Source: Nostoc sp. LPT
Lineage (GTDB): Bacteria > Cyanobacteriota > Cyanobacteriia > Cyanobacteriales > Nostocaceae
NCBI RefSeq assembly: GCF_017115165.1
Contig: NZ_JABXKF010000184.1
Coordinates: 62,001-126,000 of the forward strand
Length of the DNA: 64,000 nt
Reading direction: 5' to 3'
Part shown: positions 1 to 64,000 of the stretch, piece after piece
How positions within the stretch are numbered: position 1 is the first letter of the stretch
How the letters are laid out: every line of letters starts with the position of its first letter
Notes under the pieces: model-generated
The model's database searches: none
Seen by the model: only the letters and a program-made list of their open reading frames with translations
What the model was told of the DNA's origin: nothing
Made by a program: the position numbers and the translations under genes

Positions 1-264
1 TTTTTCATACTAAATGCACAAATTAGCAAAGAAATCAACTACTTTAAGATCACTTTTGAAATTAGCTATTTTCAGTCAAAGGAAATACTTTTGTTTCCCG
101 AAATCACTTGCATGTAAATATATATAAAGTGCACGCCGCAAGCTATTGCCAATAATGGTGATGGCAATTTATTTGGGCAGGTGCGCGTAGGTAAAATTCC
201 CTTTGGCAAAAGTTTTTTGGGGAAGCGATCGCACAATAGCTGCCAAATGTAACGGATTGCAACG

Positions 265-270
265 TATAAT
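265..270 (+). promoter_or_regulatory. candidate -10 box upstream of crtP
   Basis: A perfect TATAAT lies about 47 bp before the crtP start codon. No convincing -35 hexamer is visible 16-18 bp upstream, so this is only a candidate promoter for the crtP-crtB operon. The preceding 1-260 stretch holds no gene that I can see; it carries one HIP1 site near 225. Confidence 0.35.
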
Positions 271-310
271 GAGAACGATAAAACGGTTAAGAAATATTGA
301 AGAGCAGTAG

Positions 311-2672
<2,362 letters not shown>

Positions 2673-2674
2673 AT

Positions 2675-2750
2675 AATTAGTCATTTGTCCCTAGTCCTTA
2701 GTCTTCAGTGTTTCATGAATAACTAATGACAAATGACAAATTACTATTGA
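2675..2750. repeat. heptamer-type intergenic repeat
   Basis: Degenerate tandem units of the TAGTCAT / TGACAAA kind (for example TAGTCATTTGTC and ATGACAAATGACAAAT) fill the gap between crtB and tRNA-Ser. The same words recur at several other intergenic sites of this window. Such short tandemly repeated sequences are known from Nostoc/Anabaena genomes. Confidence 0.7.
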
Positions 2751-2791
2751 CTCTTCCCCACAAACCTGCTAACATTGATATTCGTGAGTCA

Positions 2792-2883
2792 GGAGAGGTG
2801 GCTGAGTGGTCGAAAGCGGCAGATTGCTAATCTGTTGTACGGCAGGCAACTCCGTACCGAGGGTTCGAATCCCTCCCTCTCCG
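2792..2883 (+). tRNA. tRNA-Ser (anticodon GCU)
   Basis: A 92-nt class II tRNA. The acceptor stem GGAGAGG (2792-2798) pairs with CCTCTCC before discriminator G at 2883. The T arm is GAGGG-TTCGAAT-CCCTC. The anticodon loop TTGCTAA holds GCT at 2826-2828, and a long variable arm follows, as expected for tRNA-Ser. It reads AGC/AGU codons. The CCA end is not encoded. Confidence 0.97.
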
Positions 2884-3085
2884 TTTTCCAGGTTTTGATA
2901 CACGGAGGATATTCTGTGTAGAAAAACAAATATTAATGCCAGTTAATGCCGAGTAAATACTCCTACTCCCAAAGATGGATGATATGATTTATCCTTTGAA
3001 GTCTTGATAAGATCCAGCTAAGTTATAAATCTAGTTTGGATCTTATTTTTAGGCTCCTAAGTATTTTGAGGAGTGAGAGTGATTT

Positions 3086-4408
3086 ATGAAAAAAATTAGA
3101 ACCGCCTTAGCCTTCAGTATAGCTACCTTAGCAACTGGATTTTTAGTTGGGGCTTGTGGTGATAATAGTACTCCCAACGGTGCAGCTAACAACGGAAGTA
3201 TTTCTACCCCAGCGGCAAACTCAACTACTACAAGCAGTGCTAAAGGACTAAAAATTGGTTCACTGCTACCAACAACAGGCGACTTGGCTTCTGTAGGACA
3301 GCAGATGCTAGGTTCCGTTCCTTTACTTGTTGATACGGTCAACGCTTGCGGTGGAGTGAATGGCGAATCTGTTACTTTGGTGCAAGTAGACGACCAAACC
3401 GACCCGAAAGCTGGAGCCGCCGGTATGACCAAACTAGCAACTTTAGATAAAGTTGCAGGTGTTGTTGGTTCCTTTGCCAGTAGCGTTTCTAGTGCAGCAG
3501 TCTCCATTGCCACACCAAATAAAGTAATGCTGGTTTCTCCTGGTAGTACCAGTCCTGTATTTACCGAAAAGGCTCAAAAAGGCGACTATAAAGGCTTTTG
3601 GGCACGTACAGCCCCCCCCGATACATACCAAGCACTAGCTTTAGCCCAACTTGCCAGAAAAAAAGGTTTCAAGCGAGTTTCTACAGTCGTGATTAATAAT
3701 GACTATGGCGTAGGGTTTGAAAAAGCATTCGTGCAAACTTTTGAAAAATTGGGTGGAACTATAGTTAATAAAGATAAGCCTGTCCGCTACGATCCAAAAG
3801 CCCAAACATTTGATACAGAAGCGGCTGCTGCTTTTGCTGGTAAGCCAGATGCAGTCTTGGCTGTACTCTATGCAGAAACTGGTAGTCTGTTCCTGAAAGC
3901 CGCCTATCAACAAGGTGTGGCAAAGGGAGTACAGATTCTGTTGACAGATGGGGTAAAATCACCGACTTTTCCCGAACAAGTTGGCAAAGGCGGTGATGGT
4001 AAATATATTTTAACAGGAGCGATCGGTACAGTACCGGGTTCCGATGGGAAAGCATTAGAAGCTTTCAACAAGCTGTGGAAAGATAAAAAGGGTGGTGCGC
4101 CAGGGGAATACGCTCCTCAAGCTTGGGATGCAGCTGCTTTATTGACATTGGCGGCGCAAGCTGCTGAGGAAAATACAGGCGTTGGTATAGCCAGCAAAAT
4201 TCGGGAAGTTGCTGATGGGCCTGGCCCAGAAGTTACTGATGTCTGCGAGGGGCTGAAGTTACTTAAAGATGGTAAAAAAATTAACTACCAAGGAGCCAGC
4301 GGCAACGTAGATGTCGATGCTAACGGCGATGTCGTTGGTGTATACGATGTTTGGACAGTAGGAGACGATGGCACAATCAAGGTGATTGACAAAGTTACTC
4401 CTAAATAA
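3086..4408 (+). CDS. ABC transporter substrate-binding lipoprotein (Peripla_BP_6, amino-acid type)
   Basis: Predicted solute receptor of an ABC importer in the branched-chain/neutral amino-acid (LivJ-like) group. The N-terminus has a basic start, a hydrophobic stretch and the lipobox LVGAC with cysteine at residue 24, so the protein should be lipid-anchored on the outer face of the inner membrane. A low-complexity Ser/Thr/Asn linker (about residues 28-52) leads into the binding fold, which starts LKIGSLLPTTGDLASVG. Length is 440 residues. A GAGGAG purine run lies upstream of the ATG. No permease or ATPase genes are adjacent, so it is an orphan component here. It may correspond to NatB of the Anabaena N-I amino-acid transporter, but I cannot prove this. 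Confidence 0.85.
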   Translation: MKKIRTALAFSIATLATGFLVGACGDNSTPNGAANNGSISTPAANSTTTSSAKGLKIGSLLPTTGDLASVGQQMLGSVPLLVDTVNACGGVNGESVTLVQVDDQTDPKAGAAGMTKLATLDKVAGVVGSFASSVSSAAVSIATPNKVMLVSPGSTSPVFTEKAQKGDYKGFWARTAPPDTYQALALAQLARKKGFKRVSTVVINNDYGVGFEKAFVQTFEKLGGTIVNKDKPVRYDPKAQTFDTEAAAAFAGKPDAVLAVLYAETGSLFLKAAYQQGVAKGVQILLTDGVKSPTFPEQVGKGGDGKYILTGAIGTVPGSDGKALEAFNKLWKDKKGGAPGEYAPQAWDAAALLTLAAQAAEENTGVGIASKIREVADGPGPEVTDVCEGLKLLKDGKKINYQGASGNVDVDANGDVVGVYDVWTVGDDGTIKVIDKVTPK

Positions 4409-4464
4409 AAACTAAGGAGTTATGAGTTATAAATTTAATCTTAATAACTCCTAACTCCTAATTC

Positions 4465-5310
4465 TTAAAGCCCGCTGAAGTTGTAACCAACTCCTAACAA
4501 CAAGCCTACATCAGTTTCATCAAAAAATCCGGCATTTATAGCAGCTGTTGCCGTAAATTGAGAAGTTAAAGGCACATCAATGCCAGCAGATGCCAAAAAG
4601 GCAAATTGCGAATCATCACCAGTTTTATAAGCTGCACCCACTCCGACGTAAGGTGCGATCGCTAATGGTTCGCTAAAAGCATCTGCTGATTTGAAGGTAA
4701 AATCATAGGTGATCGGAAGTAAAATTGTGGTGTTATCCCCAAATACGGCTGAGGGTCGCACTGATATAGAATTTGTCAGTCCGATTTTGCTAACTACTGC
4801 AAAGTTACCATCGCCCAAAGACGTGTCACCACCACTCAAACCAATGTTAGCAGCGATCCCAAGATAGCTACTACCACCACTTGTAGTTCTACCTAAATCA
4901 ATATTCGATTGCGCCACTTTGGTAGCAGATGGTTGAGCAGTAGCTTGAGAAGTTGGTTGTACAACAAATTCAGAGGTAAGCGTCGCAGATGAAGTCGCCA
5001 CTGTGCCTGGAACGGGTGTCGGTGTTACACTGGCGTTTTCTTGTATCACAGTGTTGGGCAACTGCTCTACCTTAGTTAAATTTGTGACTGTAAAAGTCTT
5101 AGTTATTTCTGTAGAGAGATTTTGGCTTTCAGTGTCTATTTCTGGATTAAACTCGTTGGGAGACGCTACGGTTGCGGAAGGTTCAGTTAATGGCTGACTA
5201 CTTACCTTGTCTACTGTCTGGGCGCTTGCAGATAAACCGCTACTCAGGAATGCAAGAGCAGCTAAACTTGGCAACCAAAAAACACCTTTATGAAGAAAAA
5301 TAGTATTCAC
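4465..5310 (-). CDS. exported protein with outer-membrane-barrel-like C-terminal domain
   Basis: Unknown function. I choose the GTG start at 5310 because an AGGAG ribosome site (5316-5320) sits five bases before it and it places a good signal peptide (FWLPSLAALAFLSSGLSASA) at the N-terminus; a longer frame to 5400 exists but lacks such a site. A long Thr/Ser/Pro/Val-rich region follows (roughly residues 35-145). The last ~130 residues consist of alternating hydrophobic/polar, glycine-rich strands (for example YLGIAANIGLSGG and VGLLLGVGYNFSG) typical of small outer-membrane beta-barrels. The gene is convergent with the binding-protein gene. Family assignment is inference from composition. Confidence 0.75.
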   Translation of the reverse strand: MNTIFLHKGVFWLPSLAALAFLSSGLSASAQTVDKVSSQPLTEPSATVASPNEFNPEIDTESQNLSTEITKTFTVTNLTKVEQLPNTVIQENASVTPTPVPGTVATSSATLTSEFVVQPTSQATAQPSATKVAQSNIDLGRTTSGGSSYLGIAANIGLSGGDTSLGDGNFAVVSKIGLTNSISVRPSAVFGDNTTILLPITYDFTFKSADAFSEPLAIAPYVGVGAAYKTGDDSQFAFLASAGIDVPLTSQFTATAAINAGFFDETDVGLLLGVGYNFSGL

Positions 5311-5834
5311 ATTCACTCCTAAAACAATGTTGCCACGAAAGATAAAGGTTTTTGTTGATTTAGTCAACAAGTTCGGGCAATACTCAAAATTTAGCATCAA
5401 AAAATCGGTTTGACATCAAGCACTTTACTTGATTTCTCTAGTTAATATTTACTAGCAAAAAACTAAATACTATGGCAATCTTAAATTATTCGTGAGAAAC
5501 AAGACCCCCGACAACTTTTACGACATTGGGAATCTGTGGGTTGCAATTTTCACAAGTTAAATAGAATTGCTAGATATTTATTTTGAATATCCTGAATTTG
5601 ACAGATGACAAATAGTCTTTTTGCTTAAAACTAAGATAGTGTTTGTTAAGGAGGCGATCGCAATTGCGACCTCTCCGATGAAGGGAAGAAGTTTTTTAGC
5701 ATAACTGCCTTGCCGCCAAAGGTAGCTAGATTGTGAAGTGATATTACAAAGCTTGCAAAAATATTTAGAAATTGCCTACAAGGCAAACATAGTTCTAACG
5801 TAGAACCTATTAGGAGAGACTTGAGGCAAATGTG
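5311..5834. other. intergenic region without recognised gene
   Basis: AT-rich stretch between two divergently oriented genes. It contains the promoters of both and one HIP1 octamer near 5653. I see no coding frame that looks real (a minus-strand frame at 5646-5903 overlaps the next gene's start) and no stable RNA. Confidence 0.5.
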
Positions 5835-6152
5835 ATGAGCGACAATAATATTCAAAAGTATCGGTTTGTCTGTACCCTGACTTTCGGTGATATCTACGGT
5901 CAAATAATTGTTTGGTTGATTACAATTACCCTAAGTTTGGCATCAGCTTTGGCGCTGATGGGTGCCAAGCGGCCCGTGTACGCTTTAGCAACAGCAGGTC
6001 TTGTCGTTCTGCTATCGCTACCTTTCTTGTTGTTTGCGTTTGTCACTACCTTGTTAAATCATATTGAAGTCAGTCCTGTAGGGCCGGGAACCAAAATGGA
6101 ACCTATACCAGGTAATGTGTCTCAGCAACAACCTGTACAAGCAACTAGCTAA
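5835..6152 (+). CDS. small conserved membrane protein
   Basis: A 105-residue protein of unknown function. After a short polar N-terminus come two hydrophobic segments suitable as membrane spans (about IIVWLITITLSLASALALMG and ALATAGLVVLLSLPFLLFAF), then a Pro/Gln-rich tail. A GTG at 5832 is an alternative start; the ATG at 5835 is preferred because GAGG at 5823-5826 lies 8 bases upstream. A rho-independent terminator follows, separating it from the dehydrogenase gene. It resembles proteins seen only in cyanobacteria as far as I recall. Confidence 0.75.
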   Translation: MSDNNIQKYRFVCTLTFGDIYGQIIVWLITITLSLASALALMGAKRPVYALATAGLVVLLSLPFLLFAFVTTLLNHIEVSPVGPGTKMEPIPGNVSQQQPVQATS

Positions 6153-6252
6153 AGAGTTAGGAGTTATGAGTTATGAGTTATAAGTCACTCTATCTGTGCC
6201 ATAACTCTTTGTTTTTAACTTTTCACTCCTAATTTCAAAATTTTTTATAACG

Positions 6253-6279
6253 TCCCTGTCTATAAGCAGGGATTTTTTT
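6253..6279 (+). terminator. rho-independent terminator
   Basis: Stem TCCCTG / CAGGGA with an 8-base loop followed by seven T residues, about 100 bp after the stop codon of the small membrane-protein gene. Confidence 0.75.
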
Positions 6280-6365
6280 GTAGAGATGCGACTGTTACAA
6301 CGCACTAGCTGATTAATCACGTCTCTACAATAGAACAGCAGTGGTTTGCAATCAGGGGGCTAATT

Positions 6366-8093
6366 ATGCTGGAACACGATGTGATTATTGTCGGGGGTGG
6401 ATTGGCGGGATGTCGCGCTGCTGTAGAAATTGCCCGCACTGACCCTAGTTTAAATATTGCTGTGGTTGCCAAAACCCATCCAATTCGTTCTCACTCGGTT
6501 GCAGCTCAAGGTGGTATGGCTGCATCGCTGAAAAATGTTGATTCTGAAGATAGTTGGGAAGCACACGCTTTTGATACTGTCAAGGGTTCTGACTACTTGG
6601 CAGACCAAGATGCTGTAGCAATTCTCGCCCAAGAAGCGCCAGATGTGGTAATTGACTTGGAACATCTCGGCGTTTTGTTCTCTCGCTTACCCGATGGGCG
6701 CATTGCCCAAAGGGCTTTTGGCGGACATTCTCACAACCGCACTTGCTACGCTGCTGACAAAACAGGTCATGCGATTTTGCACGAATTGGTTAACAATTTG
6801 CGGCGTTATGGGGTGCAAGTTTACGAAGAGTGGTACGTAATGCGTCTTATTTTAGAAGAAAATGAGGCAAAGGGTGTGGTCATGTTCCATCTTTTGGATG
6901 GACATATAGAGGTGGTGCGGGCTAAGGCGGTGATGTTTGCCACAGGGGGCTATGGTCGCGTTTATAATACCACCTCTAATGATTACGCTTCTTCAGGTGA
7001 TGGTTTAGCAATGACTGCGATCGCAGGTTTACCCCTTGAAGATATGGAATTTGTCCAGTTTCATCCTACTGGTTTATATCCGGTAGGGGTGCTGATTTCG
7101 GAAGCGGTACGGGGAGAAGGGGCGTATCTGATTAATAGTGAAGGCGATCGCTTCATGGCGAATTATGCACCCAGTCGCATGGAACTAGCTCCTCGTGATA
7201 TTACCTCACGAGCGATCGCTTACGAAATTCGCGCCGGACGTGGTATTCATCTCAATGGAAGTGCTGGCGGCCCTTTTGTCTATCTGGATTTACGCCATTT
7301 AGGCAAAGAAAAAATTATGAGTCGTGTTCCCTTCTGTTGGGAAGAAGCCCATCGTTTAGTAGGTGTTGACGCAGTAACTCAACCAATGCCAGTCCGTCCG
7401 ACAATTCACTATTGTATGGGTGGTATACCAGTGAACACCGATGGTCAAGTTCGTAGTAGTGGCGATGGTTTAGTTGATGCTTTCTTTGCTGCGGGTGAAA
7501 CATCTTGTGTTTCCGTACATGGTGCAAATCGTTTGGGGAGTAATTCACTATTGGAATGTGTAGTTTATGGCAAGAGAACTGGGGCTGCGATCGCCAAATT
7601 TGTGCAAAAACGTAAGTTACCCTCTGTAGATGAGCAACGGTATGTAACAGAAGCCCAGCAACAAATTCAAGCTTTGCTAGAACAACCAGGACAGTACCGT
7701 ATTAACCAAGTCCGTGAAGCTTTTCAGGATTGTATGACTGAGTACTGCGGTGTTTTCCGCACTCAGGCATTAATGACTGAAGGTTTAAAGAAACTAGAAG
7801 AAATACAACAAAAATATCCTCAAATTTATTTAGATGACAAAGGTAGTTGTTGGAATACAGAACTCGTAGAAGCCTTAGAGTTGCGAAGTTTAATGGTAGT
7901 GGGACAAACTATTTTGGCATCAGCTCTGAATCGCCAAGAAAGTCGTGGCGCTCATTTCCGCGAAGACTATTCCCAGCGAGATGATACGAACTTTCTCAAA
8001 CACACAATGGCTTACTATTCACCAGCCGGAATTGATATTCAATATCGATCGGTGGCGATTACCATGTTTGAGCCAAAAGAGCGGAAGTATTAG
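6366..8093 (+). CDS. sdhA: succinate dehydrogenase / fumarate reductase flavoprotein subunit
   Basis: FAD-containing catalytic subunit that oxidises succinate (or reduces fumarate) and feeds electrons to the quinone pool of the thylakoid/plasma membrane. The 575-residue protein starts with the FAD motif [15 protein letters not shown], followed by SHSVAAQGG, where the histidine is the usual covalent flavin attachment site. The active-site region is represented by [11 protein letters not shown] and [10 protein letters not shown], and [12 protein letters not shown] is the C-terminal FAD contact. No iron-sulfur (sdhB) or membrane-anchor gene is adjacent, which is common in cyanobacteria where sdh genes are scattered. 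ATG at 6366 directly precedes the FAD motif. Confidence 0.95.
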
Positions 8094-8175
8094 CCAAAGG
8101 TAAATTTATATGAGAAATCGAGGGGACTGCAAAAATTTTGTCCACCTCGATTAAGAATATGAAATGATTAAGTTA

Positions 8176-8376
8176 TCAATCAGAACCTAATTGTTTTTGA
8201 ATCACAGCTATTATCTTTTCTTCCCAAGCCGGATCGTTTAATTTTATTGCAGCATCACGATGACGAGATTTTCGTCTATCCATATAAGCATAAAAGGCTT
8301 CCTTATCATCCTTGTGTGTAATAAAGTAACTCTTTAGCTCTTGGTCGCTCATTGCTGCATAGTTTACCTTATTCAT
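8176..8376 (-). CDS. small DUF6887-like protein
   Basis: Unknown function; 66 residues. The core MSDQELKSYFITHKDDKEAF is shared with the neighbour at 8755 (MTNTELKQYISKHRNEEEAF), showing that the two are paralogues. From memory this is the cyanobacterial DUF6887 family, usually found next to DUF6888 genes, exactly as here (the partner lies immediately upstream). The start codon lies inside the third copy of a 19-bp tandem repeat. No catalytic motif is visible; the protein is small, charged and probably helical. Confidence 0.75.
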   Translation of the reverse strand: MNKVNYAAMSDQELKSYFITHKDDKEAFYAYMDRRKSRHRDAAIKLNDPAWEEKIIAVIQKQLGSD

Positions 8377-8427
8377 AGTTCTACACTACATTCATGGTTC
8401 TATACTACATTCATGGTTCTATACTAC
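8371..8427. repeat. three 19-bp tandem repeats at a gene junction
   Basis: Units at 8371-8389, 8390-8408 and 8409-8427; the last two are identical and the first differs at two positions. Read on the minus strand each unit contains ATGAAT. The stop of the upstream DUF6888-like gene falls in the 8409 unit (as ATGA) and the start of the downstream DUF6887-like gene falls in the 8371 unit. Confidence 0.9.
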
Positions 8428-8602
8428 CATCTGGCGTAATTTCTAGCTCTATTCCTTCATTTTGACCAGCTAATATAAATATATTGAGCGATCGTTCATC
8501 TAATCGCACGATGTGAATTGGCTGAAACATTACATTTGTAAGTTGATGGCAAAGTCTATATAAGGATTGTAGCTGTTCAACTCTTGGTTGTAGCTCGTCC
8601 AT
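8411..8602 (-). CDS. small DUF6888-like protein
   Basis: A 63-residue protein of unknown function. The segment LYRLCHQLTNVMFQPIHIVR followed by NIFILAGQNEGIELEITPDG is what I recall for cyanobacterial DUF6888 proteins. It is co-directional with, and 34 bp upstream of, the DUF6887-like gene at 8176, so the two probably form one transcript. The pairing is typical of these families, but no biochemical role is known to me; a toxin-antitoxin-like module is only a speculation. Confidence 0.7.
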   Translation of the reverse strand: MDELQPRVEQLQSLYRLCHQLTNVMFQPIHIVRLDERSLNIFILAGQNEGIELEITPDGSIEP

Positions 8603-8754
8603 AAATTTTCTCTTTATAAATCTATATGTAACAAACTTAATAATATAAACTCATCCAGCGATGCTCTCATAGTTGTGATTCTCACATCCTATTTAGCATT
8701 CCAAATGAACTTCCCCTTCTCACCGGGTCAATATGGGAATTGGAAATTTGTTCT

Positions 8755-8964
8755 ATGATGCAGAACCTCAACCAAATGACCAATACTGAATTAAAGCAGT
8801 ATATTTCAAAACATAGAAATGAAGAAGAAGCGTTTCGGGCTGCATTGCAAGTTTTGATGAGTCGTTGTGACTGTGCTACACAACACCCTTATCCTTTCGA
8901 TCTTGACAATCCTGAGAAAGAGGTAGAAGCCCTTTTAAAAGAGAAAATCAATCGAGCTAAGTGA
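8755..8964 (+). CDS. small DUF6887-like protein, divergent paralogue
   Basis: About 69 residues. The N-terminal half aligns with the gene at 8176 (TELKQYISKHRNEEEAF against QELKSYFITHKDDKEAF). The C-terminal half differs and carries a lysine-rich end (EALLKEKINRAK). Start candidates are ATG 8755, ATG 8758 and the upstream TTG 8740; 8755 best matches the paralogue's N-terminus. It is divergent from the DUF6888-DUF6887 pair. Function unknown. Confidence 0.65.
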   Translation: MMQNLNQMTNTELKQYISKHRNEEEAFRAALQVLMSRCDCATQHPYPFDLDNPEKEVEALLKEKINRAK

Positions 8965-9219
8965 TTTCTATGGTTTATAGTTTAAATTGAGGCTTAGTAC
9001 AGCTTTACATAAGTTCATAGCGAATTGACAGAGGAAAACTTTTGAGGCTAGGGTGAGCAACAGGAGTTGTCCTCAAGCATCCAAGATATGACTGGTCAGC
9101 AAAAAACCTACAGGATTCTACGATCGCACCTACAAAATGTAGGATTTAGCAGTAAGTGCGAAGATATTTTCTGTATGCCGTAAAATTCTTACTATAAAAA
9201 CAAGATTTTTATTTAAAAT
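8965..9219. other. intergenic region
   Basis: No coding frame seen. A short inverted repeat CCTACA...TGTAGG (about 9129-9144) spans part of it. The segment just before the next gene is AT-rich and probably holds its promoter. Confidence 0.4.
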
Positions 9220-9402
9220 ATGAGCGATTTACAAACTTGGTATATTGTCAAGCGTTCTGGTGGAAACTGCGAAATTATCCCCAGTGACCAAGTTGGCGAC
9301 AATAATTTAGAAATTCTAGAACAGTGGGGACCTTTTACGCAAGAAGAAGCGATCGCTCGACGTGTCGGACTTATTAGGGCTGGGAAGTGCCAACCAGTTT
9401 AA
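9220..9402 (+). CDS. small conserved cyanobacterial protein
   Basis: A 60-residue protein starting MSDLQTWYIVKRSGGNCEI. The pattern 'W-x-I-V-K-R ... W-G-P-F-x-x-x-E-A-I-A-R-R-V-G-L-I-R-A-G-K-C-x-P' looks like a compact conserved domain that I have seen in cyanobacterial genomes without an assigned function. It is a complete frame with its own start and stop, 80 bp from the convergent protease gene. Confidence 0.7.
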   Translation: MSDLQTWYIVKRSGGNCEIIPSDQVGDNNLEILEQWGPFTQEEAIARRVGLIRAGKCQPV

Positions 9403-9481
9403 GCTAGGAGTTAGGTAGTTGACAGTGACGCTCTTTATTCCTAACTCCTTACGATTCACTCTTAACTTTATTCCTAACTCT

Positions 9482-10765
9482 TCATTTTTCTGCTGTAGGT
9501 GTTCCCTTAACAGCAATTTTTTTACCTATTACTTCCACCGCTTTAGCAAATTGAGGGTCTGCTAAAGTAGCTAATTTGTCACGTTCATGGAGCCACAAAT
9601 CCTCCATCTGCTTTTTGGTCAAATCCACCTTCACATCTGGTGAAATGCCTTTGTGATTAATATCTGTACCATTGGGGGTATAGTAATGAGCAATTGTCAC
9701 CGCCAATCCTGAACCATCTTCCAGGGGACGCACCGATTGCACTAGTCCCTTACCAAAGGTTTGAGTCCCGACCAAAGTAGCACGTTTATTATCCTGCAAA
9801 GCCCCTGAAAGGATTTCACTGGCACTAGCTGAACCTTTATCTACCAGCACCACCAATGGTTTATTAGTCAAGGCTCGTCCGTTTGCTTTTTCGTTTTCTG
9901 CCTCTCCTTGGCGTTCAACAGTGGAGACAATCTTACCTTTATCTATCCACATCCGGGCAATATCCACGCTGGAGAAAAGTAAGCCGCCTGGATTACCACG
10001 CAGATCGAGAATATATCCAGCTACCTTTTTGTTTTCTAAATTTTTGATGGCAGTTTGCATTTCTTTACCAGCATTGGCGCTGAACTGGTTCAAGCGAATG
10101 TAACCAAGATTGCCTGCTGGGGTTTTCTTTTCAGAAAACTTAACTGGATGGATTTCAATTCGCGCCCGTGTAATGTCAAATTGTTTTATCTGCTTGTCGC
10201 GCTGAATAGTCAAGTTGACTTTCGATCCTGCCTCACCCCTAATTAAGGATACTGCCTGATTGGTATCCATCCCCTTGGTATCTTTGCCGTTAATTTTGAG
10301 GATGATATCTTTTGCCAAAACACCAGCTTTAAAAGCTGGTGTATCCTCGATTGGCGCAATTACAACCAATTGCTTGGTTTTTTCATCCTGACCAATCGTG
10401 ATCCCAATCCCTGTCAATTCTCCAGAGGTATCCACTTGCATATTCTTGAATTCCTCTGGATCCATAAACCTGGTGTAGGGATCTTCTAGCTTTTTCAGCA
10501 TTTCCCGAATGGACTTATACGCATCCTGCGGATTACTGTAGGACTTGCTCAAGTATTCCTTACGAACAGCTTGCCAATCTACCTGATTAAAAGTACCGTC
10601 TACATATTGGCGCTGAACAATTTGCCAAACTTCATCTACTAATTCTTTGGGACTTGCTTTAAATAAAGCCTGACCTTGTGAGTGAATGCCAAGGCTAATA
10701 GCACCGAGCGTGGAGAGTGTTACTGCCGTAGCACCCAAAACAAGCCTACTTTTTGTAATCACCAT
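9482..10765 (-). CDS. carboxyl-terminal processing protease (S41, CtpA/B/C type)
   Basis: Periplasmic or lumenal serine protease that trims C-termini; in cyanobacteria one member (CtpA) matures the D1 protein of photosystem II. With the start at 10765 the protein is 427 residues and begins with an export signal (LVLGATAVTLSTLGAISLGI). A PDZ domain follows (about residues 95-190: GELTGIGITIG, IAPIEDTPAFKAGVL). The protease domain has YILDLRGNPGGL and the Ser-Lys dyad in GSASASEIL and TFGKGLVQ. An upstream ATG at 10828 is in frame but would bury the signal peptide. Which Ctp paralogue it is cannot be decided here. It lies downstream of ispG in the same orientation, separated by about 280 bp including repeats. 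Confidence 0.93.
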   Translation of the reverse strand: MVITKSRLVLGATAVTLSTLGAISLGIHSQGQALFKASPKELVDEVWQIVQRQYVDGTFNQVDWQAVRKEYLSKSYSNPQDAYKSIREMLKKLEDPYTRFMDPEEFKNMQVDTSGELTGIGITIGQDEKTKQLVVIAPIEDTPAFKAGVLAKDIILKINGKDTKGMDTNQAVSLIRGEAGSKVNLTIQRDKQIKQFDITRARIEIHPVKFSEKKTPAGNLGYIRLNQFSANAGKEMQTAIKNLENKKVAGYILDLRGNPGGLLFSSVDIARMWIDKGKIVSTVERQGEAENEKANGRALTNKPLVVLVDKGSASASEILSGALQDNKRATLVGTQTFGKGLVQSVRPLEDGSGLAVTIAHYYTPNGTDINHKGISPDVKVDLTKKQMEDLWLHERDKLATLADPQFAKAVEVIGKKIAVKGTPTAEK

Positions 10766-10904
10766 AATGACAGCTGCATCAGAGGGAAAATTTATAGTCA
10801 GTAAGCTCAATCTAACACAGGCTACCACTTACAGACCAAGTATGTATTCTTAATTTGAACAAAATACTTGACATTCAGGCGATTTTGGTAGCTAAAAAAT
10901 ACAA

Positions 10905-11048
10905 AGTTTTTGGGAATGGGGCATTGGGCATGGGACAGAAGAGGCAGAGGGGCAGGGGGAAGGGTGCAGAGGAGAGGAATTTTCCCCCTGCTCCCTGCTC
11001 CCTCATCTCCCTCATCTCCCCACTGCTTCCTCTGCCCCTCTGCTCCCT
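10905..11048. repeat. purine-rich then pyrimidine-rich short-repeat tract
   Basis: Runs such as GGCAGAGGGGCAGGGGG followed by the complementary style CCCTGCTCCCTCATCTCCC give a long imperfect inverted repeat between ctp and ispG. The same vocabulary recurs at 15510, 17660, 23461, 28510 and 39388, so it is an intergenic repeat family and not a gene. Confidence 0.7.
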
Positions 11049-12275
11049 TTAAGGTTCTACCCAGCGTTCATCTGCTTTAATGAGGCTAATTAATTCCTCT
11101 ACACCTTTATCTTCTGGGACTTTTTTAATTTCTTCTCGACCACGATACAAAGAAATATAACCAGGTGTTTTACCAACATAACCATAGTCGGCATCTGCCA
11201 TTTCTCCGGGGCCGTTGACAATACAACCCATAACTGCTATATCAAGCCCAGTCAAGTGTTTAGTAGCTTCCCGGACTTTGTGCAGCACTTCCTCTAGATT
11301 AAACAAAGTGCGTCCACAGGAAGGACAAGCGACGTATTCCACCATCGTTTTTCGTAATCCCAAAGCTTGGAGAATGCTGTAGCAGACAGGGATTTCTTTT
11401 TCTGGTGCTTCTGTAAGTGAGACGCGTATTGTATCACCAATGCCATCAGCAAGTAAGGTAGCAATACCTGCTGTAGATTTAATTCGCCCGTATTCGCCAT
11501 CACCGGCTTCCGTAACGCCTAAATGTAACGGGTAATCCATACCCAGTTCATCCATGCGCTTGGCAATGAGGCGATAGGCGGCTACCATCACCGGGACTCG
11601 TGAGGCTTTCATGGAAATTACCAGGTTGTGGAAATCCAAAGATTCACAAATGCGAATGAATTCTATGGCAGATTCCACCATTCCTTCAGGGGTGTCACCG
11701 TAAGTAAATAGCATCCTCTCTGCGAGAGAACCGTGATTTACGCCAATTCGCATCGATTTCCCTTGATCGCGCAAAGAAACTACTAGAGGTTCTAAGGTTT
11801 CGCGTATTTTATCGCCAATTTCGTCAAATTCAGTTTTAGTATACTCAGTTCGATTGATGTTTGGTTTTTCAAACACATACAAGCCCGGATTAATCCGTAC
11901 TTTCTCTATATGCTTGGCGACTTCCACGGCGATTTTCAGCCCATTATGATGGACATCAGCCACAACTGGCACGTCTTGGTAAGTTTTTATTAATTTTTGT
12001 TTAATTTCCCCTAAAGCTTTAGCATGAGCCATACTCGGCACTGTGACGCGGACAATTTCGCAGCCTATTTCGTGCAGACGACGAATAGCAGCTACGGAAC
12101 CATCAATATCAAGAGTGTCTTCGTTAATCATTGACTGCACCACAACGGGGTAGCCACCGCCAATGGTGACATTTCCCACCTTTACAGGACGGGTTTTACG
12201 CCGCTTGATAGTTGTATCAAAGGTGGCTTGAGGTGATGTGATGCTTGAGGTGTTTACTGCGGGCAGAGTTTGCAT
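11049..12275 (-). CDS. ispG: 4-hydroxy-3-methylbut-2-enyl diphosphate synthase
   Basis: [4Fe-4S] enzyme of the MEP pathway converting MEcPP to HMBPP, the penultimate step in making IPP/DMAPP for carotenoids, chlorophyll phytyl chains and quinones. The 408-residue protein starts its TIM barrel with [20 protein letters not shown]. The cluster cysteines are visible in CPSCGRT and GCIVNGPGE near the C-terminus. Length is that of the short bacterial/cyanobacterial form. Its terminal residues run up to the repeat tract. ispD of the same pathway lies 6 kb away at 18482. Confidence 0.96.
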
Positions 12276-12454
12276 AACCTGATTAGGTAAATTTGCTGTA
12301 GCTAAAATATCAGATTTAATAAATCTCTGTTTCCCAGATTGCCACAGCTAGTGCCTCTTTTGGACGATTCGCGTAGAAAAAAATGGAGAAAGTAACAATC
12401 CTCTAGTCTTTAGGGAACCCTAGTAAATGAAAAATCTATTTAAAAAGCAGGAAT

Positions 12455-13366
12455 ATGGGATTTATCGAAGCAATTTTCGGTGCTGGAGCTATTGTCATGA
12501 AGGCAATCCGAACTGTTAATCAAGTAACCAAAAACTATATTGCTAGAGTTGTTAATGAGATTTCGCAAGAGAGAGCCAAAGAAAACCAGGCTACGCCTAT
12601 TCCAACACCTATTACTGTAAATATTCAAATTGACATCAAGAATATTAACCTTGAGGAAACGGAACTTGAGAAAAAGCGGGCGCGTGATGGACTGCTAAAG
12701 CGAACTGAGCTAGAGAAACTCCAAGAGTTAAAAAAACAACGTGAGGATAAGTTTGAGCAGTGGCAAAAGGCCAAAACTCAAGAAGTCGTAGTCGAACAAG
12801 TAAAAAACCCTGATAGATATGAAACATCATTCTTGAACAATGATGAAGTTCACATACTTCAGTTTCACATGGGGCAAGTTGTTCTTGAAAAGCAATGTGG
12901 GTGTGGCAGACCAATGTTTTTACAACATAAAAATCGACCTGACAGCAGTTTATTGATGTTAAATGACTTTTTCTGGTCGTGTATTGGCTATTACAATCAT
13001 GCAAATACTCAATGTAGAGGTACACAGAATTTTTCTACGCAGGATATTGGTTTAATGCATAAAGCAAATGTCTTTGAACTTAAGTTATCAAATGCCGAAC
13101 TAAGTCAGAGTTTTACACCTAAAAATATCCAAATTACAGTGGTTGATCGTGTTAGACAGCATTTGAAGGTAGAAAATAGCGATGTATTATGCCCGATACA
13201 TCATGTACCTATGGTCTTACGTGAAAAACGCAATCACTCAGATGTTGTTATAGATATGTTTTACCTGCAATGTCCGCATTTTGGATGTCAACAGCTTGTT
13301 AAATTGAAGTCAGCCGCACAAATTGCTGCATTTTTACACAGTAAAGAAGGAAGGGGAATTTTGTAG
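12455..13366 (+). CDS. unrecognised protein with coiled coil and two zinc-ribbon-like modules
   Basis: A 303-residue protein I cannot name. Residues 1-30 are hydrophobic/amphipathic. Residues 65-115 are strongly charged (ELEKKRARDGLLKRTELEKL) and probably a coiled coil. Two cysteine clusters follow: C148-x-C150, C176, C187 and C246-x2-H249, C273-x4-C278. The second resembles the C4 zinc ribbons at topoisomerase I C-termini (CPIHHVPMVLREK ... LQCPHFGCQQL). A ribosome site AGGA precedes ATG 12455. It is a solitary gene between ispG and a hydrolase gene, more AT-rich than its neighbours, which hints at acquired DNA. A nucleic-acid-binding role is inference only. Confidence 0.75.
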   Translation: MGFIEAIFGAGAIVMKAIRTVNQVTKNYIARVVNEISQERAKENQATPIPTPITVNIQIDIKNINLEETELEKKRARDGLLKRTELEKLQELKKQREDKFEQWQKAKTQEVVVEQVKNPDRYETSFLNNDEVHILQFHMGQVVLEKQCGCGRPMFLQHKNRPDSSLLMLNDFFWSCIGYYNHANTQCRGTQNFSTQDIGLMHKANVFELKLSNAELSQSFTPKNIQITVVDRVRQHLKVENSDVLCPIHHVPMVLREKRNHSDVVIDMFYLQCPHFGCQQLVKLKSAAQIAAFLHSKEGRGIL

Positions 13367-13436
13367 TAAAAACTTTGTCAAGTATTATATTTAACTGAAT
13401 CAAGCCTAGTAATTATCAATACAAGTGCAGAATTAT

Positions 13437-14471
13437 ATGAACACCCAAATAACACCCCAACTACTAATTCCCCCACACTTTAACCCTGAAGAAGTGGGCA
13501 AAGTCTGGCGCGTACCTTACGAAGAACGTGCCGCTGAAGCTGAAATCTGGGCGAAGCAACACGATATCAAACCTGCATCTTTAGATAAAACCCGTATTTG
13601 CCTACTGTTAATTGATGTCCAAAACACCTTCTGTATTCCTGGATTTGAATTATTTGTAGGTGGAAAATCCGGGAATGCAGCGGTGGATGATAATCTCAGA
13701 TTATGTGAGTTTATTTATCAAAACTTGGGAATAATCACGAAAATTGTACCAACTCTAGATACTCACACTGCAACGCAAATTTTCCATCCAATCTTTTGGG
13801 TGAACGCTGCCGGAGAACATCCCACTCCAGCAGCAACTAGCATCACACCCGCAGATATTGAGCAAGGTATCTGGAAAGTTAACCCAGCAGTTGCTAACAG
13901 TGTTACTAATGGGGATTATGAATTATTAGAAAAACACGCTTACCATTATCTTAAAAAACTCAGTCAAGACGGTAAATATCCCCTTACTGTTTGGCCTTAT
14001 CATTCTATGTTAGGTGGTATTGGTCATGCTTTAGTTTCATCGGTAGAAGAAGCAATATTTTTCCACGGCATTGCGCGTCAGAGTCAAACGCAATTTGAAA
14101 TTAAAGGCGAAAATCCTTTAACAGAAAACTATTCCATCTTACGTCCAGAAGTGTTAGAAGACTTTGAAAAACGTCCGCTTGCCCAAAAGAACACACGGCT
14201 GATTAAACAACTTTTAGAATATGATGCAGTAATTATTGGTGGTCAAGCTAAAAGTCACTGTGTCGCCTGGACAATTGACAATTTATTAACAGAAATTAAA
14301 CAAATAGATGCTACCCTGACCAAAAAAATCTATTTGCTAGAAGATTGCACTTCCCCCGTTGTTGTCCCCGGTGTTGTGGACTACACAGAACAGGCAGATG
14401 CAGCATTTACAAGGTTTGCAGAGGCAGGAATGCACATCGTAAAATCTAGCGAATCCATAGCATTTTTTTAA
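13437..14471 (+). CDS. isochorismatase/nicotinamidase-like cysteine hydrolase
   Basis: Cysteine hydrolase of the isochorismatase superfamily; the substrate is unknown. The chosen ATG at 13437 gives 344 residues. The nucleophile region [10 protein letters not shown] supplies the cysteine, and the aspartate of [11 protein letters not shown] is the expected catalytic Asp; the metal/cis-peptide region is less clear. The protein is longer than stand-alone nicotinamidases (about 200 residues), with an N-terminal extension of roughly 45 residues and an insertion around residues 120-215. A GTG at 13425 is an alternative start. The gene is convergent with the LysM-M23 gene, a hairpin repeat lying between. 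Confidence 0.85.
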
Positions 14472-14532
14472 CGCAAAGGATTGCAAAGGTTCCGCAGAGG
14501 AACACAGAGATTTCCTCCGCGATCCTTTGCGT
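14471..14532. repeat. long inverted repeat between convergent genes
   Basis: ACGCAAAGGA at 14471-14480 is repeated in inverse as TCCTTTGCGT at 14523-14532, with internal pairs GCAGAGGAA/TTTCCTCCGC. It starts at the stop codon of the hydrolase gene, so it could serve as a bidirectional terminator, and it resembles a dispersed repeat found in many Nostoc intergenic regions. Confidence 0.6.
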
Positions 14533-14566
14533 TTCCCTTTGCGTCCCTCTGCGTTTAAAAACATAC

Positions 14567-15460
14567 TCATTTCTTCAAATAACCCTTAGGATCTTGCGCT
14601 ACCCAACCCAGAGATGAGCTAGAACGCACTTCAAAATGGAGATGCGGTTGAGTAGATGTTGGTTTTCCACTAGTACCTACCGTTCCTAGTAAATCTCCTT
14701 TTTTCACTTGTTGACCGACAGTAACCTTGATACTGTCAAGTTGGGCGTAGCGGCTTTGAAGTCCGCCACTGTGGTTAATAATGACCAAGTTGCCATAAGA
14801 ACCTTGATCGCTAGCAAAGGCTACAGTTCCAGGTGCGATCGCTATCACATTAGTACCAACCGATGATAATAAGTCAACACCACTGTGGAAGAAAACTTCA
14901 CCTGTTGCAGGATTAATTTGCCAGCCATAAGCTAATCCCACAGTCGCCACTTGTGCTAACGGATATCCAGACAAAGATGCACGGTTTGGTGCGCCTGCAT
15001 CAGTAGGTAAAGGGGACTTAGTTACAACGCCATTGGGCGACCAATTTACCCCTGGAACAAAGACGATTCTGGGGTTTTGTTGGCAGCCATTCACCTCAAA
15101 CAGGCTATCAGCACGAACTTTGTATTGTGCCGCCACTTGTCGCCAAGTTTGACCGCGAGGCACTTCGACTACAATCCCATTGTAGGGAGGAATCTGAAGC
15201 ACACTACCAACGGCGGCAGCTGCACCATTCTGCAAAGCTGGATTCATGCCAATAATAGTTGTCGGAATGAGATTGTAGCGCTGCGCTATGCTCTCCAAAG
15301 TTTCGCCACGAACAACTTTATGGCGTTGGAATCGAGATAAGGCTGGAGTTGAGCAACCACCCACAGCAGCCTTAGCACTGTTTGAGTATGGCAGTATGCT
15401 TACTAGGCCCAAGGCGCTAACTAAGCTACAAAGAAACAGTTGACGAAAGGGTAAAGTCAT
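14567..15460 (-). CDS. LysM - peptidase M23 family protein
   Basis: Exported peptidoglycan-binding/hydrolase-like protein of 297 residues. A signal peptide occupies the first ~32 residues (FLCSLVSALGLVSILPYSNSA). Two LysM-like modules follow: HKVVRGETLESIAQRYNLIP (about 47-66) and a second around VEVPRGQTWRQVAAQYKV. The C-terminal M23 domain has HSGVDLLSSVGTNVIAIAPG and the metal-ligand motif HLHFEVR. The first metal histidine is in HSGVD in place of the canonical HxGxD, which still fits (H-S-G-V-D). It probably acts in cell-wall remodelling or division in the periplasm. Confidence 0.92.
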   Translation of the reverse strand: MTLPFRQLFLCSLVSALGLVSILPYSNSAKAAVGGCSTPALSRFQRHKVVRGETLESIAQRYNLIPTTIIGMNPALQNGAAAAVGSVLQIPPYNGIVVEVPRGQTWRQVAAQYKVRADSLFEVNGCQQNPRIVFVPGVNWSPNGVVTKSPLPTDAGAPNRASLSGYPLAQVATVGLAYGWQINPATGEVFFHSGVDLLSSVGTNVIAIAPGTVAFASDQGSYGNLVIINHSGGLQSRYAQLDSIKVTVGQQVKKGDLLGTVGTSGKPTSTQPHLHFEVRSSSSLGWVAQDPKGYLKK

Positions 15461-15504
15461 GTATAAAGGTCAATAGCGCATTAACTTTAGATTTTAGATG
15501 GGAA

Positions 15505-15570
15505 GAATGGGAATTGGGGAGCAGGGGAGCAGGGGAGCAGGGGAGCAGAGGAGCAAGGGAGCAGGGGAGG
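15505..15570. repeat. tandem GGGGAGCA-type repeat
   Basis: Seven or more near-identical units of GGGGAGCA with variants AGAGGAGCA and AAGGGAGCA. This is the clearest local array of the purine-rich repeat family, placed between the divergent LysM-M23 and HtrA genes. Confidence 0.85.
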
Positions 15571-15701
15571 ATAATTAATGACAAATGCCCAATGCCCCAT
15601 GCCCAATACCCAATTCTTCGTAAATTGATCTGTCCACTTGCCGTTAGCTTGACTACACTTAGAAATTAGCAACTGCATTGCTGTTCTTGAGCAAAACAAT
15701 T

Positions 15702-16910
15702 ATGAAGTTATCTTTAAAGCAACTGGCGGTTTATGTATTTTTACTGGTAATTGGCGGTGGTGCAGGTTTGTTTGGCAGTCGCTATCTCATTCCACAAAAT
15801 CGCTCGTTCCAACAGCTAAAAAATGTAACAATGGCTTCGCCTCCAGAATCTGTAGTTCCTAATTCTTCTAACGGAGCTATTGGGGCTACTGGTGGCGATA
15901 ACGTGAATTTTATTGCGACGGCAGTGCAAAAAGTTGGCCCGGCTGTAGTGCGAATTAATGCCACTCGCAAAGTAGCCAATCCCATCTCTGACGCTTTGAA
16001 AAATCCCATCTTGCGGCGATTCTTTGGGGAGGATGACCAACCAATTCCTCAAGAACGCATTGAGCGCGGTACAGGATCGGGATTTATTTTGAGCGAAGAT
16101 GGGGAATTACTCACTAACGCTCATGTAGTGGCAGATACAGATACGGTACAAGTTACCCTCAAGGATGGTCGAAGTCTAGAGGGGAAGGTGGTAGGAGTTG
16201 ATTCTGTAACAGATGTGGCGGTGGTGAAAATAAAAGCGAATGATTTGCCGACAGTAAAACTGGGCAATTCGCAAAACCTGATACCAGGGCAATGGGCGAT
16301 CGCTATTGGCAATCCTCTGGGTTTAGATAATACTGTTACTATCGGTATTATCAGCGCCACCGATCGCACTAGCACTCAAGTTGGTGTCCCAGATAAGCGA
16401 GTCAGCTTTATTCAAACTGATGCCGCAATTAACCCTGGTAATTCTGGTGGCCCCTTATTAAACGCCCAAGGCGAAGTGATTGGTATTAACACTGCCATCC
16501 GCGCTGATGCTCAAGGACTCGGTTTTGCCATCCCCATTGAAACCGCCGCCCGCATCGCCGATGAACTTTTTACTAAAGGGCGTGTAGAACATCCTTTCTT
16601 GGGTATTGAAATGGCAGACCTTTCTCCCATCAGAAAGCAGCAGATTAATCAAGAAAATCAACTGAACATTCAGCAGGATGCTGGAATTGTGATTAAAGGA
16701 GTTACAGATGATTCCCCAGCCAAGCGTGGAGGACTGCTTCCTGGAGACGTGATTCAAAAATTTAATGGTAAACCAGTCAAAACTTCAGCCCAAGTTCAAA
16801 GGCTGGTAGAGTCTAGCAAAGTTGGAGACATTATAGCTATCGAAGTCAACCGCAGCGGTAAAATTCAAACCTTTAAAGTCCAATCAGGAGCTTATCCTGA
16901 AAGGAAGTAG
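15702..16910 (+). CDS. HtrA/Deg-family serine endoprotease (trypsin-like plus PDZ)
   Basis: Periplasmic quality-control protease of 402 residues. The N-terminus has a basic start and a membrane/export segment (QLAVYVFLLVIGGGAGLFG). The trypsin-like domain has the catalytic triad in LLTNAHVVAD (His), SVTDVAVVKI (Asp) and INPGNSGGPLL (Ser). One PDZ domain follows (DSPAKRGGLLPGDVIQKFNG). Cyanobacteria have three paralogues (HtrA, HhoA, HhoB); the single PDZ is typical of all, so I give no symbol. ATG 15702 is chosen over the in-frame TTG at 15678 because it starts the signal sequence. Confidence 0.94.
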   Translation: MKLSLKQLAVYVFLLVIGGGAGLFGSRYLIPQNRSFQQLKNVTMASPPESVVPNSSNGAIGATGGDNVNFIATAVQKVGPAVVRINATRKVANPISDALKNPILRRFFGEDDQPIPQERIERGTGSGFILSEDGELLTNAHVVADTDTVQVTLKDGRSLEGKVVGVDSVTDVAVVKIKANDLPTVKLGNSQNLIPGQWAIAIGNPLGLDNTVTIGIISATDRTSTQVGVPDKRVSFIQTDAAINPGNSGGPLLNAQGEVIGINTAIRADAQGLGFAIPIETAARIADELFTKGRVEHPFLGIEMADLSPIRKQQINQENQLNIQQDAGIVIKGVTDDSPAKRGGLLPGDVIQKFNGKPVKTSAQVQRLVESSKVGDIIAIEVNRSGKIQTFKVQSGAYPERK

Positions 16911-16917
16911 TCAAAAT

Positions 16918-17120
16918 AATTCGTAATTCGTAATTCGTGCTTACAAGATGCTCTCTACGAGACGCTAAAAGCGTAGCTTGCAACTCTTACAGAGTACGCG
17001 AACTCGCTAAAGCTGTGCTATCAGTGGAAGATTTAACTTTCCATAAATATCTTGTTGACCACTAAATTTTAATTCAGTGTCAGCCGCTATACCTTTTTTA
17101 ATTACGAATTACGAATTAGT
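16918..17120. repeat. inverted intergenic repeat element
   Basis: TAATTCGTAATTCGT near 16920 is matched in inverse by AATTACGAATTACGAATTA near 17099, bounding a ~200-bp segment that also holds an internal palindrome-like stretch (GAGACGCTAAAAGCGTAGC). No gene is visible. It may be a small MITE-like element. Confidence 0.5.
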
Positions 17121-17166
17121 CATTATTTGGTCAATAGTCCCAGAATGTTTGATTACTGACTATTAA

Positions 17167-17514
17167 TTATTGACCATTAGACAAATGCTCTAACTGCATT
17201 CTTTGTTCCATCTGGCGCAGAAAATACCCCGTCATCATGGCTGACGCTAGAAGTCCAGCTAAATTCTCCCGATCTGTTGTGATTTGCACGTTGAAATTTT
17301 CTGCCGGGAGCATCCCCACTAGCCCTTGGACATTTTGCGAGATGATTTGTTTAATTTCGGGGCTGGCGGACTGAGCAATCCTAGCTAAAACATCAGGAGA
17401 CTGATGCTGTAGATATTTGAGTAACTGATTAGGGTATTGCTCAGAGTGGTCAGAAAGAAGTTGATTGGGGTGTTCCTCGGAGTTGTCATTCAAAAAGTCA
17501 GGATTAAACACCAT
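17167..17514 (-). CDS. DUF760 family protein
   Basis: Small soluble protein of 115 residues conserved in cyanobacteria and plastids. The signature region LLKYLQHQSPDVLARIAQSA and NVQGLVGMLPAENF, followed by TDRENLAGLLASAMMTGYFL, is what I know as DUF760. The N-terminal ~30 residues contain a short internal duplication (EHPNQLLSD / EQYPNQLLK). Function is not established to my knowledge. Confidence 0.85.
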   Translation of the reverse strand: MVFNPDFLNDNSEEHPNQLLSDHSEQYPNQLLKYLQHQSPDVLARIAQSASPEIKQIISQNVQGLVGMLPAENFNVQITTDRENLAGLLASAMMTGYFLRQMEQRMQLEHLSNGQ

Positions 17515-17599
17515 TGGCAGTTTTATTTAGCTTAATTGCTAATTCTACTCTAAACCATAGTACAAGGGTAGCGCATTCACCACAAGTATAAGTCAAGAG

Positions 17600-17760
17600 G
17601 AGGGGGAATTGGGAATTGGGCATTAGTCATTAGTCATTAGTCATTAGTCATTTGTCATTAATTATCCTCTCCTGCTCCCTTGCTCCTCTGCTCCTCTGCT
17701 CCCCTGCTCCCTTATCACCCTCATCTCTTTCATCCCCCTACTCCCTACTCCCCACTCCCC
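17600..17760. repeat. heptamer array and pyrimidine-rich tract
   Basis: TAGTCAT repeats four to five times at about 17624-17660, then a CTCCCCTGCTCC-style tract runs to 17760 and into the 3' end of scpB. Confidence 0.8.
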
Positions 17761-18287
17761 ACTCCCTTTAGCTCTAGTTCTAGTTCTAGTTGTTCTTCCT
17801 TCTGGCTGGTAGAAAGTATTTGCGGAAGTTGTTCGATTTGGAAATACTGATGAAATTTCGGTGTTACTTGGAGCGAGTAGGAGCGAGAATCGCTGTCTCG
17901 GCGCTTGCGGATGAAACCAAGTTCAACGAGTTCTGGAACGTGCTGATATACTCCTGAACCGCGTAGGTTAATCAAGTCGCTCTGGAGTATGGGACTATTA
18001 AGGGCGATCGCTGCTAAAGTCCGCAATGCACCTACACCCAATTCTACTGGTATCATCGTTTGCACTAGATCGTGAAAGTCGGATCGTAGTTGCAAACTAT
18101 AACCATCTGGGGTTTCTATGACCTCTAGGGCGCTATCTCGGTGGGCATAGTTGTCCATAAGTTCAATTATGCCTTCTTCGACAGTGGCGCGATCGCACGC
18201 GGCATACTCGGCGATTTCGCCGAGCGACAAGGGTTTACCCTTTAAATAGAGAATCGCTTCTATCTTCGTCGCTGTGGCTGTAATCAT
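17745..18287 (-). CDS. scpB: segregation and condensation protein B
   Basis: Winged-helix accessory subunit of the SMC-ScpAB condensin-like complex for chromosome segregation. The 180-residue protein begins TKIEAILYLKGKPLSLGEIA and contains the second winged-helix hallmark VELGVGALRTLAAIALNSPI and LINLRGSGVYQHV. The last ~20 residues (LELELELKGVGSGE) are low-complexity and are encoded by the edge of the intergenic repeat tract, so the C-terminus has probably been extended by the repeat. Confidence 0.93.
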   Translation of the reverse strand: MITATATKIEAILYLKGKPLSLGEIAEYAACDRATVEEGIIELMDNYAHRDSALEVIETPDGYSLQLRSDFHDLVQTMIPVELGVGALRTLAAIALNSPILQSDLINLRGSGVYQHVPELVELGFIRKRRDSDSRSYSLQVTPKFHQYFQIEQLPQILSTSQKEEQLELELELKGVGSGE

Positions 18288-18360
18288 TTAGTCATTAGTT
18301 GTTAGTCATTGGTCATTAGTCATTGGTCATTAGTACATGACAACTAACAATCAATAAGTG
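18288..18360. repeat. TAGTCATTGG-type tandem repeat
   Basis: Several direct copies of GTCATTAG / GTCATTGG lie directly upstream of scpB, between it and ispD. Confidence 0.75.
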
Positions 18361-18481
18361 TGTGGGATTATATCGTAAATTGTCAAAGTATTTTTTAAAA
18401 CTTTTAAATTTGGTATTGGGATTAAGAGAGAGGTGACAGGTGACAGGGAATAATCTTTACCCTATTCCCTTCTTCACTCCC

Positions 18482-19165
18482 TCAAAAGCCTCTATTTGTA
18501 AGAATAAATTCTGCGATCGCTAAATCTTGTGGAGTAGTTACTTTTAAATTTGTCTCCTCTCCCTCGACAATTCGGACTTCGATGCCGCACTTTTCAAATA
18601 AAGCAGCATCGTCTGTTACTTCCCAACCTTGACGGACTCCTTCAGCATGACACTGTTTCAACAACTTGACATCAAATCCTTGGGGAGTTTGTGCCGCCCA
18701 TAGTTGTCGTCTGTCGGGTGTATCTTGAATTATGCCTTGCTCATCAACGACTTTGATGGTGTCTTTGACGGGTACACCAGCAATTAAACCGGGACAGTGG
18801 CGAATGGCCTCGGCACAAGAGTTAAATAAATCTGGCGTGGCTAGGCATCTAGCACCATCGTGAATCAATACTTGTTCTGCGGCTATTGGCAGAGATTGCA
18901 AGCCATTGTAAACAGATTCCTGGCGGGTGGAGCCGCCCTGAATCAATTCCACTGGTTTAGTCAGCTTCAGATCGGCAATAATTGCTTTTAACTCTGGCCA
19001 ATCGCTAGACTGAGAAATAATCCCGATCCAACTGATTGTACTGGCGGCTTCTGCGGCTAATAAAGTCCAAGCAATAATTGGTTGCGATCGCACGAGTAGC
19101 AGGAGTTTATTGCGGTTACTACCCATTCTTTTTCCGATTCCCGCAGCTGGAATTAGTAAATACAC
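18482..19165 (-). CDS. ispD: 2-C-methyl-D-erythritol 4-phosphate cytidylyltransferase
   Basis: MEP-pathway enzyme transferring CMP from CTP to MEP. Motifs: nucleotide-binding LIPAAGIGKRMGSNRNKLLL at the N-terminus, HDGARCL in the middle and TDDAALFEK near the C-terminus. I choose GTG 19165 because GAGGA (19171-19175) lies five bases upstream; an in-frame TTG at 19177 is an alternative. The result is a 227-residue protein of normal length. It is divergent from the glycosyltransferase gene. Confidence 0.95.
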   Translation of the reverse strand: MYLLIPAAGIGKRMGSNRNKLLLLVRSQPIIAWTLLAAEAASTISWIGIISQSSDWPELKAIIADLKLTKPVELIQGGSTRQESVYNGLQSLPIAAEQVLIHDGARCLATPDLFNSCAEAIRHCPGLIAGVPVKDTIKVVDEQGIIQDTPDRRQLWAAQTPQGFDVKLLKQCHAEGVRQGWEVTDDAALFEKCGIEVRIVEGEETNLKVTTPQDLAIAEFILTNRGF

Positions 19166-19234
19166 AGAATTCCTCAATCTTTAAGCTATATATTTTCCCC
19201 TAAAATAGGGAGCGAGTAAGCGTCAATAAATATT

Positions 19235-20194
19235 ATGCGAGTAGTAGCCCTTGTACCTGGCGGAATTGGCGACCAAATTCTCTTCTTTCCGACTCTAGAT
19301 GACCTGAAGCGCCATTACCCTGACGCTCAGATAGATGTCGTTGTTGAACCCCGGTCAAAGGCTGCCTACCGAGTGAGCAAGTCAGTTCACGAGGTGCTGA
19401 ACTTTGATTTTAATGACCGTAACAGTCTGGCAGATTGGGGTAATTTAGTGGGGACAATTCGCGATCGCGAATATGATGTTGCCATTGCTGTTAAGCAAAA
19501 TTGGTTGGTTGGTCTTTTACTCTGGTTGACAGGAATTCCTATACGCATTGGCTATCAAGGCAAAGGATCGGGTTTTCTTACCCATACTGTGCCGTTCAAA
19601 CCATCCCAATATGCGGCAGCAGTATATCACGACTTGCTGCAACCGTTGGAAATAAATAGCCCTGTCCCAGAATTAGCAGCAAATGTGCCAAAACCAGATA
19701 TTGAGTGGGCACAAAAGGAACAAAAACGTTTAGGGGTTCATGAAACAGGCTATATCTTGATTCATGGCGGTTCTGGTCAGTTATTACAGGCTAAAGAACT
19801 AGATAAAATCTACCCTGTCGAGAATTGGCAGCAAATTATTCAAGCCTTCCAACAAAAGCAGCCGGATCTGCCTGTGGTGGTTATTAAGGGACTTGATGAT
19901 GAGCTGTTTGTGCGATCGCTTCTGGGGTCTTCTCCAGATATTAAGGTGACTGCCCCAGATGATATTGGTAAGTTAACTGCCATAATTGCCGGGGCAAATT
20001 TGATGTTATCTACTGATAACGCGGCACTACAACTAAGTGTTGCAGTTCAAACCTATACCATTGCCGTATTTGGCCCCAGCGATCCAGCTAAGTTGTTGCC
20101 GAAAAACGATAAATTCCTGGCTATTAAATCCCTCACGGGAAAAACGGCGGATATTTCACCAAACACAGTTTTAGAGAAAATTTGGGGTGGCTAA
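19235..20194 (+). CDS. glycosyltransferase family 9 (heptosyltransferase-like)
   Basis: Predicted sugar transferase of the ADP-heptose:LPS heptosyltransferase fold; 319 residues. The N-terminal motif PGGIGDQILFFPTLDDLKRH and the C-terminal nucleotide-sugar region (LIHGGSGQ ... LSTDNAALQLSVAV ... VFGPSDP) fit GT9. The donor in cyanobacteria need not be heptose, so the substrate is left open; a role in lipopolysaccharide or other surface glycan synthesis is inferred. Confidence 0.85.
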   Translation: MRVVALVPGGIGDQILFFPTLDDLKRHYPDAQIDVVVEPRSKAAYRVSKSVHEVLNFDFNDRNSLADWGNLVGTIRDREYDVAIAVKQNWLVGLLLWLTGIPIRIGYQGKGSGFLTHTVPFKPSQYAAAVYHDLLQPLEINSPVPELAANVPKPDIEWAQKEQKRLGVHETGYILIHGGSGQLLQAKELDKIYPVENWQQIIQAFQQKQPDLPVVVIKGLDDELFVRSLLGSSPDIKVTAPDDIGKLTAIIAGANLMLSTDNAALQLSVAVQTYTIAVFGPSDPAKLLPKNDKFLAIKSLTGKTADISPNTVLEKIWGG

Positions 20195-20699
20195 ACCAGT
20201 AGTTTTCCCAAACTTAGATACCTAGAACAGAGAGTAAGTCTCAAAACCTCTCTCCTGTAAAGAGAGAGGTAAATGTATATTGCATACAAATGAAAAGCTC
20301 TATAATTTATCACTCAGCCGTTGTCACAAGTAGGGAACGGCTTTCAGTTTTTATATAGACAAATCGATCTATTCTAGTGCGTTATACCATTTCCAAAAAT
20401 CTTTGCAACATATTAATTGGCTGTAGGGGCGTACATCTGTACGCCCCTACCTATTTATCTGTATCAGATATTTCGTGAAATGATATTACCGCATCACTAA
20501 TACACCCTAAAAAATTGGATTTTTTAATTAGGAATCTCTTAACTTAACGTGAGTTCAACGAACCTCTCCCACCTAGCCCAATACCGTTCAGTTAAACCCA
20601 AAATCTTTAGATATGCGTTAGCCCAGCAAGATAAAGTACAATTTTGCATCTCTACAGATCGAGGTCAAATTCCCCATCTAAAATCCAAAATGGTATTAA
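20195..20699. other. intergenic region with hairpins and repeats
   Basis: About 500 bp without a gene. It contains a hairpin ACCTCTCTC/GAGAGAGGT at 20246-20270 (possible terminator of the GT9 gene), the perfect palindromic repeat at 20423-20450, and a partial MITE end at 20580-20599. Confidence 0.6.
20423..20450. repeat. palindromic repeat GTAGGGGCGTAC...
   Basis: A perfect 12-bp inverted repeat (GTAGGGGCGTAC / GTACGCCCCTAC) with a 4-base loop. A degenerate copy occurs at 31196-31221 upstream of the helicase gene. Confidence 0.85.
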
Positions 20700-21428
20700 T
20701 TAGAGGCAAGCAATAAATGTCCAGCTTGCCATATATGTTCCCACAAATATACTGGGATAATCAACACTACTATCGGAAACAAACCAGTCAGGAGTCGCTT
20801 TCTGCTGTCGAACCCTCTTTTCCAAACCAATTTGTAAAGATATATTCTCGTGAACAATTTTTGCATTAGCAATTTCTAGCATTTTTTCTATTGACTTTTG
20901 TAGCCACTCTGCTCGAACAAACAAAGTGTGAGATGGATGATCGCCGTAGCAAAAAGGTACAATTAGAACAAGATATCCTTTGTCGTTTATTATTTTATTC
21001 AGGCAAAATTGAATAATTTCTTGATCGTCTTTTTTTTCTTGGGTATCTTTGTTAATGCTGTGAAATAACAAACCCGCTAGCACGACTGCATCAAATTTTT
21101 GATTATCTTCAACAAGTTCAGATAAGAAAAGCGATAAATCTTTGGTAACAAACTTTCTATTTGGGTAGAGTTTTAAACATTGTTCAATAGCTAATTCACT
21201 GTGATCAACTCCTAGATAGTCACATCGAGCCGGAAGATATTTGCTTAAAGCCCCATTACCGCATCCTAAATCTAATAAAGAGAATGAATTTTCTGGAAAA
21301 GCGTTACTTAAAAAACCACCTGTAGGTGTATATCGGGTGACATTTTCCGGGGATTCAAAGTAAGAATAATAGTCATCTTGGAAACGTTCTTCTTCAGATG
21401 TTGCACGCTCAGGTACTAAATTTGTCAT
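20700..21428 (-). CDS. class I SAM-dependent methyltransferase
   Basis: A 242-residue protein with the SAM-binding motif I LLDLGCGNGALSKYL around residues 52-66 and an acidic post-motif (YLGVDHSELA). The middle is consistent with a Rossmann methyltransferase fold (FDAVVLAGLLFHSI; GYLVLIVPFC). The substrate is unknown. Codon use is AT-rich compared with the neighbouring ispD and GT9 genes, and MITE-like repeats flank it on both sides, so it may have arrived by transfer. A GAGGG ribosome site precedes the ATG. Confidence 0.8.
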   Translation of the reverse strand: MTNLVPERATSEEERFQDDYYSYFESPENVTRYTPTGGFLSNAFPENSFSLLDLGCGNGALSKYLPARCDYLGVDHSELAIEQCLKLYPNRKFVTKDLSLFLSELVEDNQKFDAVVLAGLLFHSINKDTQEKKDDQEIIQFCLNKIINDKGYLVLIVPFCYGDHPSHTLFVRAEWLQKSIEKMLEIANAKIVHENISLQIGLEKRVRQQKATPDWFVSDSSVDYPSIFVGTYMASWTFIACL

Positions 21429-21668
21429 TCCAAAACCCTCATTTTCTCAAACTTGTTTGATTACAAAATTACTCTTTCAGAATCTTGCGAACTACTGAAA
21501 GCGCTCCATTAAACAAGTATAAAATATAACTTGCTCTCTTTCCTGTATAAGAAACAGGTTTCTATTCTCAGCATATTTGCTATAGTTAATTTAAAAAATA
21601 TCTTTTTAGATAGATAAAAATTTCATCCTTAGAGGATGTTTAAAATATCGCAAAATATACTATACATC

Positions 21669-21786
21669 AATACGATTCAGTTAAGTTTTTGGTATCGATT
21701 TCGGCAAATGGAGGCGCGAAATTATACTTCGTGTCGATGCGCTAACGCTTCTCTACAGAGCATTTCGGGCTTAACTGAACGATATT
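21669..21786. mobile_element. MITE-like element (~118 bp)
   Basis: Bounded by terminal inverted repeats AATACGATTCAGTTAAG (left) and CTTAACTGAACGATATT (right). A third end of the same type, AATACCGTTCAGTTAA, lies at 20580 on the other side of the methyltransferase gene. No coding capacity. Confidence 0.6.
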
Positions 21787-21864
21787 GCAATATAAGAGAA
21801 ATAACTTCACACAGTCCACTAAAACGAAGAAAATTTTCTCAAAATTCCATGACCTATTAGCTAT

Positions 21865-22335
21865 TTAAAATATTTCAAAAAAAGCATCATCTAATTCATA
21901 ACCTAGAATTTGCGCCATAGACTTTAACCGCGAGAGGCTGGGGATATCTTGCTGTTTGAGCCAGTCACCTAAAGTAAAGATTTTATGCATCAAAAATATT
22001 TCTAAGGCTTCAGGATTGTATTGAATGCCTTCTTGGGGACTGAACTGGTGTGGTACAAGCATGGCGGCATAACGGGCAAATTCCCCAGCTTTCCAATCTA
22101 GTAAAAATGGCAACCAGGGATATTTGGCATCTAGACGGACAAACCACAGCCGCACCTCTGGAATTTCTGAAAGTTCCCGTGGGTCGCCAGGTTGGAGATC
22201 GTAATTGACATCAAAGCGTAGCTGCTGTTCGTGGGATGCAACCCCATCTTGCAGCAGTTTTTCAATCACCGTTAATGCAGGGGACAGATCCAGATTGTTA
22301 ATGAAGTCATTATTGAGTGCGATCGCAATTGTCAT
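21865..22335 (-). CDS. CRR6-type NDH-1 assembly factor (DUF1817)
   Basis: Homologue of plant CHLORORESPIRATORY REDUCTION 6, which helps mature the NdhI subunit of the photosynthetic NAD(P)H dehydrogenase-like complex. Signature region WFVRLDAKYPWLPFLLDWKA followed by GEFARYAAMLVPHQFSP. I choose ATG 22335, giving 156 residues starting MTIAIALNND; the in-frame ATG at 22452 would add 39 residues that do not look like the family. The function is transferred from plants and cyanobacterial homologues, not shown by the sequence. Confidence 0.82.
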   Translation of the reverse strand: MTIAIALNNDFINNLDLSPALTVIEKLLQDGVASHEQQLRFDVNYDLQPGDPRELSEIPEVRLWFVRLDAKYPWLPFLLDWKAGEFARYAAMLVPHQFSPQEGIQYNPEALEIFLMHKIFTLGDWLKQQDIPSLSRLKSMAQILGYELDDAFFEIF

Positions 22336-22452
22336 TGATTCAGCAGCCACTTTCTTGATGCTCAACTGTAGGATCAAGAATATACAGTAACAGCTTTCAG
22401 GGATTGACGCTACATTAACTTTTGATAGCACAAAGTCTTCTTCATAAATCAA

Positions 22453-23020
22453 TTAGTATTTACTGATACTTTTTTGCTGATAATTTCGTCAACCCATACA
22501 AGGTTTAAACACAAGTCTGACCTTGCTCAAGTTTATTTGATACTTTTACTTAATTTTCGCTGATTATAACAAATATACATCCATTAATAGCCTTGATATA
22601 AGCCACTGGCGATGCCTGCGGTAAATGCTCGCCTACGCCACTCACTTCACCGATGTTTACTAAAATTAAATGTTACTTTTCTCATTGCTATAATTACTCG
22701 CATCTAATTAAATAATTACTACACGATTAATATGGTACGCCATTAGAATTAGCCTACTTGGGTAAGGCAATGTCTGCCCTAAGGTGGACATTTATAGCAA
22801 TTTTAAGTTAAAGTTGTAATGAGTTTGTTTTAGATTAAGGTTCTGACAAAGTAGCCGTCAACAAGCAAAAAAAATCATAATCGCCACCTGTGATTTTCAC
22901 AGCATCAAAAGCCAAAACATAAGTGCAGGTAAAACAGCGGTGTGCAATATCATTGCATATATTAAATAACCAATAAACGTTTAGATGGGAAAATTCCCCC
23001 AACAGTTAAAAAGCTGTAAT
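22453..23020. other. intergenic region upstream of fur-family gene
   Basis: No gene seen. It holds a copy of the dispersed repeat at 22609-22638 (GCGATGCCTGCGG...CGCCTACGC). The AT-rich 22950-23020 segment is the likely promoter region of the regulator; no operator can be asserted. Confidence 0.5.
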
Positions 23021-23467
23021 ATGCAAAAACAAACAATTACTACAAAACCAATTCGTTCCTTAGAAGATGCGCTTGAGCGCTGTCAAAACCTAGGTATGCG
23101 CGTTAGTCGTCAGCGTCGCTTTATTCTGGAATTACTTTGGCAAGCAAATGAACATCTTGCTGCAAGAGAGATTTACGATCGCTTAAACCACCAAGGTAAA
23201 GAGATCGGCCATACCTCTGTTTATCAAAATTTAGAAGCATTATCCAGTCAAGGCATCATTGAGTGTATTGAACGCTGTGATGGGCGTTTGTACGGCAATA
23301 TTAGTGACTCTCACAGTCATATCAACTGTGTGGATACAAATCAAATTCTTGATGTTCATGTGGAACTACCAGAAGATTTGATTCGCAAAATCGAAGAAGA
23401 AACAGGAGTGCGGATTACTGACTACAGTATTAACTTTTTTGGCTACCGCAATCCGCAGGAGGGTTAG
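23021..23467 (+). CDS. Fur-family transcriptional regulator, probably FurC/PerR type
   Basis: Metal-dependent repressor of about 148 residues. The N-terminal winged helix includes RVSRQRRFILELLW and the recognition helix GHTSVYQNLEALSSQG. The dimerisation/metal half has DSHSHINC. I see no CxxC pairs, so the structural zinc site of classical Fur/PerR is absent, a feature that points to a variant such as Anabaena FurC (PerR-like, peroxide response), though this is from memory. ATG 23021 is chosen; ATG 22985 would add 12 residues. The coding sequence ends directly at a purine-rich repeat tract. Confidence 0.85.
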   Translation: MQKQTITTKPIRSLEDALERCQNLGMRVSRQRRFILELLWQANEHLAAREIYDRLNHQGKEIGHTSVYQNLEALSSQGIIECIERCDGRLYGNISDSHSHINCVDTNQILDVHVELPEDLIRKIEEETGVRITDYSINFFGYRNPQEG

Positions 23468-23535
23468 GGGAGCAGGGGGAGATAAGGGGGATAAAGGAGC
23501 AGGGGAGATATAAGGGAGAGGGGGGAGATAACCAA
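23461..23535. repeat. purine-rich repeat tract
   Basis: GGGAGCAGGGGGAGATAAGGG-like units fill the gap between the convergent fur-family and NACHT genes. Confidence 0.75.
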
Positions 23536-23546
23536 TGCCCAATGCC

Positions 23547-26500
23547 CTATTGCCCAATCGAATTATTGCCAAAAACTGTTTCATCATCGGCATCATCATC
23601 ATCTAAATCTACTGACAAAATTGCGCCTTCACAGCTTTCAATTAATCCGATCGCAGGGGTTTTGTTCCAATTAACGTTTGTGTTTGGCGTGATTTTCACA
23701 GTGTTTAAGAAGGGTTGCTGCGATGCCTGCGGCGGTAAACTACGCAAATGTTTCAGTATTTGAAAGGACTCTTTAGAGAACAAGGCACCATTATCAGTGG
23801 CCAATTTTTTGTCAGCCTCAGCAAGGATGGCATCAAATAAGCAAGCATTGGTGAGATTGGCAGTATTAAGATTTACCTCCATCAAGTTTGCCTGTTGCAG
23901 GTTTGCGCCTGTGAGATTTGCCTGTTGCAGGTTTGCGGCTGCGAGATTTGCCTGTTGTAGATTCGCGCCTGCGAGGTTTGCCTGTTGCAAATTGGCACCA
24001 GCCAAATTCGCCCCCATTAACTCCGCGTTAGATAAGTTTGTTTGCTCAAGATTTACCCCAGTTAACATCACTTGCGATAAAGAGGCTCCCGACAAATTGA
24101 GTCCAGCCAGAGACTTGATTCGGGTTGCAAAGGCACTTTTGTGCAAAACCGTTGTCCTAGAAATTAGCACACTCAGCACCTCTGGATTGAATTCTGTCAA
24201 ATTGACTGGATTCCCACAAGGCCAAAAAGGAACTTTTGTTTCTCGGTAGCAAGCACAAAGCAATAAAAACACATTCAGTCCTACCGCAGCATTCACCTGT
24301 TCAACATTCACAAAGTTTTGCAGTGCATGAAAATTAGTCAAAGCGTTGTGGGCTATCCCCTCATCTAACCAACGTCCTTGACAGTAAGCACGCCAGAAAG
24401 ATAAAAGACGTTGAAACAAAACTTCAAACGAAAATTTGTGCTTTTGTTGGCGACGCAATCCGGCGATCGCTAGTTCTTCAATTTCTTGGCTAAGTATCCC
24501 GTAACCTAGTAAATTATAAATATTCTGGGCCACGCTACTAGGAGAATCAAGTACAAAAGTAGGCGTACCATAAGCTTCATCTTGGTACTTAGTCAGAAGT
24601 TTAAGTTGAGCAGCAATCGCATCTGCACAAAGAGATTCTCCTAGCTTGAGATGCGAAAACTCAATTAAACTACTTTTCGCTGCGCTTTCGCCTGAGCTTT
24701 CTACATCCCAAGTTTTAAAATAAAACGCTGGTAAAGTATTAAATTCACCAGCTAGATTAATTTGATAACGCTGTGAGTGTAAAATTTTGAGAGCGATCGC
24801 TTGCATCTGCTCAAGTAAATCTTGGGGATGACGATCGGCGAGTAAATTAGCGATCGCTTCTGGAGTCCGATGAATATGAGCCGTACCCGAACGCAGTAGC
24901 ATTGTTTTGAACCCACCACTTAGCGGATAACCTAACAACCATCGACTCAGGCGATGATGAATTTCTGATAACAGAAAAGACTTTTGGGTATTAGCAGCTA
25001 ACTGCAATAGTTCATCATCTAGCAATCCCTCGCGGTGCAAGATGCCCAACAAATGCAGCATTAGGGGTTGACGGACAAGGGCAGATAATTCTCTTAACTT
25101 TGATTGGCTGGTAAATAACCCTGCCTGTTTTAAAAATGTAAAGAAATTTTGAGTAATGGGCAATGATTGCACTTTTGCCCACTGTTGAAACCATTGTTTG
25201 AGTTCGTCCACATCCAATGGCTGAATAATAATTCGCCTCAACAATAGCGGTAGTTCCGAAACGATTTCTGGTAACGTCGTTGAGCGACTCGTTAACACAA
25301 TTTTGTGCCGTTGCTGAGATTGAAAGTTCAGTAATTGCTGAATAAAAATTGCTTGTGCCCTGATACCCTGAGTAGAATGGGGCAATTCATCCAAACCATC
25401 TAGCAGCAACAGACAAGGGAGATTTTCTTGCTCTAACCAAGTTGAAAGATTAACGCCAAAGGCAGAATTTAGAGTTTCGATGAAAGTTTTACCGTATTTT
25501 ACATCTCGTAACCTAATTAATATAGGCATCCAAGTAGGGTATAATTCCTGTGCTATCTGTGCTGCCCAAAGTTGGCAAAAACTAGTTTTTCCATAACCAG
25601 GTTCTGACTCAATAACAGCGATCGTTTCTAAATCAGTTAGCTGTTGCTGCGCCCATGTTTTTAAATCAACTGGTTTAACAGCTTTTTTATCCTGCTCAAA
25701 AATATTTTCGTCTATTGGTAAGCCTTTTTGTGGTACATAGATATCCTTAAGAGCAAAGGATTCCATCAGCAAAGGGATGCTGAGGTTTTTAATCAAACTT
25801 GCACGGTAATGTTCTCGGTGCAAATCAATTTTTTCACCGACTGTAGAACCAACTTCTGGGGTAATGAAACTGGGAGATAATGAAATCCCCAAACGGAAAA
25901 ATTTTTGCAGTTGGGCTAAAGGTGCAGCATTCTCGGTGACGACTACCAGTATCTCACCAGGAAGTGAGTTGACCAAACGCTGTGTTAAGAGTTTCGCTTC
26001 AACTTCCTCAGCACCATTGGCAACTAACCAAGCGATAGCAGCGTTATTTATTTGTTGCACCAGTAATGAATCTGCAACTGAAGACAGTGCTTGTTCAGCT
26101 TGAGTATCAGTCAATTTACCTGGGCTGAGAGTTTTCAGTAATCCTTGTAGTTGCGGTTCTTGGAGGATGAGTTTACCCACATCCTCTTTAAGTATGTGTG
26201 GTTGTATGGGTATAATTGCCCGGTCTAACCACGGTTTTTGTAGGCTTGCTTCCTGCTTTAGAATTGCTTGCAAAGCCTGGAGATAGGCAATTTGAAACGC
26301 TAGCCATGTGCCTTCGTTACGTTTTAAAGGTTTTTTTTGGCTAAGGCTACGTAACAGTTTTTCTGTCAACTGGGAAATGACACTGATTTCTTCCCAAACA
26401 ATACTTAAGGGCAGTTCTAAAACCTCTACCAAGGTACAGATATCAAAAGGTATGAGACTTTTGACTTCCATATCCTGAACAATACGGTAGGCAATACCTG

Positions 26501-26582
26501 CCAATTGTCCCTCAGAAAAGCCTCTGATTTGATTGATTGCGATATGGCGTTCTGCCAACCAGTGCCGAATACTCAGGTTCAT
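23547..26582 (-). CDS. NACHT NTPase with C-terminal pentapeptide repeats
   Basis: A 1011-residue STAND-type P-loop NTPase. Residues 1-300 are a helical region I do not recognise. The NACHT core has Walker A SEPGYGKTS near 326-334 and the extended Walker B LLLLDGLDELP near 391-401, with a sensor-like LTSRS further on. Residues ~500-820 are helical. About 20 pentapeptide repeats (ANLQQ, ANLAG type) span roughly 826-926 and should fold as a right-handed beta helix. The acidic tail ends DLDDDDADDETVFG. STAND proteins act as ligand-triggered switches in signalling or phage defence; which one applies here is unknown. It is divergent from the receiver-DUF3685 gene, sharing a ~140-bp promoter region. 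Confidence 0.85.
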   Translation of the reverse strand: MNLSIRHWLAERHIAINQIRGFSEGQLAGIAYRIVQDMEVKSLIPFDICTLVEVLELPLSIVWEEISVISQLTEKLLRSLSQKKPLKRNEGTWLAFQIAYLQALQAILKQEASLQKPWLDRAIIPIQPHILKEDVGKLILQEPQLQGLLKTLSPGKLTDTQAEQALSSVADSLLVQQINNAAIAWLVANGAEEVEAKLLTQRLVNSLPGEILVVVTENAAPLAQLQKFFRLGISLSPSFITPEVGSTVGEKIDLHREHYRASLIKNLSIPLLMESFALKDIYVPQKGLPIDENIFEQDKKAVKPVDLKTWAQQQLTDLETIAVIESEPGYGKTSFCQLWAAQIAQELYPTWMPILIRLRDVKYGKTFIETLNSAFGVNLSTWLEQENLPCLLLLDGLDELPHSTQGIRAQAIFIQQLLNFQSQQRHKIVLTSRSTTLPEIVSELPLLLRRIIIQPLDVDELKQWFQQWAKVQSLPITQNFFTFLKQAGLFTSQSKLRELSALVRQPLMLHLLGILHREGLLDDELLQLAANTQKSFLLSEIHHRLSRWLLGYPLSGGFKTMLLRSGTAHIHRTPEAIANLLADRHPQDLLEQMQAIALKILHSQRYQINLAGEFNTLPAFYFKTWDVESSGESAAKSSLIEFSHLKLGESLCADAIAAQLKLLTKYQDEAYGTPTFVLDSPSSVAQNIYNLLGYGILSQEIEELAIAGLRRQQKHKFSFEVLFQRLLSFWRAYCQGRWLDEGIAHNALTNFHALQNFVNVEQVNAAVGLNVFLLLCACYRETKVPFWPCGNPVNLTEFNPEVLSVLISRTTVLHKSAFATRIKSLAGLNLSGASLSQVMLTGVNLEQTNLSNAELMGANLAGANLQQANLAGANLQQANLAAANLQQANLTGANLQQANLMEVNLNTANLTNACLFDAILAEADKKLATDNGALFSKESFQILKHLRSLPPQASQQPFLNTVKITPNTNVNWNKTPAIGLIESCEGAILSVDLDDDDADDETVFGNNSIGQ
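23720..23745. repeat. truncated dispersed-repeat copy inside a coding sequence
   Basis: GCGATGCCTGCGGCGG...CTACGC, 26 bp of the 29-bp dispersed repeat, read in frame as part of the NACHT protein's C-terminal tail (LPPQAS). Confidence 0.6.
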
Positions 26583-26725
26583 TTAATTACACAGTGAAGG
26601 CTGCATAAGGCAATTATGATCGATTTATCAGTTTGCGAAAACAGGTGACAATGGGGAAGACAAAGTTTTGTATCAAAGCTGTTTTCTGATTGGTAAAAAA
26701 CAGTGCTGATGTAATTGAGTGGATT

Positions 26726-28495
26726 ATGAGCGATCGCCCGCTAAAATTATTGTTAATCGACCAAGACCCGATTTTTCGTCTGGGATTACGGGTAGCCCTA
26801 GAAGCGATTCCTAACCTAGAAGCGATCGCAGTTGTAGAAACTGACACCATTGCCTTGCAGATTCTAGCAGAAATTGCTGAAAAAGACCCTAATCAGGTAA
26901 ATTTGGTAGTTTTGGAATTCGGTAATGGTCGCTCCACCACCAGTCAACAGCTAGGTTTACAATTTTGTCGGCAAATCAGAGCCTTATATCCCAACCTACC
27001 AATTTTGCTCCTCAGTTCTGTGCAAGAACAAGGACTACTATTAGCTGCAAAATCTGTTGGTGTAAATGGCTACTGCCCCAAAGGTACACCACTTCCTGAG
27101 TTAGTCGCCGCCATGCAAGAAGTTGCAGATGGTGGTTCTTACTGGTTTCGCGATACAGAAGCAATCATAACTCCTAATTCTCCTAGTACAGACGCGATTA
27201 ATCGCGTTTTTCCCCACTCCTCACTCCCCTTCTCTAAACTGCGAAATAATTTCCGTTTGTCAGGAATTGCTAACATTGACGCTACCCTAGCCGCAGTAAC
27301 TGCACAATTACAAGTTCCCGGACTACCAGTACTAGATCGAGCCATTCTAGCTGGACAGCGGCGAGAACTGCTAGCGGCTCGTTGGTTGCTAAATCGGTTG
27401 TTGGTTTCATCACAAGAAAGGCGAGAGGAACAGATTATAGTTGCTGATCAGCCGCCTTTAACTCCTTCATTAAGCAGCACCATTCAGCAAAGGCAAACCG
27501 TATCACCTTTACTTAGTCCGGGAACCCTACAATCTGCCTTGTTTACATCTTGCGTTAATAAGCTTCAATTTCCTTTAAGAAATGTTACAGATATACCTTT
27601 AGAAATTGATATCTTTCGTGAAGATAAAAAACGGGAATTACTTTATCTGATACTACAAAAATTGGCTGAACAGTTGGATGAACTGCGTGCTTCTCAAATA
27701 GAGATAAATCAATTATATGAACTAAAAAATACCTTGATACGCGATTTATGGCAAGTAGCAATTATAGATTTCTTTGGAAAGTTTTCTCGGATAAAAATAG
27801 TTAATCAAAATGTAGAAATTGTTAATGTGCTGCTGCAAAATACAGAGGTTATACAAAGAGATATTCTCAATAAAATTCCGCTAGTTTGTGAGTTGTATTC
27901 TTATCTATTATTTCAAACAGAATTGAACATTGATAATACCTCCTATCCAGTAGTGAGCGCCGAAACCAAGTCGCAAGCATTGACGATTTTAGAGAACTTG
28001 TTGATTCAGGTAGCGAATGGAGTAGTGCAACCACTGTTAAATTCTCTAGCAGATGTAGAAGAGATCAAGCAAAACTTTTATGGACGCCAATTGATTTCTA
28101 CAAGAGAAATTGAACGGTTTAGAAATGATTTGTCGTGGAAATATAGATTAAAAAATTATATAAACGAGCCAAAAGCAGTTTTTGAAAGTCGGTATGAGCT
28201 ATTTGTAATTGTGCCTCGTGGCATTGCCAATACTTCAGTTTATGCTCCTCGAAATCAGGAGTTAGTAAAACTTTCTAATATTCCTTTAGTAGTGACATTA
28301 CTTCTAGAGTTTAGTGATGCGATCGCACCGCGTTTAAAATCACTATTAGCTGTTTTCGGTAGCGGTATAGTTTTTATCCTTACCCAAATAGTCGGGCGGG
28401 GTTTAGGTTTAATCGGTCGTGGTATCCTTCAAGGTATTGGTAGCGTTTCGTCAGTAGAAAAGAACTTTAGACGAAATAGCGATCGACCTAAGTGA
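26726..28495 (+). CDS. response-regulator receiver domain with DUF3685
   Basis: A 589-residue protein. Residues 1-140 form a NarL-type receiver (LKLLLIDQDPIFRLGLRVAL, LVVLEFGNG, ILLLSSV, GYCPKGTPLPELVAAM). The usual phospho-acceptor region reads VVLEFGNGR, so the canonical aspartate is replaced by glutamate/phenylalanine and phosphorylation is doubtful. The long C-terminal part is the cyanobacterial DUF3685 region with a hydrophobic end (LAVFGSGIVFILTQIVGRGL), possibly membrane-associated. No HTH is present. ATG 26726 is chosen because it starts the receiver directly; 26690 adds 12 residues. Confidence 0.82.
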   Translation: MSDRPLKLLLIDQDPIFRLGLRVALEAIPNLEAIAVVETDTIALQILAEIAEKDPNQVNLVVLEFGNGRSTTSQQLGLQFCRQIRALYPNLPILLLSSVQEQGLLLAAKSVGVNGYCPKGTPLPELVAAMQEVADGGSYWFRDTEAIITPNSPSTDAINRVFPHSSLPFSKLRNNFRLSGIANIDATLAAVTAQLQVPGLPVLDRAILAGQRRELLAARWLLNRLLVSSQERREEQIIVADQPPLTPSLSSTIQQRQTVSPLLSPGTLQSALFTSCVNKLQFPLRNVTDIPLEIDIFREDKKRELLYLILQKLAEQLDELRASQIEINQLYELKNTLIRDLWQVAIIDFFGKFSRIKIVNQNVEIVNVLLQNTEVIQRDILNKIPLVCELYSYLLFQTELNIDNTSYPVVSAETKSQALTILENLLIQVANGVVQPLLNSLADVEEIKQNFYGRQLISTREIERFRNDLSWKYRLKNYINEPKAVFESRYELFVIVPRGIANTSVYAPRNQELVKLSNIPLVVTLLLEFSDAIAPRLKSLLAVFGSGIVFILTQIVGRGLGLIGRGILQGIGSVSSVEKNFRRNSDRPK

Positions 28496-28504
28496 ATAAG
28501 CAGT

Positions 28505-28585
28505 TCTTGCAGGGGGAGATGAGGGAGCAGGGGAAGAAGAATTATTGATGAATACCCAATGACAAATGACAAATGACAAATGATT
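28505..28585. repeat. purine tract plus TGACAAA heptamers running into a start codon
   Basis: GGGGGAGATGAGGGAGCAGGG is followed by four direct ATGACAA units from about 28559. ATG triplets occur at 28559, 28566, 28573 and 28580; only the one at 28573 is in frame with the downstream gene. Confidence 0.85.
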
Positions 28586-29277
28586 TTATCGGGCTAGCAA
28601 TTTCTTATGTTTACGCTATTAGTCTGCTTGTGATTGGCGAGGGATTGCGTAAGCTGTTTGGTGTGAAACCAGATTTGACTCGCAAAGTAATCCATATTGG
28701 CGCAGGGATGTGGGCTTTCGGCGTCCTGCTACTGTTTAGGAAGTGGGAAATCGGAATTATACCTTTTGCTACCTTTATCGGATTGAACTACCTATTTTAC
28801 CGCTACCGAATCATCGGCGCAATGGATACCCAGGATAGCTCACCCGGTACAGTTTATTTCGCTATCTCAGTGACGCTGCTGTTCGGGCTACTGTGGCGAC
28901 CAGAGGGGCCAGTAGATAGCGCTCCAATTGCTGTAGCAGGAATAATGGCGATGACCTGGGGTGATGCACTAGCAGCATTAATCGGTAGACGTTTTGGGCA
29001 GCATAAATACCAAGTGGGAAGTTCTGTACGTTCCTGGGAAGGTTCAGCAGCAATGTTTATAGCGAGTACAGTAGTGATTTTCTTGGTGCTGTTACTGCTA
29101 CCTGGTTCGTTGCTGAGTCCTTTCGCAACGCCTTTAAGTTTAGGATGGGCATTGTTGACGGCGGTGGTAACTGCTACTTTCGCAACCCTAGCAGAGGCAG
29201 TTTCGCCCCACGGCACAGATAACCTCAGCGTACCTCTAACAGCGGCGGGAGTAGTTTGGATTTTCATGCAGGCTTAA
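28573..29277 (+). CDS. phytol kinase-like / polyprenol kinase family membrane protein
   Basis: Integral membrane CTP-dependent kinase family (VTE5/Sec59/DGK1 type). In cyanobacteria and plants such enzymes salvage phytol from chlorophyll turnover for tocopherol and chlorophyll synthesis. The 234-residue protein has six or so hydrophobic segments, the family motif RKVIHIGAGMWAFG near the N-terminus, and AMTWGDALAALIGRRFG plus SWEGSAAMF in the middle. The start codon lies inside a heptamer repeat. A tnpB remnant abuts its stop codon on the other strand. Confidence 0.85.
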   Translation: MTNDFIGLAISYVYAISLLVIGEGLRKLFGVKPDLTRKVIHIGAGMWAFGVLLLFRKWEIGIIPFATFIGLNYLFYRYRIIGAMDTQDSSPGTVYFAISVTLLFGLLWRPEGPVDSAPIAVAGIMAMTWGDALAALIGRRFGQHKYQVGSSVRSWEGSAAMFIASTVVIFLVLLLLPGSLLSPFATPLSLGWALLTAVVTATFATLAEAVSPHGTDNLSVPLTAAGVVWIFMQA

Positions 29278-29883
29278 TTCGTTTCTCACTCGTTGTCCAC
29301 CCTTCGGGTTTTGCGCCGAACGTAGGCAGAAAATCGCCGTCCAAAAAACTAGTTTTACTAGTATACGATTCTTCAGCTTCAACAAAATTGATGCGATATT
29401 CTTCACACAATTGCTTGATTCTTTCTTTGAGCTTGGCAGTTGGTATCTGCACAAAAGATTGAGTTGTCTTACCAAGCTTTGCTTCTTGCCGTTGCCCTTG
29501 ATTCCACCCAAAAACAACTGTACCAATTTGATGCTTAACGCAATAGTCAACAACCAGTCTTGCGATTTTATTAATTGCATCTCGCGTCTGGTGATTCCGT
29601 TTTTCTGTTATATATGCTAACTGTTCATCCCAGTATCCTTGCGCTTTACCTTCTTTCAATGTGCTAACACGTTTGTTGTACCACTGATTAAGTGATTTAA
29701 CTTTGTGCCCATCAATAATAAAGCTAGTTCCAATACTGGAGACACAGCTTAACCAGTTGTTGATACCTGGGTCTATTGCTAAAGCAGACTGAGGATTTAG
29801 TTTGAAGTCTGGTGTTGGCTCAAATTCTTGTACGCTGTAACAAAAGATAAAACTATTACTCAGGTAGTGGAAGAACTTTTAGA
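29267..29883 (-). pseudogene. TnpB (IS200/IS605-type, RuvC-like) C-terminal remnant
   Basis: The minus-strand frame reads ALAIDPGINNWLSCVSSIG, KSLNQWYNKRVSTLKEGKAQ, GTVVFGWNQGQ and FVEAEESYTSKTSFLDG, which is the RuvC domain of TnpB with its first Asp and the Glu of the second motif. It stops at KRIKPA, just before the zinc-finger and third catalytic Asp. Upstream, homology continues as KVLPLPE in another frame, so at least one frameshift (about 29850-29865) is present, and the N-terminal half is missing because the IS630 element begins there. It is non-functional: no complete active site, no tnpA. Confidence 0.8.
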
Positions 29884-29903
29884 TATAGCAATGGACAAGG
29901 CGG

Positions 29904-30800
29904 TTAGGACGCTGTGCGAAGCACATCTTCCATAGCATTCCGAAGACAGTCAAATTGAATTAGTTGTTTACGAATTTGACTCTTTAACCATGAGCAACAT
30001 CGCTCAATTTTATTAAGTTCGGGTGAATAGGATGGCAAGTATTTTAAGTGACAGTCTGCCGATTCAATTAATTCTTGAATACATCCACCTCGATGAAATG
30101 TGGCATTATCTGCAATCACTATTTGTGCAGGTTTTAGCGATGGTATTAAACAAGTTTCTAGCCAAGTTTCAAAGACAGTTCGCTTCCTTGCACCCTCCAC
30201 AGTAAATGGAGCGAATAATTTCCCATTACAACAGGCAGCAATCATATTAACTCGTCTTTGTCTCCTCCCACTTTTCAGTGCATGAAATCGCTGACCTTTT
30301 TCATTCCACCCATAGCCATAATCTTCTCTATTATCCATTCCAGCTTCATCTATATAGACTATTGACTCTGGTTTGTACATCGCTATCTCTTCTCTAAATT
30401 CTTGTCGTTTAACTTCATCTCGTTCTTGATAACCATAAGTTTTTTTTCCGAGTGAACCCAATTTTCTTTAAGGCTCTTGATATTGTGCGTTAGCCTAGCT
30501 CGCCGTAGGCATCGCTAATTTCTACCGACCATAATTTGGCCATATCTACTTGAGTTTTATCCCCATTAACCTCAACAAATTTTTCAAATTTTTCCCAGTC
30601 GGTAATTTTATGCCCATTACAAGAGTGGTTGATTTGGTAACGCTTGGTAATCTCCTGTTCTGGCAAATCGATTGAAGCCAAAGGTTGATTGTATTTCGAC
30701 TGATTTGAAAAACTTGAGCCGCTTCACTCTTCTTCATCCCGTCTAACTCAATTGCCTGAATTACCTTCTGACGTAAGTCGTAACTGTAGGATTTTGGCAT
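29904..30800 (-). pseudogene. IS630-family transposase, frameshifted
   Basis: Three pieces make one protein. 30800-30680: HTH part, MPKSYSYDLRQKVIQAIEL. 30681-30516: second frame with HKITDWEKFEKFVEVNGDKT, QVDMAKLW, VEIS. 30461-29904: DDE part with VYIDEAGMDNREDYGYGW, VIADNATFHRGG and YLPSYSPELNKIE. The first junction near 30680 is a frameshift. The second is an inserted 29-bp dispersed repeat (30487-30515) right after VEIS. The third is a run of eight A residues near 30440-30447 (coding strand), where the frame changes again between TRKK and KKTYGYQ. The catalytic D, D, E can be seen, but the gene as read is broken. Confidence 0.8.
30487..30515. repeat. 29-bp dispersed repeat inserted in a transposase
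   Basis: On the minus strand it reads GCGATGCCTACGGCG...GCTAACGC, a copy of the family also found at 22609, 35202, 44579 and 48824. It interrupts the transposase reading frame between VEIS and RALKKIGF. Confidence 0.75.
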
Positions 30801-30893
30801 GATCTGTTCTTGTGCTAAGGCTTAAGCAGTATCTAGTATTACTTTACTCATAGATTATATTCTTTGTCCTAACCGCCTTGGCGGTTGCTATAT

Positions 30894-31436
30894 CAGTTAC
30901 CCTGAAAGCAAATATCACTTGATGCTCATTTTAGCTCAAGGGTGTCTAATGATCGCTTTTTGAATCTAATTTTTATCGATTTATTCGATGTAGTAATTAA
31001 CCTGACATTTGGTACATTACTTCGCACTAAAATCTGCAATTATTCATGGGATAGAGTTGTAAATGATGAGCTTTCAACACCAGAAAGTAGCGCTAGTTCT
31101 TCTAAATATTCACCATCCTTAGAAGAGGTACAAACCATTCCTATTCCATGAAGCCTATCTGCTGTAGCGATTCTCATTTGAATGAAATATAGGCTTAGGG
31201 GCGTACATTTGTGCGCCTTTATGAAAATCTATGTTTATCTGTGGTTAATTGTATCGATTGTCCACAAGCAATAACTAGAATTTTAACGGGAATAGGGTAA
31301 AAACCAGAGGGGCTTTTATTGTTGATGGGCAATACTACCCAAAATAAGCAGAGCAGCAGAAGTTGAAGATGTTGTTCCTTCAGAGTATTTGGGAATACTA
31401 GACTTGAAAAACTTTGTTGGCAAAGGCAAGCAGTGG
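30894..31436. other. region upstream of the helicase gene
   Basis: No convincing gene. A plus-strand frame 30942-31151 (69 codons) has unremarkable composition and no ribosome site, so I do not call it. A degenerate copy of the palindromic GGGGCGTAC repeat lies at 31196-31221. The minus strand next to the IS edge reads HQVIFAFRVT, which may be another tnpB scrap. The frame that continues into the helicase is open from 31389, but ATG 31437 starts its recognised domain. Confidence 0.5.
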
Positions 31437-34400
31437 ATGAACAACGCCCAAGTCAGAATCTATGAGCTATCAAAAGAATTGAATTTGGAGAACAAAGAGT
31501 TAATAGCAATTTGCAACAAACTTAACATTGCAGTCAAAAGCTATAGCAGCAATATTTCAGAGTCTGAGGCAAAACGAATCCGTTTGGCTGCTGAAAAACT
31601 GGCATCTAAAAATGGGACACCCAAAAATGAATTAGGTATAACCAGTCATCAACCAAAGTCACCAGAAATTATCTCTCAAAATCCACTTGCTTCACTTCAC
31701 AAACAACAAATTTTGGGAATTCTTAAACCAATAATCTTAACAAATCGTCCCTTTAACACCCCAGAATTATCCATTACTACATCTTTCCATAAAATAGATT
31801 CTGAAGATTGGGGCTATACATTAGTCAGTTCGACAATTGATAGTTTGATCAGCAATATTGAAAGTCAAACAGCCCTTGAATCATATCCCGACTTTTGGCA
31901 GCGACGAGAGCGTGCTAACGAGCTAATATTTGATTTACTGGGCCAAGAGCCTCGCCTAGTCTATGTACGCCGCAAGGGCGCAGGTAGAAATCCTGGAGAA
32001 GAAATTTGGGATTTAACCATAGCAACAGATCAGCATGATTTCCAATTACCTGCAAGACTTGAGAAGCTAGGAAAAACACTAGGATTTATAGCAGTTGTAG
32101 AACAAGATGGAAGGGGTAGTTTAAAGGTACTATCTGCTAAGTTGCTACAACTTTCACAAGGAAATGCTGATGGCTATGCTGTACCTTATCGTTTACGGCT
32201 ACTGCCTAATCATGACTATCACATCAATATTCCGCCAACGGCATTGGCACGGATGGCAGCCATGCCTATATGCGGCGACCATCTGCCTACAGAAGCTCAT
32301 CTGCGAATTTGGGAAGTATTTTTACAGATTGAGGAAAAAATCGCTAAAGCGCGCCAATTTTGTGTGCCTTTTTTCAGTCACAATGGCTTCGGCTTCGGAA
32401 GATCGATCACTTTTGTGATTGACATAACCTCAGCTACTGTTGACGGTTCTAATGAAAATTCCTTGGCTGTGGAAAAGTTCTGGGAACGGGTAAAACAAGC
32501 AAAGAATGAAGAGGTTAAGCTGTTCGAGACTACTCCCACAGGACAAAATAGGTGCAGCAGCCGCAAATTAGGAACTATTAAAGAAATTCTCCCAAACAGT
32601 TGCACCATCAGCATCAGGCTAAAAGACTCTCTAGCTGACGATATGGCAGCAGGACGTTATCAGCTACCAGCGACCGGATTTTTGTTTTTCGAGGCATTTG
32701 GTGACATCCAACAGATTCAGCGTAAAAAAGAAGCCTTGACACAATTAAAACAGGGACGCACCCAAAATCCCTATTTAGGAAACTTTTTATTCGACGCTTC
32801 CCAAGCAAGACTTATTCAAGAAACTGTCGAATTGCGACCAGAGGATTTGTTGTTATTCTCAGCTAATCCTAGTCAGAAAGCAGCAGTAGAAATGGTGCTT
32901 GCATCTGAGGATTTAGTTCTCATTCAGGGGCCACCAGGTACTGGTAAAACTACCGTAATTGCCGAGATTTGCTATCAAGTTGCTCTAAGGGGTGGACGCA
33001 CTCTAATTACTTCTCAAGCCAATTTAGCAGTAGATAACGCCTTGAGTAGATTAGTTCATAATCCAGTGATTCGGGCTGTGCGAAAGGGAAACGCCGAAAA
33101 AGTTGCAGAGGAAGGACAACCATTTTTAGAAAATCGAGTGATTAGCACATGGCTAGAAAATACCGCTACTGACTGCGAAAAGAATCTTACCCAACGCCTC
33201 GATAATGTAAGAGTTTTACAGTAATTATTGGCAGCATTACAACGATTCACAGCATACCTGAAAGTAGAAGAGGTATTTAAGGGAGAGCAGAATTTATTAC
33301 AGACGCGTAAAGCAAATTTAGAGTCAGCTTGTACGACCCAAAAAAATGAATACAATCAAGCCGCATCCCAACTGGCCGAGGTCGAATCTCTGAAAACTGC
33401 TTTGGAGGAGTTGTTGAATCAAGCACCTTCAGTAGACTGGCAAGATCCAACACTTCTTAATTTATGGACGGGTCTGAATAAATACACATCTACAGACGCT
33501 TCCTTGCAAAACTTTGCTGCAAATCTTCGGTTAGCAATTGATTTGGCTTCTAAACTTGGTATGGTTAAACCAAATAAGCCGCGATTTGGTTTAGCCGGTT
33601 GGTTGCAGAACACTGTAGCTTCTTGGATTACTGAAGTTCGTACAGCATTAGCCTACGCCAGTAATATAGCTATAGCAATGACCGAAGCGGAGTTAGCTGC
33701 ACAAAGTTACACACAAAATTCAGAATCTCTTGCTCGCCTAAAGTCAAATCACCAACAATTGCTTGCTAATCAGCAAAGCTTCCAATCAAGAATTAGAAAT
33801 CTACACAACCGTGAATCTGAAGTCAGTTTAGCAATAAATGACCTTGATATATGGCTGTCTACAGCTAATTTAAATATCATCAATGTATTGACACAGTGCT
33901 TACAAAATCGTCAAGACTTTACAGTTAACTTAATCTCATTACCTTCGGGATTACGAAGCATGACGATCGCAGATCAATATCTACCCTGGCAACAAAGTAT
34001 TGATCAGTGTCAGTTGAAAGTCAATGAATTAATTCAAAAATATCGCCCATGGGATAGAGTATGCAGTCGGGTTACTGAAATCAGAGATTTACTCGTGCGG
34101 GGGCGAAATCTACTAGGTAATCGCTCAATCAATGAAGCTGCTATTTCCCAGGTGAGCGTTAGTAACGCACAAGACCCTGTGGAATCTCTCATAAAGCTGA
34201 AGCAACTAGCACAAAATAGCATCAATGAAATTGAGAAACCACTAGGAGTTTGGGGTCGGATTATTGAATGGATGCTTGCGGTTGCTGTCAAGCAGAAAAG
34301 TATGGATTCCATAGCTCAAAAATTACGTCCATATAGTCGCCGTCATAGCGCGGCAGTAACTCTTGAAGCTATTAGGAGACAAGCCCAGATTATACGTCAA

Positions 34401-36229
34401 AGAGTTCAGCCTGTTGAAAGTGAATCGGCTATCTCCCAAATTACAAAGGAGGTGGTCAACGGCATAGTTACGAGTGCGCGTACATGGCTGAAGCAACTAC
34501 AGACTGAAACCGAAAATGAGCAAAAGCAGCTTGAGGTTCAATTGAATGAACAGATGAGCTTGGCGACTAATGAACAGCAAAAAATATCTGCTAATCAAGA
34601 GCAGCTAGAAAATTATCGTAGTGAAGCTGACTTCAAATTTCAAAGAGTGATCGCACTTTCACAAGAACTTTTATCCTTTCCACACTTACCGAATGAATTA
34701 AAACTTTTAGTGCAACGATACCTCAATAATTCTTCAAATATTCTGACTGAATCCTCACAATTTACAGCAAAAATACGGAACTGGGAAAATCGGCTAAAAC
34801 AACTTGATAGTTTGATTTCCTTAATCAATCCTTTTGCTACAGTTTTGACTATCAAAGACCTGCTGGTAATTCGCATTTCTAGCTTGCAGACACAACTGAA
34901 ACTTACAAAAACAAATTTCTAGAAATTCAAAGCCAAAGACAGAAAATTGTTGAGCATTTACAGCAGCAATTAGAATATATCTCAAATGAGCGAACTTGGT
35001 GGCAGTCAATTTGGGAAGCTATTCCTGGGGAATTCAAGCCTGAAGTTGATTCTACAGACTTGTTTAATCTGGAATCCTTACGGAATATCAAGACTCAATT
35101 TGAATATTGGCAACAGCAGCTCCAAAATGAAGAAATTTATCTCAATCGATATCAGCACTTTGTCCAAGATTGGATAGGAAAATTAAGACAGCCAACGGAA
35201 AGCGATGCCTGCGGCGGGCTACGCCTACGCACTGATTTAAGGCGGATTTATCTAAATAATGCCAACGTCATTGGTATCACTTGTGTTCAGGCCGCAAATT
35301 ATGATTTTTCACAAGAATTCAAATACTTTGATGTTGTCATTATTGATGAAGTAAGTAAATGTACTCCTCCAGAGTTATTAATCCCAGCTTTGAAAGGCAA
35401 AAAGTTAGTCATGGTAGGCGACCATCGACAATTACCACCCATGCTTGACACGAATACTTTAGAGGAAGTTTCTCAAGAGATTGGCAGCACAAATACAGAA
35501 CTAGAATTATTGCAAGAGTCACTGTTCAAAATTCAGTTTGAAACTGCTAATGATAGCATCAAAGAAATGTTAAATATTCAATATCGAATGCACCCGATTA
35601 TTATGGGGGCAATCAATCAGTTTTATGATGGTAAACTAGAATGTGGGATTTTGAAGCCCGATACAAAACGCGCACATAATTTAGCAGGCAAAATCATCCA
35701 AGAATATCACCATATTATCTGGATAAAAACGCCTGGAAGTAATGAGTTTAAAGAGGAAACCATAGGAACTTGATTTTTTAATATTCCAGAAATTAATGCG
35801 ATTGAACGTCTATGTAAGCAGTTTGAGACTACTTGGGCTTCTAGAGTTGCTAATGGTGAACCAAAAAAAGAAATTGCCGTGATTACTTTTTATGGCGCTC
35901 AACTCAGGAAAATTGATGAACGCTTGCAATCTAAACATTTTCCATCGCTACAAATCACCACTGGTACAGTAGACCGATTTCAAGGTATGGAACGACCTGT
36001 TGTAATTGTGAGTATGGTTCGCAATAATAATAGAGGAGATGTGGGATTTGCCAAGAAACCGGAACGAGTTAACGTTGCATTTTCCCGCGCTCAAGAATTA
36101 CTAATAATTGTGGGTTGTCATTCGCTATTTACTCAACAGCGTCGACAAGTCGGGAGTATGTACTCCAATGTTTCAAACATCGTGTGTCTACATGGAGGTT
36201 TCGTTGATGTTTCTCGCCTCTTCTGCTAA
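31437..36229 (+). pseudogene. Upf1/COG1112-type SF1 helicase with IF2_N domain, interrupted
   Basis: Reconstructed ~1,600-residue protein. Residues 2-55 ([20 protein letters not shown]) are an IF2_N domain nearly like cyanobacterial IF-2. A ~430-residue region of unknown fold follows, then Walker [11 protein letters not shown] (32928-32957) and motif Ia [13 protein letters not shown] long charged, helical insert spans 33.2-35.0 kb. The remaining SF1 motifs are all present: IIDEVSK, VGDHRQLPP, QYRMHP, TVDRFQGMERPVVIV and VAFSRAQELLIIVG. Lesions: in-frame TAA at 33222-33224 (same frame continues), a frameshift at about 34880-34920, and in-frame TGA at 35771-35773. Its 3' end overlaps the PLD gene by 23 bp. 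Partial products could still be made; sequencing error cannot be excluded for any one lesion. Confidence 0.82.
35202..35230. repeat. 29-bp dispersed repeat inside the helicase reading frame
   Basis: GCGATGCCTGCGGCGGG...CTACGCCTACGC is read in frame as DACGGLRLR between a helical segment and the next helicase part. It does not break the frame. Confidence 0.8.
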
Positions 36230-38039
36230 ACCGATTGATGACAATATCAAGAATTTTGTTGACGAAATAGAAGCGCAAAGTCCTAGTTTATCAGTTTTAG
36301 CAGCGCGTGAATTCCGTTATAGTTTACGACAAACTCAGGTAGAAGTAAACATTAAAAAACCTCGTCAGTTTAACGTACTTGAAGAATTTATCATCCGCGC
36401 CGCTATTGAATTTAAACCTCCGCCAACAGAGGATGAATTAGCCTCTATACTTGGGCTTGATTCTGTATTTATTAAAACTACTACTACAACTCTTCGTTCC
36501 TTACAAACTCTATCACCAATATCGCCACTAACAGTTACTCCTGAAGGTCGCTCATTTTATGAAAAAGGGTCTGTACCACAGCCGCCATATCCTATACAAA
36601 TTTATGCTATTACTGACCCTTTAAGCGATAAGATAACCTTTCAATCTGAATCACTAAACGAGACAACGATAAATTTGCCTGACTTAGCAGACTTTATAAC
36701 TATTGATCATACAATTGCTGATATTGCTTCCCTACCCCTTGAAGAAATACAAAAAAGTATTCAAGCTTCAGGTTTAGCACTTCATGTGCCAGAAGAGGGA
36801 AAAATTGTAACTTCCTGTAGGGTGCTAGCTTCGACTCAAAAAATCTGGACAAAAATATCGCTTTTCGTTATTTTTGATGCTCTTGAAGATAAATTGAGCA
36901 TTCAAATAAGAAATGGAAAGCAAATTTTAGAGTCAGCATCAAATTGGTTAGAATTTTTACATACTGAAGGTAAAATATCTTTGCAAGCATTATGTAAGTT
37001 GTCAACTGAAACCATAGATTTTGAACGCGAAGTCATTCTCAAGCAGAAAAATACTCAAATAGAAGCTAGACTCGAAAATATTCGCCAAAAGGCGCTAGAA
37101 GCTGCCACAGTGAACAATTTAAAAATAGATAATTTTACAGTGGTAGGTGAAGCTATACAGTTACGCGATGGGCAAATTGCTCAAGCTTTTATAGAAGTTT
37201 TAAATTCGGCTAAAAGTCAAGTTCTTATTTATTCTCCTTGGGTGAATCAGGCAGTTGTCAATGAAAAATTTATAACTCTTTTACAGAAATTAGCTAATCG
37301 CGGAGTCTGGATTTTAGTTGGACATGGAATTGCGCGGCGAGAAGAAGATGAGAATAAACCAATTTCACCAGAAGTAGAAAAAAAACTTCGAGCGATAAAA
37401 ACACCTGATGGTTTACCATCCGTACAGGTTTTTTGGTTGGGAGATTCCCATATCAAAGAAGTAATAGTTGATAAAGAAATCCATCTTTGCGGCTCTCATA
37501 ACTGGCTATCCTATCGCGGCGATTACCTACCACGAGGTGAGTCAGTTTATAAAGTTACAATCCCACATCAAGTCCAGGAAGCTTATGAATTTCTCGCTAA
37601 TCGCTTCCAAAATCACGCTCAAAAATTATGGCAAAATGCTTTAGAAAACCGCAATTCTGAACTAGCTATAGAGTCTTTATGTGTGTGGGGTGCGCTAGGT
37701 ATGGAAGATATTGCACTCAAAGAGATACAGAAAAATAATTGGCTTGAACTTCTGCCTGTATGGTTGAATGTAGCAATACAGGGATTAAAATCGAAAAACT
37801 TCTCAGGTGATTCAGCAAGTTTTAAAACTGCACTTTCGTTGCTAAGTCAAGTTTCTATTGAAGAGGCTTTTATTGAGTTATTGCAACAGGGATGGCGTAA
37901 AGTTATCGGCGCGATCGCAATTAACAATCCCGAAACTGCTTTCAACTTACTTAGTGATGAAGTATGGGCGCAATTTATACGTCTCAAGATTGTTCAAGAG
38001 AGTGATTCACCCAATGATTTGATTTTGTACTGTATTTAA
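36207..38039 (+). CDS. phospholipase D-like (HKD) protein partnered with SF1 helicase
   Basis: Intact 610-residue protein. A GGAGG ribosome site at 36194-36198, eight bases before ATG 36207, fixes the start inside the helicase gene's 3' end, so translation is probably coupled. Residues ~1-340 are unrecognised (possible helix-turn-helix at PPTEDELASILGL). The PLD-like domain starts around VLIYSPWVNQAV and contains one HxK(x)4D motif, HIKEVIVD, followed by GSHNWLSYRGD, the usual GSxN companion. Only one HKD is visible, so a dimer would be needed for activity. The C-terminal ~150 residues are helical. PLD proteins next to COG1112 helicases occur in anti-phage systems; that role is inferred. Confidence 0.85.
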   Translation: MFLASSAKPIDDNIKNFVDEIEAQSPSLSVLAAREFRYSLRQTQVEVNIKKPRQFNVLEEFIIRAAIEFKPPPTEDELASILGLDSVFIKTTTTTLRSLQTLSPISPLTVTPEGRSFYEKGSVPQPPYPIQIYAITDPLSDKITFQSESLNETTINLPDLADFITIDHTIADIASLPLEEIQKSIQASGLALHVPEEGKIVTSCRVLASTQKIWTKISLFVIFDALEDKLSIQIRNGKQILESASNWLEFLHTEGKISLQALCKLSTETIDFEREVILKQKNTQIEARLENIRQKALEAATVNNLKIDNFTVVGEAIQLRDGQIAQAFIEVLNSAKSQVLIYSPWVNQAVVNEKFITLLQKLANRGVWILVGHGIARREEDENKPISPEVEKKLRAIKTPDGLPSVQVFWLGDSHIKEVIVDKEIHLCGSHNWLSYRGDYLPRGESVYKVTIPHQVQEAYEFLANRFQNHAQKLWQNALENRNSELAIESLCVWGALGMEDIALKEIQKNNWLELLPVWLNVAIQGLKSKNFSGDSASFKTALSLLSQVSIEEAFIELLQQGWRKVIGAIAINNPETAFNLLSDEVWAQFIRLKIVQESDSPNDLILYCI

Positions 38040-38230
38040 CCCAGATTAGGATATTTTTCATACTCCAATAGTAATAATTTATCAGAAGACAGCCCAGAAT
38101 AAATATGCCGTCTTGATTTCGCGGGAATTGGCAATTAAATAATTCTTAACCTTTGATTGACTTAAAGATAGATTCAGAGATTCGTCTTGTTCGATACAAT
38201 TTATAGGTAGAGAGAGCCGAGGAGAACAAG

Positions 38231-39370
38231 GTGGTCTTATTAAAAGGCTTTGAGATTGAGATATACACTGGCACGCCTCAAGGTGAAATCGTCGGTCTCT
38301 CCGACAAAATTGTTGCGGCTTTGGATGGATTTATGCGCGAACCAGATAGCCGCAACGTTGAATACATCACTCAACCATCTCACAATTACGAAAATTTATT
38401 GTGTGCTTTGCTGCGTCCTCGGCGGGAGTTGCGAAACTACCTCAATCGTTTGGGCGATTACACCTTAATACCAGGGAGTACTTTATCTTTGGGTGGGGGC
38501 GATCGCTTTCTCCGTTCCGATCCAGCAAACCCATATCATGATTACATTGAGAACACCTACGGCACGAAAGTAGTTACCGCTAGCGTACACATAAATATAG
38601 GCATCAGCGATCCAGAAGTATTAATGCGGGCGTGTCGAGCGATCCGTATGGAAGCGCCCCTATTTCTCGCCCTCAGCGCCTCATCTCCCTTCTTGGATGG
38701 CAAAACTACTGGCTATCACTCCACCCGTTGGGGCGTCTTCCCACAAACGCCTAGCCATGTCCCCTTATTTGCCAGCCACGCCGATCATATCCAGTGGGTG
38801 GAAGATCAACTCCTTGCCGGAACCATGCAGAATGTGCGGCATTTGTGGGCATCGGTACGACCAAATGGCGATCGCCGTCCTTATGACCTAAATCGCCTAG
38901 AATTGCGAATTTGCGATTTAGTCACAGATCCTATTGCCTTACTAGCAATTACTGCCTTGTTAGAAGCACGTTTGTTGCAAATAATCGAAAATCCCAGCAT
39001 CGATCCGTTAACCCAAAGTACTTTCTCTGCTGAAGAACTTGTGACTCTGACTGCCGACAACGAAGCTGCTGCTGCTGCTAGTAGTCTCGATGCTCAGTTG
39101 AGACATTGGCAAGATGGTAGAAGCATCGTAGCGAGAGATTGGATTGCCGAAATGTACCAAGATGTTTGGGCGATCGCCAAGCAACAAGGTTTTAGCTGTT
39201 TCCTTTCCCCTTTGCACAAAATTCTCCGCGAAGGCAATGAAGCTCAACAGTGGTTGCAGTTACACGCAGTCGGTTTTGACACCCACCGCGTCATCACTCA
39301 GGCTATTATTGCCACCCAAGAGCGCGAAATTGAACTCGAAGACAAATTATGTTCGTCTCTGCTGGGTTAA
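38231..39370 (+). CDS. gshA: glutamate-cysteine ligase, cyanobacterial type
   Basis: First enzyme of glutathione synthesis, joining glutamate and cysteine with ATP. The 379-residue protein begins KGFEIEIYTGTPQGEIVGLS and contains the GCS2-like features VEYITQPSHNYENLL, TASVHINIGISDPE and RLELRICDLV. Start is GTG 38231 with GAGGAG ten bases upstream. Length and sequence agree with the cyanobacterial group as I recall it. It is separated by about 190 bp from the PLD gene and marks the return to housekeeping DNA. Confidence 0.9.
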   Translation: MVLLKGFEIEIYTGTPQGEIVGLSDKIVAALDGFMREPDSRNVEYITQPSHNYENLLCALLRPRRELRNYLNRLGDYTLIPGSTLSLGGGDRFLRSDPANPYHDYIENTYGTKVVTASVHINIGISDPEVLMRACRAIRMEAPLFLALSASSPFLDGKTTGYHSTRWGVFPQTPSHVPLFASHADHIQWVEDQLLAGTMQNVRHLWASVRPNGDRRPYDLNRLELRICDLVTDPIALLAITALLEARLLQIIENPSIDPLTQSTFSAEELVTLTADNEAAAAASSLDAQLRHWQDGRSIVARDWIAEMYQDVWAIAKQQGFSCFLSPLHKILREGNEAQQWLQLHAVGFDTHRVITQAIIATQEREIELEDKLCSSLLG

Positions 39371-39762
39371 CTCAAAAGCCATTGGGGATTGGGCAGAGGG
39401 GCAGGGGGATGATAAAGATGACGGGGACAGGGGAGAATTATTGAACAAGTTTTTTCCTTGTCTCTTCCCAATGCCCCATGCCCCCATCTCCTGTCTTCAT
39501 ACAAATGATAGATTTTATTGCAGTCACTACCAGCCCTAAAATACATAAGTACTTACTTTTTCTACACAAAACTTAATATTTACTGATTGTAGCCAAATAC
39601 CCTCTCAGGCATTGCTCTGGGATGATTTGTACTTCGTTTTAAAAATCTAATCGGTTGAGGATGCTTGATTATTATTAACAAAACCTATGAATAGCCTCTA
39701 TCTTTTGGTAGATTTAACATTGGCAATAAATTGTTTTATACAATACGTAAATTGTACGGATA
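39371..39762. repeat. intergenic region with purine-rich repeat
   Basis: GGGCAGAGGGGCAGGGGG-like sequence at about 39393-39440, followed by its pyrimidine-rich complement CCAATGCCCCATGCCCCC and then an AT-rich stretch that should hold the trmL promoter. No gene seen. Confidence 0.6.
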
Positions 39763-40224
39763 ATGCCTCAGGTAGTTTTAGTTAACCCGCAGATACCTCC
39801 TAATACAGGTAATATTGCCCGTACTTGTGCAGCTACGGGTACAGAATTGCATTTAGTTGGGCCTTTGGGGTTTGAAATTAGCGATCGCTACCTCAAAAGA
39901 GCCGGCTTAGATTACTGGCCTTATGTCAAACTACACTATTACGAATCCCTCGAAGCCTTTAAGACCGTACATCAGGAGCGTGGCGGCAGATGGTTGGGTT
40001 ATACGGTTGGTGGAAATTGTAATTATGTAAGCTTTCAGTTTCAACCTGATGATTGGCTACTGTTTGGTAGTGAAACCACGGGCTTACCACCAGCAATTCT
40101 GTCAGATTGCGATGCTACTCTGTATATTCCCATGAGCCAAGCGGGGGTTCGCAGCTTGAATCTGTCAGTAAGTGTAGCGATTGGCTTATTTGAAACTCGT
40201 CGTCAGTTAGGCTATTTACAATAG
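39763..40224 (+). CDS. trmL: tRNA (cytidine/uridine-34-2'-O)-methyltransferase
   Basis: SPOUT-class enzyme methylating the wobble ribose of certain tRNA-Leu species. The 153-residue protein has the three SPOUT knot motifs: VNPQIPPNTGNIARTCAATG near the N-terminus, LLFGSETTGLPPAIL, and IPMSQAGVRSLNLSVSVAI. Length equals that of stand-alone TrmL (YibK). Confidence 0.93.
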   Translation: MPQVVLVNPQIPPNTGNIARTCAATGTELHLVGPLGFEISDRYLKRAGLDYWPYVKLHYYESLEAFKTVHQERGGRWLGYTVGGNCNYVSFQFQPDDWLLFGSETTGLPPAILSDCDATLYIPMSQAGVRSLNLSVSVAIGLFETRRQLGYLQ

Positions 40225-41015
40225 TTGTTTACATTGATGATTATAAGTGTATTTACTTATAACCTTTCCAGAAACCTATTAGACAATTTATTTGTGACTG
40301 CAAAAATTTTCTTGGTGACAGCAAGAAGATGTAAAACAATATACCAAAAATTGGGTTTGTTCGCAAAATGTAGTGGAAGATACTTACAAGTATAGTAAGG
40401 TTATTATAAGAAATTTGTATATGAAACTTGGGATATTGCCAAATTTGAATGATAGATTTTGATGAATTTAAAACATCCTAAACTAGGAACAAAATTGCTA
40501 AAATCCAGTCATGTCTTACATTTGAGCTATTTTGGCTCAATAAAGGACAGAAATCAGCCCAAAAGTAGTCGATAGTTAATACGGTTGTTTTTTAGGGAAT
40601 AATCAACGTAAAGTCTCGTGTTGAGAAGACGGATGAGGTAGAAATATCTTGAAGATATCTACAGCAGGGGGCATAACTTTTCCAGAAGTCGCCGCAATTT
40701 AATTTTCAGCAGCGACTTGGACTTGGCAAATAGTTTGTCCAGTCTCCGCGATTGACGCAAGACAAACGCGGATAATGGTAAAGAGTAAAATCGTCCTAAG
40801 TGGTGTTAGGAGTGGTTCGGACAAGTAAACACAGCAAAATTTAAGTTTTGCTAACAGATGTGAACTTGTTTAAATCAGAGAAGCAGGTTAATCTTGCGTA
40901 AGCATCTCTGGTGAATGTGATCTCGATCTATCGTTTGTTGTGATCTAAATCATTGACTAGTATCCAACTGAAAAATCGAGGTCAGTTAAGCGCTAGTGAT
41001 CATAGGAGGTCGTCT
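40225..41015. other. long intergenic region / possible 5' leader
   Basis: About 790 bp without a convincing gene upstream of the LysM-M23 gene. An in-frame TTG at 40953 would extend that gene by 21 codons, but the strong AGGAGG at 41004-41009 marks the downstream start. I see no recognisable riboswitch or RNA; a long untranslated leader is possible. Confidence 0.5.
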
Positions 41016-43313
41016 TTGAAACGAGCATTGAAAAAGAGAGTAAAAGCTGTGTTGAACAATACCCCCAGCAGCGATGATGCCCCGGTAGAACTGCTAAATG
41101 TGATGAATCCAAAAATTAATAGCCGGGTGCGGACAAAAGCGGCGATGATTGGCTTGGCAATCTCTATGGGAGCAACCAGCCTTTTGGTGACTCGACAAAG
41201 CGATCAAGCCCAAGCAGCGGTGCCAGTAGGCAGCCAAAAGGCGACCTCAACAATTCCTGCTGTTCCTGACACCAAGGTGAAATTCGCCTCCACTAAGCTG
41301 GAGTCCCAAGCAGTCTCATCAGCGAGCGTGCCGGAAAATCCTGTAATCGTGGAACCAACGGCAGTCTCACAAGTGCCTGGGCTTGAAGCTAAATGGCAAG
41401 TCGCGGCAAGTGGAATATCTTTGCAAGTTCCTGCATCAAACACGTTTTCTCGAACAAACGCAGGTTATAAAAATTCCACTTACCTGAAGCCCAAAGTGGC
41501 ACAGGGATTGAACAATACCTTAGCCGAAACTAGTTTTCCAACAGTCAATAATCTGTCTGACTATAGTGCTGATAGTACAAACGCATCACTAACTGCCCAG
41601 CCACAAATAGTGGCAACGTCAACCGCAGCCAACAGTGAAATAAATGCACAACTTAAGGCGCAACAAGAGTTCGCACTAAATCGCTTACAAGAAAAATCGA
41701 ACCGTTTAAGAAAAAGTCTGGCGCAGTTACAGTCTGGAGAGACCAAAAATTTATCACAAGCTGATATAGAATTGGCGCAGCCGACAACTGTGGTTCAGAA
41801 GACTGCATTAGCAACCCAGTCAGACACTTCTAGCGATGCAAGCCAAGCGAACCTGATATCGAGGTTAAAACAGAAGACACAGATAAGTGCATCTGTACCA
41901 GCGGCGCCAATAGTGATTGCCTCCTCGACACATACAGCCTACGAAGTTAAGCCTGGAGATACACTAGCAGCGATCGCCAGCAGATACAACACTTCAGTAT
42001 CAGAACTAGTTAAAGCAAATAATCTCAATAATCCCAATGAACTGCGAATTAGTCAAAAACTAGTTATTCCTGCTGTTCAAATTCCTGCTGTTCAAGTTGA
42101 AGCAACTGTAGCGAGTCAGCCCACTTTTGTAGAGTCTAGCAAAACTCCTCATGTTGCCACCTCCCCTTTGAATATTGGTAGTGCCAACTCATATCTACCT
42201 AGTTCACAATCACCAACTATTGCAGACAACAGTAGCGTTGCCGTCCCTACACCGGTAACTGTACAGATTCAGGCAAACAGTGCGACTGACTTAGAAACTG
42301 CTCCCCCTACAGCTAAGTCTTATGGCATCGGTGGTGATATTCCAGCGCCACAAGCTTTTGCCGAAATGCAACAGCCTAATACACCAGCAAATAGGGTAGC
42401 AAGGGTAAACAATAGCAATAATGACCGTTTGCGGGGCTTACAAGCGGAAATCCAGAGGTTACAGCAGAAATATCGCGCTCAACAGTCTGGTAATTTAGTT
42501 GTGCCAGCAGCAGCGATTGAAGCTAATAATGCTGCTATGCTCACTCCTATTTCTACGCCCAATAATTTCAGTGTACCTAACCCTGCATCTAGACCAAATA
42601 GTGTAGCAATACCAATTCCAGTTCCGACACCGATTCGAGGTAACTATAGCGTTCAGCCAGTTAAGCCCCAATTCCAGACTACTGTACGTGCTACCGAAGC
42701 AATAAACCCAGAGTTCTTGCCTAATCTAGGTTCTGCTAGTCAGTGGACTCCCTCTGGCACTCAATCTGCCACAAGGGTTGCAACGCCTTCTAGAAGAGTA
42801 AATGCCTCTGACTCTTTAGGAAAGATGCGAGGAACCACAGTTTCTCCACAGATAATGCCGCCTTTAGCAGCAGTGGATCAATATCTACCCAGACCCATTG
42901 ACGAACTTACACCTCCTCCATCTACTTCAACCTTGGCTTATATCTGGCCTACGAAGGGTACTCTCACTTCTGGCTTTGGTATGCGCTGGGGAAGACCCCA
43001 CAAGGGAATTGATATTGCTAACTCCACTGGCACGCCAGTTGTTGCCTCAGCTGACGGTACAATAGAGAAAGCTGGCTGGAACAATGGTGGTTACGGCAAC
43101 CTCGTCGAAATCCATCATCCTGATGGCAGCAGCACTCGCTATGCTCATAACAGCAAGATTCTGGTGCAACCGGGTCAACAGGTACATCAAGGAGAAACAA
43201 TTGCTTTAATGGGTACTACTGGTCACAGCACTGGCCCACATAGCCACTTTGAAATTCATCCATCAGGCAAGGGTGCTGTTAACCCAATAGCCTTTTTACC
43301 ACAACGCCTGTAA
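41016..43313 (+). CDS. large LysM - peptidase M23 protein
   Basis: Envelope-associated murein hydrolase-like protein of 765 residues. Start is TTG 41016 with a perfect AGGAGG six bases upstream. After a basic N-terminus (KRALKKRVKAVLNN) there is one membrane segment (AAMIGLAISMGATSLLV). Then follows a long Ser/Thr/Pro/Gln-rich region with a coiled-coil stretch (RLQEKSNRLRKSLAQLQSG), a LysM domain (YEVKPGDTLAAIASRYNTSV) and more disordered linker. The C-terminal M23 domain has FGMRWGRPHKGIDIANSTGT and metal ligands in HKGID and HSHFEIHP. It likely functions in cell-wall remodelling at septa; the substrate is not proven. Confidence 0.93.
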   Translation: MKRALKKRVKAVLNNTPSSDDAPVELLNVMNPKINSRVRTKAAMIGLAISMGATSLLVTRQSDQAQAAVPVGSQKATSTIPAVPDTKVKFASTKLESQAVSSASVPENPVIVEPTAVSQVPGLEAKWQVAASGISLQVPASNTFSRTNAGYKNSTYLKPKVAQGLNNTLAETSFPTVNNLSDYSADSTNASLTAQPQIVATSTAANSEINAQLKAQQEFALNRLQEKSNRLRKSLAQLQSGETKNLSQADIELAQPTTVVQKTALATQSDTSSDASQANLISRLKQKTQISASVPAAPIVIASSTHTAYEVKPGDTLAAIASRYNTSVSELVKANNLNNPNELRISQKLVIPAVQIPAVQVEATVASQPTFVESSKTPHVATSPLNIGSANSYLPSSQSPTIADNSSVAVPTPVTVQIQANSATDLETAPPTAKSYGIGGDIPAPQAFAEMQQPNTPANRVARVNNSNNDRLRGLQAEIQRLQQKYRAQQSGNLVVPAAAIEANNAAMLTPISTPNNFSVPNPASRPNSVAIPIPVPTPIRGNYSVQPVKPQFQTTVRATEAINPEFLPNLGSASQWTPSGTQSATRVATPSRRVNASDSLGKMRGTTVSPQIMPPLAAVDQYLPRPIDELTPPPSTSTLAYIWPTKGTLTSGFGMRWGRPHKGIDIANSTGTPVVASADGTIEKAGWNNGGYGNLVEIHHPDGSSTRYAHNSKILVQPGQQVHQGETIALMGTTGHSTGPHSHFEIHPSGKGAVNPIAFLPQRL

Positions 43314-43352
43314 TTCTTAGTTGTCTGTAACTAAATTATTGCCTTGTTAGTT

Positions 43353-43371
43353 GAGGGAGTTTACCTCCCTC
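43353..43371 (+). terminator. hairpin downstream of LysM-M23 gene
   Basis: GAGGGAG / CTCCCTC stem with a 5-base loop, 40 bp after the stop codon. There is no T-run, so it is a weak terminator candidate. Confidence 0.45.
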
Positions 43372-43479
43372 TTCAGCTTCTTACTACCTCAACAGGAATA
43401 GAAATTCTAACAAAATTGCAAAATGGGCTAGTCTTGAGCAAATTTCTATGCTATACTAATTAATTATTTTGAATAACAT

Positions 43480-43553
43480 GGCTCAGTAGCTCAGTTGGTT
43501 AGAGCACGGGACTCATAAGCCTGGGGTCGTTGGTTCAACTCCGACCTGAGCCA
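43480..43553 (+). tRNA. tRNA-Met (anticodon CAU)
   Basis: 74 nt. Acceptor GGCTCAG pairs with CTGAGCC, discriminator A at 43553. D arm GCTCAGTTGGTTAGAGC and T arm with GGTTCAACTCC are normal. Anticodon loop CTCATAA holds CAT. The anticodon stem CGGGA/GCCTG has an A-G mismatch at its base next to the loop. The sequence resembles elongator Met tRNA; a lysidine-modified Ile tRNA is less likely. A transposon-like end starts 39 bp downstream. Confidence 0.93.
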
Positions 43554-43598
43554 CTTTAAAAGTAGAATAACATAAGGGTTTCAGCTTGTAGTTGTACA

Positions 43599-43695
43599 TT
43601 CACAAATTAGATGTCGCCATTCACACATTAATGTCGCTCTTTCACTAATTGATGTCGCAACTCATTCGAGATAACCGTTCACAAATTAATGTCGC
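43599..43695. repeat. left-end transposase-binding-type repeats
   Basis: Four direct units: 43599-43617 (TTCACAAATTAGATGTCGC), about 43620-43637 (TTCACACATTAATGTCGC with slight offset), 43641-43658 (TTCACTAATTGATGTCGC) and 43678-43695 (TTCACAAATTAATGTCGC). The right-end copy is the inverse at 45858-45875. Confidence 0.85.
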
Positions 43696-43708
43696 CAGGT
43701 TAGAGACT

Positions 43709-44072
43709 AAGGGACTTGCAAAGAAATAAAATACCAGTCATTCGAGAAGATATGAAGTGCAAAACTGCCCGCGCTTGTACTAAAGCAAATGCAGTCCGAT
43801 AGAGCGGTGTTGGGCTGCCTTAGAAAACTATTGGAATGGCGCGATTTTAGATTCTCGTTGAAGCCCCACTCAACTGGGCTTCCAATATGACATGGAAAGG
43901 GATTGCACCCATTGTACATCGGGTTGAAACTACCTATGAAAAAGGAATTAAGGTTCTCTCACAAGATTTAGAACAATACCAACCTTTCTGGCAACGTTCT
44001 GAAACATTACCCAAATGGGATATCACGATTGTCCCAGTTTGACTAGGATCTTATTTTATTGCAAGTCCCTTA
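43709..44072. mobile_element. ISAzo13-like insertion sequence remnant
   Basis: Short element bounded by inverted ends AAGGGACTTGCAA and TTGCAAGTCCCTTA. Inside, a plus-strand frame reads MTWKGIAPIVHRVETTYEKG and ends LPKWDITIVPV, resembling the C-terminus of ISAzo13-type transposases. The rest of the transposase is deleted. It is nested within the CAST-like element. Confidence 0.6.
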
Positions 44073-44081
44073 TGAATAAAG

Positions 44082-44375
44082 CTAAGGCTGAAGGCAAAAC
44101 AGCCTCAGAATTGATCGTGGGATGGATTCGTTCACTCCTTGTGCGATCGCTTGTAATAGTACTTGTTGATTTTTGAGGCGTGGTAAGTACAGGTAATACG
44201 CTAAGTACTCCCACAACTTTTTAAGGTCGAGGTCGTTTACATCGCGCCATAGATATGGCTCGAGGGCTTCCAAGCGCAGGCGGCTGGCGGCATAGTTAGC
44301 AATCATTTCCCCTGGTTGAACACACCCCAACTTGATCCGATGATCTTCTACACCGCTATTGGCTGCTCTCAGAGT
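44082..44375 (-). pseudogene. fragment of a DUF499-like ATPase
   Basis: The minus strand reads QLTLRAANSGVEDHRIKLG, CVQPGEMIANYAASRLRLEA, LWRDVNDLDLKKLWEYLAYY and LYLPRLKNQQVLLQAIAQG. The last stretch is what I associate with DUF499-type ATPases of phage-defence or restriction islands. It is a fragment with no N-terminal P-loop and its end drifts out of homology. It is debris from a larger cargo gene. Confidence 0.5.
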
Positions 44376-44691
44376 AAGCTGTTACGCATTTAATTTGTAT
44401 ATTTAATCGTGAGAGTTGTCATTGGTCATTGGTCATTAGTCATTTGTATTTCAAAGTCCAGATGACCAATTGACGTAAGGACGGTCTGAATGCAAAAATG
44501 TACAACCTAGACGCGCATCAGCTTAGGAGCAGAACCAATAAAGTAGGCAGACCCAAGAGGGATTACTCTTACAAAATTGCGATGTCTACGACGGGCTACG
44601 CCTACGCACCAAAAAACAATTAGCAAATGAAGTAAACCTGTAACAATTATTCTAGAGAAAGCTAGAGTTCTGAAATTTTGGCATATTTGAG
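44376..44691. other. intergenic debris inside the transposon remnant
   Basis: TCATTGGTCATTAG-type repeats at about 44419-44445 and a 29-bp dispersed-repeat copy at 44579-44607. No CRISPR repeat, spacer-like match to the tRNA, or gene could be recognised. Confidence 0.5.
44579..44607. repeat. 29-bp dispersed repeat
   Basis: GCGATGTCTACGACGGG...CTACGCCTACGC, the best preserved copy besides the one at 35202. Confidence 0.8.
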
Positions 44692-45078
44692 CTACCCGAA
44701 ATCATCAGAGAATAATGGCACATCATAAAATTTAAACTTTTGGTCTACTGTAATTATTGTTAAACCTTCTACCAAAGCTTGAGCAATTAACATCCTATCA
44801 AAAGGATCTTTATGGTGTAGAGGCAAATCAGCAACTTTTATTCCATGTGCTAATGTCATAGACAAAACCTCAAACCGACTGAAGCGCAAAGCCTCCTCTA
44901 AATTACCAGGAGCAATTAACTTTCCTAAAGACTGTTTAATTGAAATCTCCCAAGCACTAATCGTACTGACGAAAATTAAATTTTCAGGATTAGTAATTAC
45001 CTCTCGTACCCGATCTGAGAATTTAGAATCATTTTCTAAAAACCACAACAAAATATGAGTATCTAACAAAAAACTCAC
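44692..45078 (-). CDS. PIN-domain toxin (VapC type)
   Basis: Predicted ribonuclease toxin of 128 residues. PIN-domain acidic residues: first Asp in FLLDTHILLWFL, Glu in ISAWEISIKQSLGKL, and Asp residues in KDPFDRMLIAQALVE and TIITVDQKFKFY. The GTG start at 45078 overlaps the antitoxin stop by one base (TAGTG), the usual tight coupling of toxin-antitoxin pairs. The subgroup (PIN with LLW near the N-terminus) is common in cyanobacteria. It would be kept in check by the adjacent protein. Confidence 0.9.
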   Translation of the reverse strand: MSFLLDTHILLWFLENDSKFSDRVREVITNPENLIFVSTISAWEISIKQSLGKLIAPGNLEEALRFSRFEVLSMTLAHGIKVADLPLHHKDPFDRMLIAQALVEGLTIITVDQKFKFYDVPLFSDDFG

Positions 45079-45356
45079 TACTCATCCCCATAAAATGCTG
45101 CAATTACTTCTTCTGGAGTCTGATCAAAATCATTAGCAATCTTAACTTGTCCCTGCCAAAAACCCGCAACTCTTGGCTTTAAGGTATCATTTAAATCAGC
45201 TTTAGGAACTGTATGCTCAGGTCGAGTCAAAGGCAAAAGTTTTGCCAAAGGGACACCCTGATGAGTTAGGGTAACTTCAACATGATTTTGGATATCTGAC
45301 AATAAATCAGCTAAATTATCAGATAAATCAGCAATATCAAAAGTTTTTGGTGACAT
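45078..45356 (-). CDS. antitoxin of the VapC pair (Phd/YefM-like)
   Basis: A 92-residue protein directly upstream of and overlapping the toxin gene. The N-terminal part (KTFDIADLSDNLADLL ... THQGVPLAKLLPL) is like Phd/YefM antitoxins that bind DNA and repress the operon. The acidic C-terminus (FDQTPEEVIAAFYGDE) would neutralise the toxin. Assignment rests on the pairing and the general pattern. Confidence 0.85.
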   Translation of the reverse strand: MSPKTFDIADLSDNLADLLSDIQNHVEVTLTHQGVPLAKLLPLTRPEHTVPKADLNDTLKPRVAGFWQGQVKIANDFDQTPEEVIAAFYGDE

Positions 45357-45384
45357 TTTGCTTATGCCCTACTGATTACCAGCA

Positions 45385-45678
45385 TTATAACCAATAAAAT
45401 CTACCCTTATCGAACTCTTGTTCTTGCTTAGGATTAATAGGTATTGGCCAGCGAAGGGATTTATAAAGTTCTAAGAAGCGATACAAATCAAAAGCAGACT
45501 CCAACAAGCTACAGTAGACACCTGCCGCATCAACTGTCCAGTAGTAAGCAAATATTAACCCTAGTAACGCAGCAGGAACAGCCCACCAAGCCCAAACAGT
45601 CCATACGATAAACAGCAAACTCCAGAGCCAAAAAATTAACAAAAACCCCGTGTAGCGCTCTTTAATCACTCTCACCAC
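45385..45678 (-). CDS. small membrane protein
   Basis: A 97-residue protein with two hydrophobic segments (LLIFWLWSLLFIVWTVWAWW and VPAALLGLIFAYYW) and a polar tail rich in charged residues. Unrecognised. It lies 28 bp upstream of the antitoxin gene in the same orientation and may share its transcript. Part of the cargo of the CAST-like remnant. Confidence 0.6.
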   Translation of the reverse strand: MVRVIKERYTGFLLIFWLWSLLFIVWTVWAWWAVPAALLGLIFAYYWTVDAAGVYCSLLESAFDLYRFLELYKSLRWPIPINPKQEQEFDKGRFYWL

Positions 45679-45857
45679 AGTAAAAACATATAATCCTTGT
45701 TACGCAGGAGTTTCAGGCAAAATACATATTTCTGACCATAATGTTAAAAAATAAAGCTTCAAACCCAAGTGTTGTATGAAGTTTAAATGTTGCCTGAGAT
45801 TTTTATTTCCCCAGAGTGACCCAAGAGCGGTAGCAAGGCTTTTGTCGGTTCAAGTTA

Positions 45858-45881
45858 GCGACATTAATTTGTGAATGTACA
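45858..45881. repeat. right end of the Tn7-like remnant
   Basis: GCGACATTAATTTGTGAA followed by TGTACA. It is the exact inverse of the left-end unit at 43678-43695 plus border. Only one unit is visible in the ~180 bp inside this end. Confidence 0.8.
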
Positions 45882-45993
45882 TAACTTAATATAGTTGTCT
45901 TGACTTAACTTACATAAACTTGCATAATGATTAAGCTAACATAATTTATAGAACTAATTAGTAAGCTTAAAAAACTTACCTACTAAGGGTTCT

Positions 45994-46066
45994 GGGGTTA
46001 TAGCGCAGTTGGTAGCGCACCTCAATGGCATTGAGGGGGTCAGCGGTTCGAATCCGCTTAGCTCCA
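45994..46066 (+). tRNA. tRNA-Ala (anticodon GGC)
   Basis: 73 nt. The acceptor stem contains the alanine identity pair G3-U70. Anticodon loop ATGGCAT with GGC at 46027-46029 is flanked by stem CCTCA/TGAGG. T arm GCGGTTCGAATCCGC. Discriminator A at 46066. It lies about 110 bp outside the right end of the CAST-like remnant. Confidence 0.95.
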
Positions 46067-46095
46067 TTATTAAAACCTACAACCTACTTACTCAA

Positions 46096-46230
46096 ATGCG
46101 ACAACAAGCACTAGTTGTCCAAAAAGGTCACTTTATGCTTGTCAATTGTCGCACAACGGAGAGGGAGAGGAAGGCAAGGAAAAGCATAGAAGAAATGATT
46201 GCTCGATGGCTCGAAGCAAATTTAAGTTAG
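46096..46230 (+). CDS. possible very small gene
   Basis: A 44-codon frame (MRQQALVVQKGHFMLVNCRT ... IEEMIARWLEANLS) after tRNA-Ala. It is basic/amphipathic and has no recognised domain or clear ribosome site. A longer frame from 46009 overlaps the tRNA and is not believed. Could be a fragment of a lost gene. Confidence 0.25.
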   Translation: MRQQALVVQKGHFMLVNCRTTERERKARKSIEEMIARWLEANLS

Positions 46231-46365
46231 CATTTGCCTAATTGGCATTGCATCTCTTGCAATGCTGTACGGGCTTCTCTGTATCTTAAGTATCCTGGTG
46301 GCATACTCCTGTGTTCTGAAACGCAGGCTTGAGACGAATATGCTCCCTGATTGTGTAAAGATTTC

Positions 46366-46550
46366 TCAGGGGTAAGCTGCCTTGATTAGTAATGCTAAAG
46401 CATTGGCGATCGTCAGCTCAAGCCTCTTGTCAGCCTGTAGCAGAATGGCGATCGCTCCTGGCGTATCCAGCTGAGTTTGCTCCTGCTGCTGATGAACAAC
46501 CTCAAGTGCCACAGCCACAACCCTAAAAGTAACTCGCGTGGGGATTCCCG
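46366..46550 (-). pseudogene. gene fragment of unknown family
   Basis: The minus strand carries a frame ending TPGAIAILLQADKRLELTIA, NALALLIKAAYP, with GTG 46512 as the only start and coding-like sequence (TRVTFRVVAVALEVVHQQQ) upstream of it. It is cut upstream by a stop codon, so it appears to be a C-terminal remnant. A second short frame just downstream (MPPGYLRYREARTALQEMQ) may belong to the same debris. Confidence 0.3.
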
Positions 46551-46579
46551 TCTACAGACCACTAAGCAATGGGGAAAAA

Positions 46580-47986
46580 TCAAGCAATCATCTTCTCTAA
46601 AGCGATTTGCAAATCTTTTGTCAAATCGGTCACAGCCTGTCTAGACGCTTGGCGATCGCCCTGACAATTTTTGAAGCGTTCTGTAACTGAAATTGGCTCC
46701 CCCACAGTGATTTGTGTCTGTCGCAAACCTAACCGAGGTCGCCCCGGAAGTGTTGTATCCTGAATTCGAGAAAGCATATCGAATACAAGCAAAGCTGTTT
46801 CTGCAAACCGTTCCGCCGTCGGTTGTTCCTGAATATAAGTAGCTGTGACTGCAACAAAACTTTCCACTATCCGCATGTGCCGCATTCGCAAGTCGGCTTC
46901 TTCTGCAATCCAGTCTGCCAAACCGCGTTTGAAAGGTGCTAAAGCATTGATATCTGGCAAATCTTCTCGGTAAATGTAACTCCAGCCAGCCTCTTCTAAA
47001 CGGCGACAGCGGTCAATAAAATTACCCTGCGCTTGAACTTCAAAATATTGCTCGGTAACTTGTAAAGCCTTATCCAGTAAGCGATGGAGTCGGGCAACTA
47101 ATACCTGATTAGCACTCTTCAATTCATCAGTTGAGATGGTTTTTGGAATGTCTTGATGATAGAAGCGACGATAAAACTCTTCCATCTCGGTAATCAGATA
47201 TTCAGCTAACCTACAGAGGCGTTGATAGTAAATCTCTTGGCACTCGCCCGAATCAATTTCCAAAACTTTCAAGCCACTATCAGCTTCTAACTTACTCAAC
47301 AACCAATCTATCTTAGACCAAGGTGGCTCAACGTAGCGATACTGGATGGCGATCGGTACAACGATCACAGTCTCAGAACGGTTAGCTTTTTCTAAGTCTT
47401 CTACACACCAGAACCCCATTTGAGCAACGCCAGGTTCTAAGGGGCTAACAATGCCACTATGACCATTAGTACCGCCTTCCGGCGCTACTGCGATCGGAAA
47501 TTCGCCATTAGCAAACAACTCCCTTGCATTTTGGATAGCTTGCCGATCTAGTCGCCTACCGCGACGAACCGGTACACCCCCCAGCAGAGAGAACAGCCAA
47601 CCTAGCCACTTTCCAGCCCAAACTGTCATACCTCGGTCATAGAGAAAATAGCTGTGAACCAGGGATTTTAGTGTAATACCTTTTTGACGAGCAACTTGTG
47701 GCACAATCCGAGAAAGCAAATACAGCATACAGAGAGGATCTTCCACCTCTGGGTGGCGAAATGCCAACAAAAAGCGAATTTTTCCAGCTTGAAATTGTTG
47801 ATAGAGTTCAGCTAATACTTCAACATTCTTGGCTTCAACCTTGACAATCCCAGCCGGTAGCCAAGGGCGAGTACGAAACCGTAGTGCGATCGGCAGTAAC
47901 CACCGAAAAATCTGGAGTACCAGCAGATTCAACCGTTGGGGAATAAATTTCAATGGTGGTTGAGTAGATTGAATCGATCTAGGCAA
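46580..47986 (-). CDS. PlsC-type 1-acyl-glycerol-phosphate acyltransferase family protein
   Basis: Predicted glycerolipid acyltransferase of 468 residues. The acyltransferase block has AFRHPEVEDP (variant of the NHxxxxD catalytic motif, keeping His and Asp), a GVPVRRG segment and VAPEGGTNG (block III). The protein is about twice as long as classical PlsC; the ~220 C-terminal residues are helical and conserved only in cyanobacteria as far as I recall. TTG 47986 is the start (GGAG six bases upstream). Acts at the membrane; substrate unproven. Confidence 0.85.
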   Translation of the reverse strand: MPRSIQSTQPPLKFIPQRLNLLVLQIFRWLLPIALRFRTRPWLPAGIVKVEAKNVEVLAELYQQFQAGKIRFLLAFRHPEVEDPLCMLYLLSRIVPQVARQKGITLKSLVHSYFLYDRGMTVWAGKWLGWLFSLLGGVPVRRGRRLDRQAIQNARELFANGEFPIAVAPEGGTNGHSGIVSPLEPGVAQMGFWCVEDLEKANRSETVIVVPIAIQYRYVEPPWSKIDWLLSKLEADSGLKVLEIDSGECQEIYYQRLCRLAEYLITEMEEFYRRFYHQDIPKTISTDELKSANQVLVARLHRLLDKALQVTEQYFEVQAQGNFIDRCRRLEEAGWSYIYREDLPDINALAPFKRGLADWIAEEADLRMRHMRIVESFVAVTATYIQEQPTAERFAETALLVFDMLSRIQDTTLPGRPRLGLRQTQITVGEPISVTERFKNCQGDRQASRQAVTDLTKDLQIALEKMIA

Positions 47987-48152
47987 GTCGCTCTCCAGAT
48001 TGTATTTCTAGCGATTGTACAACGTAGGGTCTTGGTTTTGCGTAAACCCTGAGCCTTTTGTGGTCAAGCTTTTTAATCACTATGTTTGGCTCTGTTGGTT
48101 CCTTAGCACTCCTTAACTTTTCAACGATAGACCCTAAGTATCGAATCAAAAA

Positions 48153-48641
48153 TTAGTTGGGATGTTTAGGAAAATTTCGGAATAAATAGCCAAATACAGC
48201 TAAATTTAACACAAAAACTAATGTTTTGATCGGAGATATTCCCCGAATTAGTTCATAAATCTCTGGTAGAATACTGATACCGACAAGTCCCAATACTAAG
48301 ACATGTGCCCAACGCTTTTCGTACCATAAACCAACGGCTTCAATAGCAGTAACAATAGCATAGATTCCGGTTCCGATACCGCTAAATGCCAGAGTTCTAG
48401 GATTTAAGTTAACAACTTTCTTTAAAAGCCAATCAATAATTATCGATTTACCTTCTAAAACATAATTTTCTGAAAACGCCTCTAGAATTTGATAATTTTT
48501 TAATGTCAATAATAAAGCGATCGAAGTAACCATAAGCAGCAAGGCGGCAAATGATTTGTAGAGAACAATTGCCACTAACCCCAATGGACGCTTTTCCAAA
48601 CAACCCCCTAAGTATAGATAAGTCAAATTTTGAACGATCAA
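48153..48641 (-). CDS. DUF2127 family membrane protein
   Basis: Up to 162 residues with four hydrophobic segments. The DUF2127 hallmarks are LEKRPLGLVAIVLYKSFAAL at the start and AIVTAIEAVGLWYEKRWAHV in the middle. The frame begins with TTG 48641; a TTG at 48599 just after TTAGGGGG would start the protein at LEKRPLGL and may be the true start. Function unknown. Confidence 0.75.
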   Translation of the reverse strand: MIVQNLTYLYLGGCLEKRPLGLVAIVLYKSFAALLLMVTSIALLLTLKNYQILEAFSENYVLEGKSIIIDWLLKKVVNLNPRTLAFSGIGTGIYAIVTAIEAVGLWYEKRWAHVLVLGLVGISILPEIYELIRGISPIKTLVFVLNLAVFGYLFRNFPKHPN

Positions 48642-48823
48642 AATTACCTGAGTGCTGTCAAGTCAGAGTTCACCTCCTTATCCAGAGATTCTTCTAACTA
48701 AGTACGGCTTTGAATCGGTGCAATGGATGCAATACCATACTTTCCTCTCCCCAAACCCCTTGCCTAACAAGGAAAATAACCCCACTATTTGATAATAAAT
48801 AGGATTTTAATTAATTTAAATGT

Positions 48824-48853
48824 GCGTAGGCTAGCAAGAACCGCAGGCATAGC
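48824..48853. repeat. dispersed-repeat copy
   Basis: On the minus strand GCTATGCCTGCGG...GCCTACGC, a diverged 30-bp member of the family. It lies just downstream of tRNA-Ala(UGC). Confidence 0.65.
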
Positions 48854-48876
48854 ACATTTTAATCAAATATTTCTAA

Positions 48877-48949
48877 TGGAGGTTAGCGGACTCGAACCGC
48901 TGACATCCTGCTTGCAAAGCAGGCGCTCTACCAACTGAGCTAAACCCCC
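48877..48949 (-). tRNA. tRNA-Ala (anticodon UGC)
   Basis: 73 nt. Acceptor GGGGGTT pairs with AACCTCC with the G3-U70 pair of alanine tRNAs. Anticodon TGC (complement GCA at 48914-48916), T arm GCGGTTCGAGTCCGC, discriminator A. In many cyanobacteria this tRNA also sits in rRNA operons; here it stands alone. Confidence 0.95.
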
Positions 48950-49020
48950 ATAAACTTAAAATAGTAGATAACTTTGATTACCGTTGTTATTGTAACTTAT
49001 ATTGTTCTACTACCAAAGGG

Positions 49021-49935
49021 ATGAAGCCAGAAAAGATCCAAGTTGTCGCAGCACTGTATAAATTTGTTAAGCTGCCAGATTTTACCAAGAAACGAGATCC
49101 TCTGCTGTCTTACTGCCAAGCGCAAGGTGTCAAGGGGACGATTTTGCTGGCACTTGAAGGGATTAACGGTACAATTGCCGGTTCGCGTCAGGCGATTGAC
49201 TCAGTTCTCTGGTTTCTGCGTTCTGACCCCCGTCTAGCAGACTTAGAATCCAAAGAGTCCTATACCGAAACCCCACCCTTTGACCGGATGAAGGTGCGGT
49301 TAAAGCAAGAAATTGTCACTTTGGGGATGCCAGAAATCGACCCAAATGAGCAAGTTGGCATTTATGTCAATCCCCAAGAATGGAATGATTTAATTTCCGA
49401 TCCAGAAGTAACCGTGATTGACACGCGCAATGATTATGAAGTGAAGATCGGTACTTTCCAAGGGGCAGAAAATCCCCAAACTGAATCATTCCGCGAATTT
49501 CCCGATTATGTGCGCCACCATCTCGACCCAACTAAACACAAAAAGGTTGCTCTGTTTTGTACAGGCGGCATTCGCTGTGAAAAAGCTTCATCCTTCATGC
49601 TTGCCCAAGGCTTTGCAGAAGTCTATCATCTCAAGGGCGGCATTCTGAAGTATTTGCAGGAAGTTCCAGCACAAGAAAGTTTATGGGAAGGAGAATGTTT
49701 TGTTTTTGATGAGCGGGTAGCCGTTAGTCATGGGTTGGAGGAAGGAAGTTATGAGTTGTGTCTCTGTTGTGGCCGTCCGATTTCTGAGGAAGATAAAGTG
49801 TCTCCAAAGTATAAGCAAGGTATCTCCTGTCCCTATTGTTTTGATAGCCTCACCGAAGAGAAAAGAGCGCGTCAGCAGGAAAAATGGCGCCACTACCAAA
49901 CCCAAGTTGGTAACAAAAATCAGGATGTAAGTTGA
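49021..49935 (+). CDS. trhO: tRNA uridine-34 hydroxylase (rhodanese-like TrhO)
   Basis: O2-dependent hydroxylase forming 5-hydroxyuridine at the tRNA wobble position. The 304-residue protein has an N-terminal acylphosphatase-like region ([18 protein letters not shown]), the rhodanese domain with active-site loop [14 protein letters not shown], and a C-terminal cysteine cluster ([12 protein letters not shown] ... CPYC) that probably binds zinc. Length equals YceA/TrhO. Confidence 0.92.
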
Positions 49936-49943
49936 AGAAGAAT

Positions 49944-51467
49944 TTATAATTCGGAAGCTTCAGTCAAGGATAATTCGGAATTTAAGGGCAAAATTACCGT
50001 AAATCTAGTACCAACTTCAACTTCGCTTGTGACACTGATTTGACCCCTATGAGCATCGACGCACCTTTTAACGATTACTAACCCCAATCCAGTACCCTGA
50101 ATTGATTTGACATTTGAGGCTCGGTAGAATGATTCAAACAGTCGAGCTTGGTCTGGTTCGGGAATGCCCATACCTCGATCTTGAATGTAAAAAGTTGCTA
50201 CTTTCTCAATTTGATCGCATATTAAATCAAACTGAATCTTGCCACCTTGGGGAGAATATTTAACCGCGTTTGAGAGAAGATTTGCAAACAGGTAATGTAA
50301 AAGTCCTTCATCCATTACAGCGGACGTATTCTCACTATGACAGGTAAAAACAATTTCACACACGCTGCTTTTAACAATCAAAAATTCTTCAATTAACTCT
50401 CGACAAAATTGCTCTAGGTTAAGAGGAGCAGGGTTGAATATGAGTTTTTCTGCTTCCGCTCGACCCATAAACAGCACTTCTTCCATAAGTTTTTCCATAG
50501 ATTGCACAGCGCCTTGAATTCGCTTTAAATAGATGCCTCTTTTTGTATCTGTCAAATTTGCTCCTTGCATTTCCATGAGTTCTACTGCGGTTTGAACAAC
50601 AGTTAGGGGATTACGGAACTCATGAGATACAGTAGAGATAAATAAGGATTTGAGACGATTAAGTTCTTGCTCCTTCTCTAATGCCTGCTCTAGCAATTTT
50701 GTTTGGCGTCGTTCGCTAAGATCCCAAAAAACAACTACTACACCATTTATCTGGTCAGATCCTTGCTTTAATGGTGAAGCACTATCGCCAATTGGAACTC
50801 TTTTGCCGTTTTTTGTAATTAGAGATGTGAATTCCCCTAAATAAACAACCTGTTGCTCCCGCAGCACTTTTGTCACAGGATTTTCTAATGTTGTCTCTGT
50901 CACTTCATCGACAATATGAAAAATCTTCGCTGCCTCATTTCCTAAAGCATCTTTTTGCTGCCAGCCGGTCAGTGCTTCAGCTGCGGGATTCATGAATGTC
51001 ATCTTTCCCTGCTCATTAGTAGCGATTACAGCATCACTCATTGAGTTTAAAAGGATTGCTAACTGATCTCGATTTTCCCGCAGTTCACGTTCTAACCGGT
51101 GTTTTAACAGACCAATCTCGATCGCGATTTTTAAATCTTTTGTAGTAAATGGTTTAACGATGTATCCGAAAGGTTGGGTAATTTTGGCTCTTTCTAAAGT
51201 ATGATCGTCGCCATAAGCGGTTAAATAAATTACAGGTACATCTAACTGCTGGCGAATCTGAGTGGCGGTAGCAATACCGTCCATATCACCTTTAAGAATA
51301 ATATCCATTAATACTAGTTCTGGTTGAGTTTCCAATGCCTTGGCAATGGCAACTTTTCCAGATGAAGCTGTACCCGTAACAATGTATCCTAGTTGACTAA
51401 GTTGACTAGCAATAGTTCTAGCTACAATCACTTCATCTTCAACGACTAAAATCCTAGCTTGACCCAT
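49944..51467 (-). CDS. hybrid receiver-PAS histidine kinase
   Basis: A 507-residue signalling protein. Receiver domain (about 5-120) with ILVVEDEVIVARTIA, phospho-acceptor in LVLMDIILKGDMDG and the lysine in IVKPFT. Then a PAS domain (LLNSMSDAVIATNEQGKMTF), HisKA with H-box STVSHEFRNPLTVVQ, and HATPase_c with N box (LFANLLSNAVKYSP), DRGMGIP and GTGLGLVIVKRCV. It lies 10 bp downstream of another sensor kinase gene, so both are in one operon and may form a phosphorelay. Confidence 0.93.
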   Translation of the reverse strand: MGQARILVVEDEVIVARTIASQLSQLGYIVTGTASSGKVAIAKALETQPELVLMDIILKGDMDGIATATQIRQQLDVPVIYLTAYGDDHTLERAKITQPFGYIVKPFTTKDLKIAIEIGLLKHRLERELRENRDQLAILLNSMSDAVIATNEQGKMTFMNPAAEALTGWQQKDALGNEAAKIFHIVDEVTETTLENPVTKVLREQQVVYLGEFTSLITKNGKRVPIGDSASPLKQGSDQINGVVVVFWDLSERRQTKLLEQALEKEQELNRLKSLFISTVSHEFRNPLTVVQTAVELMEMQGANLTDTKRGIYLKRIQGAVQSMEKLMEEVLFMGRAEAEKLIFNPAPLNLEQFCRELIEEFLIVKSSVCEIVFTCHSENTSAVMDEGLLHYLFANLLSNAVKYSPQGGKIQFDLICDQIEKVATFYIQDRGMGIPEPDQARLFESFYRASNVKSIQGTGLGLVIVKRCVDAHRGQISVTSEVEVGTRFTVILPLNSELSLTEASEL

Positions 51468-51477
51468 TTGATATTTA

Positions 51478-53802
51478 TTAATGCAAAGTTAACTGCGTAA
51501 ATTTTATTTTGAATACTGTTCCACGATCGCGTTTTAAAGTAATATCGCCTTCTAGTTGTTCTGTAACCAAGTCATGTACTAACGATAGACCCAAAGAATC
51601 AGTATTTCTCCAATCTAAATTATCTGGTAAACCAATCCCATTATCTCGGATAGTCATTTCGATACTGTTGCCAGTATTGTGTAAAGCAATACTGATTTTG
51701 CCTACTTGTTGATTGGGAAAAGCGTGTTTGAGGGCATTGGAGATTAATTCGTTAATCACCAATCCACAGGCAATAGCTTGATCGACATTCAAGCTTACTG
51801 AATCTATATCAGTTTCTAGAAAAATTTTACCAGGACATATTTGATAGGAAATTAGCAAGCTGGCTGCTAAATTACTGATATAGTCAGCGACATCAATTTG
51901 TCCGATATTAGCGGAAGTATATAAATTTTTGTGAATTAGAGATATTGACTCAATTCGATTTTGACTCTCTCGAAGAACTTTGATTATTTCCGGGTCTTTG
52001 AGTGTTTGAGACTGAAGTTGTAATAAACTGGAGACAATTTGCAAATTATTTTTAACTCGATGATGAACTTCTTTTAAAAGAACTTCTTTTTCAGCTAAGG
52101 CCGTTTTTAACTTGATTTGAGCTTTTTGCCTTTGAACAAGTTCAGTTTGAGCTTGCTCTAAGATGCTGGATTGTTGAATTGCGATCGCTAATTGGACTGT
52201 CACTTGATCGAGCAAATCTAATTGATTTTCTTCCCACTCACGAAAACCAGAGCATTGGTGAGCAATCAGTAAACCCCAAATGTAAGAGCCAGGGTTTTGA
52301 GAGCTTACTTCTAGCAAAATGGGCACAACTAAATTTGCTTTCACCTCAAACTGTTCTAACAAGCTAATATGGCAATCAGTTAGTCCAGCTTCATAAATAT
52401 TAGCGATCGCTCGTTTGCGTCCCTGATAATATTCCACTCCTGCACCTGTTTGAAAACACGTATCATGAATCTGTATACCCAAAGAAACCGTCCATCCAGG
52501 TTCCACCGATTCCGCCATAATTGTGCCGATCATCTCTGAGTCAAACTGATAAACTAAGACTCGATCAACCCCAAGTAAATCTCGCACTTCTTGAACTGTT
52601 GCATTTAGAATATCTTGAAGATTCAAAGATTGACGAATCCGTTGAGAAACAGTTCGCATCAATTGCTCCCGCTCGGCTTGGGCTTTTAGAGCTAGTTCAG
52701 TTTGCTTACGTTCTGTGATATCTTGCCCAATACCAATAATTTGACCATTTGAAAGGTAAACATTAGTCCAAGACGTATCTAGTAAACGACCATTGCGCAT
52801 CTGAGTTCTAAAGTCACCCCAATTGCGTTGTGCAGACTGCATAAAATTAATTACATGCTGTCGATATTCAAGATTAGGATATAACACTTCCAAGACATTA
52901 CGAGTTTGGAAATCTTGAAATTTCCAACCGAGAATATTTTCCCATTCTTGGTTGACCCATTGGAGCTTGCAATTAGGACCAACTAGGGCAATCATCAATG
53001 GTATGCTCTCAAAAATTATCCGCAAAAACTCATTTTGTTCTTGGAGTTTTGTTTCGGCATTTTTGCGGTCATTGATATCATTGAATACCGTTAAAATTGC
53101 TGATTCATTGTTAAATTTAAAATACTGTAAAGAAGCGATCGCCCAGAAACGAGTTCCATCTGCTTTTTTTAATTGCAGTTCATAATTATGAATAAAACCT
53201 TGCTGATTAAGAACTGTCAACAGTGCTTCTAAATCTGTTATATTATGATACAATTCTCCAATTTGTTTGCAATTAACTAAATACTCTGGAGAAAACTGAA
53301 ATGTTTGAAGCAACCCTGTATTAGCGTATAAAATCAACCCATCAGACACACGCGAGATAATGAATGGAACAGGAATGGCTTCAGAAATAACTCGAAATCT
53401 AGCTTCACTGTGTTGAAGAGTTCTTTCTATTTGTTTGTGTTCTGTGATGTCTCGTATATGAACTAAGCGAGCCTGATAACTGCCATAGTCTATTGTCTGT
53501 GTGAAAATTTCAACATCAATAATCTGTCCGTCTTTTCGCTGATGTCGCCATCGACCAGTAAAATCTAAATTAGAGTGCTTTTGTTCTAAATATTCAAGGA
53601 AGATAGGCACGTCTTCTGAAGGGTGAATGTCAGTTATTCGCATTTGCAAGAACTCTTCTCGTGAGTAGCCGTAGTGAATAACAGCAGTTTCATTTACATC
53701 TAAAAATTGTAGATTATGCTGGTTATATACCCACATAGGGGTGGGATTTTTGGAGAAAAGTAAATTAAAGCTCCTTTGGCTTTCATTTTCAGGAAATAGC
53801 AT
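51478..53802 (-). CDS. multi-PAS/GAF sensor kinase (HisKA_2 type)
   Basis: A 774-residue soluble sensor. Three PAS domains (about 15-125, 135-250 and 260-370; each ends in an ITEHKQ / NDRKN / ITERKQ-like linker). A GAF domain (about 380-560: ILNATVQEVRDLLGVDRVLV, YQFDSEMIGTIMAES) resembles phytochrome-type GAF, but no bilin cysteine context is obvious. The kinase part has LLKEVHHRVKNNLQIVSSLL (HisKA_2) and HATPase_c with LVINELISNALKHAFP and DNGIGLP. Ligand unknown. First gene of the two-kinase operon. Confidence 0.92.
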   Translation of the reverse strand: MLFPENESQRSFNLLFSKNPTPMWVYNQHNLQFLDVNETAVIHYGYSREEFLQMRITDIHPSEDVPIFLEYLEQKHSNLDFTGRWRHQRKDGQIIDVEIFTQTIDYGSYQARLVHIRDITEHKQIERTLQHSEARFRVISEAIPVPFIISRVSDGLILYANTGLLQTFQFSPEYLVNCKQIGELYHNITDLEALLTVLNQQGFIHNYELQLKKADGTRFWAIASLQYFKFNNESAILTVFNDINDRKNAETKLQEQNEFLRIIFESIPLMIALVGPNCKLQWVNQEWENILGWKFQDFQTRNVLEVLYPNLEYRQHVINFMQSAQRNWGDFRTQMRNGRLLDTSWTNVYLSNGQIIGIGQDITERKQTELALKAQAEREQLMRTVSQRIRQSLNLQDILNATVQEVRDLLGVDRVLVYQFDSEMIGTIMAESVEPGWTVSLGIQIHDTCFQTGAGVEYYQGRKRAIANIYEAGLTDCHISLLEQFEVKANLVVPILLEVSSQNPGSYIWGLLIAHQCSGFREWEENQLDLLDQVTVQLAIAIQQSSILEQAQTELVQRQKAQIKLKTALAEKEVLLKEVHHRVKNNLQIVSSLLQLQSQTLKDPEIIKVLRESQNRIESISLIHKNLYTSANIGQIDVADYISNLAASLLISYQICPGKIFLETDIDSVSLNVDQAIACGLVINELISNALKHAFPNQQVGKISIALHNTGNSIEMTIRDNGIGLPDNLDWRNTDSLGLSLVHDLVTEQLEGDITLKRDRGTVFKIKFTQLTLH

Positions 53803-54179
53803 TGGTGGTTATGTGATAAAAGTTTTTATTATGTACTAATTTTAATGAGTTTAAATCTCAAATAACCAAGACACGTTAAACAATTCGCAATTCGCTTTTT
53901 CGCCCATTCGCAATTACGTTTTGTGATAGCGAAGCGTTAGCGACGTAGGAGCGTTTGGGGATTTAGACCCCAACAGCAAAACAAGCTTTGGCATTGGGGA
54001 TGGGGTCTTAAACCCCTTTTAGCAAAGATAAATCGCATCTCTACATCAGGGTTTTGGGCTGATCTGAACTGTGTTGAACTATAGAGGTGAATTAGAGGTG
54101 AATTCAAATCATCCGAAAAATGACTTTATAACCAGAGTTTCCGCAGGTTCAGTTCACGATTAAGTCCCCATTCCCCAAC
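53803..54179. other. intergenic region with repeats
   Basis: About 375 bp without a gene. It contains short inverted units such as GGGGATTTAGACCCCAAC / GGGGTCTTAAACCCC (about 53957-54018) and a GCGAAGCGTTAGCGACGTAGG word typical of Nostoc dispersed repeats. Confidence 0.5.
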
Positions 54180-54776
54180 TCAACTTAAAGCCAAGTCTTC
54201 TGGTGTATTACAGTTAAACAGCATTTCTGGTTCTGCTAAGGGCAAAACTTCTACAGGATATTGCCGAAGCCACTGTTGAAACGATCGCTCCCGTTGGTTG
54301 ATAAACTCTACGAGTTGTGGCAAACAGCGACGGCGATAGAAACCACACAGAGGTTCCCAGCCTTTTGGATGACAAGCTAAAGCCGCGATCGCATTATCCC
54401 CTACACTATCAAGTCTACTTGCCCAATCTTGCAACACCTCAACCCGCAACCTCGGTAAATCGCAAGCTAGCAACAGCACCCAATCTGTCTGTACTTGGGC
54501 TAGCCCTTGAGCAAATCCAACTAAAGGCCCGTGGGCTAAAGATTCTCCACACAAAGGCACTTCTCGGATAAACTCACAACCAGGCAAAAGCAAGTCTTGA
54601 TAGCGTTCCGGCCAGGGAGTTACTACATAAACAACAGCAACACAGTCTTTAGCAATCCCACAAACTCGCTGCAACAACGGCACTCCTTGAATGGGAATCA
54701 AGGCTTTATCCTGACCCATCCGAGAACTCTTACCGCCGGCTAAAACTATGGCGGTTAATTTGCTTCGGGTAGTCAT
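54180..54776 (-). CDS. mobA: molybdenum cofactor guanylyltransferase
   Basis: Attaches GMP to molybdopterin to form MGD for nitrate reductase and similar enzymes. The N-terminal motif IVLAGGKSSRMGQDKAL is diagnostic; LACDLPRL corresponds to the metal-binding LxxDxP segment. I choose ATG 54776, giving 198 residues starting MTTRSKLTAIVLAGG; the in-frame TTG/ATG region up to 54812 overlaps the upstream VOC gene. Only one base separates the two genes, so they are co-transcribed. Confidence 0.93.
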   Translation of the reverse strand: MTTRSKLTAIVLAGGKSSRMGQDKALIPIQGVPLLQRVCGIAKDCVAVVYVVTPWPERYQDLLLPGCEFIREVPLCGESLAHGPLVGFAQGLAQVQTDWVLLLACDLPRLRVEVLQDWASRLDSVGDNAIAALACHPKGWEPLCGFYRRRCLPQLVEFINQRERSFQQWLRQYPVEVLPLAEPEMLFNCNTPEDLALS

Positions 54777-54777
54777 G

Positions 54778-55155
54778 TTAGTTTTTTGGCTCAAAAAACG
54801 TAATGCACACACCAGCTAGATCAATAATCGCAAACTCCTTCATTCCCCAAGGTTTCGTTTGCAGCTGACCGTTGGGATGAATAATTTGTCCGCCTAGTAC
54901 TTGAAATTCCTGATAAAGTTGCTCAATACCATCAACTTTGATCCGAAAAGTTGTCCATTCCGCTAGGTGTTGATCATCATTTTTTTGCAGAAAAATTTCT
55001 GCAAAGTCGCGTTTGATAATTGCCATAGTGACCGGATCGCCTTCTTTATAGATTGTTGTAAAACCAAGTAGTTCATAGAAAGCGATCGCTTTTTCCATAT
55101 CGCCACCAGCAGGAATAATAGGACTGATGTTTCCAAGTACAGGCGGTTTATTCAT
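54778..55155 (-). CDS. VOC-superfamily (glyoxalase/bleomycin-resistance fold) protein
   Basis: A 125-residue protein with the betaalphabetabetabeta fold typical of VOC proteins: ISPIIPAGGDMEKAIAFYEL at the start, followed by IFLQKNDDQHLAEW and FAIIDLAGVCITFFEP at the end. Substrate unknown. It lies between mobA (1 bp downstream) and the DUF255 gene (25 bp upstream) in one operon. Confidence 0.85.
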   Translation of the reverse strand: MNKPPVLGNISPIIPAGGDMEKAIAFYELLGFTTIYKEGDPVTMAIIKRDFAEIFLQKNDDQHLAEWTTFRIKVDGIEQLYQEFQVLGGQIIHPNGQLQTKPWGMKEFAIIDLAGVCITFFEPKN

Positions 55156-55180
55156 GGTTATGCGTCTGATGTTGCCAAAA

Positions 55181-57238
55181 TTATCCTCTATTCTGACTTT
55201 TCTGGACTTGTTGTAATAAATGCTCTACACTTTCTGCTGGTGCAAGACACTTCAAACCTTGGCAAACTAACCCAACGCTTCCCTCTGGTAAATCAGATGT
55301 GATGGCAAACACAGCCACCGGCAGAAACTTGGGGATCAGCGAGTTTATTTGCTCAGTTGTGCTGCGAATCAAAGTAGAATTACGATACCAATCCAAAGCT
55401 GTAAACAAGCTGGGACAAGCTTGGGGAGCGCGATGCATTACACTTCTAAAAGCTTTCAAACCAAGTTCCGCTAAATCCAAATAATCTAGATTATCGGTGA
55501 GTAGAGCCAGACGGACAAGGTTAGCGATCGCAATTCCATTGGCTGATGGTGTGGCATTATCTGCATAACTGCGCTCTCTAACAATTAAATCTTGACTAGA
55601 ATCGCTTGATGTGTTATAGTAACCACCTAATTCTACACTCCAGAGAAATTCGTTAAATTCATCTTGGATAGTGATCGCATTTTCTAACCATTGCTCATGC
55701 TCAGGGTTGGAAGCTTGTAAATCTAGCAAAGCTTTAACAAACAAAGCATAATCTTCAGACTGCGCTAAAACGGTTGGTTCTCCTTGATAGTTGAGTCTCT
55801 GGAAACGCCCATCGACAAACTGATTTTCCAAGATAAAATTCGCCGCTCGTGCTGCTAATTCCAGGTACAAAGGTTGTTGGAAAACCCCAGCAGCCCTAGC
55901 CAGCCCAGAAATCATCAAACTATTCCAGGCGACAATCATTTTCGTATCTGTCACCGAGGGAATGCGACCTGGCCAGTTAGTAGTTTTTGCTTCCTGGTTG
56001 TTCCGAGCAGCAGGAAAAGTTTCTAGTGACTCAGAATTAACGCCATAACGAGCGGTAAACAATTTACTCAGTGGCGTTTCCAGCGTTGCATTCAGTTGAC
56101 CTGAATGGTGTCTTTGCAAAACATTACGTCCTTCAAAGTTGCCGTTAGGCGTCACCGTAAACTGTTGTTGTAATTGGGTTAATTCTTCAGGCGTTAACAG
56201 TTGTTGTAATTCGCTGTAACTCCAGACGTAAAAGGCTCCTTCTTCTGGTTCTACCGCCGTGGATTCAGTGAAGCTATCGGCATCTTGAGCAGCATAGAAG
56301 TAACCTTCAGGCGCAGTCATTTCCCGCTTCAGCCATTGTACAGTTCCAGCAACCGCCCTCTCAAAGGCTGGCTCTTGTACTCCTGCACTCCATAAAGAAG
56401 CCAGATACTCGACAATCTGTCCATTGTCGTAGAGCATCTTTTCAAAGTGGGGTACTGTCCAAGTCGGGTCAACAGTATAGCGGTGAAAACCACCGGCTAC
56501 ATGGTCATAAATGCCGCCCAGCGCTAAGTCTAGTCCCCGTTGGGTACAAACTTGCTTGCCATCATAGCGAGATTCAAAATTAAATCGAGTTCCCCGCAGT
56601 GCTAATTCTGTGTAGGGAATCATCGGAAAACTATTGCCAGATTGACTAGGAGTAATTACGCCTGTACTGGTTTCCCAACCTTGGCGGAGTAATTCCTGGT
56701 CTTCAAGCTCGGTTGTTGTACCGTCTTGCAACACCGCAGACGTGAGCAGAGACTCAACAATTAAGGCTTTACGTTGTTGTAAGTCCGCTTTTTCTGTATC
56801 GTAATAACGGCGAAGCGCTTGCAACACCTGCAAAAATCCCGGACGACCATAGCGCGGGTCTACAGGGAAATAAGTACCAGCGTAAAACGGTACTAAATCT
56901 TCTGGGGAAAGAAAAATATTTAAAGGCCAACCCCCTTGACCGCTCATCATCTGCAAAGCTTGCATATAGATGCTATCGAGGTCAGGTCTTTCTTCCCTGT
57001 CTACTTTGATGGGAAGATAATTGGTATTCATGTAGTCAGCGATCGCAATATCAGAAAAAGCCTCGCCTTCCATGACAGTACACCAGTGGCAACTAGAATA
57101 GCCAATGGAGAGAAAAATCGGTTTATTTTGCGCCCTTGCAGTTGCAAGTGCTTCATCACACCAAGGCCACCAATCAATTGGGTTTTCGGCGTGTTTGCGG
57201 AGATAGAGGCTCTTAGCTTCAGCAAGGCGATTAGTCAT
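55181..57238 (-). CDS. thioredoxin-like DUF255 / YyaL-family protein
   Basis: A 685-residue protein. The N-terminal thioredoxin-like domain contains [16 protein letters not shown] with the CxxC of the family (C-H-W-C). The rest is an alpha/alpha6 barrel-like region ([37 protein letters not shown]) related to N-acylglucosamine epimerase folds. Function is not firmly known (SSP411/SPATA20-like in eukaryotes). ATG 57238 is preferred; the in-frame start at 57250 adds four residues. Confidence 0.9.
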
Positions 57239-57250
57239 AATCAAACGCAA

Positions 57251-58115
57251 GTTAGTTTGCCTTCTTTGCTCAGTCTACCCTGTTCTCAGGAGTGTGAGCC
57301 TAGACAGCTATGTACATTAAGTTAAGAAACTCAATGAGCAAATTATCCCTTTGCTTTTAATCTCGCCTAAGTAAGTGTAAAAAATTGCAGTTTTGTAGTC
57401 AGCGCTAACTACAAGGGAATCATCATTTATATAATTTTATGTACGCCGACTTACTGACACTTGTGCAACTTATGAAACATTCTTATTGAAAAGATCGCAA
57501 TAGCAAGCTAACAATATTTGGTGGCGTTTCTTGCATAGGTGCTGCTGTCTTTGTTTGCATTAAAGTATTTGGGCTAAGTCCTGCTATCAGATGGAGCAAG
57601 AAGGTGATGATGGCGGCTTGTATAAGTTTTTCCAGCATGGCACGTCTCTCTCTGAATGGATAGCATTTCAACTACGACTGGTTATTCTAAATACACCTCG
57701 TACTCCCGATTTACCGAATCTAACAAAAATAACTTGATAAATGCCGAAGGAAATTCTAAAAAAATGTTTAAAATGTTACTGATAGTTAACATAATTCCCT
57801 AAGCAAATCGGATTTCGGTTATCGGTCTAATCAATATATCGCCAAGGTTGTGCAGCAAAGTCCGAGATATAAGATTGGCGACAATTGAAGTTTTTTGATT
57901 TATTCTTCTCTAAACCGGGATATTCTCTTAGACAGCTTTTGTCGCTAAAAAGTGTCCTTAGAAGTTAAATTTATTGCAAAAACACATTTTGCTCCTTTGT
58001 TGAATAAGACAGAATAGCCAAGATTTACTTATATCACCTGGGAATAGTAGAGATCAGCCCCAGTTTCGTGCTGTCACCGATAAAATGTATTTAAAGTAGC
58101 CACAAACACGCTTCC
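57251..58115. other. intergenic region upstream of clpP
   Basis: About 860 bp, AT-rich. It contains one possible small gene on the minus strand (57483-57638) and otherwise nothing I can identify. The ~300 bp before clpP is free of frames and is presumably its promoter/leader. Confidence 0.5.
57483..57638 (-). CDS. possible small membrane peptide
   Basis: A 51-codon frame starting MLEKLIQAAIITFLLHLIAG, with one hydrophobic helix and a polar tail (QTKTAAPMQETPPNIVSLLL). A GAGAGAG purine run precedes the ATG. Real but unknown, or spurious; the frame also extends upstream to 57671. Confidence 0.4.
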   Translation of the reverse strand: MLEKLIQAAIITFLLHLIAGLSPNTLMQTKTAAPMQETPPNIVSLLLRSFQ

Positions 58116-58727
58116 ATGATTCCTATCGTTATTGAACAATCGGGTCGAGGTGAACGCGCCTTTGACATCTACTCACGGCTGTTACGTGAGCGCATCATCT
58201 TTTTGGGACAACAAGTTGATAACAATATTGCCAACTTGATTGTTGCCCAACTGCTGTATTTGGATGCTGAAGACCCGGAGAAAGACATTTATATGTACAT
58301 CAATTCTCCCGGTGGTTCGGTGACGGCTGGTATGGGCATTTTTGACACTATGAAACATATTCGCCCTGATGTCTGTACAATTTGTACCGGATTGGCGGCG
58401 AGTATGGGTGCTTTTCTCCTCAGCGCGGGTGCTAAGGGTAAGCGGATGAGTCTACCCCATTCTCGGATTATGATTCATCAACCTTTAGGTGGCGCTCAAG
58501 GACAGGCGACTGATATTGAAATTCAGGCGCGGGAAATTCTGTACCACAAGCGGCGGCTAAACGACTATTTAGCCGAACATACAGGTCAACCAATTGAGCG
58601 AATTGCTGAAGATACTGAACGTGACTTCTTCATGTCACCAGAGGAAGCCAGGGACTACGGTTTGATTGACCAAGTGATTGACCGTCACTCCGCTGGTAGT
58701 CGCCCAGCAGTTGCTGTTCTTAATTAA
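58116..58727 (+). CDS. clpP: ATP-dependent Clp protease proteolytic subunit
   Basis: Serine peptidase ring of the Clp system; 203 residues. Catalytic Ser in [19 protein letters not shown], His in [17 protein letters not shown], and Asp in [19 protein letters not shown]. The start [20 protein letters not shown] is typical of ClpP. Cyanobacteria have three ClpP and one ClpR; the complete triad shows this is a ClpP, but the paralogue number is not assigned. Confidence 0.96.
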
Positions 58728-58781
58728 TAGTCACGATTGGTAAATGGTGATTTACCACTTTTAATTTCCTTAAACCCTAAA

Positions 58782-58817
58782 AATAACCCTTCTTCATAAC
58801 TGAAGAGGGGTTATTTG
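58782..58817 (+). terminator. strong hairpin downstream of clpP
   Basis: AATAACCC(T)TCTTCA pairs with TGAAGA(G)GGGTTATT around a TAAC loop, 55 bp after the clpP stop. Followed by TGAGTTC, so the T-run is poor, but the stem is long. Confidence 0.65.
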
Positions 58818-59368
58818 AGTTCAAAAGTTGATTTATGTTTAATGTGAATTAAGTGTTGAAACCCTTGTAATTGCGTTGATAATTCCAAAATTATGATCTT
58901 GGACAATCTCAAAACCCTTACGGTACAAGAGGCGTTTTTAATTCACATCAGGCGTGATTTAGAAGTTCAAAACCCGATTTTAAAGGGTCAAGATCCCATT
59001 TGTCGAGATGAAGGTAGTCTTGATCCGGTAGCAGATATTGAAGAAATTCCAACTTTTAATTGTCTCAAGATACACATTTCGATCCTGACATAGGATCACC
59101 AAAAGTTGGGAAGAACCATAATTTGTCGCTCTACAATAGCCTCAAAACTAGTTTGCTGGAGTAAATCAATGTTATCAAAACAGACTTTTTGTGACTAAAT
59201 AATACCAAGCAATTTGAATTTTATTTTTAACTTCATACTATTAAAGTCTTTTTCAGACTGTATTTTTTTTATTAAAAGCTTAGTTTAGATTTAGGTTACA
59301 AACACACCAAGTCATTTTGTACAGTGTGTAATACCAAAAATCAATCATTTATCTTCAGGAAGAACATC
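58818..59368. other. intergenic region
   Basis: About 550 bp. A 66-codon frame at 58893-59093 has a coding-like start but no homology that I recognise and no ribosome site; I leave it uncalled. The segment before 59369 holds AGGAAG, the ribosome site of the next gene. Confidence 0.45.
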
Positions 59369-59842
59369 ATGAATTGCTTCAAATCGAGTCTCAAGCTAAC
59401 GTTGCTAACTTTATTGACTTGTGGATTGGTTTCTCCAGCTTTTGCGACACCCGATAACGACAATAGCATTTTTGCAGCGGATTTCGAAGGGAATTTGAAT
59501 AGTGGTCAAGGATTTCTTCAGATTAAAGGCGATGTGACCACCACCGATGACTTAGAAGACTTTAGAAAAGTGCTACTCACCGGGCGCTCTAACTTACGTT
59601 TAAAACTGGAAGGCGTTGCCCCGAACGGAGGACGGACAGATTTATTATTAGTTAGGGATTCAAACAACAATGGTCAAATTGATCGCAATCAAGGCGAAGT
59701 GATTGGCCAAAGTCGCGACTCATTTTCCCACCAAATTACACGCCAGTATCTAACCGCAGGAGATTACTTCGTCATTATCCGGAGCAGACAGTTTAGCTCA
59801 AATAAAGTTCAGTATCAAGTCAGTGCAGATGCACGGGTATAG
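59369..59842 (+). CDS. secreted protein with pre-peptidase-like domain
   Basis: A 157-residue exported protein. Signal peptide LTLLTLLTCGLVSPAFA, cleaved at about residue 24. The mature part resembles bacterial pre-peptidase C-terminal (PPC) beta-sandwiches: LRLKLEGVAPNGGRTDLLLV, then DSNNNGQID, an EF-hand-like calcium loop, and AGDYFVIIRSR near the end. AGGAAG lies 6 bases before ATG 59369. A calcium-binding adhesion or protease-related role is only inference. Confidence 0.75.
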   Translation: MNCFKSSLKLTLLTLLTCGLVSPAFATPDNDNSIFAADFEGNLNSGQGFLQIKGDVTTTDDLEDFRKVLLTGRSNLRLKLEGVAPNGGRTDLLLVRDSNNNGQIDRNQGEVIGQSRDSFSHQITRQYLTAGDYFVIIRSRQFSSNKVQYQVSADARV

Positions 59843-59861
59843 TCAATCTTGTAAACTCGCC

Positions 59862-59888
59862 GATTAAAAGCGCGATCGCGCTTTTGAT
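59862..59888 (+). terminator. palindromic terminator with HIP1 core
   Basis: AAAAGCGCGATCGCGCTTTT is a perfect palindrome with the HIP1 octamer in the centre, 20 bp after the secreted-protein stop. It could act on both strands. Confidence 0.65.
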
Positions 59889-60250
59889 CTTTCTCGACTT
59901 AGGAGGGTATTTTTTCCTCGTTAACCCTAACTTACCAATTGTCTACTTTGTCAATGCATAAGTTCTAGACGAGTCTAATTCTGGATAGCCCAGGTGCGGC
60001 ACAATTTCAATTCGCACACGAGGCATAATCAATGACAGTTTTTATTTCCGCTCAAATAATACTATCTTTGGCAACTTCGTATTAGTTATTATTATAATTT
60101 ATGCAAAAATTGCTAAAAAGCTTAATTTATCGAACCGCCTTCTGGTGCGTCGGCTTCCGCCAACGCGCAGCGTATCGAAGAGAAGCAGCGCCGAGAATTC
60201 GTAGAGTGTGCGTAAGTCCTAATTACAAATGGAAAATGACTAATGACTAA

Positions 60251-61138
60251 CTAAAATCCCGCTATTGGATCTGGCTGAGATTGTAAGTATTTGAGGAATC
60301 CGTGTAATTCTTCTTCAGTCAGCAAAGTCCGCCCGCGCTTACCGTAGGTTTCAATCAGATGCTCCCGTCCCTGTTCTGGTGTCCAACCTAAACGCTGAAG
60401 TTCGACATCTGTTTTAGCAATTACATCTGATAAATCCACGGGTTCAGCTTTTTTCTTTCTCTTTCCTGTCACTGCCGGGGTAGTGACATTTTCTTGAGGG
60501 CTGTAACTCCGGGGTGTAAATGGTGTGACATTGTTGGCAGAAATTGCCGGAAAGGTTTGATTTTCTGGCTGGTTATCAAAATTTATTTCCAAGTTCTCAA
60601 CTGGAGGATTGAATTCTAGCTCCCGGTTGGCAGTCATAGGAAAGTTTTGACCTAAATCCTGGCTATAGGTATCGTTTGATAGGGGCGCAGCATTGCTGTA
60701 GCCGTACTGTTCGTTACTGCTTGTTACTACTTCTGGTTTGATGTTCCGTTCTTTGGAAGGCGGTATAGATATTTCTTTATCGCTGACTGCTGACCACTGA
60801 CTACTAACAAAATCCTCATCTTTTGCAGAGGAATAAGCAGCAGGCTCACTCAATCCACCTTTAGTATTCAAGTCAGGATTTAGCTGTGCTAGAGAAACTG
60901 GATTTGAGGTCAACGCTACTGATTCTGGTGGCGCGTTTGTAATACCCAAAACTATCAGCGCCCTGGTTCTGGCTTGGTCTTCTGCTGCTTCTACTGTTTC
61001 TGCTGCTGCCATACCCGTAGCACGGGTTACACCTTCAATTTGCACGCTTGCCCGAACAATATATTTTCCTTGAAAAATTTGCACTAATTCAGAAATCAAA
61101 CTGCCTTTGGGATACAAGCTCTGGAATTGAGCCAACAT
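60251..61138 (-). CDS. conserved cyanobacterial protein, function unknown
   Basis: A 295-residue protein with two conserved ends and a long disordered middle. N-terminal ~70 residues: YPKGSLISELVQIFQGKYIV and VRASVQIEGVTRATGMAAAE, resembling the N-terminal part of Rad52-like or dsRBD-type small domains. The middle is Ser/Asn/Pro-rich. The C-terminal ~65 residues (LQRLGWTPEQGREHLIETYG, RTLLTEEELHGFLKYLQSQP) look like a helical binding module. No confident function. Single gene flanked by repeats. Confidence 0.7.
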   Translation of the reverse strand: MLAQFQSLYPKGSLISELVQIFQGKYIVRASVQIEGVTRATGMAAAETVEAAEDQARTRALIVLGITNAPPESVALTSNPVSLAQLNPDLNTKGGLSEPAAYSSAKDEDFVSSQWSAVSDKEISIPPSKERNIKPEVVTSSNEQYGYSNAAPLSNDTYSQDLGQNFPMTANRELEFNPPVENLEINFDNQPENQTFPAISANNVTPFTPRSYSPQENVTTPAVTGKRKKKAEPVDLSDVIAKTDVELQRLGWTPEQGREHLIETYGKRGRTLLTEEELHGFLKYLQSQPDPIAGF

Positions 61139-62157
61139 AATACTGCTACCAATCTAAATATTTTTAATAACGGGGTTGATACTGCCTGTATGTTCAAGCG
61201 AGATCGGCTGCCCTTACTTTAATTTACATCCACTCGATACTCAGGATGCCTGCCAATATTGCATTTATTCATTTTTAATTGTTTACTATGTGTCATCAGT
61301 TTCTTGGCAGACGATGAGTAGGTATAATTCTCTGCTCTGAGCGATCAAGGTGATATTCTTGCTTTGCCTGGTGTCCTAATTGTAGCAGTAGCTCTTTTTT
61401 GACGAAATTTTTGGTCAGTGCTAACTTATCTGGGTAGTCTTGCTTGCAATGCTATACTGATTACCCAAGTCTATATCTAGAACTATTTTCTGGAAGTGCC
61501 CTCTAAATCTACAATAATGGAGATAAGGTTCGCCCTCGCTGCTTATTAAGCTGCTTACCTAATTGTTACCGATTCTACATGTGGGAAAATTGGGTTCACC
61601 AGCAGTTCCTCCTAGTTAAAAATCAGAGTCTAATGGCGTAAAATTACCTTCTCTCTAGACAATCAAACACCTGTAGTTTCCACGCCACTTGACGGCAGTT
61701 GCTCCACTTGGGGAGACCCCAAGACCGCACTGCCTCCTCCACTTGGGGAGACCCCAGGATGGCAGTGGCTCCCGTGCATAGCGCTTTTGGGCAGTATGGA
61801 TTCTCTAACCCAGCTTCTCAAAAACCCGTCGCGTAATTAACTAGCGGGGCTAAATTTTAATTAGGCGTGCAATCTTAAGTTTGGTTAGGTGAAGGGACTT
61901 GAACGCAGGCGAATTCTGAGAGCATCGTGCAGTGAGAAGTTCGTAAACGCCCAGAGTTGTCCGTGGGTCGGCTTCTTTGCAAAGGAACTGCGGGAGTAGT
62001 TTCTTGCTCTTACTGGGTCGGGCTTCCTTTCCTTAGAACTTAGGAAGCTTGCTTCAGGGCAATTAGTTTCCAGCTTGTTTCTGTAAGCCGTGAGGGTATA
62101 CAGAAATGAACCAGATTAAACAACAAATGATGTTTTGACCAAAGGTCGGTTCACTGC
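61139..62157. other. 1-kb intergenic region upstream of the RNase gene
   Basis: No coding frame of note. It contains a direct repeat at 61702-61721 and 61737-61756 (CTCCACTTGGGGAGACCCCA, with internal palindrome) and, from about 61850 to 62100, a GC-richer, structured-looking stretch. This includes two similar units GGGTCGGCTTCTTTGC and GGGTCGGGCTTCCTTTCC. It could be a long 5' leader or an unannotated RNA gene; tmRNA, RNase P RNA and known riboswitch motifs were not recognised. Confidence 0.5.
61702..61756. repeat. two copies of a 20-bp palindromic repeat
   Basis: CTCCACTTGGGGAGACCCCA at 61702-61721 and 61737-61756; CTTGGGGAGACCCCAAG forms a hairpin. The unit is one I associate with dispersed Nostoc repeats. 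Confidence 0.8.
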
Positions 62158-64000
62158 ATGGAATTTTCAATCGCTACACTCCTTGCCAATTTCACCGATG
62201 ATAAATTGGTAGCTCGGAAGGTTTTAGAAAAGAAACTTGGCTGTGAAGATGAAAAAAGTTTACAAAAACTTCACATCGCCTTAGATGTTCTGGAAAAAAT
62301 CGGTATTTTAGTAAAAGAACGGGGCAAGTACCGCCGTGTCTCAGAAGAGGGAATAATCGAGGCAAAACTCCGTTGTTCTAGTAAAGGCTTTTGCTTTGCT
62401 ATTCAAGATGTGGAAGGAGCTGAGGATATTTACATCCGCGAAAGTCATCTGAGCAATGCTTGGAATGGCGATCGCGTTTTGGTGAGAGTTCTTAAAGAAG
62501 GCAGTCGCCGTCGCTCTCCCGAAGGGGAGGTGAAGCTGATTCTCGAACGTTCTAACCACACTTTACTGGCACGAATTAAGCAAGTAGAAACTGGTTTTCG
62601 AGCTGTGCCTTTAGACGATCGCTTGCTATTTGAACTCAAGATTCAACCGAACGGGGCAAAGTTAGAAGAAGCGATCGATCATCTGGTTCATGTGGAAGTT
62701 TTGCGTTACCCGTTGGCACAATATCCTCCCCTTGGTCGAGTGGTGCAAATCCTCGGCAGCGATGCCGAAGCCGCTGCTGATATAGATTTAGTTACGTGCA
62801 AACACGACCTTTCCCGGACTTTTCCAGATAATGTTCTAGAAGCAGCCGCCAAGTTGCCCAAAAAGCTGCTGAAAGCAGACCTGAAAAATCGGCTGGATTT
62901 ACGTAATTTGTATACTCTCACGATTGAAGGGGTAAATAATGATACTAAAATTATAGAAAACGCTTTTAGTTTAGAAAAAAACTTAGCCGGAAATTGGCTT
63001 TTGGGCGTTCATATCACCGATGTTTCTCACTATGTCCAACCTGACGAAGCCCTAGATAGAGAAGCACTCAAACGGGGTAAATCAGTGTATTTAGGAGAAT
63101 TGGTGTTGCCAATCTTGCCCCCAACTGTGGCAGAACGCTGTTCTTTAGTACCTGGGAGCGATCGCTTAACCATCTCTTTTTTAATTACCATTGATCCCCA
63201 ATCGGGAGAAGTGCTGGAATGGGAAATTCAACCCAGTGTCATCAATGTCGAGACTGCACTGACTACTGAACAAGCCCAAGCAATTCTCACAGGTGAAGCT
63301 GAAGATAAATCATCACAGGTTTCCCAAATCCTGCAAGACCTCCAAGCCTTGCAAACTGCGGTAAAACAAGTGCGATTGACTCGTGGAAGCCTCCAGTTGA
63401 ATCTGCCGCCTAGCCAAAACGCCTATTATGATGAGGGGATTCTCGGCGCTGTGGTGGTGAATGATTTACCAGTGCGATCGCTACTCACGGAGTTGGTGCT
63501 GTTAGTTAATCAACTGTTTGCAACTCACTTAAATGCCCTTGGTGTTCCGGCTATCTGGCGAGTCCAAGGTACTCCCGATGTTGAAGATGTCCAGGAAATG
63601 CTGAAATTGGCAGTCAATTTAGGCGTTGACCTCACATTAGATCCAGAAGTCGATATCCAACCCTTAGATTACCAACATTTGACCACAGCTTTTGCTGAAT
63701 CTCCCTCTGAGCAAGTTCTTACTTACTTATTACAAGATACCCTTAAGCCGTCTGCATACAGTACCACCAAAGGATCTCACTTTGGTCTGGCACTACCGCA
63801 ATATGTCCATTTTAGCGCTCCCTTGCGGCGTTTTCCAGATTTGCTGATGCAAAGAGTGTATTACGCGCTACTGGAAAACGGACGCGATCGCCGCAATACC
63901 CGCGTGAGAGAGCGGGTCAATCTACGCCAGTCCTCCAGCCACGAGGAAATTAACTGGAATGTTTTACCCCCGGAATTGCAACAAGAACTCCAAAGCGATT
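62158..64000 (+). CDS. RNase II/R family protein (partial, cut by window end)
   Basis: At least 614 residues, open to the window edge. Order: N-terminal winged-helix-like region (EFSIATLLANFTDDKLVARK), OB/cold-shock parts, then an RNB domain from about residue 230 (SLEKNLAGNWLLGVHITDVS, LPPTVAERCSLVPGSDRLT, HFSAPLRRFPDLLMQRVYYA). The segment that normally carries four catalytic Asp (TIDxEDxxDFDDA) reads TIEGVNNDTKIIENAF at residues 255-270, so the aspartate cluster is lost and the enzyme may be catalytically dead or altered. The S1 domain would lie beyond the window. It could be an RNase R/II or the related Zam protein of cyanobacteria. ATG 62158. Confidence 0.85.
   Translation, partial: MEFSIATLLANFTDDKLVARKVLEKKLGCEDEKSLQKLHIALDVLEKIGILVKERGKYRRVSEEGIIEAKLRCSSKGFCFAIQDVEGAEDIYIRESHLSNAWNGDRVLVRVLKEGSRRRSPEGEVKLILERSNHTLLARIKQVETGFRAVPLDDRLLFELKIQPNGAKLEEAIDHLVHVEVLRYPLAQYPPLGRVVQILGSDAEAAADIDLVTCKHDLSRTFPDNVLEAAAKLPKKLLKADLKNRLDLRNLYTLTIEGVNNDTKIIENAFSLEKNLAGNWLLGVHITDVSHYVQPDEALDREALKRGKSVYLGELVLPILPPTVAERCSLVPGSDRLTISFLITIDPQSGEVLEWEIQPSVINVETALTTEQAQAILTGEAEDKSSQVSQILQDLQALQTAVKQVRLTRGSLQLNLPPSQNAYYDEGILGAVVVNDLPVRSLLTELVLLVNQLFATHLNALGVPAIWRVQGTPDVEDVQEMLKLAVNLGVDLTLDPEVDIQPLDYQHLTTAFAESPSEQVLTYLLQDTLKPSAYSTTKGSHFGLALPQYVHFSAPLRRFPDLLMQRVYYALLENGRDRRNTRVRERVNLRQSSSHEEINWNVLPPELQQELQSD

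Follow-up and report, generated by a model that had tools for sequence, protein, structure and literature searches.

In type I Mokosh systems, the MkoA helicase carries a Ser/Thr kinase. A NERD domain (PF08378) is listed for Mokosh type I in PMC10952713, and Mokosh is said to degrade viral transcripts (PMC11291487). We analyzed a 64-kb stretch of Nostoc sp. LPT (contig NZ_JABXKF010000184.1), hereafter the window, within which all coordinates are counted; the features given below all lie on the + strand. A preliminary description of this DNA had proposed a Mokosh-like pair of unusual architecture, in which a helicase without a kinase is followed by a nuclease gene. This proposal is borne out by the PADLOC matches to MkoA and MkoB, and no Ser/Thr kinase family was matched in Pfam at E ≤ 0.01 either in the window pieces or in the first 320 aa of 10 helicases. 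NERD (PF08378) likewise has no match at E ≤ 0.01 in these sequences, and the single Pfam match among the 10 N-termini is IF2_N, in the helicase of locus L037. We lean toward the view that a Mokosh-like and probably antiviral system of two proteins is resident in Nostocaceae and that the window contains one copy of it, with IF2_N as a tether and a PLD nuclease as the effector.

The helicase gene of the window

The helicase of the window is a pseudogene with two in-frame stops and one frame change. The SF1 helicase noted earlier is indeed present, with AAA_11 and AAA_12 parts, in pieces separated by three lesions. The 5′ piece (31437..33221) starts with the ATG at 31437 and contains the infB-derived N-terminus, an "EDWGY" domain and the start of RecA1 with Walker A; it matches Pfam IF2_N, the first AAA_11 half (3.2e-18) and PADLOC MkoA (5.3e-30), and is ended by an in-frame TAA (33222..33224). 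The long insert that had been noticed in the helicase core lies at 33228..34919. No Pfam family was matched by this insert, and the coiled character ascribed to it earlier may be reflected in a weak match to an SMC profile (0.032); it shares 85% identity with copy-2 of genome G049 versus about 30-43% with ordinary copies. The frame is closed by a TAG (34920..34922), shortly upstream of which the frame change is located. The following piece (35060..35770), with IIDEVSK, GDHRQLPP and QYRMHP, matches the second AAA_11 half (1.8e-20), AAA_12 (4.6e-10) and MkoA (1.3e-38) and is separated by an in-frame TGA (35771..35773) from the 3′ piece (35774..36229), with RFQGMERPVVIV and AFSRAQELL (AAA_12, 8.6e-32; MkoA, 2.5e-36). 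In the AlphaFold model of the N-terminal part (mean pLDDT 51), 10-residue blocks reach at least 70 only at residues ~1-50 and ~301-420.

Sequencing error can be ruled out as the sole cause of the breaks, given the three lesions here and the broken copy-2 helicase genes in four other genomes (G018, G020, G026 and G048). In a quick tree, copy-2 helicases form a clade of eight rows (SH-aLRT 99) outside a 39-row clade (SH-aLRT 96) that unites the ordinary copies with those of other genera, and the sister group of the copy-2 clade is uncertain (SH-aLRT 81). This position rules out an origin of the window helicase by recent tandem duplication of the ordinary copy. The same genome has an intact paralog of 1492 aa on contig C115 (MkoA, 3.1e-113), and an intact helicase is found in 48 of the 53 genomes of the genus. 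Since the window helicase is dead, its partner protein, if helicase-dependent, must use the paralog on C115.

The IF2_N segment

The IF2-like N-terminus had been recognized correctly. Pfam IF2_N is matched at residues 21-65 of the ORF opening at 31389 (1.6e-11), and this core (31449-31583) lies within a stretch (31437..31805) that shares homology with the 5′-terminal part of infB. Residues 11-132 of the window helicase share 62% identity with IF-2 of its own genome, and the window segment shares 76% nucleotide identity with its own infB over 324 nt, starting about 15 nt 5′ of the ATG. At the DNA level, the IF2_N segments across helicases show 74-87% identity with the infB 5′ end, and the homologous stretch covers the first ~50 residues of the helicase, or ~120 residues in copy-2.

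It is also evident that IF2_N is confined to one helicase clade, where it is found in 41 of 46 scorable tree rows, compared with 0 of 22 outside; its presence on the helicase tree requires five changes. The idea that IF2_N is an old and general part of the helicase family is thereby ruled out, and other helicase clades have other N-terminal segments or none. In 59 relatives, the PF04760 matches listed lie in frames the size of IF-2 or in these helicases, apart from a few in short frames. One candidate for an IF2_N helicase on a plasmid was rejected: the plasmid gene of Aulosira laxa NIES-50 is annotated as "IF-2 domain-containing", yet it has no IF2_N in its first 260 residues. Codons 2-52 are under purifying selection (dN/dS 0.24-0.27, 29 copies), and the linker after IF2_N shows a dN/dS of 0.41-0.61. 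The DNA-level alignment, the restriction to a single clade and the purifying selection together indicate that IF2_N was captured from host infB within one clade, most simply by a single event. Among the matches listed in the literature on Mokosh, IF2_N and cyanobacterial defense, with few subscription papers covered, neither an IF2_N-helicase fusion nor the DarT form discussed below is described.

What the captured segment does may be read in three ways. Work on E. coli implicates residues 1-50 plus 57-90 of IF2 in NusA binding, and its authors state that the ends through which IF2 and NusA interact lack conservation (PMC12297416). Nostoc NusA is a protein of 430 aa with an acidic tail. By analogy with IF2 we infer that IF2_N serves as a tether to NusA/RNA polymerase or 30S; this is weakened by the lack of conservation of those ends and by the absence of IF2_N from 5 of the 46 scorable clade rows. 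Second, the infB piece might be an efficient ribosome-binding site and start region, a mere by-product of recombination. Since the homology reaches at most about 15 nt upstream of the ATG, it includes a ribosome-binding site but no longer 5′ region; on the other hand, the stronger constraint on codons 2-52 than on the linker and the retention of IF2_N in most rows of the clade make this explanation improbable. Third, the segment could be an integrated bait, an exposed copy of host IF2 through which a phage protein aimed at IF2 or at its contact with NusA would trigger the helicase-nuclease. A probable immune sensor that begins with a recognizable host-domain copy would fit, as would the differing or missing N-termini of other clades, which are expected of a swappable sensing part. 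Nevertheless, the rows lacking IF2_N speak against a bait, and phage factors directed against cyanobacterial IF2 are not known to us, which we also count against this quite improbable reading.

The partner protein, its pairing and its neighbors

The partner gene (36207..38039) has an intact frame of 610 aa, consisting of an "adaptor" (~1-290), a PLD region (~330-470) with a predicted PLD-like fold, and a helical C-terminus. As the preliminary description had stated, it is a PLD-fold protein with HIKEVIVD and GSHNW (MkoB, 1.4e-26), and its match to PLDc_2 (5.5e-6) scores 26.7 bits, just below the cut-off of 27. In alignment A1, the single HKD-type motif HIKEVIVD is followed by GSHNW (37449..37505), and HxKx4D is found in 40 of 42 full-length partners. 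In its predicted structure, the PLD part is similar to Zucchini, NucT and Nuc in the PDB. The model is modest (mean pLDDT 73, pTM 0.57) and its PDB structure matches are weak, with 3 of 486 reaching E ≤ 0.001, and a PDB profile search with the partner sequence gave no match at E ≤ 0.01.

The partner is modular. Behind a conserved adaptor of ~290 aa stands PLD or nothing further, and in a sister clade a C-terminal DarT domain (58.6-67.1 bits, cut-off 22.5) takes this place. PLD-less partners are found in 8 of the 53 genomes of the window's genus and account for all 9 matches in genus g27; this recurrence implies that the nuclease is dispensable. An ADP-ribosylglycohydrolase gene (ADP_ribosyl_GH) adjoins the DarT-form loci L115 and L117, and at L116 the adaptor-DarT partner is split. 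Two sister-clade loci sit in BREX clusters, which suggests combined defense. In Nostoc sp. C052, the helicase, the DarT-carrying partner and ADP-ribosylglycohydrolase lie between pglX and pglZ, and in genome G025 a split-partner version adjoins BrxC, a PglZ-domain gene and an N6-methylase gene. A plasmid copy in Cyanobacterium sp. HL-69 adjoins hsdR and toxin-antitoxin genes. We tentatively entertain the possibility that both ends of a modular immune platform are exchangeable, the helicase swapping N-termini (in Nostocaceae with the NusA/30S-binding head of host IF2 as tether or bait, which would place surveillance at the transcription-translation interface) and the adaptor loading a PLD nuclease, the DNA ADP-ribosyltransferase DarT or no effector. 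If one adaptor does exchange effectors in this way, Mokosh would have to be seen anew as a platform of sensor, adaptor and effector.

The 23-bp gene overlap noticed earlier (36207-36229) is present, and the gene pairs of other families (L102, L103, L106, L107 and L108) likewise share 20-26 nt. Among 95 genomes outside the genus, 27 have strong matches to both proteins, none to one alone and 68 to neither (P = 2.6e-24, Fisher's exact test, kinship among genomes uncorrected). The two genes also decay together: both are broken in G020 and G065, and in G041 a split partner is accompanied only by a helicase remnant. The MkoA/MkoB matches, this co-occurrence and co-decay, the swapped effectors and the defense neighbors of some relatives argue for the Mokosh-like defense reading. 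Within the genus, the intact helicase is near-core, its core segments show dN/dS of 0.040-0.095 (23 copies), and its chromosomal neighbors are conserved. gshA (glutamate-cysteine ligase; 38231..39370; TIGR02048, 2.3e-216), a downstream neighbor by synteny, lies near 27 of 36 named partner loci of the genus, and a histone-deacetylase-family gene is upstream of the helicase in all seven loci listed. No defense genes or defense island were recognized by eye in the window and the Nostoc loci inspected. One Uma2-family gene is present at the L037 locus.

The near-core status, low dN/dS and conserved neighbors are more housekeeping-like and weaken the defense reading, as do the recurring PLD-less partners, the modest models and the 12 of 48 genomes in which helicase and partner are distant or on separate contigs. 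The helicase-adaptor could instead be a Nostocaceae core factor for RNA/DNA surveillance (e.g., of R-loops or in mRNA quality control), with PLD as an accessory and the kinship to Mokosh a matter of ancestry only. The near-core distribution, strong purifying selection and conserved neighbors would be expected of such a factor, and the short PLD-less adaptors are similarly constrained (dN/dS 0.22-0.29). However, strong matches to both genes are missing together from most of the other genomes, gene decay is repeated, relatives occur in BREX clusters and on plasmids, and the effector is exchanged to DarT, and we regard a housekeeping role as rather unlikely. Thus, the preliminary proposal of a cyanobacterial defense variant stands with respect to pairing outside the genus and the BREX or plasmid relatives, whereas within the genus we found a near-core gene among conserved neighbors, which comes partway to one of the two outcomes (the other being unpaired homologs) that had been named as speaking against it.

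If the Mokosh-like defense reading is correct, the UPF1-like SF1 helicase would be the nucleic-acid sensor, and the partner would be an adaptor bearing a single-HKD PLD nuclease as the effector. The helicase N-terminus, taken from host IF2 (N1 and, in the window copy, part of the linker after it), would most likely tether the helicase to the expression machinery, where it could inspect new transcripts; helicase engagement would then activate the nuclease. Both this activation and the antiviral function of the pair are what we infer. In that case a bacterial antiviral helicase would have appropriated a portion of an essential translation factor, and the fusion would allow a direct test of how helicases of the Mokosh type locate their targets, be these nascent transcripts close to RNA polymerase or ribosomes at initiation.

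Comparison with known systems

The pair resembles Mokosh type I in that its UPF1-like (COG1112) helicase matches MkoA, its PLD partner matches MkoB, and the genes are adjacent and overlapping. It differs in that no kinase or NERD was found, the N-terminus being infB-derived or other, in that the partner also occurs in PLD-less and DarT forms, and in that the window helicase is a pseudogene. Helicase and PLD chemistry are shared with Mokosh type II (MkoC), which is matched more weakly, but the pair consists of two proteins instead of one fusion, each having its own frame in the window as well as in the other ORF pairs inspected. The helicase pieces also match the helicase-like protein of the PLuB system (NCBIfam NF040671; 2.3e-15, 2.7e-14 and 8e-12), but at 43-55 bits they stay below its cut-off of 999. 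With its DarT domain and ADP_ribosyl_GH neighbor, the sister-clade partner is reminiscent of DarT toxin/ADP-ribosylglycohydrolase; unlike plain DarT, it is joined to a Mokosh-type adaptor and paired with a helicase, and the window has no DarT. The helicase N-terminus is homologous at the DNA level to the N1 domain of IF2 (infB), whereas here the N1 segment is fused to a helicase. Like the single-HKD nucleases Zucchini, NucT and Nuc, the partner has a single HxKx4D motif and is predicted to adopt a PLD fold, and it weakly matches DISARM DrmC profiles; it differs from all four in that its PLD is embedded in a 610-aa protein.

Helicase and partner genes in the window genome

The helicase and PLD motifs of the preliminary description are borne out by ORF calls, Pfam and PADLOC. 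The window helicase lies in four pieces in two frames (31437-33221; the insert, 33228-34919; 35060-35770; and 35774-36229), interrupted by a TAA, a frame change with a TAG and a TGA, and the partner gene that follows (36207-38039) is an open frame. MkoA is the top PADLOC match of three helicase pieces and MkoB that of the partner; the insert piece has no PADLOC match, and PLDc_2 in the partner falls slightly under the Pfam cut-off. Immediately upstream of the helicase are IS630-family transposase pieces (29904-30800, minus strand), one of which (29904-30461) scores 128.2 bits against a cut-off of 100. A short ORF (29264-29659, minus strand) resembles by eye a TnpB-type transposase end and matches no Pfam family at E ≤ 0.001.

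One additional helicase, intact and 1492 aa long, is found on another contig of the same genome (C115:707-5185), sharing 58% identity with the window helicase across window residues 17-610 and 68% across 134-610. The genome has a single partner gene; the only other match is a 53-residue one within the C115 helicase. With the one intact helicase on C115 and the one partner in the window, any working pair would thus consist of products of two contigs.

The window helicase belongs to a second type, here copy-2, of which eight genes in the genus retain the N-part. Five of these are broken (in the window, G018, G020, G026 and G048), two are open, lacking part of the N-domain (G039) or the infB-derived domain IF2_N (G049), and that of G032 is truncated by a contig end. 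Position in the tree marks copy-2 as an old paralogue or xenologue. Its pieces, including the window copy, are still constrained (dN/dS 0.10-0.32), so the lesions look recent. Compared with the window copy-2, ordinary copies share only about 30-43% identity in the insert, against about 57-87% in the flanking helicase parts (L036-L055), as if inserts had been exchanged.

Distribution and gene order

We surveyed 148 genomes, 53 from the genus (the window's own among them) and 95 from outside it. An ordinary helicase with an open frame of 1494-1541 aa was found in 48 of the 53; the frame is 935 aa in G045 and broken in G020, and no strong match was found in G028 and G035 (85% and 72% complete) or in G041, where a remnant adjoins the partner. 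All 53 have a partner match, which is a short, PLD-less form in eight (G005, G008, G012, G013, G014, G022, G042 and G051), broken in G020 and G041, interrupted by a stop within the matched region in G026 and split over contigs in G028. Of the 95 genomes from outside the genus, 27 have a strong helicase match (E ≤ 1.5e-96), and the same 27 have a strong partner match (E ≤ 4.1e-26); these are 19 of 35 in the family and 8 of 60 in the order (P = 2.6e-24, Fisher's exact test, relatedness ignored), with cut-offs chosen after the E-value gap was visible, at most eight candidates scored per genome, and four genomes with weak PLD matches only (G084, G085, G121 and G130) scored as absent. In a draw across the phylum, the adaptor, our own name for partner residues ~1-290, was found in 40 of 386 genomes, every one in the same order.

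In 36 of 48 genomes, helicase and partner share a strand and lie no more than 16 kb apart; in 5 they are distant from each other on a single contig, and in 7 they are on separate contigs. Several genera share the order histone-deacetylase-family gene, helicase, partner, gshA, SpoU-type methylase and M23 peptidase (e.g., L046 and L054). The deacetylase-family gene is upstream of the ordinary helicase in all seven loci examined (one by profile scan, the others by eye), and of 36 named partner loci 27 include gshA, several of the remaining nine stopping close to the partner. Some Nostoc have two helicase copies at the locus, an ordinary one followed by a copy-2 that touches the partner (L037, L039 and L041); in L037 of G049 a Uma2-family ORF (12206-12802; PF05685, 5e-13) lies between the two. 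Our verdict is that the system is resident and partly decaying in Nostocaceae.

The IF2 domain of the helicase

A segment of the window helicase matches IF-2 of its own genome (residues 11-132, 62%), and in the PDB helicase residues 4-54 are similar to IF-2 chains of the T. thermophilus type (2e-6). At the DNA level, nine helicase 5′ regions share 74-87% nucleotide identity with three infB genes, over 146-173 nt in ordinary copies and 303-349 nt in copy-2, the homology beginning at the ATG or up to about 15 nt upstream. Ordinary Nostoc helicases retain the N1 part, and copy-2 additionally retains some of the linker behind it in IF-2. PF04760 (IF2_N) was present in 59 of 59 relatives searched and, among the matches listed, in IF-2-sized frames, these helicases or a few short frames. 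In a tree of 70 rows from chosen loci, 68 of them scorable, IF2_N is found in 41, all within one 48-row clade (SH-aLRT 81; 41 of 46 scorable rows inside, 0 of 22 outside); parsimony gives five changes, e.g., one gain and four losses. Other helicase clades start straight at the EDWGY domain or bear a different N-terminus of ~200 aa (GEYKGPFTI or similar, in L103, L104, L105, L106, L110 and L112), which has no Pfam family and appears beta-helix-like by eye.

Pooled pairwise dN/dS was calculated for 29 ordinary copies and, in brackets, 23 of the same genus, after removal of three rows (one frameshifted, two duplicates): 0.272 (0.235) for IF2_N, 0.614 (0.410) for the linker, 0.061-0.125 (0.040-0.095) for helicase core segments and 0.233 (0.187) for the insert. 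The IF2_N domain of infB itself gives 0.107 (16 genes).

Partner forms, mechanism and relation to Mokosh

The adaptor is common to the partners and is followed in most by PLD; in G054 and G080 the query matched on both sides of the PLD region, not through it. In 42 full-length partners dN/dS is 0.224 for the adaptor, 0.237 for PLD and 0.295 for the C-terminus, and short forms give 0.223 (n = 4) and 0.294 (n = 19, among them L116 with its separate DarT part). The HxKx4D motif occurs in 40 of the 42, the exceptions being L082 and L089. The structure model of the partner (mean pLDDT 73, pTM 0.57) weakly resembles the winged-helix DNA-binding protein TrmBL2 and several PLD proteins, among them Zucchini, NucT and Nuc; as these similarities are weak (best E 4.6e-4) and of high rmsd, a winged helix is only suggested.

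In a sister clade the partner carries DarT instead of PLD. On plasmid pC052_C of Nostoc sp. C052 such a pair, with a DarT-bearing partner and ADP-ribosylglycohydrolase as the next gene, lies between pglX and pglZ in a BREX cluster. In G025 the helicase occurs with a partner whose DarT part is separate, and the genes around them encode BrxC, a PglZ-domain protein and an N6-methylase; G095 has a DarT-form partner and a glycohydrolase, with no BREX gene recognised in the examined stretch of the locus. By locus, adaptor and DarT are fused in L115 and L117, where ADP-ribosylglycohydrolase adjoins them (Pfam), and split in L116; L115 and L116 are located in BREX clusters. The adaptor of G016 has no recognised effector. 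The PLD form is found on a plasmid of Cyanobacterium sp. HL-69, beside hsdR and toxin-antitoxin genes, and on a conjugative plasmid of Aulosira laxa NIES-50, with two other helicase genes alongside. These adjoin the pair in L197: a UvrD-like helicase (4362-6518; 2.4e-34 to the GajB profile) and a further MkoA-like helicase (6580-9210; 4.8e-56). No defence genes were recognised by eye in other loci outside the family (e.g., L102, L104 and L108).

The nearest PDB structure to the helicase core is UPF1 (3.3e-36). One study reports binding of NusA by N-terminal Domain I of E. coli IF2 in pull-down and cross-linking, and an AlphaFold contact through N1 (1-50) and two subsequent strands (57-90); its authors state that the interacting ends of IF2 and NusA are not conserved between species (PMC12297416). 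Given this lack of conservation, we only hypothesize that IF2_N would tether the helicase to NusA/RNA polymerase or 30S. Hachiman and similar helicase-nuclease systems suggest, by analogy, that the helicase would activate PLD. The kinase and NERD of Mokosh type I were searched for and not found, and the system is therefore not assigned to that type; its likeness to Mokosh lies in the two main parts, helicase and partner.
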